From contig JAGXOF010000003.1 of NCBI GenBank assembly GCA_023660035.1, forward strand, positions 1-34,208: DNA of 34,208 nt, read 5' to 3'. The DNA comes from Dehalococcoidia bacterium LH_S1. Its GTDB lineage: Bacteria > Chloroflexota > Dehalococcoidia > SZUA-161 > SpSt-899. The translations under genes and the position numbers were made by a program. The notes under the pieces were generated by a model. That model was not told the DNA's origin, did not search any database, and saw only the letters and a program-made list of their open reading frames with translations. Numbering within the stretch: position 1 is the stretch's first letter; each line of letters begins with the position of its first letter. Of the stretch, positions 1 to 34,208 are shown one piece after another.

Positions 1-1
1 T

Positions 2-163
2 TTCCTTTTGGAAATCGATATCTCCTCCAGGCCCATTTTGTATTGGAAGAGAGTGTACCTCTCCGATGACGGTGATTGCATTTACCCCTTCCAGCAAGGC
101 TCGAAGACCTGTCCGGATTACCATATTGTCATTGATTATGAGAACTCTTACCGAATTCATCAT
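2..163 (-). CDS. Partial response regulator receiver domain, N-terminus only, runs off the window
   Basis: Reverse-complement translation MMNSVRVLIINDNMVIRTGLRALLEGVNAITVIGEVHSLPIQNGPGGDIDFQKE resembles NarL/LuxR-type receiver N-termini (VLIxDDHxxxRxGLRxLLE). Confidence 0.7.
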   Translation of the reverse strand, partial: MMNSVRVLIINDNMVIRTGLRALLEGVNAITVIGEVHSLPIQNGPGGDIDFQKE

Positions 164-212
164 TCATTTACCAAGATATCTACTTAATTGCATTCTATTA
201 CATATCTACATG

Positions 213-246
213 GATGAAAAGTGGTACATCGGTACCACTTTTCATC
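213..246. promoter_or_regulatory. 15-bp perfect inverted repeat with 4-nt spacer (GATGAAAAGTGGTAC-ATCG-GTACCACTTTTCATC), candidate operator or hairpin upstream of the response regulator
   Basis: Direct reading: 213-227 is the exact reverse complement of 232-246. Confidence 0.6.
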
Positions 247-477
247 GTCAAAGCTGATCCTGGCCAAAATTTGGTACTTGGGTGTCATTACAAAATGTTT
301 TCGGTGTGCTAGCTTTGAGACATGTTTTCAGTATTGGTCAGAGTATGTGATTTTATAGGTTCATTATAAAGAGAGTGAAACAAGGAATCTGACTAAGGGG
401 GTGAGCATATGAGAGTGTGAAGTTTGGGGGTGAAAGGGAGTTGGGGAATCAAGAACTATTTTAAGGAAGCAAACAGG

Positions 478-981
478 ATGAAAAAGGCATTGGTAATGGT
501 TCTGGTTGTGGTGTTCCTATCGAGGGGTATAACACCGATTGCATTTGCGGATGGCCATTCTGATTTGGGCAAGTCTACTGATGGTGATTATGATCTGTTA
601 ACAGAGAGTGCCATAAGCGGAGCAAACGGTCTGGAAGTAGTAGAAGACCCCTCCCCTTGCTCCAAGGATGCAGAAACTAAGCTAAATCCTTCTGACAAGA
701 TGGAGGAAAAGGCAGACGCACACAAAGCTGTGGCGCTTGTTTTGGCTTCTGATGACTTCCACTCCTTGCACCAATCCCTCATAGAAGACGGCTTGCATTT
801 TGATGCTGGTCAGCATCGTGCGTTTCGCTTCGGAGGATGTAGTGGGTGTGAGGAACACCAAAGGTATGTAGTAGCTTTTGGTTTTAGTCCTTTGGCCACT
901 GGAAACAGTGTGGGCATAATAGCTTCTGTGGATTTATCGGCAGAGAAGATTCTGGACATTGAGCGTGTGGATCTATGTTAG
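478..981 (+). CDS. Hypothetical secreted protein with N-terminal signal peptide
   Basis: ORF 424..981; better start ATG at 478 after AAGGAAGC; MKKALVMVLVVVFLSRGITPIAFADG looks like a Sec signal. Confidence 0.6.
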   Translation: MKKALVMVLVVVFLSRGITPIAFADGHSDLGKSTDGDYDLLTESAISGANGLEVVEDPSPCSKDAETKLNPSDKMEEKADAHKAVALVLASDDFHSLHQSLIEDGLHFDAGQHRAFRFGGCSGCEEHQRYVVAFGFSPLATGNSVGIIASVDLSAEKILDIERVDLC

Positions 982-1205
982 TTCTGCTGGGAGTGGCCTG
1001 TATAGGCGGATTTATCTGGCTCATGTTTCAGGGAGAGGTAATTCGTGCTGCTCTTTTTGCTGTCATAATCGTCTTTCTGGGAGTAATAACTCTTATGCCT
1101 ATCTTGTTAACTCAGAACAGGATTGGTTGGATGTACCCAAGCTTTCCGACCTTTAGCGACTCCATACAGCCCCTTATAGGTTGGCTCCAACCTCTCTTTC
1201 ACTAA
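975..1205 (+). pseudogene. Small membrane protein (two hydrophobic segments), C-terminus probably replaced by IS sequence
   Basis: ATG overlaps the preceding stop; hydrophobic N-terminal part; from about 1107 the frame lies over the antisense of the ISXO2-like transposase end. Confidence 0.4.
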
Positions 1206-2044
1206 TCCCAGTACGGTCTGGAAAGCAGCCATCGGAGTTTTCCTACGATTGAAAGGGAAGCAGAACTCGTTCAAATACGCTTGTAGATGTTGAGGACTAA
1301 CCCCGTGGTGAGTGCCGATTATCCACATCTTCAGGTTAGAGAACACTCTGTGAATATGTATTAGCTGTGGCGTCACGATATGCCTGTATCCCACCGTTTC
1401 CAGTTTGGAGTAGCTAACCCACTCATCCGTCTTCACTGTGGAGCCTCCCTCTACATTTAACTGAATGAAATCCGTCAGGGTCTTACCTGTGACATCTGGT
1501 ATAACCTTAAGACGCACTCTGTTGGCATACTTGCCTCTGATGTCCATCGCACCTGCCACTATCACTTTGCCTTCGGCACCCCTACCGCTTTTGCCGGGAT
1601 GTTCTCCACCGATATAGGTTCATCCACTTCTACTAATCCACTGAGTATACTACGGGCCGTTTTCACCATAGCGGAACGGAGCTTATGGAGCATGGTAAAA
1701 GCAGTCTGATAGCTGTATAACCCTATCTGCCTCTGGAACTGGAGAGCCGACATACCGGGCGTATGCGTTGTTACAAGGTAGGCCGCCTGAAACCACATCG
1801 TAAGTGGCATTCTGGAACGATGCATTACCGTTCCAGCAGTCACCGATGCCTGATAGCTACATTTCTTGCATTGGAGAAGTTCGCGAGTGTCTATCCAATA
1901 GGACTCTGTATTACCGCAATGGGGACAAATAAACCCATCGGGCCAACGTGATTGTATCAAGAACTTCAAACACGCTTCCTCAGTGGAAAACACCTGCTGG
2001 AATTCAAATACCGTGCGAGGGAAAGTACGTCTAGGTATTTTCAC
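1107..2044 (-). pseudogene. ISXO2/IS1595-like transposase, frameshifted
   Basis: Two adjacent ORFs (1562..2044 with zinc-ribbon CPHCG...CKKC and VEVDE; 1107..1565 with KVIVAGA...TDEW...FPFNRRK). A one-base deletion near 1618-1622 breaks the expected VDETYIGGE; the +1 frame reads YIGGEHPGKSGRGAEGKVIVAGA. Confidence 0.85.
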
Positions 2045-2068
2045 TACCTCTCCTTCCTCATAGGATTC

Positions 2069-3011
2069 TAGTGGCTTGTCAGGTTATTAACTGAACTAAA
2101 AATGACATCAGCTGTTTTTGTCCAACGGAAGACATGCCCCTCTTCGTTGAATTTCCGGATATAGTTCATGATAGCTGATACCAGTGCTTGCTTGGATGTG
2201 AACACTCCTCTCCGAAGCGCTTTGGCTTGTAACAGATTGAACAGTACTTCAGCCAGATTAAGCCAAGAAGAGTAGGTGGGGATGAAATGAAAGACTCCCC
2301 TCTTATGGCTTGGGCGTTTGTGCCACTCTTTCACCTCTTTGGAGTCATGACTCTTGACGTTATCCAGAATAATGTGAATCTCACCGGATGGATAGGCATG
2401 CAGTAATTGGTTCATGAAGGCAATGAACTCCCGTGACCGGTGGCGTTCCTCGATGCGGGGAACAACGTGTCCAGCCTGTACTTCTAAGGCGGCGTATAGT
2501 TGGACGGTGCCGTTACGCTTGTAGTCGTGAGTTGCCGCTCAATCTGTCCAGGACGCATTGGTAACAACGGCTGAGTTCTATCCAGCGCCTGCACCTGGGT
2601 TTTTTCATCTACACACAACACTACGGCATTTTCCGGCGGATGCATATACAGCCCAACGACGTCCACCACCTTAGCGGTAAAATCGGGGTCATTTGACACG
2701 GAGAAAGTACCTGCCAGATGTGGCTTCAGGTTGGTCTGATCACCAAAAAACCGCTGACGCCACTGCACTACCATAGACCGCTGTAGCCTCACCTCCTGGG
2801 CTATCGCCGTGTTGGTCATCCCTTCCGCCGCCAGCAGGATGAGAGGAGCACGCTGTACCTTTCTATATGGGGCAATCCGTGAATTTGAGATACTTTCCAA
2901 TATCTCCTTTTCTTCCCCATTCAATACGATGGGAGACGCTTTTCTGCTCATGCTCCCCATCATATCATATTTGGATATTATCTGTGCATTTATTAGTCTG
3001 ACAAGATACTA
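2069..3011 (-). mobile_element. IS630-family element, degenerate, inserted into an IS1182-like element
   Basis: Transposase split over ORFs 2484..2963 (HTH, VVLCVDEK) and 2068..2415 (HIILDNVKSHDS...IPTYSSWLNLAE). Imperfect terminal inverted repeats read directly: TAGTggCTTGTCAGgtTAtTAAcTGaAC (2069-2096) and the reverse complement of 2984-3011, TAGTatCTTGTCAGacTAaTAAaTGcAC. Confidence 0.8.
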
Positions 3012-3840
3012 CCATGGGCTCGAACTCAGCATGGTCAGTGGCATTCTGGCTGACATCTGCAGCTACGATTATCTGATCCCTGTCATCTACTGCTATCTGC
3101 CCATTATAGTTGGGCTGAACAACGTCCCGGCTGTCCTTCATCAGCCTGGAACTCGTATCGGTTACATTCACTTTCTCCAGTTTTTCCCTCTCCAGCACCC
3201 CTCTCGCTTCCTGAAGCCTCTTCAGGCGGTATTCCTTCCCCCTCAACTCCTCCGCCATCTCTGAGCCGTCACCATCGGGGTATATCTGATCCTCCAGTTT
3301 ATCCAGGTTAGCTGATGCTTGAACCATCTCCTTCATTTGCTCCTTGATGCGCTCTATCTCCTTCTCTAAACCCTCTTTATCTCTGGTCTGTCTCACTGAA
3401 GCATTTGCCTTTAGCTTGGTGCCATCAAAGGCAATGTGCCCCAAGCCTACCATGCCTAAAGAGGCACACATCCTCACTACTTCTACAAATAACCCGGGAA
3501 GCACGTCAGAGTACTCGGCGCGGAAAAGACATATGGTTCGGAAATCGGGAGATTGTAGTCCCGACAGGAACATGAAGGCAGTGTCTGTCTTTAGGTCTCA
3601 GGCGATGCTGCGAGAGCTGTAGATTTCGTGGCTATAAGCATAAATGACTACCTCTAGTATCATGACCGGGTGGTAAGCTGGCGCCCCTCCACCTTCATAC
3701 TTGGCAAGCAGCAGCGACAAATCCATGCTCTCGACTACATCATTGATAATCCGTGCCTCATGATTCTCGGGCACAAATTCATCCAGTGAAGGGGGAAGCA
3801 GCAATCCCTGACTCTGGCTGTATTCCTTGAATATCTTCAT
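2965..3840 (-). pseudogene. IS1182-like transposase, N-terminal part only, frameshifted and truncated
   Basis: ORF 3598..3840 (DEFVPENHEARIINDVVE...YEGGGAPAYHPVMILEVVIYAYS) plus 2965..3573 (LQSPDFRTICLFRAE...HIAFDGTKLKANAS...QIIVAADVSQNATDHAEFEPMV). C-terminus missing after the IS630 junction. Confidence 0.85.
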
Positions 3841-4211
3841 TTACACTTACCTGCAGGGCATCCTCTACGCACATTATACCTTACTTGCCCTGCCACCAGC
3901 TACCTCTCTACCGGACTTTTTGGACAGCCTGTTGAACGAGTTTCCTCACGTTGAAATCTACCGAAGGAGGGAGGTTATCCACATACTCACACTATTCAGA
4001 AAGAAAGGAAAAGTAGCAAAAAGAAAGAAACGGTTATTACCACTCCCCAGCCCCATTTCTGGATTAGAAAAGACTCCCCCAAATCAGTGAGGGCAATTGA
4101 GATCGACTTGGCCCTACCCTTATTTTTCTCTTCAATTAGCATATATAAGTTATCGATCCGAATAAAGATGTGAAGTAGTAAGAGGAACTAGATGGATCTG
4201 TCAAGGAACTG

Positions 4212-4802
4212 TTATCCCTGGCTTCCTCCTTGTCCTTGATCCCCCTGGTTTTCATCAAGGTCTTCAAGATTGAGTTGGTCTATTACATCACGGAAAGCGG
4301 ATAAACTCTTCAGCTCTTGCTCACTTATTTCACCTGATTTTCCCTCACCTTGAGTTATAGGCTTGCCCGTTTCCCGATCTATCAAGATGCCTGCTCGATC
4401 CAGCACTGTCTCCTCAGCGTATATAGGGGCGTTCACCCGCACTGCCAATGCTGCCGCATCGCTAGGTCTGGAATCCAGTTCCAGTCGTTCACTGCCAATA
4501 CTAAGTATTAGCTTGGCATAAAACGTGTCATCTCGAAGATCGTTTACAATAATGGAATTCACGGAGGCTTTCAAACTGTCAATAACAGATACCAGGAGGT
4601 CATGTGTGAGAGGCCGGGGTAGATTGACGCCTTGGAGCTTAATAGCAATTGCATCTGCCTCCGCTGGCCCAATCCAGATGGGTAGATAGCGATCGCTTTG
4701 TTTCTCTTTCAGGATGACTACACGCGGGTTATTCATCATGCTGACTTCACCCTGGTTATTCATCATGCTGATGCGAATGCTGTCAATGCTCATCTCGATC
4801 AT
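4212..4802 (-). CDS. Bifunctional nuclease (BFN/DUF151) family protein
   Basis: MIEMSIDSIRIS...RVVILKEKQSDRYLPIWIGPAEADAIAIKLQGV...LDSRPSDAAALAVRVNAPIYAEETVL is characteristic of DUF151. Confidence 0.9.
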   Translation of the reverse strand: MIEMSIDSIRISMMNNQGEVSMMNNPRVVILKEKQSDRYLPIWIGPAEADAIAIKLQGVNLPRPLTHDLLVSVIDSLKASVNSIIVNDLRDDTFYAKLILSIGSERLELDSRPSDAAALAVRVNAPIYAEETVLDRAGILIDRETGKPITQGEGKSGEISEQELKSLSAFRDVIDQLNLEDLDENQGDQGQGGSQG

Positions 4803-4991
4803 GGTAGCCTCCGTTGCGCTGGATGTGAGTATTGTATCTCAGACCGTCTATATTGTCAAATGCATAATCCACAAGGTGCAGTGGCTGTAAAACAGGATTA
4901 AATTACCAGAAGGTTGAGCATAAGGGAATAAACCTGATATCATAAAAACTTGTGCTTACACCTCTTGACATCACTGATAATTCGTGTAAGC

Positions 4992-5110
4992 TATAATGTG
5001 GTTAACATTACTGCGGGAGCGTAGGTGGTAAGAGGGTTTAATTAGCCCACGGCCCGCAGCCTATAGGCAGAGCACAAACGGTTTACTGTAGGCTGTTGGT
5101 CTTTTTTTGT
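4992..5110 (+). promoter_or_regulatory. Putative promoter -10 (TATAAT 4992-4997) and rplD leader with competing antiterminator/terminator hairpins ending in a U-tract
   Basis: CTGCGGG (5011-5017) pairs with CCCGCAG (5053-5059); GCAGCCTATAG (5056-5066) pairs with CTGTAGGCTGT (5086-5096, with G-U pairs), followed by TTTTTTT at 5102-5108; the two stems overlap at 5056-5059. A TTGACA at 4965 lies 21 nt from the -10, which is non-optimal. Confidence 0.55.
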
Positions 5111-5131
5111 TGATTGGGACGGTGATAGGCC

Positions 5132-5770
5132 ATGAATGTTAAGGTTTATAACACACAAGGTACGGCAGTAGGGGATCTTGAACTGGATGGGAGCGTGTTT
5201 GGGGTTCTCATGAATGATGCCTTAGTGCACCAAGCACTTGTAAGGCAACGTGCCAATGCAAGGGCTGGTACCTCAAGCACTAAAACCCGTAGCGAGGTTG
5301 CTGGCAGTACCCGTAAGCTCTACCGGCAGAAGCATACTGGCCGGGCCAGAGCGGGGAGTGCAAAGTCTCCCCTGCGACGTCATGGTGGGGTGACATTTGG
5401 GCCTAAACCGAGAAGCTATCGGCAAAGGATGCCCAAGAAGATGAGGAGACTGGCGATACGGTGCATGCTGTCTGATAAGATGTCTAACGGGAAGCTCACT
5501 GTGTTGGATAACCTGAAGATAGATCAGCCTGAGACCAAGAGGATGAAGGATGTGTTGCGAAGGTTAGAGGCTGACCGTTCGGCTCTGGTTACCATATCCT
5601 CCCCGGACGGGAACGTCATTAAATCGGCCAATAATCTGGAAGGGGTTAAGGTAGCTCCGGCTCGATTACTAAATGTAGTTGATCTGCTTTCCTATGACAA
5701 TTTGGTTATGACCCAAGATGCAGTACAGGCGGTTGAGGAGCTTTGGGGGGAAAAGAAAAGTGCTGTGTAA
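5132..5770 (+). CDS. rplD: 50S ribosomal protein L4
   Basis: Family motifs RQGTxxTKTRSEVxGSxRKxYRQKHTGRARxGSxxSPLxxxGGxxFGPKPR. Confidence 0.97.
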   Translation: MNVKVYNTQGTAVGDLELDGSVFGVLMNDALVHQALVRQRANARAGTSSTKTRSEVAGSTRKLYRQKHTGRARAGSAKSPLRRHGGVTFGPKPRSYRQRMPKKMRRLAIRCMLSDKMSNGKLTVLDNLKIDQPETKRMKDVLRRLEADRSALVTISSPDGNVIKSANNLEGVKVAPARLLNVVDLLSYDNLVMTQDAVQAVEELWGEKKSAV

Positions 5771-5811
5771 TTTAGTATATATATATAATATATAAGGATT
5801 AGAGAGTTATT

Positions 5812-6102
5812 ATGAATCTCTATGAAGTTGTTCGTGAACCTATAATTACGGAAAAGGTAACTGACCTGATGGGTCAGAAGCAGAGTAAATATGCCTTTAA
5901 GGTAGCAAAGGGCGCCAACAAACATCAAATAAAAGCAGCAGTGGAAAAGGCGTTCAAAGTAACCGTTGTATCTGTGAATGTGGTTACGGTGCCGAGCAAG
6001 CCAAGAGGCTTTGGCAGGCTGAGGGGTCACAGGCCTGCTTGGAAGAAGGCGATCGTTACACTTAAGCCTGGGGATAAGATCGAGGTGTTCGAAGGAGTTT
6101 AG
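5812..6102 (+). CDS. rplW: 50S ribosomal protein L23
   Basis: [16 protein letters not shown]...[33 protein letters not shown]. Confidence 0.97.
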
Positions 6103-6106
6103 AGCA

Positions 6107-6934
6107 ATGGCGATTAAAGAGTACAAGCCAACATCTCCCGGTCGAAGAGGCATGACCAGCCAGCCGACGGGGGAGGTTACAAAGAGCGAACCCGAAAAGT
6201 CGCTTGTTGTGCCCCTGAGGAAGAAAGGCGGCAGAAATAACAAGGGAAGGGTGACAATCCGACATCGGGGTGGTGGTGCTAAGAGAAATTACAGGATAAT
6301 AGACTTTAAAAGGAACAAGCGGGATATTCCAGGGAAGGTGGCTGCCATAGAATATGACCCTAACCGTTCGGCCAATATCGCTTTGATAAACTATGTTGAT
6401 GGTGAGAAACGTTATATTCTGGCACCTACCGGGTTAAAGGTTGGAGATAGAATCATGGCTGGCCAAAATGCGGATATCAAGGTTGGGAACGCGTTGCCTT
6501 TAAGAAGGGTTCCAACCGGCGTGCCCATCCATAATGTTGAACTCCAGACCGGTAAGGGGGGGGAACTGGCACGGGGTGCTGGAACTGCGGTGTATGTTAG
6601 AGCGAGGGAGTCTGATGGATATGTGATGCTTACTCTCCCTTCCAAGGAAGTTCGCTATGTTCGGGGGGAATGTTTGGCCACAATAGGTCAGGTGGGGAAC
6701 TCTGAGCATACTTTTATTAATTGGGGTAAGGCTGGTAGAAGGCGTTATTTGGGCCGCCGGCCTAAGGTAAGGGGTTCAGCTATGAACCCCTATGACCATC
6801 CTCATGGTGGTGGTGAAGGTAGGGCACCAATAGGATTGCCGGGCCCCAAAACTCCCTGGGGGAAGCAGGCATATGGTGTCAAGACGAGGAGAAACAAGCG
6901 CTCCGACAATAGGATCGTGAAAAGGCGTAAGTAA
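6107..6934 (+). CDS. rplB: 50S ribosomal protein L2
   Basis: [26 protein letters not shown]...[19 protein letters not shown]. Confidence 0.98.
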
Positions 6935-6947
6935 CCGGAGGTGAGAA

Positions 6948-7211
6948 GTGAGCAGGTCTACTAAGAAGGGGCCATTTATTGACCAGAAGTTGATGAAGAA
7001 AGTGGATGCTATCCACAAGAGTGGTGAGAAGACAGTAATTAGAACATGGGCAAGAGGCTCTGTGATACCTCCTGAAATGGTGGGACTTACTATAGCGGTG
7101 CATAATGGGAAGAATCATGTTCCAATATTTATAACTGAGAACATGGTTGGACATAAGCTTGGGGAGTTTGTCCCCACGAGGACCTCTCCTCGGCGTGCGG
7201 TTAAAAAATAA
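6948..7211 (+). CDS. rpsS: 30S ribosomal protein S19 (GTG start)
   Basis: [19 protein letters not shown]...[18 protein letters not shown]. Confidence 0.97.
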
Positions 7212-7303
7212 AATTCAAGCTTCGAGTAAGAAGGGCTAAATCGTTTGTATTTTATTAAAGGTATGGCTTTAATGAATGATAATCGGGCATTGAAGGTGAT
7301 CTT

Positions 7304-7636
7304 ATGGAAGTAAGAGCAACGGCGAAGGGAGTTAGGGCATCGCCACACAAGGTGAGGCGTGTTGTGGATATGGTTCGTGGCCGGAAGGCTGAGGAGGCTG
7401 TGGCTATCTTAAGCTTTACGCCGACCCCGATAGCGAGGAGGGTGGTGCGTGTGGTGAAGTCGGCCATTGCTAATGCTGAGAACAATTTCCATATGACACC
7501 GTCTGCTCTTACAATTGTAAAGGCGTTTGTGGATGAAGGGCAGACTATGAGGAGGGTTCGGTTCGGTGGAAGAGCAACGGTGAAGCCTATTCGGAAGCGT
7601 ATGAGCCATATTACTATAGTAGTTGAGGAGAAGTGA
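7304..7636 (+). CDS. rplV: 50S ribosomal protein L22
   Basis: ASPHKVRRVVDMVRGRKAEEAVAIL...RFGGRATVKPIRKRMSHITIVVEEK. Confidence 0.97.
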   Translation: MEVRATAKGVRASPHKVRRVVDMVRGRKAEEAVAILSFTPTPIARRVVRVVKSAIANAENNFHMTPSALTIVKAFVDEGQTMRRVRFGGRATVKPIRKRMSHITIVVEEK

Positions 7637-8317
7637 ATGGGACATAAAACCCATCCAATCGGTTTCAGGCTTGGAAGTTACAAGGATTGGCAATCCAAAT
7701 GGCAGGATGACAGGGATTATGCAACCCTTGTGCAGGAGGACCTCGCCATTCGGCGGGCCATTAATGCGAATTACAGGAATGCCGGAATTTCCAGGGTTGA
7801 GATTGAGCGAGGTGTTGGGGAAATTAATGTTACTATAAATACCTCTAGGCCGGGGGTTGTTATTGGCCGAGGGGGACAGAGGGTTGATGAGGTAAGGAAT
7901 ATTTTGCAAGGGTTGACGGGCAAAAGGATCCAGCTTAATATTCAAGAGATACAAGTTCCCGAATGTGATGCCTATTTAGTGGCGAGAAACATTGCTGATC
8001 AGCTTGAGAAGGGTATTACATACCGCCGTGCTGTCAAGAGAGCCATCTCTCAGACGATGAATGCTGGAGGCAAGGGCGTCAAAGTTGTGGTTAGGGGGCG
8101 TCTTGGGGGACGTGAGATAGCTCGAACTGTAAGTGAACACCAGGGCAGCGTTCCCCTTCATACCATACGTGCCGATATTGATTATGGGCTGGCGGAGGCA
8201 CATACTAATTCCGGTAAAATCGGAGTGAAGGTATGGGTCTATAAAGGGGATATACTGCCCGAGCAAAGCTATGTTGAAGGTGGGAATCTGGAAGCGTCAA
8301 CTGAGACTGCGGAGTGA
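7637..8317 (+). CDS. rpsC: 30S ribosomal protein S3
   Basis: MGHKTHPIGFRLG...RPGVVIGRGGQRVDEV...KVWVYKGDILPE. Confidence 0.98.
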   Translation: MGHKTHPIGFRLGSYKDWQSKWQDDRDYATLVQEDLAIRRAINANYRNAGISRVEIERGVGEINVTINTSRPGVVIGRGGQRVDEVRNILQGLTGKRIQLNIQEIQVPECDAYLVARNIADQLEKGITYRRAVKRAISQTMNAGGKGVKVVVRGRLGGREIARTVSEHQGSVPLHTIRADIDYGLAEAHTNSGKIGVKVWVYKGDILPEQSYVEGGNLEASTETAE

Positions 8318-8322
8318 TTTGA

Positions 8323-8721
8323 ATGTTGCAACCGAAGAAGGTAAAACACAGGAAAATGCACAGGGGCCGCCTTAAGGGTAAGGCCCAGTCTGGGAACAAG
8401 GTTGATTTTGGTGAACTTGGCTTGCAGGCTTTAGAGCCGGCGTGGATAACCAGTCGACAAATCGAGGCGGCCAGGATAGCGATCACACGGCATGTCAAAC
8501 GTGGAGGTAAGGTCTGGGTTCGTATATTCCCGGACAAGCCGGTTACCGCGCGCCCACCCGAGACGAGGATGGGGAAAGGCAAAGGCGTGGTTGATCATTG
8601 GGTAGCCGTGGTCAAGCCAGGGAGAATAATGTTTGAGATCGCGGGAGTGAATAAGGAAATGGAGCGTGAGGCATTGCGCCTGGCTGCTCACAAGCTTCCT
8701 ATTGACACTCGTATCGTATGA
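8323..8721 (+). CDS. rplP: 50S ribosomal protein L16
   Basis: [19 protein letters not shown]...[22 protein letters not shown]. Confidence 0.98.
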
Positions 8722-8797
8722 AGAGTAAAGCTGCGGAAGGGGATTTCAAGTAGAAAAGGTCCTTTCACAAAGTTATGAGTGTAAACGGAGCCTGAAA

Positions 8798-8995
8798 TTG
8801 AGAATAGACGAAGTTCGAGGAATGAATTACGAGGAACTTAAAAGGGAAGAGGAAAATTCCCGCCAGGAGCTTTTCAATCTGCGATTCAGATGGGCTACCA
8901 GGCAATTGACGAACTACCGGGAGCTCAACAGAGTTAAGAAGAAGATTGCTCGGATCAAGACGGTGATGCGGGAAATCGAATTATCCCAAGGATAG
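8798..8995 (+). CDS. rpmC: 50S ribosomal protein L29 (TTG start)
   Basis: ELKREEENSRQELFNLRFRWATRQLTNYRELNRVKKKIARIKTVMRE. Confidence 0.95.
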   Translation: MRIDEVRGMNYEELKREEENSRQELFNLRFRWATRQLTNYRELNRVKKKIARIKTVMREIELSQG

Positions 8996-9001
8996 AAAGA
9001 T

Positions 9002-9247
9002 ATGGGAACAAAGCGAACTCTTACAGGCGAAGTGGTAAGTAATAAGATGGACAAAACCGCAGTGGTGGAGATTAGGCGACTGCGCCAGCATCCCCGCTAT
9101 AAAAAGTACACCAAATACAGGAAGAAATTTAAGGCGCATGATGAACACAACTCATGCGAGATAGGTGATACGGTAAAGCTTGCGGAAACTCGTCCATTAT
9201 CTGGAGAGAAGCGGTGGAGGGTACTTGAGATTTTTGTCGAAAGGTAG
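9002..9247 (+). CDS. rpsQ: 30S ribosomal protein S17
   Basis: [18 protein letters not shown]...[30 protein letters not shown]. Confidence 0.96.
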
Positions 9248-9278
9248 CCCAGTAAAGGGAGTTGAAGGTTAGACTGAA

Positions 9279-9647
9279 ATGATCCAGATACATACCAGAC
9301 TTAAGGTAGCCGATAACTCCGGGGCGCGTGAGATAATGTGCTTCAACATTCCTGGAGGCACGAAACGGAAGTACGCTGGATTAGGGGATACGATTGTGGC
9401 CTCGGTTAAGGAGGCTATTCCCAATTCCCCGGTGGGAAGGGGTAGTGTAGTGCGTGCAGTAGTGGTGAGAGTAGCCACGTCGCACGGGCGTAGGGACGGT
9501 TCACATATTCGATTCGATGAGAATGCCGCTGTGATTTTGGATGAGAGAGGGAATCCCAGAGGCACGCGCATTTTCGGACCTGTGGCACGTGAGCTCAGGG
9601 AGAAGAACTTTATGAAGATTGTGTCGCTGGCACCGGAGGTGCTGTGA
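9279..9647 (+). CDS. rplN: 50S ribosomal protein L14
   Basis: [24 protein letters not shown]...[25 protein letters not shown]. Confidence 0.98.
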
Positions 9648-9961
9648 TGAGGAAGATTCGCAAGAACGACGAAGTGATGGTGATCTCAGGCAAGTATCGC
9701 GGGAGAAAGGCGAAAGTGCAGCGGGCTTTTCCCGACAGGGATTATGTGATTGTGGAAGGGGTCAACATGGTCAAAAGGCACATGAAGTCTACCCAGCAAG
9801 TGAGACAAGCGGGCATTGTGGAAAAAGAGGCTCCTATCCATGTCTCGGATGTGAAGCTTGTATGTAAGAAATGTAATCAGCCTACTCGAGTGGGGTTTAC
9901 TTATCTCGAGGATGGAAGCAAAGTCCGTGTATGCAGGAAGTGCCAAGAGGTGATTGATTAA
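9647..9961 (+). CDS. rplX: 50S ribosomal protein L24 with a CxxC...CxxC C-terminal zinc-ribbon-like segment
   Basis: [23 protein letters not shown]...[12 protein letters not shown]...[11 protein letters not shown]...CRKCQ; ATG at 9647 preferred over GTG at 9644. Confidence 0.96.
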
Positions 9962-10503
9962 TGGCTGTCCCGAGACTTAAGAAAAGGTACGAAGAGGAAA
10001 TAGTGCCCCAGATGATGGAGGAGCGAGGGTATCAGAACTCTATGGGGGTACCCAAGCTTGAGAAGGTAGTTCTTAATATAGGTTTGGGTGAAGCTATTGA
10101 TAATGCTCGTGCTCTGGAGGCGGCATCAGGGGATCTTGCTACGATATCAGGGCAACGTCCGGTAGTTACCAAGGCAAAGAAGTCGATATCCAGTTTCAAG
10201 GTGCGAGAGGGGATGGTAATTGGGCTTATGGTAACGTTGCGGAAAAATAGAATGTATGATTTCTTCGACCGGATGGTAAGCACAGCTCTACCTAGGATAA
10301 GGGATTTTTCAGGGATATCCAGATATGCTTTTGACGGTCGGGGGAACTATTCCTTGGGAATAAAGGAACAGCTTATATTTCCCGAGATAAATTATGACAA
10401 GATTGATAGGGTTCGAGGGTTGCAGGTGTCTATTGTAACTACAGCAGGGGACGATGATGAGTCTAGGCGACTCTTGGAGCTTATGGGAATGCCATTCGCT
10501 TAG
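9961..10503 (+). CDS. rplE: 50S ribosomal protein L5
   Basis: [17 protein letters not shown]...[30 protein letters not shown]. Confidence 0.97.
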
Positions 10504-10515
10504 GAAGGAGTAAAC

Positions 10516-10701
10516 GTGGCCAAGACTTCTCAGATTATGAAATCTCAAAAGACTCAAAAGTATAAGGTAAGACACAGGAATCGTTGTAAGCTTTGCGGCA
10601 GACCTAGGGGGTATATCCGCGAGTTTGGACTGTGTCGCATATGCTTCCGGAAGTTAGCCAATGAGGGACAACTGCCCGGGATTCGGAAGTCTAGCTGGTA
10701 A
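10516..10701 (+). CDS. rpsN: 30S ribosomal protein S14, zinc-binding type (GTG start)
   Basis: [47 protein letters not shown]. Confidence 0.97.
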
Positions 10702-10713
10702 GGGGGGAAACGC

Positions 10714-11106
10714 ATGGATGTAATAGGAGATATGCTAACCAGGATAAGGAATGCCAATATGGTCAGGCACAAGTCCGTGCAGATTCCTGCTTCGAGGCTC
10801 AGAACGGCCGTTGCTAAGGTCCTTAAGAATGAGGGATATATAAATGACTATGAGATACTCAAGGGCGAAACTCCACAAAGAGTAATGAAAATATATCTCA
10901 AGTATGTTGATAATAAGGAAGCCGTAGTGTCGGGACTTGAACGGGTAAGCAGACCTGGCTGCAGGGTGTATGCTGGAAAGGAAGAAGTCCCCAGGGTGTA
11001 TAGAGGATTAGGGATCGCAATATTGTCAACTACCCAAGGGATAATGACCGGCCAGGAGGGGCGGCGGCGTGGTATAGGTGGTGAGGTTTTGTGTAAGGTT
11101 TGGTAG
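10714..11106 (+). CDS. rpsH: 30S ribosomal protein S8
   Basis: MDVIGDMLTRIRNANMVRH...GIAILSTTQGIMTGQEGRRRGIGGEVLCKVW. Confidence 0.97.
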   Translation: MDVIGDMLTRIRNANMVRHKSVQIPASRLRTAVAKVLKNEGYINDYEILKGETPQRVMKIYLKYVDNKEAVVSGLERVSRPGCRVYAGKEEVPRVYRGLGIAILSTTQGIMTGQEGRRRGIGGEVLCKVW

Positions 11107-11154
11107 TAAGTCGAGAGCAGTGTATACACTGCTTTGTATGAGGGTATAGTCAAT

Positions 11155-11706
11155 ATGTCAAAACCGTGGGTAAAAACAATACCTGTTCCAGAGAATGTCA
11201 AGGTAGATATCAAAGGGAATGAAGTGGCTGTGACAGGTCCTAAGGGGACTTTGAGCTATTCTTTCCATACGGATATGTCTGTTAACCTAAGTGATGGGAC
11301 CGTCACAGTGTCGAGACCTACTGACAGCAAGGAGCATCGCACCTTGCTCGGAGTTACTGGTACGCTTATCGCTAATATAGTTCATGGCGTACATGAGGGG
11401 TTCCAAAAGCGGTTGCAGGTTGTAGGAGTCGGGTACCGAGCACAGGCATCAGAGGGTGAACTGATGCTCCGTGTAGGATATGCACAACCGGTTGAGATCA
11501 CACCTCCTCAGGGTGTCTCTGTCACTGTTGAAGAGAACAATGTGATAGTTGTCTCTGGCATTGATAAGGAGCTTGTAGGAGGAGTAGCGGCTAAGATCAG
11601 GGAAGTCAGACCACCTGATGCGTATAAGGGAAAGGGTATCAGGTATGCAGACGAGGAGTTGCATCTTAAACCAGGGAAAGCAGGTAAGATACGAGCCAAA
11701 GGCTAA
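11155..11706 (+). CDS. rplF: 50S ribosomal protein L6
   Basis: [32 protein letters not shown]...[16 protein letters not shown] at 11155 preferred over the ORF-track start 11134. Confidence 0.96.
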
Positions 11707-12044
11707 TGGCGAGGAAAAGGAACAGGGAAACGAAGGCAAGACGCGCAGTTGGCACGGCTAATAGGCCACGCCTTTGCGTCTTTCGTAGCCTGAGATATAT
11801 TTATGGTCAGGTGATCGATGACACCACAGGTCATACCCTTGTGTCAGCTTGTTCGTTTGATCTCAATGGGAATGCATCTGGTTCATCCAAGACTGAGCAG
11901 GCAAAGCAGGTTGGTGATTTGTTGGGTAAAAGGGCTCTGGCGAAAGGAGTTCAACAGGTTGCCTTTGACAGGAGGAGATATAAATACCATGGTCGGGTCA
12001 AGGCACTTGCCGACGGAGCAAGAGAAGCTGGACTGAATTTCTGA
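11706..12044 (+). CDS. rplR: 50S ribosomal protein L18
   Basis: [20 protein letters not shown]...[28 protein letters not shown]. Confidence 0.96.
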
Positions 12045-12054
12045 GGTTTTATAT

Positions 12055-12600
12055 ATGAAGGAAAAGGTTAATCCAGAAGAGCTGAATCTCGCAGAAAATT
12101 TGGTTTATATAAGGCGGGTTGCGAAAACGACAACTGGCGGCAGGAGGCTTGCCTTCAGCGCCCTTATGGTGGTTGGTGATAATGAAGGGCATGTGGGGTT
12201 TGGGCTTGGTAAAGGGAAGGAGATACCGGTTGCTATTAGTAAAGGGACCGCCAGGGCCAAGAAAAACCTCATACGCCTTCCCATGAAGGGGGGTACTATT
12301 ACCCATGAAATAAAGGCTAAGTTCGGAGCTGCTGAGGTTTTTCTCAAGCCCGCTTCTCCAGGAACGGGTGTGATGGCAGGAAGAGCTGTTAGATCTGTGG
12401 TTGAAGCGGCTGGAATAAGGGATATTTTAACGAAGTCCATGGGTAGTTCCAACTCTGTTAATGTGGTGCAGGCGACTCTGAGAGCCTTGAGTTTGCTTAA
12501 AGATCCCCAGGAGGAATTTGTCAAGAGAGGCAAAGTAGCACCCAAATCGGGTGAAGAAAGTAAGTCAGAGGAAAACGTTGAGGAGAGTGAGCAACAGTGA
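12055..12600 (+). CDS. rpsE: 30S ribosomal protein S5
   Basis: VVGDNEGHVGFGLGKGKEIPVAISKGTARAKKNL...DILTKSMGSSNSVNVVQATLRAL. Confidence 0.97.
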   Translation: MKEKVNPEELNLAENLVYIRRVAKTTTGGRRLAFSALMVVGDNEGHVGFGLGKGKEIPVAISKGTARAKKNLIRLPMKGGTITHEIKAKFGAAEVFLKPASPGTGVMAGRAVRSVVEAAGIRDILTKSMGSSNSVNVVQATLRALSLLKDPQEEFVKRGKVAPKSGEESKSEENVEESEQQ

Positions 12601-13043
12601 GGCAAAATGGGTTAAAACCCAGTGTAGGTGCTAAGCAAAAGCGCAAGCAGGTGGGGCGTGGAGTAGGAACCGGGCATGGAACTTATTCTTGTTGTGGCAT
12701 AAAAGGCCAGAACGCTCGCTCTGGTGGCGGTGTGCACCCCCTCTTCGATGGCAAGGCGGACAGTCTGATAAAGTGTCTCCCGAAGAAACGAGGCTTTAAT
12801 AATCCCTTCAGGGTAGATTATAATGCTGTCAATCTTGAGTCTCTTAAAGCCTTTCCTGAGGGAAGCGAGATTACACCAGAGAAGCTGATATCAACAGGTA
12901 TTGTTAAGAGAAAGAGCAAGCCAGTGAAGGTGTTGGGAGAGGGCGATATAGACAGGCAGCTGGTGGTGAAGGCACATAGGTTCTCATGTGTGGCGAGGGA
13001 GAAAATAGAAGCTGCAGGAGGAACAGTAGAGGTGATCCGCTGA
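12597..13043 (+). CDS. rplO: 50S ribosomal protein L15 (GTG start, GTGA overlap with rpsE stop)
   Basis: LKPSVGAKQKRKQVGRGVGTGHGTYSCCGIKGQNARSGG; C-terminal EKIEAAGGTVEVI. Confidence 0.93.
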   Translation: MRQNGLKPSVGAKQKRKQVGRGVGTGHGTYSCCGIKGQNARSGGGVHPLFDGKADSLIKCLPKKRGFNNPFRVDYNAVNLESLKAFPEGSEITPEKLISTGIVKRKSKPVKVLGEGDIDRQLVVKAHRFSCVAREKIEAAGGTVEVIR

Positions 13044-14407
13044 TGCAGCGAACTGCAAAACAGGGTGCAATGCCCAAACTCATGCAGGCGGTCATTGATT
13101 CCCTCCATCACCCTGACCTCAGGCGGAAGCTGTTCATCACTTTTGGCATCCTCGTAATATTCCGTTTTATGGCCCAAATCCCCGTTCCGGGGGTTGATCT
13201 TCAGGCACTTGAGCAGCTTTTTGAGCAGAATCAGCTCTTGGGCATGCTGGACCTGTTTAGCGGCGGTGCTATGCGCAGATTGAGCATAGTTGCCATGGGG
13301 GTTTATCCTTACATAACGTCCACAATTATAATGCAATTGCTTGTGCCAGTTGTCCCCAAGTTGCAGGCGATAGCGAGTGAAGGTGATGAGGGCACGCAGA
13401 AGATCAATCAATATACATACTGGCTTACCGTGCCTTTGGCTATGCTTCAGGGATATGGGCAATTGGTTCTATTTAGCCGGCCTATGTCAGGTATGTCACA
13501 ACCAGCTATCAGTGGCGTGGGGTTGTCCGGGGAAAACTTGCTTCCTACTGTCTCGATGATATTGTGTTTGACGGCGGGCACGATGTTCCTGGTATGGCTG
13601 GGAGACCGGATCACTGAGCATGGCATTGGCAACGGCATCTCAATAATTATATTTGGCGGGATTGTAGCAGTAATGCCAACGAATATAGGGCAAAGCTATC
13701 TGACTGTAGGGGTTGGAGGGTTGCTAAAACTGCTAATACTGCTTATAGCAATCGCATTCTTTATAGTATATGTAAATGAGGGAGCTCGGCGCATTCCCGT
13801 TCAATATTCGAGAAGCATCTTTCGGGGCGGAAGAGTGTATCGGCAAAGCGGTGGGACCCATATCCCGCTTCGAGTGAATTCGGCTGGGATGATCCCGCTA
13901 ATATTTGCTATGGCGATAATGATTTTCCCGGGGACAGTAGCCAGTTATTTTATGAGTCAGTCGGGGGATCCTAATATAGCGAATTTTATTTACAACCTTT
14001 TCGACTCCGGAGGCAATTACTGGTGGTTCTATTGGGGAGCTTACTTCTGGCTCGTCGTTGGATTTACTTTCTTCTACACAATGACCATCTTTCAGCAACA
14101 GAATATACCTGAGACTCTGCAAAAGCAGGGAGGTTTCATACCAGGCATTCGTCCGGGAAAGCCGACTTCCGGGTATCTTAATGCTGTGAATACCCGTATT
14201 ACCTGGGGAGGGGCAATCTTCCTTGGATTGGTTGCTGTAATGCCTCTATTGGGTGGAGTTCTCGTTGGTGCCTCGGTGGCCAATGCACAGAACCTGATGA
14301 TCCTCAGCAGCGCGGGAATGCTGATTGTGGTGGGAGTGGTTCTGGATACCATGAGGCAGATGGAGGCACAACTCTTGATGCGTCATTATGAAGGATTTAT
14401 TAAGTAA
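13043..14407 (+). CDS. secY: Preprotein translocase subunit SecY
   Basis: FITFGILVIFRFMAQIPVPGVD...GGAMRRLSIVAMGVYPYITSTIIMQLL...EHGIGNGISIIIFGGI; ATG at 13043. Confidence 0.97.
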   Translation: MQRTAKQGAMPKLMQAVIDSLHHPDLRRKLFITFGILVIFRFMAQIPVPGVDLQALEQLFEQNQLLGMLDLFSGGAMRRLSIVAMGVYPYITSTIIMQLLVPVVPKLQAIASEGDEGTQKINQYTYWLTVPLAMLQGYGQLVLFSRPMSGMSQPAISGVGLSGENLLPTVSMILCLTAGTMFLVWLGDRITEHGIGNGISIIIFGGIVAVMPTNIGQSYLTVGVGGLLKLLILLIAIAFFIVYVNEGARRIPVQYSRSIFRGGRVYRQSGGTHIPLRVNSAGMIPLIFAMAIMIFPGTVASYFMSQSGDPNIANFIYNLFDSGGNYWWFYWGAYFWLVVGFTFFYTMTIFQQQNIPETLQKQGGFIPGIRPGKPTSGYLNAVNTRITWGGAIFLGLVAVMPLLGGVLVGASVANAQNLMILSSAGMLIVVGVVLDTMRQMEAQLLMRHYEGFIK

Positions 14408-14417
14408 GAGGTAGTAA

Positions 14418-15059
14418 ATGAATATAATACTGTTAGGTGCACCGGGTGCAGGTAAGGGAACGCAAGCTGTGGTTTTATCACAAAAGTTATCCCTAGCACA
14501 TATCGCATCGGGGGATTTGTTCAGGCAGGCGCAGAATAGCGGGACTGAATTAGGGAATACAGCTAAGTCCTACATGGAGAAGGGCCTTCTTGTGCCTGAT
14601 GAAATAACAGTTAAAATGGTATTGGAGCGAATTTCTGAGCCTGATTGCGCCAATGGGTTTATCCTGGATGGTTTCCCGAGGAACCTCGAACAGGCCAAAG
14701 CTTTAGAGAAAGTTCTGAATGACAAAGGCCAGGGTATTGATAAGGTAGTCTACATAAAGGTGCCCGAGGAAGAGCTTGTGAGGCGCCTTGCGGGACGCCG
14801 GATTTGTCGGAATTGCCAAACTCCTTATCATGTAACTGATATGCCTCCGAAGGTGGAGGGGAAGTGTGATCGGTGTGGTGGAGAGCTTTATCAGAGGCCT
14901 GATGATAAGGAAGAGACGGTGCGCAGCCGGATAAAAGTCTATTCCGAGGAGACAGCTCCCTTGGTTGATTACTATAGGAAAGCCGGGAAATTGCTGGAGG
15001 TAGATGGTGCACAGGGGGCGAAGAAGGTAACTAACGAATTAGTAGATGCTTTAACATAG
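14418..15059 (+). CDS. adk: Adenylate kinase with Cys4-type lid
   Basis: MNIILLGAPGAGKGTQA...FILDGFPRNLEQAKAL...GRRICRNCQTPYH...CDRCGGELYQRPDD. Confidence 0.97.
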   Translation: MNIILLGAPGAGKGTQAVVLSQKLSLAHIASGDLFRQAQNSGTELGNTAKSYMEKGLLVPDEITVKMVLERISEPDCANGFILDGFPRNLEQAKALEKVLNDKGQGIDKVVYIKVPEEELVRRLAGRRICRNCQTPYHVTDMPPKVEGKCDRCGGELYQRPDDKEETVRSRIKVYSEETAPLVDYYRKAGKLLEVDGAQGAKKVTNELVDALT

Positions 15060-15068
15060 GAGAGTGAC

Positions 15069-15818
15069 ATGGGGATTATTGTTAAGTCACCACGTGAATT
15101 GGAGGGGATGAGGAAAGCCGGAAAGATCACGGCAGCTATCCTTGATACTTTAAGAAGTGAGGTAAGGCCGGGTATAACCACAAGTATGTTGGATGATGTC
15201 GCTGTTAGGGAATTGGAACGGCATGGTGCTGTCTCTTCTTTTAAAGGATATAGGGGGTACCCTAATTCTGTTTGTGCTTCTATAAATGAGCAGCTTGTTC
15301 ACGGTATCCCTGGCGAGCGGAAGTTGAAAGAAGGGGATATAATAAGTATAGACTTTGCTTCAGTTTATGAAGGCTTTCACGGCGACGCAGCGTTCACAGT
15401 GGGGGTAGGAGAGATAAGTGCTGAGGCAGAACGGCTGCTTGCCACGACTGAGGGAGCTTTGAAAGCTGGCATATCAGCGGCACGTGAAGGGGCGCATTTG
15501 GGAGATATTTCCGCTGCCATCCAGGAGTATGGGGAAAGTCGAGAATTCTCTGTGGTTCGGGAATATGTGGGACACGGGATAGGAAGAGAGATGCACGAGG
15601 ACCCGCAGATTCCAAATTTCGGTAGTCCTGGGCAGGGCCCAGTGCTAAAGAGGGGGATGACCATGGCCTTGGAACCTATGGTAAATGCCGGGGGGTGGCG
15701 GACAAAGGTGCTCCCTGACCAGTGGACTGTGGTTACGGCTGACGGTAGTCTTTCAGCTCATTTTGAGAATAGTATCGCTATTGCCGGTGATCAGGCGGAG
15801 ATATTAACCCTCTTGTAA
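15069..15818 (+). CDS. map: Type I methionine aminopeptidase
   Basis: IIVKSPRELEGMRKAGKI...NEQLVHGIPGERKLKEGDIISIDFASVYEGFHGDAA...YVGHGIGREMHEDPQIPNF. Confidence 0.97.
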   Translation: MGIIVKSPRELEGMRKAGKITAAILDTLRSEVRPGITTSMLDDVAVRELERHGAVSSFKGYRGYPNSVCASINEQLVHGIPGERKLKEGDIISIDFASVYEGFHGDAAFTVGVGEISAEAERLLATTEGALKAGISAAREGAHLGDISAAIQEYGESREFSVVREYVGHGIGREMHEDPQIPNFGSPGQGPVLKRGMTMALEPMVNAGGWRTKVLPDQWTVVTADGSLSAHFENSIAIAGDQAEILTLL

Positions 15819-15880
15819 GCGGGGGCAGCTTCAGAGCTTAGAAGAGGTTAAGGACTGAAAGCTTATTATTAGGGAGGTTG

Positions 15881-16096
15881 ATGGCAAAAAAAGAAGCCAT
15901 TGAGGTAGAGGGAACGGTTGTAGAGCCGTTGCCCAATGGCATGTTTAGGGTGGAATTACCTAACGGACATATAGTGCTTGCTCATGCTTCGGGCAAGATG
16001 CGAAGATATTTTATAAAGGTTGTTCGAGGTGATAGGGTCTTGGTGGAGCTTTCACCGTACGATTTGTCGCGTGGAAGGGTGACTTATCGGCTTTAG
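15881..16096 (+). CDS. infA: Translation initiation factor IF-1
   Basis: [69 protein letters not shown]. Confidence 0.96.
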
Positions 16097-16120
16097 TATA
16101 GAGGGGTTAGGTGATATAAT

Positions 16121-16234
16121 ATGAAAGTCAGAGCATCAGTTAAACCAAGGTGCAATAAGTGCAAAGTGGTAAAACGTAAGGGAGTACTTAGGGTCATTTG
16201 CTCCAATCGCAGGCATAATCAGAGGCAGGGCTAG
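16121..16234 (+). CDS. rpmJ: 50S ribosomal protein L36 (not in the supplied ORF track)
   Basis: Manual translation [37 protein letters not shown]. Confidence 0.96.
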
Positions 16235-16277
16235 GAGAGTATGATGGCTAAATTCATTATCTTAAGGAGTAAACAAA

Positions 16278-16667
16278 ATGCCACGCGTTGCAGGCGCTGA
16301 TATTCCAGCAAACAAACATGTGGAAATAGCTCTCCGGTATATCTATGGGGTTGGTCCCACCCTGAGCAAACAGGTGGTGGAAAAGGCCGGCATCGATCCA
16401 ACGATAAGGGGGAAGGATCTTGATGATAATGATCTGGATCGCATCCGTGAGGTAATTGATAAAGACTATAAGGTTGAAGGTGACTTGAGGAAGGAGATCA
16501 ATTTCAACCTCAAGCGCCTTGTTGAGATAGGGAGCTACCGTGGTGTACGCTATCGGCGAGGGTTGCCCGTGCATGGACAAAGAACCAAGACTAATGCCCG
16601 GACGAAACGTGGTCCGCGCAAGACCGTGGCTGGAAGAGGCCGCCGTGGTGGTTCCGGTAAGAAGTAG
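16278..16667 (+). CDS. rpsM: 30S ribosomal protein S13
   Basis: [32 protein letters not shown]...[35 protein letters not shown]. Confidence 0.97.
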
Positions 16668-16718
16668 CACAGGCGTTCATCTTTTATCACTAACCGGGTG
16701 TTTCTTAAGGAGGAGATT

Positions 16719-17117
16719 GTGTCGCCAAAGAGAAAAGGAACTGCAGGTATCAAAAGACGTGAGCGTAAAGGTATAGCGAAGGGTTGTGCTTATATACAGT
16801 CTACCTTTAACAATACAATCATTACGCTGACTGATGACAATGGAAATGTTATAACCTCTGGCAGTGCCGGGACAGTGGGATTTAAAGGAACCCGCAAGGG
16901 GACTGCTTTCGCTGCTCAAAGGGCTGCTTCCGAGGTGGCTCGTCGTGGTGCTGAGCATGGCTTGCAGCAGGTCGATGTTTATATAAAGGGCCCTGGCAGC
17001 GGGCGGGAAGCCGCGATTCGGACCCTGCAGTCCAGTGGTCTTAACATTGCAAGCATAAAGGACATCACCCCTACGCCGCATAATGGGTGTCGTCCACGGA
17101 AAAGGAGGCGGGTATAA
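16719..17117 (+). CDS. rpsK: 30S ribosomal protein S11 (GTG start after AGGAGGAG)
   Basis: [22 protein letters not shown]...[17 protein letters not shown]...[18 protein letters not shown]. Confidence 0.96.
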
Positions 17118-17131
17118 CCCAGGGAGGGAAT

Positions 17132-17761
17132 ATGGCTCGTTACATGGGGCCTGTTTGTAGAATTTGTAGACGTCAAGGTGAGAAATTAATGCTCAAGGGG
17201 GGACGGTGTTTTACCCCTAAATGCCCCTTGGAGCGGAAGCGGTATCCGCCAGGACAAAGAGGCACTGGGCGTCCGAAGAAGATGTCCGAGTATGGTGTTC
17301 GACTTCTGGAGAAACAGAAAGCGAAGCATATCTATGGTGTACTGGAGCGCCAGATGCGGAGGCATTTTGCTCAGGCAGAGAAACTTCCTGGCCGGGCAGG
17401 GGAAAACCTGGTGACCGTGTTGGAAACCAGGTTGGATAGTGTAATTTACCGTGCTGGGTTTGTTGAGAGCCGTCGTCAAGCCAGGCAGTTGGTTCAGCAT
17501 GGATACTTTACCATCAATGGTCGCAGGACGAATATACCATCGGTTTTGGTAAAACCGGGTGATGTCATTGCATGGAAGCAGGGTAAGGACAAACGTGTTC
17601 CTTACGAATCTGCTGCCCAGAGCGTTGCTGCTAAGCATGTGCCGGCATGGTTGAGCGTCGATGATAAGTCCCTTGCAGTAAAGGTTCTGTCCCAACCGTC
17701 CAAAGAAGATATCGATGTTACTATAAATGGAAGGCTAATAGTAGAGCTTTATTCGAGGTAA
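17132..17761 (+). CDS. rpsD: 30S ribosomal protein S4, Cys4 type
   Basis: ARYMGPVCRICRRQGEKLMLKG...CPLERKRYPPGQRG...RLDSVIYRAGFVESRRQARQLVQHGYFTING; ATG 17132 follows AGGGAGGGAAT. Confidence 0.96.
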   Translation: MARYMGPVCRICRRQGEKLMLKGGRCFTPKCPLERKRYPPGQRGTGRPKKMSEYGVRLLEKQKAKHIYGVLERQMRRHFAQAEKLPGRAGENLVTVLETRLDSVIYRAGFVESRRQARQLVQHGYFTINGRRTNIPSVLVKPGDVIAWKQGKDKRVPYESAAQSVAAKHVPAWLSVDDKSLAVKVLSQPSKEDIDVTINGRLIVELYSR

Positions 17762-17766
17762 AGGTT

Positions 17767-18813
17767 GTGTTGCAGGAGGTTGAGAATTTGGCTGAGGATA
17801 TCAATCCGACAGTAAACTATGAAGTAATCTCCGAGAATCGGGGGGTTTTTGCAGTAGAGCCGCTGGGGCCCGGTTACGGAACTACCTTAGGGAATCCTCT
17901 GAGGAGGGTCCTTCTAAGCTCACTGCCGGGTGCTGCAGTGACGACAGTCAAAATAGACGGTGTTCAGCATGAATTTTCCACTATTCCTCATATGAAAGAG
18001 GATGTGTTGGAATTCCTGTTGAATGTGAAGGGAATCAGGCTGCGCTATCTCTCGGAGCGTTCTGACACACTTCACCTTGAAGCGAGTGGTGAAGGTGAGG
18101 TGTGTGCCAGGGATATAAAGCCCTCAGCCGTGTTTGAGATTATTAACCCTGATCACCATCTCGCTACCTTGGAGTCTCCTGAAGCAAAGCTTGATGTGGA
18201 GTTGACAGTTGAAATAGGAGAGGGGTATGTGATTGCCCCTTCTGCAAGTGGCCAACCCATAGGGGTTTTGCCTGTAGACGCGGTTTTTACCCCGATTCGG
18301 AATGTGAATTATAGAGTTGAGAAGACCAGGATTGGACATCGGGGAGATTATGATCGGTTAATCCTTGATGTCTCTACTGATGGCACTGTTCCTCCTGAAA
18401 AAGCCGTTGTCGAGGCTGCTCAGATACTGTCCAATCAGTTTGGTATGTTTGAGGTACTGGGTAGACCGAGGGAAGAGGAAGCCGTTGCTGGATCAGGGGA
18501 GGGTGGTGCTTTGGCAGGCGAGGCTGATATTCCCCTTGACCAGTTGGAGTTGTCTCTGAGGACTATGAATGCCCTTCGGAGGGCTGGGATCACCACTGTG
18601 GGAATGCTGATGGGAAAGAGCAAGAAGGAATTGTTGAACCTGAGCAACTTTGGGCCGAAGTCCTGGGATGAGGTTCAGGATTGTTTAGGGCAAGCTGGTT
18701 TGACTAAGGGCTCTGAAGGTGAAGCCGCAGCGGGTGAAGAGAGTGAAACCGAAGAAATGAAAGAGATGAGGCAAAAGTTGCAAGAGAAATTCCCGGTTAG
18801 GAGGGGTAAGTGA
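17767..18813 (+). CDS. rpoA: DNA-directed RNA polymerase subunit alpha
   Basis: [46 protein letters not shown]...[23 protein letters not shown]. Confidence 0.97.
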
Positions 18814-19169
18814 GGCATCGTGTAGCGGGGAGGAAACTCTCACGGGAAACAAGTCATCGAAGGATGTTATTTCGTAATCAGGTAACCGAGCTTTTGCGAT
18901 ACGGGAAGATTGTGACCACACAGGCGAAAGCTAAAGAGGTGCGCCCATTAGCCGAGGAGATGATAACCCTGGGTAAAGATGGCGATCTGCATTCTCGTCG
19001 CCAGGCTTCGGAATTTTTAACCGACCGTAAAGTAGTGAAGAAGCTGTTTGATGAGATTGGTCCGAAATATGGAAATCGAAATGGCGGCTACACGAGGATA
19101 TTCAAGCTCGGTAGGCGCCTGGGTGATGGTGCCCCTGTTGCTCGGTTAGAGCTAGTGGAAGGGGAATAA
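18810..19169 (+). CDS. rplQ: 50S ribosomal protein L17 (GTG start, GTGA overlap)
   Basis: [53 protein letters not shown]. Confidence 0.96.
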
Positions 19170-19170
19170 G

Positions 19171-19926
19171 ATTGGCAACATCGCTTTACTCCTTGAGTAT
19201 GAGGGTACGGGGTATCATGGTTTCCAGGTTCAGAATGGTGTTCCTACCATCCAGGGGGAGCTGGAAAAGGCGATATGGCAGGTCACTGGGGAGGTTGTGC
19301 GAGTTCGGGGTGCCGGCCGCACCGATGCTGGTGTCCATGCCAGGGGGCAAGTGGCCGCTTTTGAGACCGAATCCACTCTTCCTCAACATACTCTCGTGAA
19401 GGCATTGAACTTTTACTTGCCGTTGGATATAGTTGTTAGGAATGCCTGTGAAGTTAACGCAACGTTTGATCCGAGAAGAAATGCTCTTAGCCGCTGGTAT
19501 CGCTATATTATCCTGAATAGACCGACACGTTCGCCTTTGTGGCGTAAATGGGCATATTTTGTAGCAAAAGAGTTGGATATGGATGTCATGAGGAGAGCGG
19601 CCAAGTTGCTGGTGGGAGAGCATGATTTTGCGGCATTTGCAGGAACGCAAGGGTTGCCTGAGAATACAGTGTGTACGGTCTCCAGGGCGGGTATTTCTAG
19701 GCAAGGTGAATTGGTGCTGTTCGATATTGTAGCAAACGCTTTTTTGCCTCATCAGGTGCGGCATACCGTTGGATCTCTGATAAAGCTTGGGTTGGGTAAA
19801 GATAGCATCGACCATTTTTACGATCTGTTGAATTATGCTACTATAGGGGAGGTAGCAATGGCAGCTCCGCCGTGCGGCCTGTATTTGATGGAAGTAAATT
19901 ATTCTGATATAGGGTTTGAACAATGA
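19171..19926 (+). CDS. truA: tRNA pseudouridine(38-40) synthase TruA, apparent ATT start
   Basis: The frame of ORF 19297..19926 extends upstream as (I)[63 protein letters not shown]. No ATG/GTG/TTG exists between the upstream in-frame TAG (19153) and GTG 19297; ATT at 19171 sits at the family N-terminus. Confidence 0.85.
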
Positions 19927-20360
19927 AAACATACAGTACAAAAGCAGCGGATATTAAACGTGAGTGGCATGTTATTGATGCATCGGATAAGGTATTAGGG
20001 CGGCTGGCAACCGAGGTTGCTACCCTCCTTCGAGGGAAGCACAAAGCTATGTATGTTCCGCACCTTGATACAGGGGATTACGTTGTGGTAGTTAATGCAG
20101 CTAAAGTGCGTGTAACGGGCAACAAGGCAGAGAAAAAAATGTACTACTGGCATACAGGGTACCCCGGAGGAATCAAGTCTGTGCCATTTGAGGAAATGGT
20201 GGAAACATATCCGTCCAGGGTTATAACCCACGCGGTAAATGGCATGCTCCCTAAGAATAGATTGGGCCGGTCGATGTTGCAAAAGTTAAAGGTTTATGAG
20301 GGGCCAACTCACCCACATGAGGCCCAATTGGGATCTGGAAGCAAGGTTGAGGAGGGTTAA
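19923..20360 (+). CDS. rplM: 50S ribosomal protein L13
   Basis: [40 protein letters not shown]...[30 protein letters not shown]. Confidence 0.97.
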
Positions 20361-20362
20361 CT

Positions 20363-20755
20363 GTGGAATCGCAATACTACTATGGAACCGGAAGAAGAAA
20401 AGAGGCAATTGCCAGGGTAAGGCTTTACTCGGGGAGCGGCAATGTTACTGTCAATGACAGGAGTTTTGAAGAGATATATAAGACAGAGCATCTTAGATTA
20501 AAGATTATGCAGCCGCTGATAGCGACTGACACGTTGGGGAAGTTTGATGTTGTGGCCAAAGTCAGTGGTGGTGGGATATCAGGGCAGGCCGATGCCATAA
20601 AGCATGGTGTCAGCCGGGCGCTGGTCGTGTTCGATGAGAACTTGAAGCCTGTACTCCGTAATCATGGATACCTTACCAGGGATTCCAGGATTAAAGAGAG
20701 GCAAAAGTACGGGTTGGTCCGCGCGCGGAAGAGGAAGCAATTCCGCAAGAGATAG
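20363..20755 (+). CDS. rpsI: 30S ribosomal protein S9 (GTG start)
   Basis: YYGTGRRKEAIARVRL...GGGISGQADAIKHGVSRALVVFD...RDSRIKERQKYGLVRARKRKQFRKR. Confidence 0.97.
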   Translation: MESQYYYGTGRRKEAIARVRLYSGSGNVTVNDRSFEEIYKTEHLRLKIMQPLIATDTLGKFDVVAKVSGGGISGQADAIKHGVSRALVVFDENLKPVLRNHGYLTRDSRIKERQKYGLVRARKRKQFRKR

Positions 20756-20766
20756 TTTAAAGAGAG

Positions 20767-21282
20767 ATGTTGGATTCTTCTGTATTAGTTCTAAATCAGA
20801 ACTATGAGCCACTTAATGTCTGTCGAACGAAACGAGCGGTGGTGCTGGTTCTTGGTGGCAAAGCGGATGTGATCGAAAACAACTCCAACATTGTACGAAG
20901 TCTCTCATTCTCAATGACTGCTCCTTCGGTGGTTCGTCTCAATCATTTAGTGAAACGTCATCGTCGCGATGTAAAGATTACACGACGGAGAGTGTTCATC
21001 CGTGACCGATATATTTGCCAGTATTGTGGAAAAGAGACCAGTGATCTTACCCTTGATCACGTAGTTCCTCGCCGTTTGGGAGGGGGACATAGTTGGGAAA
21101 ATATAGTGAGTGCTTGCAAGACATGTAACCAGAAAAAGGCAGGACGTACCCCGCAGGTAGCGGGGATGAAGCTTTTACGGAAGCCCTTTCGTCCTCCCCC
21201 GGTTGACTACTATGTCTTCTGTCCTTTTCATGTGCCAACCGAATGGCAGAAGTACCTTAGCTTGCCCAGGTCTGGCAATTGA
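20767..21282 (+). CDS. HNH endonuclease family protein
   Basis: VLVLNQNYEPLNVCRTKRAVVLVLGGKADVIE...RDRYICQYCGKETSDLTLDHVVPRRLGGGHSWENIVSACKTCNQKK. Confidence 0.9.
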   Translation: MLDSSVLVLNQNYEPLNVCRTKRAVVLVLGGKADVIENNSNIVRSLSFSMTAPSVVRLNHLVKRHRRDVKITRRRVFIRDRYICQYCGKETSDLTLDHVVPRRLGGGHSWENIVSACKTCNQKKAGRTPQVAGMKLLRKPFRPPPVDYYVFCPFHVPTEWQKYLSLPRSGN

Positions 21283-21338
21283 ATGTTGTGGTGCGCGTTG
21301 CTGGGTTGTCGATTAAGATGTTAATATAGGAGGCGCAT

Positions 21339-21411
21339 GGGGCTGTAGCTCAGCTGGGAGAGTGCCTCAATGGCATTGAGGAGGTCGGGAGTTCGAATCT
21401 CCCCAGCTCCA
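21339..21411 (+). tRNA. tRNA-Ala (anticodon GGC), CCA not encoded
   Basis: Cloverleaf by eye: GGGGCTG/CAGCTCC acceptor, GCTC/GAGT D-stem, CCTCA-ATGGCAT-TGAGG anticodon arm, GGGAG-TTCGAAT-CTCCC T-arm. Confidence 0.95.
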
Positions 21412-21479
21412 TTTTGTACCAAAATGAGGTAACAGGTAAGTTTTCCAAAAAAGTTCTCTCAGTGGCGCGCGTATGAGTC

Positions 21480-21826
21480 TGGTTTGAAAACCGGGCTGCT
21501 CTCCGTTTTCCAAGGAACCTGAGTGGTCCTAAGCCTGTTTTAAGGAATGGTGGTAGTTTTGGCTCTGGCAACTCGCCAAATGAAGTCAAGGTCTTTATTG
21601 ATAAAGCCCTGAAGATATCCAGTGGCTCAACATCGTTCAAGACGCCGGTTTCGACAACGCTCATTAGCACTGCCTCATTGGAAGCACCCGAGTCCGAACG
21701 GTTGCCGAAGGTCAGCTTCCTCATGATAACCATAGGCCTCAAGTGCCGCTCAGCCCGATTATTGGTGGGCTCGACCGATGGGTAGATGTGGTACACGGCA
21801 CTCAGTAAGGATGAGCCTGCCGGCAA
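21480..21826 (-). pseudogene. IS66-family transposase C-terminal fragment
   Basis: YPSVEPTNNRAERHLRPMVIMRKLTFGNRSDSGASNEAVLMSVVETGVLNDVEPLDIFRAL is the IS66 C-terminal signature; the upstream catalytic region is absent. Confidence 0.85.
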
Positions 21827-21846
21827 GCCACTTTCTCGTTGTCAGA

Positions 21847-22379
21847 AGGTGAGGGTAAAGCTTACCCTGTTCTCCTCCGATGATCTCTCCGTCACCGAAC
21901 CGGAGAAACGCCGTGAGCTTCTGGTGCATCGTCTTCTCTGGGAGGCATAGGAGCAGAGGGCCGTTCTTACCGTGGAGGACCTGGTCCATCTGCTTATTAC
22001 CAGCGAAAGGACCATTAGCCGCATCCTGGCCACCTATGTCAAGCAGGATATCTTCATCCCGACGAGGGGACGTGTTAAGGACATCGGCCCGGGCATCTCT
22101 CACAAGACCCAGGCAGTCCATCTCTATCTCAAGGGGCTTACCCCTACCGAGGTCGCCACCCGCCTGGGACATGACCTTTCCTGTGTTGAGCGTTACCTGG
22201 ACGATTTCTGCGTGGTAATGATGGGGCTAGAGGATGGCTCTCCACCATGCGCATTGCCCGCAATACTAGGCTTGTGGAGAGGCTTGTGGAGAAATACGCC
22301 ATCCTCTACCGCAGATACTCCTCCCTGCCTGAGTGTGCTACGGTCATGGCCCGGCTCCGAGAGCGTCTGGCCTACCTGC
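21847..22379 (+). pseudogene. DUF1670-like protein remnant, in-frame TAG and frameshift, truncated by IS630
   Basis: VRVKLTLFSSDDLSVTEPEKRRELLVHRLLWEA*EQRAVLTVEDLVHLLITSERTISRILATY...HKTQAVHLYLKGLTPTEVATRLGHDLSCVERYLDDF, then in another frame MRIARNTRLVERLVEKYAILYRRY. TAG at 21948-21950. Confidence 0.6.
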
Positions 22380-23443
22380 TTATAGTTAAGTGCATAATCC
22401 TCCATAGCAAGGGAAGGCGGGAGAGGAATTTATCTATCCATGACTTGGCGAAGATCAGCCTTTTGGATAGACAATCAAACGTATGTCCTACTATTTGCTT
22501 GAAATTATCCAGATGTTTTACAAAACTTACAGAAACGACCCTCTTTATGCCCTTCCAGATAAACTCTATTGGATTGAGATTTGGGGAATATAGCGGCAGA
22601 TACGTCAGATATATCCCCATGCCTTCTGCTTCCTCTCGCACTCTCCTGGCCTTGTGAGTGGAGAATGAGAAACCCTACAAAGCTCTCTGTTTTTGAATCG
22701 GCTGTAAATTCTCGAACACTCGTGCCCCTTAAGGCGTAAAAGCCCACTGTGTTAGCTTTCATCTTCTGCGTGTTTTTCTGCATCTCCGGTTTGCCAAAGC
22801 TCCATACCCTTACCGTGTTGGCTGTGAGTTGTGGTGCACTCTCATCTGCAAACCCAAGGGCTATTTCCTCAAACCAGTCGCCTTTCACCTCCATCAAATA
22901 CTTGTAACTTAACTCCAACTGGCTACCCAGTAACTCCTCTGCATTATCCGGCCTTCTGTAATCCTTCGGATACGGCTTGGAGAAATTCATCCTGAGCTTG
23001 TCTCTCAGAATCCTCCTTACCTGGTGCTGAGATAATCTCACACCAAATCTCTCTGCTATAAGGTCCACAACCTCTGAGGTTTGCCAATAGTCCTTCTCCT
23101 TAAGTAGCTCCTCCAGACATCTCACGTTCTCATCACTAAGCTTTGATGACCTGCCTCTTTCTGAGTTATGCTTGAATAGCAGCCCATCATATCCGTCTTT
23201 GTTTCACTTTCTTATCCACACATAAGCTGTAGAATGAGGCACATCGAACAGCCTCGCTGCTTGCTCAAAAGATGTCTTGCAGTTTGCTAAAGCGTTCAAG
23301 AGCCCGAGCTTCTTCCAAACAGTGAAGTCCACCTCCCTTTTCAACAATTCCTCTACAAGTTCAGGATCATTTATCTGTATCTTGTCTCCCTTCATAATGG
23401 CTTAAGTATACCTCATTATGGAGCTTAATGCAACTTACTATAA
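22380..23443 (-). mobile_element. IS630-family element with degenerate transposase and imperfect 27-bp terminal inverted repeats
   Basis: ORF pieces 23204..23395 (N-terminal HTH), 22505..23125 (HTH plus catalytic start FADES), 22372..22641 (YLPLYSPNLNPIEFIWKGIKR). Left end TTATAGTTAAGTGCATAATCCTCCATA (22380-22406) matches the reverse complement of 23417-23443, TTATAGTAAGTTGCATTAAGCTCCATA, at about 21/27. Confidence 0.85.
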
Positions 23444-23446
23444 TGG

Positions 23447-23698
23447 GGACTTGAGTGATGCTATAGCGAGTGATAGTATCGGGATAGTCAGTGACTGTAG
23501 CCCTGTTCGGGGGGATGTGTGTGGGGTGGTGGGGAACCCTCCTGTGGCAACCGAGCAGTTTTTGGGCGAGGCTGTTCTGCTAGATGATGTCCTAAGGTGA
23601 AGGAAACAGTGGTTGTGGAGAAGTTCTTGGATATTCCTGAATTGGGCAGGTTTGTCCTTGTGAAGGACAGGAACATTGGAGCTGGGGTGGTATTATAG
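23447..23698 (+). pseudogene. Remnant of CysN/EF1A-like GTPase domains (sulfate adenylyltransferase subunit 1-like)
   Basis: SPVRGDVCGVVGNPPVATEQFLGEAVLLDD resembles domain II (RGDVxGxxxNPPxxxExFxAxxVxL); a second frame, VKETVVVEKFLDIPELGRFVLVKDRNIGAGVVL*, resembles the C-terminal barrel end (xPxLGRFVLxxxxxxxGxGxI). Confidence 0.5.
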
Positions 23699-23810
23699 GG
23701 TAACTGATTCGCCTGAGAGGATGCGAGTTTGTTGAGTTTATAGAGTTCCTTGAGTTTGTTGGGTTGGTTCATAGCTGATGGCTGATATAACGCAGTGAAG
23801 GAGGTGTTGG

Positions 23811-24587
23811 GTGTTTTTGGTTTTAGGTATTGATGCAGCTACATGGACGATCGTGAGTCCGAATCTGGACAAACTCCCCAACTTCCAGAGACTTTCCAAT
23901 ATGGGCAAGGCCAAGGAGGTTACCCTGAAGGAGAAACCCCTTTCCGCCCCTATCTGGTGTGGCATGTTCTGTGGGAAAACCCCCGAAGAGCATGGGCATG
24001 AAGCCTTTGTCGCAGGCGGGGATATCGTAAAGAGGGAGAACATCAATGTAGACTTCATCTGGGATATCCTTGACAGGGAAGGCAAAAAAGTCCGGGTGAT
24101 GAACGTTCCCTTCGTGATTCCTCCTTATTCCTTCAATGTCGGCTTCAAGCCCATCGGCTTTGGTCTCCCGACCAATGAAAAGGAGTGGTGGGAAGAATTG
24201 CAGACGGTCACGGAGAAGACAAAGGAATTGATGGGAGAGAACCCCGATGTTTTGATCTCGGTATATTCACTTTTGGACAGGATTCAGCATTTCCACTGGG
24301 GCGAGGATTGCGTCCTGGAATGGTATGAAAGGGTTGATGAAAAGCTCGGCGAGATCATGGACACCGGATTTCTGGACAACGCAAATAACAAGCTCATTGT
24401 CATTTCCGACCACGGGTTTTGCTCCTTTGGCGATGCGAAGGTCCAGACTTTGCCTGAACAGACGCCTGAAGGCACTCTCAAGGGTGACCATCACGAGAAT
24501 GCGTTGGTGATAACAGTCGATGTCGACTATGAGATAGAGAGGCCACAGGACGTTTTCTATGCCATCAGAGAAGCAGTAGGGTGGTGA
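23811..24587 (+). CDS. Alkaline phosphatase superfamily / type I phosphodiesterase-nucleotide pyrophosphatase-like protein
   Basis: LVLGIDAATWTIVSPNLDKLPNFQRLSNMG...PLSAPIWCGMFCGKTPEEHG...IVISDHGFCSFG...GDHHENALVI. Confidence 0.8.
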   Translation: MFLVLGIDAATWTIVSPNLDKLPNFQRLSNMGKAKEVTLKEKPLSAPIWCGMFCGKTPEEHGHEAFVAGGDIVKRENINVDFIWDILDREGKKVRVMNVPFVIPPYSFNVGFKPIGFGLPTNEKEWWEELQTVTEKTKELMGENPDVLISVYSLLDRIQHFHWGEDCVLEWYERVDEKLGEIMDTGFLDNANNKLIVISDHGFCSFGDAKVQTLPEQTPEGTLKGDHHENALVITVDVDYEIERPQDVFYAIREAVGW

Positions 24588-25351
24588 GAATGGTATACTC
24601 AGGCTCTATGTTCGATGGCAAGGTGGCTGTTGTCACCGGCGGTGGCAGGGGGATCGGAAGAGCTATGGCCCTCGCTTTTGCAAGGTGTGGCGCCGATGTG
24701 GCAGTGGCTAGCCGGACCGTTTCTGATCTGGAGGAGGTGGTTGAGGAGGTGCGTGCCTTGGGTCGGCGCTCTCTGCCAGTCCAGACGGACATAACAGTGA
24801 GGGCTGACGTTGACAATATGGCGTCGAAGATCAAGGAGGAAGTGGGCACCATCGATATCCTGGTTAATAATGCGGCCACGAATGTGATGCGCAAGCTCCT
24901 GGACCTGCGGGAGGACAAGTGGGACCAGATCATCGATACCGATCTCAAGGGATACTGGCTTTGCAGTCAGGCTGTGGGCAAGATCATGGTGGAGCGAGGA
25001 AGAGGTTGCATAATAAACATATCCTCTACAGCTGCCCAGAAGGCGGCAAATGGCATGGGGGCATACTGTATTGCCAAAGCGGGTGTGGTCATGCTGACGC
25101 GGGCGTTAGCCCTTGAGCTGGCGTCCTCCAATATCAGGGTGAATACCATAGCCCCCAGCATTGTGAGAACCGAGTTCAGCAAGCCGATATGGAGCAATCC
25201 AGAGATGCTGTCCAAAGTAGCTCCGGATATTCCGCTGGGGCGCATCGCCGAGCCCGAGGACGTGGCGGAAATGGCCCTTTTCCTTGCCTCCGATACCTCA
25301 AGCTATTTGACAGGGCAGACTGTTTATCTGGATGGGGGGATATCCGCTTAG
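24581..25351 (+). CDS. SDR-family NAD(P)-dependent oxidoreductase (FabG-like)
   Basis: KVAVVTGGGRGIGRAMALAF...ILVNNAATN...IINISSTAAQ...YCIAKAG...SSYLTGQTVYLDGG; true start may be ATG 24590 or 24608. Confidence 0.95.
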   Translation: MVRMVYSGSMFDGKVAVVTGGGRGIGRAMALAFARCGADVAVASRTVSDLEEVVEEVRALGRRSLPVQTDITVRADVDNMASKIKEEVGTIDILVNNAATNVMRKLLDLREDKWDQIIDTDLKGYWLCSQAVGKIMVERGRGCIINISSTAAQKAANGMGAYCIAKAGVVMLTRALALELASSNIRVNTIAPSIVRTEFSKPIWSNPEMLSKVAPDIPLGRIAEPEDVAEMALFLASDTSSYLTGQTVYLDGGISA

Positions 25352-25404
25352 GCATAGTTATTCTGGACTTGATCCATAATCTTCCGCCGAAGGCGAACAC
25401 AAGC

Positions 25405-25965
25405 ATGTGGGAGGTCGGGCTAGTAAAGCAGGGAAGGACAATAAGGGAAGAGCAGGTGACAACAGGCAAACTGCGGCGCATTATCGATGGTTCCTATCTT
25501 CCATTAGCCTTGAGGCTCGTTCTGGGAGTCATTTTTATCACAGCGGCTGTGGGTAAGCTAGCCTATCCGGCTCAGTTAGCCGCCGAGGCTGAGGTTGTGG
25601 AAATATATGCCGGCCTTTTCCTCTGGCTTCCTTACAAGCTCGTTTCCGCCTACATGGCGGTCCTTCCCTGGGTGGAAGCTGTACTGGGCGCTTTCCTGGT
25701 GTTGGGGTTGTTCCCGAGAGTCTGTAGCGCTATCTTTATCCCGATAGTCCTGAGTTTTATCGGCGCCAACGCGGTGTTGTTCCGGGGTGCTCTCGGTACA
25801 CATGAGGAATGTCCTGATTGCTTTGGAATGCTGTATGTACTTTCGCATGAGCTTGCGCTGGTGATAGATATACTGATGCTGGCGGTGGCTGTTCTGATCG
25901 TGCGCAGCCGTTCCAATTTTCTCAGACTGGACCTGTGGTTTCCCCGGCGTTATCTCAAATGTTAA
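25405..25965 (+). CDS. DoxX/MauE-like integral membrane protein
   Basis: ALRLVLGVIFITAAVGKLAYPAQ...LPWVEAVLGAFLVLGLFPRV...GTHEECPDCFG; four hydrophobic segments. The ORF track starts at 25189 inside the SDR; ATG 25405 preferred. Confidence 0.75.
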   Translation: MWEVGLVKQGRTIREEQVTTGKLRRIIDGSYLPLALRLVLGVIFITAAVGKLAYPAQLAAEAEVVEIYAGLFLWLPYKLVSAYMAVLPWVEAVLGAFLVLGLFPRVCSAIFIPIVLSFIGANAVLFRGALGTHEECPDCFGMLYVLSHELALVIDILMLAVAVLIVRSRSNFLRLDLWFPRRYLKC

Positions 25966-26803
25966 TCTCCATCCCGTCGTAGGCGAAGCTGATTCTCCCG
26001 TCTGCTGATTCCAGAGCACTATAGTCGTCGTAGCTTCTGTTCCAGTATTCTTCCAGGTGGACGAAAAGCACCTGCCTGGCCCCAAGGCGTTCTGCCAGTT
26101 GCAGGGTATCCTCGAACGTGTAGAGAGTGGTTCTGGAAATGTGATCGGGTGGGTACTCGAAATCGTGTTTTAATCCCGTCTCGAATATCCCCGGCTGGAT
26201 AATGAGCAGGTCAGGTTTCTGGACCTCGATGCGGTGTTCCGGGAAGGGCTTTATATCGCAGGGAGCGTAGACTACCCTCTGCCCGTTCTGCTCGAAGACG
26301 TGTACGAAGGAGATCTGGGAACCGCCGTCGATGGGGATGGCCGTGATGTGCACGTCTTCTACCTGGATTTCGCCTTTAAAGATTTCGATGTAAACGAATC
26401 CGCTCTCCCTGTAGAAATCGATCACAGGTCCGTATTGAGACTGTATTGACGCTATGCGTTCAGCAAGTTCCTCCTGGAGCAGCAGGCGGATTTGCTTTTC
26501 CGGATAGGCTTTCCAACTGCGGAAGTCGAGGGCTATCTGCTCTACCACTCGAAACCCCTCTACATGATCGGGGTCAAGGTGACTGAAGATGAGGCTGTCG
26601 ACGCGGCGGATGTCTTCCCGATTCAAAAGCCCTGCGATCTCTGCGGGCGTGTCTATCAGCAGGTTGAGATCATGCAGAAAAGCAGAAGGACCTGCCCTGG
26701 AATAAGGGAGGCCCTTCTGTCTCGCTTCCTGACATATTCTGCATTGACAAAGCGGCTTGGGGATAGGTGAGCATCCGCCGGAGCCCAGGATTGTCCACTT
26801 CAT
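25955..26803 (-). CDS. MBL-fold metallo-hydrolase, PhnP-like, variant metal motif
   Basis: MKWTILGSGGCSPIPKPLCQCRICQEARQKGLPYSRAGPSAFL...LIFSHLDPDHVEGFR...VVYAPCDIKPFP. Confidence 0.8.
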   Translation of the reverse strand: MKWTILGSGGCSPIPKPLCQCRICQEARQKGLPYSRAGPSAFLHDLNLLIDTPAEIAGLLNREDIRRVDSLIFSHLDPDHVEGFRVVEQIALDFRSWKAYPEKQIRLLLQEELAERIASIQSQYGPVIDFYRESGFVYIEIFKGEIQVEDVHITAIPIDGGSQISFVHVFEQNGQRVVYAPCDIKPFPEHRIEVQKPDLLIIQPGIFETGLKHDFEYPPDHISRTTLYTFEDTLQLAERLGARQVLFVHLEEYWNRSYDDYSALESADGRISFAYDGMEINI

Positions 26804-26810
26804 ATTGCTA

Positions 26811-28289
26811 CTATTTGAAGGGGTCCCAGCGAATCGTCTGTTTCTCATAGGCAGCCGGGAATTGCCTCAGGAACTCATCGTAGTAGTATAGTTCCTTGAA
26901 TGTGGCAAACGGCATGCCGTAGTACGACTTGGGAGTCTCTTTGATTCCCTCGGGATCCACTACCGTGGATACTATCCTGTCCATGACATCATCAATGCCT
27001 GTTCCCATGGCAAATCTCAGTTTCTCCCGTTTGTAAATTCGCTCGGGGAGCATGTCCTTAAAGGCTTCTCTCAGGATATACTTCTCCGTCTGATTCTCGC
27101 CGTAGATCTTCCATTCCATGGGGATTTTACGGCTAAAGGCCAGCACTTTCGGGTCCAGGAACGGGGTCTGGTAGACGATGCCGTTGGCCATCCACCCTCT
27201 ATCCAGACGCCTGAGTGCCGTATTATACGCTATAGCCAGCAATTTCTTAGCGAGTTCCTCTCTGTGCTCATCGCTGGTCACGTGCTCGCTTTTCAGCACC
27301 ATGCGATATCCGCCGAACAGCTCGTCGGCGCCTTCACCGACCATAATGCTGTCACAGTATTGCTTGGCCATTTTCGAGACGTAGTAATTGGCGATCACGC
27401 CGGATATGCAGTCTTCATCAAAGCTCTCCAGGTACCATACTGCTTGGGGGATGAACTCGGATATCTCCTGATCTGTAATGTGGTAGATATTGTGTTCAGC
27501 TCCCAGGAATTCGGCCATAAGTTTGGCATTCTCGAGGTCTGGAGCGTTAGCGCTTTCAATAGCACCGGTGAAGAGATGCAAGTCTTTATTGTACTGCTTG
27601 GCTACCGCTGCGATAATGGAGCTATCCAGTCCGCCACTAGCCGAGACGGTGTTTACGCCCTTCATTCTTTTCCGGACTGCCTCTATCATGAGGTCCCTTA
27701 GCACCTTCGTTGCATGCTCCAGGTTTTCAGGCTCAGGAACATCAGCAAAGTATGGCTCAAATGGCTTTAAGCCGTCTTTGGTGCTGTATATGTGCCCGGG
27801 AACTAGCTCATGCATATCGAAGCGGATGTTGCCTATAAGCCCTTTCATCTCCGTGCTAAAACAGAAAAGGTCATTCTCTGTTCCGTAAAAGAGCGGCCTG
27901 GCTCCCACTGCGTCGCGGGCTATAATCGTTTCTCCGTTGTCCACCACGGCGCAGCAGTAACTTCCTTCCATATGCGTGAAGCAATTCTTGCCGTACTTTT
28001 GATAGTACTCTTTGAAGAGCTCTGTATCGGTCTGGCCCTCGGGTCTTTCATTGAACAGCTCTCCGTCAAAGAGGATATAGGGAGCTCTGGCGACTGCTGC
28101 ACACTGCGTCCTTTCAGGTGTCAGATTAACTTCAGCTGCTCCCAGTGCTCCTGTCCTGTCAGGGAGGGTCTGGACGATCTTGTTGTCCGGTCCACGGTGG
28201 TGCATCAGGTTAACCGCTTTCTGCACCTTTTCTGTCGCTTCTGTAAGCTGCTTTCCTTTTGTCGATATTATTCCAGCTATCGCTGCCAT
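26811..28289 (-). CDS. Asparagine synthetase (AsnB)-like protein lacking the N-terminal glutaminase cysteine (MAAIAGI)
   Basis: Class II GATase-like N-terminus (HHRGPDN...YILFDGELFNE...GARPLFYG) plus synthetase domain (SASGGLDSSIIAAVAK, GEGADELFGGY). ATG at 28289 preceded by AAAGGAGAG. Confidence 0.93.
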   Translation of the reverse strand: MAAIAGIISTKGKQLTEATEKVQKAVNLMHHRGPDNKIVQTLPDRTGALGAAEVNLTPERTQCAAVARAPYILFDGELFNERPEGQTDTELFKEYYQKYGKNCFTHMEGSYCCAVVDNGETIIARDAVGARPLFYGTENDLFCFSTEMKGLIGNIRFDMHELVPGHIYSTKDGLKPFEPYFADVPEPENLEHATKVLRDLMIEAVRKRMKGVNTVSASGGLDSSIIAAVAKQYNKDLHLFTGAIESANAPDLENAKLMAEFLGAEHNIYHITDQEISEFIPQAVWYLESFDEDCISGVIANYYVSKMAKQYCDSIMVGEGADELFGGYRMVLKSEHVTSDEHREELAKKLLAIAYNTALRRLDRGWMANGIVYQTPFLDPKVLAFSRKIPMEWKIYGENQTEKYILREAFKDMLPERIYKREKLRFAMGTGIDDVMDRIVSTVVDPEGIKETPKSYYGMPFATFKELYYYDEFLRQFPAAYEKQTIRWDPFK

Positions 28290-28360
28290 TCACACTCTCC
28301 TTTCGTGTCGGTTCTATGTCCACATATTTGTTACTTGCTCTCTTTCGCCAGACCTTCTGG

Positions 28361-28380
28361 ATTCCGGCTTTCGCCGGAAT
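28361..28380. repeat. REP-like palindrome ATTCCGGC-TTTC-GCCGGAAT in a CTGGATTCCGGCTTTCGCCGGAATGACGAA context
   Basis: Perfect 8-bp stem, 4-nt loop; the antisense reads the well-known spurious peptide FVIPAKAGIQ. Lies between the AsnB-like and MttB-like genes. Confidence 0.75.
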
Positions 28381-28432
28381 GACGAAATTGCCACGCCTAA
28401 AAAGACGCAATCCTATCGGGTGAACGCTTGCT

Positions 28433-29968
28433 CTACTTGTTGTAAACGTTCAACCGCGGGAGTACCCCGGGTATTTGCTCAAATATCTTTTTAGTGGTGG
28501 CTTCATCTATGTGCTCCACAGGTTGAGAAAGGAGCTCGTTCACCTTGTCACAAGCAAGCTCTAATGCCTGGTCGCTTTCTCTATCCCCTTCGAATGGATA
28601 GGGTTGTGTAATCTGCCCACTTTTCAGCATAGGGCGGATTGACCGGATATAAAGCTTTTGCTCCGTGTTCATTACCTCTCTTATCTGTTTGAGAACTGTG
28701 TCGGTCTCATCCTGGTTGATCTGTGGGTCCCTCAAGAAGAACTTCAGCATCTGAAAATGCGCGTCATCCAGAACTGTCTGAGGCAGACAGAATGTGGAAT
28801 TACAATCGAAGAGGCCGTATGTGAGATGGAGGTATTGAGGTCCGCTCAGTGTCACCAGTATGTTCGAGAAAAGCCTTTCTACGGAGGACTGTGTGCCGGG
28901 TACTTTTGCGTCGCACACTCCAGAGCTCCCGTAGCAGGGTAATTTATAGAATCTGGCTAATTGAGCACAGTCGACGTTATACTGGCTGGTCTCAGGTGCG
29001 CCATAGGAATCGCTCAGGTCGTCAAGCCTGGCTCTTACGGGTACGCTTCCGTAAATGATCGGTGCTCCGGGGTTCACCAGCTGGCTCAGCGTTATGCCTG
29101 CCAGAACCTCAGCGTTTATCTGGGCCAGGATGCCCATTTCCTTAACGGGGGCAGTGGTCCCAGCCTGAGGTGAGGATGAAACAACTACAGGCAATTCCCT
29201 TCTGCAAAGTTCTATCATGGTCTGTGTCGTATCATTAACGAATTGCAGAGGGCTTTTTACCAGACAGGTGATAAAGGAAATGATTGGGTTCTCTTTTAAT
29301 TTCTCTTCACTGCCGACGATCAATTTGGCCATGTTGACGACGTTGTCCAGCTGCTCCAGGTTTGTTAATCCCATCATGAAGTGTTTGGTGGTATTATTCA
29401 CTGAAGCGAAGAACTTGTTAACGTCCTTGTTGTCATCTGTTATGTCGTCGTCCTGAATGTTCACTGTGCGGATAAAGGCGTCCACGGTCTCAAGGTGTTC
29501 GCATACATGAGCAGCTTTAGCCAGGTCTTCAACCATACCACGCCGTGCGTGGAATTCAGGCACCTTAGCCTCGGTGCTTGAGCCGGACTTCTTTACATAA
29601 GTTTGAAAGTCAACGTCCAGCCAGACATTTGTCTCCGATCCCGTAACGAAGAACACCCTTGGTTCATCACCGTGCATTATCAAGCTGTTATCCTCGTTCC
29701 TGGCTCCCAGCTTGACCGTCTTCGGTGCGCTATCAAGAGCTTTGGAAACGAGGTTCTCCGGTATTTTGATCGACCATGTTGGGTGCTCGCCGCCGGAGAC
29801 AAATGTAACCTCTGCACCATTACTGCTAAATATGTCCGCAGCCTCCTTGTTAAAGCAGAACAGCCCGGGGTCCATCAGAACATCCAAAGAACTCTGATGG
29901 ATCTGTTCAAGTTGCTCCTTGCTTACCCTTTCATAGGGATTAGTGATTAAGGTCCCTTCCCTTGGCAT
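28433..29968 (-). CDS. MttB (trimethylamine methyltransferase) superfamily protein, non-pyrrolysine
   Basis: YERVSKEQLEQIHQSSLDVLMDPGLF...NNTTKHFMMGL...PIISFITCLVKSPLQF...GAPIIYGSVPVRARLDDLS. ATG 29968 with AGGAGGAATGAA upstream; ORF open without in-frame TAG. Confidence 0.9.
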   Translation of the reverse strand: MPREGTLITNPYERVSKEQLEQIHQSSLDVLMDPGLFCFNKEAADIFSSNGAEVTFVSGGEHPTWSIKIPENLVSKALDSAPKTVKLGARNEDNSLIMHGDEPRVFFVTGSETNVWLDVDFQTYVKKSGSSTEAKVPEFHARRGMVEDLAKAAHVCEHLETVDAFIRTVNIQDDDITDDNKDVNKFFASVNNTTKHFMMGLTNLEQLDNVVNMAKLIVGSEEKLKENPIISFITCLVKSPLQFVNDTTQTMIELCRRELPVVVSSSPQAGTTAPVKEMGILAQINAEVLAGITLSQLVNPGAPIIYGSVPVRARLDDLSDSYGAPETSQYNVDCAQLARFYKLPCYGSSGVCDAKVPGTQSSVERLFSNILVTLSGPQYLHLTYGLFDCNSTFCLPQTVLDDAHFQMLKFFLRDPQINQDETDTVLKQIREVMNTEQKLYIRSIRPMLKSGQITQPYPFEGDRESDQALELACDKVNELLSQPVEHIDEATTKKIFEQIPGVLPRLNVYNK

Positions 29969-30079
29969 TTCATTCCTCCTCTGATTTCTATCGTGTACAG
30001 TATGCTCGGCTCTGTTTGTCAACGCTTGGATTGCAGTACTGTGCTGGTTCGATGCCGAGGATATTCTTTCGGCGTTCTC

Positions 30080-30757
30080 TTAACCGACCAAGCTTGTAAC
30101 CACTCTTACAGCGTCGAAGCCGTCAGCACCGTAGCCGTCAGCACCGATATTGTTGGCAAACTCCTCGGTAATGGGCGCTCCACCTATAACCACCTTGACC
30201 TGATCTCTGACCCCGGCTTCTTTTAATACTTCAATCACGCCTTTCATGTTCCCCATGGTACTGGTGAGGAGTGCTGATAATCCGACAACCATAGGTTTCT
30301 CTTCCTTGATGGCATTTGCTATGGTTTCAGCCGAAATATCATTGCCTAAATCATTAACGATGTAGCCATTCCCCCGCAGTAATATGGCCACGATGTTCTT
30401 CCCGATGTCGTGAAGATCCCCTTTCACTGTAGCCAGAAACACTTTACCCTTGGGTTCAATTCCGCTCTGGGCAAGGAGGGGATCCAGCATTTCCATGGCT
30501 ACCCCGACTGTTTCAGCCGCAGCTAACATGTCCGGTATGAAGAACTCCTTGGATTCGAATTTATCCCCCACTATGGTCATGGCGTCGGTTATGGTATCTA
30601 GTATCGTACGTGGCTCGTAATTATTATCCAGAGCTTCCTGGACGAGCTCCTTCACACCCGGTTGCCCTGTCATTTCATCTTCCAGTCCTTCATCGTCCTT
30701 CGTGATTCGTCCCTGTATCACGTTTTCCTTCATTGCGCCAAGTATGTCTTCTGTCAT
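30080..30757 (-). CDS. Corrinoid (B12-binding) protein, MtbC/MttC-like
   Basis: Helical cap (FFIPDMLAAAETVGVAMEMLDPLL) and B12 motif KVFLATVKGDLHDIGKNIVAILLRGNGY...GLSALLTSTMGNMK...GGAPITEEFANNIGADGYGADG. ATG 30757 after AAAGGGAGGGGGC. Confidence 0.95.
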   Translation of the reverse strand: MTEDILGAMKENVIQGRITKDDEGLEDEMTGQPGVKELVQEALDNNYEPRTILDTITDAMTIVGDKFESKEFFIPDMLAAAETVGVAMEMLDPLLAQSGIEPKGKVFLATVKGDLHDIGKNIVAILLRGNGYIVNDLGNDISAETIANAIKEEKPMVVGLSALLTSTMGNMKGVIEVLKEAGVRDQVKVVIGGAPITEEFANNIGADGYGADGFDAVRVVTSLVG

Positions 30758-30813
30758 GCCCCCTCCCTTTATTCGAGGATTTTGCTTGATCAATCCCTTG
30801 TAGGGGTGGCTTC

Positions 30814-31623
30814 TTACTCCACGAGCAGGCCTTTTCTATTGGCCTTTATGAACGCCTTGCAGTTAGGGTCATTGCCGGTGAGCAAATCAGCCAACTTGAT
30901 GAACGGTGTCATCTTTGAGTCCCGCGGATCGAGAATCGCTGCGTCGAGCCCGGCATAAGCTGCCATAAGCAGAGTAGCTCTGTTAACCATCTTTCTCGCT
31001 GGCAAGCCGAATGAGACATTGCTCAGTCCCACAACGGTCTTGGCCTCCGGATAGCGGCTTTTGATTCCCTCTATCGTCTTCATTGTTACCATACCCTGTG
31101 TGGGATCCACGGAAATGGGAAGCACCAGTGGGTCGAAGAAGATGTTCTCAAGTTTTATCCCTAAGGATTGTGCCTTCTCCACGATCTGACCGCAGGCGGT
31201 TAGCCTATCCTCAACATTATCCGGTATGCCCTCTGCCCCATGAGCCAGAGCTACCAGCAAAGCTTGCCGCTCGGCGGCCAGGGGAAGAATGGCCTCCATC
31301 CTCTCTGATTCGGCACTCACCGAGTTGATTGTTACCTTATCGCCATTGTACTTGTCGAGGCCAGCTTTGATGACCTCCGGGCTATCGCTGTCGATTACCA
31401 GGGGTTTATCCGTTACCTCCTGGACGATTCCTACCAGCCACTGCATAGCCACCGCTGCTTCTTCGCTGGATTCCCCTCCCCTTGTTGCGTTTACGTCAAG
31501 AAAGTCCGCCCCTGCATTCTCCTCCTCCTGGGCCAGGTTTTGTAAAAACTCCTTGTCCCTGTCAGCAATTGCTTGCCCGACCTTTTTATTTGTAGCGTTT
31601 ATCACTTCCCCGATTACTAACAT
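30814..31623 (-). CDS. Methyltetrahydrofolate:corrinoid methyltransferase (MtgA/AcsE/MetH pterin-binding family)
   Basis: MLVIGEVINATNKKV...GADFLDVNAT...KPLVIDSDSPEVIKAGL...INSVSAE...VGLSNVSFGLPARKMVNRATLLMAAYAGLDAAILDP. Confidence 0.95.
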   Translation of the reverse strand: MLVIGEVINATNKKVGQAIADRDKEFLQNLAQEEENAGADFLDVNATRGGESSEEAAVAMQWLVGIVQEVTDKPLVIDSDSPEVIKAGLDKYNGDKVTINSVSAESERMEAILPLAAERQALLVALAHGAEGIPDNVEDRLTACGQIVEKAQSLGIKLENIFFDPLVLPISVDPTQGMVTMKTIEGIKSRYPEAKTVVGLSNVSFGLPARKMVNRATLLMAAYAGLDAAILDPRDSKMTPFIKLADLLTGNDPNCKAFIKANRKGLLVE

Positions 31624-31682
31624 ATCCCCCCTCTTGTAGTTAAGCGTTGAAATGGAAACACTGAACCCGCTGACCTCCTGAG

Positions 31683-33122
31683 CTAGCCTTTGATGTTCTG
31701 TATTTCCGAGAGTATTCGCCCTCTTACCTCAGTGGGTAAGTTTCGTGCGGGGCCTGCCAGAATCTCGTCCACTCTCTCAGCAGCTCTCTGGAATGTATCC
31801 TTCGATCCTTTGGTCTCCCAATCTTCACGGAAGTCCTTATCGCTCAAAGTAGGGGTGTAGTGTTCCTTGCGCATGAAGCGGCGTGTATGGTTGGTGGTGA
31901 CAAAATTCCCGCCTGGCCCGGTCTTTTTAATAACATCCAACCCGATAGACTCGTCATCCACTCTTATACCTTCCACAGCTCGCATTACCATTCCCAGTAT
32001 CTCATTGTCGATGACAAGCTTTTCCTCTGACATGCTCATAGCAAATTCCATGAGTCCTGCCGCGTCGTGAATGAAATTGGCCCCCGCTAATGCGCACAGC
32101 GTGCTTGTTATGGCGGACTCGTATCCGCTTTGAGAGTCCAATACCTTTGAATCAGTCATGCCGCCTGTAGCATAGTAAGGTATCTTGTAGAATTGAGCCA
32201 TCTGGGCGGCACCGGCATTGACGAGCCCTGATTCCACCGTTCCTGCCAGATACTTGAGGTCAGAAAGGTCAGTTGAAGTAGCTACTGAACCGTAGATAAC
32301 TGGTGCTCCTTCCTTTATTAGCTGAGAAAGCATCACCCCCATAAGTGAGTCCACCACCTGGATCACCAGGTTCCCTGCGAGAGTGACCGGCGATGTGGCC
32401 CCTGTCAGCGGTTCGGCGGGAACGACGAGAGGTATGCCTGCCTCAACTATAGGTCTTGCCAGATCTCCGTAGCTCTTATCGAGTATCATGGGGCTTATTG
32501 CGCATGTAATCATGGAGATAATGGGACGCTTGCGGAGCTCTTCGGGTGAACCAGCGATCATTTCCGCCATCTTTATAACTTGCTGCACGCCCTCTGGAGT
32601 ATATACGCCCCCCATAATGTGTTTGGTGGTATTATCCAGCCCGGCGAAGAAACGATTTATGTCTACTTCTTCGACAGGTAAGTCATTAGGATAGGTGCAG
32701 AGCATAAATAGATGGATATTGTCCAGGCCGTCAGCCAATCTGGCTATGTCCTTGAGGTCCTCAAGCGTGGCATGGCGTTTCTCCCCTTTGCGTTGGTCCC
32801 ATATGTAAAGGGCGGTGCCACCAGTACCAGCGTGTACGCGGGGTCCGCCCAGTAGTAGATCGTGTTTTTCCTCTTGCCCGCACAGATTGATTTCAGCGGG
32901 GGCCATGTTAATGAGCTCCATGACCTTACTCTCAGGGACGCGCGCGATTCTGTTCTCTATATCTACCTTCGCTCCGCCCTTCTCGAAGAGGCCCATGGCC
33001 GCTTCCGAATTGACTTGGAAGCCCACTTCCTCGATAATTTGCATTGCAGATTGGTGAATTTTGTTTATAGATTCCTCTGTAAGAGGCTTATAGCTGCCTC
33101 CTTCTACTCCTTTGTTGCTCAT
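31683..33122 (-). CDS. MttB (trimethylamine methyltransferase) superfamily protein, second paralogue, non-pyrrolysine
   Basis: YKPLTEESINKIHQSAMQIIEEVGFQV...DNTTKHIMGGVYTPEGVQQVIKMAEMIAGS...APVIYGSVATSTDLSDLKYLAGTVESGLVNAGAAQMAQFY. ATG 33122 overlaps the upstream stop (ATGA). Confidence 0.92.
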   Translation of the reverse strand: MSNKGVEGGSYKPLTEESINKIHQSAMQIIEEVGFQVNSEAAMGLFEKGGAKVDIENRIARVPESKVMELINMAPAEINLCGQEEKHDLLLGGPRVHAGTGGTALYIWDQRKGEKRHATLEDLKDIARLADGLDNIHLFMLCTYPNDLPVEEVDINRFFAGLDNTTKHIMGGVYTPEGVQQVIKMAEMIAGSPEELRKRPIISMITCAISPMILDKSYGDLARPIVEAGIPLVVPAEPLTGATSPVTLAGNLVIQVVDSLMGVMLSQLIKEGAPVIYGSVATSTDLSDLKYLAGTVESGLVNAGAAQMAQFYKIPYYATGGMTDSKVLDSQSGYESAITSTLCALAGANFIHDAAGLMEFAMSMSEEKLVIDNEILGMVMRAVEGIRVDDESIGLDVIKKTGPGGNFVTTNHTRRFMRKEHYTPTLSDKDFREDWETKGSKDTFQRAAERVDEILAGPARNLPTEVRGRILSEIQNIKG

Positions 33123-33799
33123 ACTATCCTTTCCGGACAATCGGTCTTGTCACACTTTTTGCAAGGGTTATAAGTGTCTGCTCCGCTATCGGGTGTACCA
33201 AGCCCTATAATGCCGGAGACTGATTTCTGTGGAATCATCAAGCAGCCGTCGGTCAAGCGGACCCCTATGGAACCGCCATCGACAGCCTGAAAGATCGCCC
33301 TTTGTTGTTCGGTGTCCCAGTCGCACCAGCCGGGGCTCAATCGCCGACTTAGAACGAGGTATTCCCTGCTGGCTACTCTCTCTATGCGGTCCCGAACAGA
33401 GTCGGCTACGCTTTGAACAGCAACCGAGCCTATAGCATCCAGACATGATGCCTGGAGCATGAGCCCATTTTTGACCAACCGTTTTGACATGTTTTCCAGA
33501 TAATCATCAATTGTGGCTATAAATACTGCCACCTTCTCACAGTGTTCCAGTAGCCCTGCGAGGGTTTTGCTCTGTAGTGCAGCCATATCCTCCACAACTA
33601 CCAATGAACCATGTACTAACTCGATATCTTTCACGGTATATGAATATGATGGCTGGATGAGGGACGGAGCATTCTCCGTGTACTCGTCGATCAACGACAC
33701 GGCCCGCCCTCTGGGTTTGGAACCATTTTCATAGCCCATGTATTTGTAGAGTTCACTTTTGTCTATATCAACTTCTATATCCTGAGTTGCGCTTGTCAT
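33119..33799 (-). CDS. MetH (vitamin B12-dependent methionine synthase) activation-domain-like protein with C-terminal Cys cluster
   Basis: RRLSPGWCDWDTEQQRAIFQAVDGGSIGVRLTDGCLMIPQKSVSGIIGLG plus C-terminal NPCKKCDKTDCPER; ATG 33799 preceded by GGGAGGTGGAAG. Confidence 0.85.
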   Translation of the reverse strand: MTSATQDIEVDIDKSELYKYMGYENGSKPRGRAVSLIDEYTENAPSLIQPSYSYTVKDIELVHGSLVVVEDMAALQSKTLAGLLEHCEKVAVFIATIDDYLENMSKRLVKNGLMLQASCLDAIGSVAVQSVADSVRDRIERVASREYLVLSRRLSPGWCDWDTEQQRAIFQAVDGGSIGVRLTDGCLMIPQKSVSGIIGLGTPDSGADTYNPCKKCDKTDCPERIV

Positions 33800-34166
33800 A
33801 ATCTTCCACCTCCCTTCCTTATTATGTCGGGATCGAGTGAGACTCTGGTTGGCGCTGTTAGAGGGTCCAAAGAACAAATACCCCATCTCATAAGGCTGCA
33901 CATTGAGGATTAATACAAACAAGGTCTCTTGCGGAGATTGCTGGGTAACCAAAATTGCGCAAGAGCTTTATGGTAAGGCCAGTGGAAGTACTATCAAACT
34001 GCAAGGGACCGGTGCGTAGGGAAAAGACCCCTAGACCCTGAGTTGCTATTCTCACATCATCTCACTTAATTCCCCCCTTACAGGATTCCTCTTTCCATAA
34101 CCTATGTTATTCTGCCATGTCGGGACCCCTTTGTCAAGGATCACTCTCTTCTGTGTTATCTACAGC

Positions 34167-34201
34167 TGAAAACTGGACTGTTTCTGCTTGAAAACTGGAC
34201 T
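34167..34201. repeat. Two direct copies of TGAAAACTGGACT (22-bp period), possible end of an element outside the window
   Basis: Exact 13-nt repeat at 34167-34179 and 34189-34201. Confidence 0.5.
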
Positions 34202-34208
34202 TTGAGGG

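Follow-up and report, generated by a model that had tools for sequence, protein, structure and literature searches.

The window analysed here is the whole of contig C139 (34,208 nucleotides), which also carries a ribosomal-protein/SecY/RpoA cluster and is therefore a normal chromosomal contig of its source, a fragmented metagenome-assembled genome (MAG) that is 64% complete. Positions 25955-33799 hold seven collinear genes on the minus strand, and their number, strand and order, as given in an earlier reading made from the sequence alone, were all confirmed by reading frames and profile matches. The series starts with a protein of about 226 aa resembling the activation domain of MetH (33119..33799; PF02965, 25.6 bits against a cut-off of 25), whose ATG start at 33799 is preceded by GGAAGGGAGG. 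Its gene overlaps that of MttB2, a non-pyrrolysine MttB-family methyltransferase of 479 aa (31683..33122; PF06253, 1.6e-110), so the ATGA coupling noted in the sequence-only reading is indeed present. Next come the methylcorrinoid:tetrahydrofolate (THF) methyltransferase MeTr (30814..31623, 269 aa; PF00809 and NF005719), a corrinoid protein (30080..30757, 225 aa; PF02310 and PF02607) in the position before MttB1, designated CorrA, and MttB1, a divergent non-pyrrolysine MttB-family methyltransferase of 511 aa (28433..29968; PF06253, 7.7e-59). The last two genes encode a Cys-less AsnB-like ligase of 492 aa (26811..28289; PF00733, 7.4e-51, and GATase_7) and an MBL-fold protein of the PhnP/PqqB type (25955..26803, 282 aa; PF12706). 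The locus contains a complete set of the MtxB/MtxC/MtxA type, consisting of a substrate methyltransferase, a corrinoid protein and a methylcorrinoid:THF methyltransferase.

Both MttB1 and MttB2 belong to the MttB superfamily, with PF06253 scores of 199.5 and 369.9 bits, respectively (cut-off 25). Neither is a pyrrolysine-containing trimethylamine methyltransferase: their frames are open without a stop codon, and in alignments the pyrrolysine column is occupied by Met in 67/67 homologues of MttB2 and by Val or Ile in all 93 homologues of MttB1. Identity to the glycine betaine methyltransferase MtgB (2QNE) is 33% for MttB2 and 24% for MttB1. In a tree with MtgB and the pyrrolysine MttB as its only references (MtcB, MtpB, MtyB and MthB being left out), each of the two forms a clade of its own, 24-33% identical to these reference enzymes. 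Neither protein groups with MtgB, and placement of both inside characterized substrate clades, named beforehand as an outcome that would refute the sequence-only interpretation, was not observed for these two references. In addition, MttB1 has an insert near residues 120-140 and lacks the C-terminal GPGGxF..HTRK motif. MeTr scores 289.5 bits with the methyl-THF:corrinoid methyltransferase model NF005719, above its cut-off of 259. The MetH-activation-like protein, putatively responsible for corrinoid reactivation, has a C-terminal CxxCxxxxC motif that is present in nearly all of its cassette homologues.

When about 85,000 species genomes were scanned, synteny emerged in 80 loci, across Dehalococcoidia and also in other phyla. 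The core group has AsnB-family genes next to MttB1 in 42 of the 43 loci whose contig is long enough, and MttB2 in its vicinity in 39/41. The MBL gene is found in 18 of 34 core loci with room for it and is missing from about half. At the level of whole genomes (393 of the class, relatedness uncorrected), 39 of 41 genomes with the Cys-less AsnB also encode MttB1, compared with 5.2 expected; the corresponding figures for MBL are 21/22 and 2.8, likewise uncorrected for relatedness. Conversely, seven MttB loci elsewhere in the cassette genomes, each inspected over up to 20 kb, lack both AsnB and MBL. These counts are slightly conservative, because the simple ORF caller miscalls some genes, for example by placing shadow ORFs over the corrinoid gene in L085, L099 and L109. 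Given the synteny in 80 loci, the association of the AsnB-like and MBL genes with the methyltransferases, on which the sequence-only reading had staked its interpretation, is real and not a local coincidence. The fragmented state of the 64%-complete MAG might have suggested chance neighbours or a binning artefact, but dozens of contigs independent of one another have the identical order, some of them long (204 kb for L059, 288 kb for L082, 383 kb for L088), and it also recurs in other phyla; the synteny refutes this explanation, which we consider to have a negligible probability. The association is not absolute. In distant relatives, AsnB is replaced by an SAM-methyltransferase-like protein of 400-420 aa or by a glycyl radical enzyme, and in a few core loci (L100, L104) a Cys-intact form, AsnB_c, is the sole AsnB; the MttB core can therefore do without the Cys-less ligase. 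Genes for an OpuA-type glycine-betaine ABC transporter, which favour the demethylation reading proposed below, accompany or adjoin the cassette, but in no more than four loci (L070, L076, L110 and L130).

Two MttB paralogues sharing a single corrinoid protein, the arrangement described from the sequence, holds true for the window but is not general. Corrinoid genes are present on either side of MttB1 in 28 loci, and 59 loci have one after MttB1. L039, for example, has intact copies of both MttBs, both corrinoid proteins, MeTr, AsnB and MBL. In the window, by contrast, the only corrinoid gene precedes MttB1, and the site usually occupied by the second one (CorrB in most relatives) is a minus-strand gap of 143 bp between MttB1 and AsnB (28290..28432). 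This gap contains one copy (28361-28381) of a 21-bp repeat found three times in the MAG. No second close corrinoid copy was detected in the 64%-complete MAG. The window represents a reduced version of the cassette, its single corrinoid protein being a derived state of this genome. The protein shares a mean identity of 62% with CorrA-position and 57% with CorrB-position homologues, and in the phylogenetic tree it falls inside the set containing all A-position proteins. Since the tree does not cleanly separate the two positions (6 changes), CorrA and CorrB denote position rather than strict orthology.

The AsnB-like protein begins with MAAIAGI in place of MCGIAG, in agreement with its initial description as Cys-less. 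A residue survey showed that Cys-less AsnBs with a readable N-terminus, including that of the window, have Ala, Ser or Pro at the position of Cys1 and Asp at that of Asn74. The SGGLDSS and GEGxDE motifs and the Lys equivalent to Lys449 of AS-B are invariant or nearly so; the latter corresponds to Lys-466 of human ASNS, which is essential (PMC6748925). The sites of human T336 and R339, however, are occupied in the Cys-less clade by Asp/Ser and Ser/His/Lys/Tyr/Val/Cys, respectively, and the T337 equivalent is also replaced, whereas Cys-intact AsnB_c retains the synthetase-site Arg. Judging by these residues, the glutaminase domain is dead and the PP-loop machinery for ATP binding and adenylation is intact. 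Loss of Cys1, Asn74 and the synthetase-site Thr/Arg with retention of this machinery suggests that the protein is probably a ligase for a substrate other than that of asparagine synthetase, and its identification as a glutamine-dependent AsnB was rejected on the same residues. Asparagine synthetase B/human ASNS, with the same two domains, motifs and catalytic Lys, nevertheless remains the best match in both sequence and structure: AsnB/ASNS ranked first in a Foldseek search with the structure model, and the scores against solved structures are 281 bits for 1CT9, 121 for 1JGT and 98 for 1Q15. β-Lactam synthetase and carbapenam synthetase are AsnB-family ligases that adenylate a carboxylate without using glutamine. 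Their lower scores in sequence and structure argue against β-lactam synthetase/CarA as the closest relative, and no lactam pathway genes were noticed nearby.

The genomic neighbourhood of several cassettes also fits a nitrogen role of the ligase, as genes for nitrogen assimilation (GS, PII, Amt and NrpR) adjoin them. The demethylation pathway could be real while AsnB-like and MBL proteins serve nitrogen assimilation, fixing as an amide the ammonia that is set free from the substrate or required together with it, the genes being grouped for co-regulation. Such a role would agree with the presence of Cys-intact AsnB_c, a member of the same subfamily, within a nitrogen-assimilation cluster in L047 (GS, PII, Amt and split GltS), and of a related AsnB with a cut-off N-terminus next to GS/PII/Amt/NrpR in L041. 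Cassettes themselves neighbour NrpR/GS/PII/Amt in L088 and L035 and GS/PII/Amt in L080; in L082 a true GlnA directly follows AsnB or MBL, as do its homologues in L085, L086 and L117. Nevertheless, an asparagine-making enzyme should retain the glutaminase residues and the synthetase-site Thr/Arg that the Cys-less clade has lost. Moreover, the Cys-less AsnB directly follows MttB1-Corr in nearly all core loci, whereas nitrogen genes lie nearby in some seven loci, and AsnB is missing from the further MttB loci inspected in these genomes. We thus regard nitrogen assimilation as an unlikely function of the two genes.

The MBL protein represents a tight subfamily that accompanies the cassette wherever the contig permitted a check. 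It shares with PhnP and PqqB the fold, the N-terminal CxCxxC loop, in which Cys19, Cys21 and Cys24 are invariant, and the Asp/His of the second metal site. Its metal motif, by contrast, is HLDPDH (QLDPDH in L086) instead of HxHxDH, as seen in an alignment of 18 homologues. The structure model, which has a mean pLDDT of 74.7 and is least certain near the CxCxxC loop, where confidence is low, finds its best Foldseek matches in 6b9v (3.9e-14), 1zkp and the PqqB structure 4z7r. The model is close to PhnP-type enzymes and also to PqqB, whose MBL fold serves in cofactor synthesis, and AsnB-family enzymes take part in natural-product and lasso-peptide maturation (seen as weak profile matches). On this view, the target of the two proteins would be a cofactor or a protein, such as the corrinoid, its carrier protein or MttB, and not the methylated substrate. 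This is improbable: no recurrent gene for maturation or cobamide biosynthesis was seen among the annotated neighbours of the cassettes, and the further corrinoid methyltransferase loci inspected in these genomes have neither gene. Corrinoid amidation of the CbiP/CobQ kind was rejected as well, because the enzyme family differs and no cobamide genes were noticed nearby.

CODH/ACS corrinoid-protein subunits (CdhD/CdhE-type) and an MTHFR-family protein were found in 14/14 cassette genomes tested, and CdhD/CdhE-type subunits are also present in the MAG of the window. Across the class, 43 of 50 MttB1 genomes have CODH/ACS, against 18.2 expected. These results support the proposal, made from the sequence, that the locus feeds the Wood-Ljungdahl pathway. 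The cassette might instead chiefly supply methyl groups for methionine rather than energy. The activation-domain protein is MetH-like, marine Pseudomonadota have a dual methionine-synthase/glycine-betaine demethylase (PMC12478193), and Dehalococcoidia, according to one report, have no metF and employ a corrinoid-dependent core-MetE (PMC7005905). The CODH/ACS subunits and MTHFR-family protein in all cassette genomes tested speak against this; furthermore, none of the cassettes was seen to contain a homocysteine methyltransferase, with profiles run over part of the neighbours. We give methionine supply little credence, as little as cofactor or protein modification.

Very probably, the conserved cassette removes methyl groups from a small molecule by means of corrinoid proteins and thereby feeds acetyl-CoA synthesis. 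Weighing these observations, we assign roughly even chances to the full scheme, in which a small methylated compound is demethylated, the methyl group passes to THF and CODH/ACS and the ligase activates a carboxylate. By analogy with characterized members of their families, MttB2 and MttB1 would each move a methyl group from this compound to Co(I) of a corrinoid protein (probably one per MttB where relatives encode two), the MtgA-like MeTr would hand it to THF, and the MetH-activation-like protein would return oxidized corrinoid to Co(I). Methyl-THF would then join the Wood-Ljungdahl pathway at CODH/ACS. More speculatively, the compound may be carboxylate-bearing and betaine-like, this being the type most likely; the Cys-less AsnB-like enzyme might adenylate a carboxylate on the substrate or demethylated product at the expense of ATP and couple it to ammonia or an amine, and the MBL protein might hydrolyse a pathway intermediate. 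A bolder version, which we put forward only tentatively and hold to be distinctly less probable, is that the Cys-less AsnB clade comprises a new class of ATP-dependent substrate-conditioning ligases. These would conjugate a methylated ammonium carboxylate as an amide, or use such a conjugate, for two dedicated MttBs to remove its methyl groups. An amide-cleaving enzyme (MBL or, in relatives, isochorismatase- or deacetylase-type hydrolases) would end the pathway, by which a methylated nitrogen compound would be broken down in anoxic sediments along a route so far undescribed, in lineages from Dehalococcoidia into Thermodesulfobacteriota.

The cassette resembles the MtgB/MtgC/MtgA system for glycine betaine of Desulfitobacterium hafniense in combining a non-pyrrolysine MttB-family enzyme, a separate corrinoid protein and an MtgA-like transferase that passes the methyl group to THF. 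It differs in its two MttB paralogues, which belong to two clades distinct from that of MtgB, in often having two corrinoid proteins, and in the additional MetH-type activation protein, ligase and MBL protein. A parallel for the ligase is MthK-MthB-MthC-MthA for choline in Eubacterium limosum, in which an ATP-dependent substrate-modifying enzyme likewise adjoins an MttB-family demethylase; the authors knew of no earlier example (PMC12155760). MthK is a kinase, whereas the partner here is an AsnB-family ligase presumed to act on the substrate. We found no description of the cassette in the literature on MttB with Dehalococcoidia or asparagine synthase (most subscription papers lay outside the search), and a role for an asparagine-synthetase-like enzyme in such a demethylation pathway is undescribed in the literature searched.

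The non-pyrrolysine MttB superfamily is very large and few of its members have a known substrate, MthB being counted as the sixth (PMC12155760). A constant partner enzyme strongly hints at the chemistry of the substrate, and the cassette provides such a hint for two unassigned MttB clades. If the proposed function is true, MttB would have in the AsnB-family ligase a second substrate-modifying partner, chemically distinct from MthK, the sole one in the literature searched. The proteins of the cassette (two MttBs, one or two corrinoid proteins, MeTr, ligase and MBL) lend themselves to direct testing as a set, and they come from uncultured sediment Dehalococcoidia, about whose energy metabolism little is known.

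All seven genes described in the sequence-only reading as a two-MttB demethylation locus were found on the minus strand, with start codons chosen from ribosome-binding sites and homologues: the activation protein (33119-33799), MttB2 (31683-33122, coupled to it by an overlapping ATGA), MeTr (30814-31623), the corrinoid protein (30080-30757), MttB1 (28433-29968), the AsnB-like protein (26811-28289) and the MBL-like protein (25955-26803). Contig C139, which the window covers in full, belongs to a 1.12-Mb MAG (205 contigs, 64% complete). It also carries secY, adk and rpoA in a ribosomal-protein operon (5132-18813) and so is a normal chromosomal contig.

The locus is real and conserved. Scanning one genome for each of 84,980 species with an MttB1 alignment yielded 109 related stretches; the best 80 of these 109 come mainly from Dehalococcoidia/Chloroflexi; a smaller share is from Deltaproteobacteria, Desulfobacteraceae or Syntrophaceae, and Bacillota supply two. 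The genes keep a fixed order: activation protein, MttB2, MeTr, optionally a corrinoid protein, MttB1, corrinoid protein, AsnB, and optionally a second AsnB and MBL. Among loci scoring above 900 with the MttB1 profile (the core group), 42 of the 43 that extend 2.8 kb or more downstream carry an AsnB-family gene; MttB2 is found in 39/41, MeTr in 27/41, the activation protein in 30/35 and MBL in 18/34 loci. In distant relatives (mostly 51-58% identity) the AsnB slot is often taken by a SAM-methyltransferase-like protein of 400-420 aa or by a glycyl radical enzyme. The former, with a weak SAM-methyltransferase domain, follows MttB1 and the corrinoid gene in L118 (11361-12584) and 15 more loci of the distant branch, and no family identifies it. 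Glycyl radical enzymes (PFL2/dehydratase/choline-lyase type) lie downstream of MttB1 and the corrinoid gene in the distant cassettes L113 (15110-17629), L122 (6941-9583), L125 (2972-5437) and L128 (7742-10195); the two checked (L113, L128) scored below every curated cut-off for a named function. The cassettes of L057 and L059, on contigs labelled Deltaproteobacteria, are very similar to those of L065 and L067 (Dehalococcoidia), reflecting either recent inter-phylum transfer or mis-binned contigs. In genome G013 the cassette is split on one contig (C1; L033, L259), with activation protein-MttB2-MeTr about 650 kb from MttB1-corrinoid-AsnB-MBL, and the MttB1 and MBL frames appear broken.

For co-occurrence, every part was sought in one and the same set of 393 genomes from the class. 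MttB1 was found in 50 genomes, Cys-less AsnB (E-value up to about 1e-160) in 41 and MBL in 22. Cys-less AsnB and MttB1 occur together in 39 genomes against 5.2 expected, MBL and MttB1 in 21 against 2.8; Fisher p-values are about 1e-20 and lower but ignore relatedness, and so are not evolutionary chance probabilities. In the one MBL genome without MttB1 (G078), the contig stops within the corrinoid gene that neighbours AsnB and MBL; in G279, AsnB and a corrinoid gene lie close to the contig start and no MttB1 was seen. As a control, seven other MttB-family loci from these genomes, most of them of a second dual-MttB type, were examined over stretches of up to 20 kb, and AsnB and MBL were absent. 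This type (L252, L253, L254 and L255 of G002, G005, G016 and G013) comprises MeTr, a corrinoid protein and a neighbouring pair of MttB paralogues that belong to two other clades; in L255 only this pair was seen.

The cassettes contain several kinds of AsnB-like protein. AsnB_c, found also in a nitrogen-assimilation cluster (L047), keeps Cys1 and Asn74. The window's type, AsnB_a, shares with AsnB_b and a more distant form the replacement of Cys1 by Ala, Ser or Pro and of Asn74 by Asp, together with the loss of Thr336/Arg339 (human numbering); these three make up a single 46-row clade (support 100/100). A further Cys-less form (L111, L113, L120) keeps the Arg and falls outside this clade, and the tree requires two changes of the Cys state. 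The Cys-less clade retains SGGLDSS, GEGxDE and a Lys matching Lys449 of AS-B. Modelling of human ASNS has the corresponding residues, Glu364 and Asp367, binding the alpha-carboxylate (via water) and the alpha-amino group; in AS-B, Lys466 is essential, and in the human enzyme T336 sits at the synthetase-site surface (PMC6748925). The AlphaFold model (mean pLDDT 86) is nearest to human ASNS and E. coli AsnB. Two defining features of glutamine-dependent AsnB are absent from the protein. Based on the kept and lost residues, adenylation and amide formation would be plausible, glutamine use would not, and aspartate would be a doubtful substrate.

In the tree, a fully supported branch separates MttB1 from the rest, and the MttB2 clade takes in one further copy from G013. 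Compared with the two reference enzymes used, MtgB (2QNE) and Pyl-MttB, the window's MttB1 is 24% and 29% identical and MttB2 33% to each; the paralogues share 28% identity. At the pyrrolysine column, all 93 MttB1 sequences have Val/Ile and all 67 MttB2 sequences Met. In the alignment, about 18 residues are inserted in MttB1, and the GPGGxF..HTRK motif common to MtgB and MttB2 is missing from it. Neither paralogue classifies as MtgB, although both belong to the MttB superfamily.

Corrinoid genes lie on both sides of MttB1 in 28 loci, only after it in 59 and only before it in four, some genomes being counted twice through two loci. Two of the before-only loci lie at contig ends (L068, L091) and L085 is a miscall, leaving the window as the clear case. 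No second close corrinoid copy was found in its 64% complete MAG. The gap where the second gene is missing holds a 21-bp palindromic repeat, CATTCCGGCGAAAGCCGGAAT (28361-28381), with two more copies in the MAG. The simplest reading is that the second corrinoid gene was lost; the remaining protein, on a long branch in the tree, would have to serve both MttBs.

MBL homologues form one tight subfamily (57-74% identity to the window's protein), and in the 393 genomes no match scored between it and the threshold. CxCxxC is present, with HLDPDH instead of HxHxDH. The model (mean pLDDT 75) is nearest to the PhnP-family diphosphatase 6b9v, followed by ELAC-like/YhfI proteins and PqqB.

An OpuA-type glycine-betaine ABC transporter is encoded within or beside the cassettes of L070, L076, L110 and L130. 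A PF00857 (isochorismatase-family) hydrolase lies between MeTr and MttB1 in L061, L064, L101 and L124, directly before MttB1 in L060, and in one of these positions in L042 (4162-4893); its best NCBIfam matches, RutB and biuret amidohydrolase, are far below cut-offs. Nitrogen-assimilation genes adjoin several cassettes. Together these neighbours favour a betaine-like, nitrogen-containing compound as the substrate. A histone-deacetylase-like amidohydrolase gene also occurs downstream of two distant cassettes (L112, 13591-14649; L110, 14444-15502).

As for the methyl group, which had been proposed to enter the Wood-Ljungdahl branch, CODH/ACS subunits of CdhD/E type are encoded, along with an MTHFR-family protein, in all 14 of the cassette genomes tested, including the window's MAG, and CODH/ACS in 43 of the 50 MttB1 genomes of the class sample against 18.2 expected. 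A 2020 paper had stated that metF is missing from every Dehalococcoidia genome known at the time (PMC7005905), although MTHFR-family proteins occur in each of these 14.

The working of the cassette predicted from its genes resembles that of MtgB/C/A and the E. limosum systems. Our literature search found no paper on MttB with an AsnB-family partner; the nearest published idea is the choline pathway, in which MthK was the first substrate-modifying enzyme ahead of demethylation by an MttB member known to its authors (PMC12155760). We consider it very likely that the core of the cassette carries out demethylation. Participation of the MBL protein in the pathway is a tentative proposal, weaker than that for the ligase, which may reasonably, on evenly balanced expectation, act on the pathway's compound.
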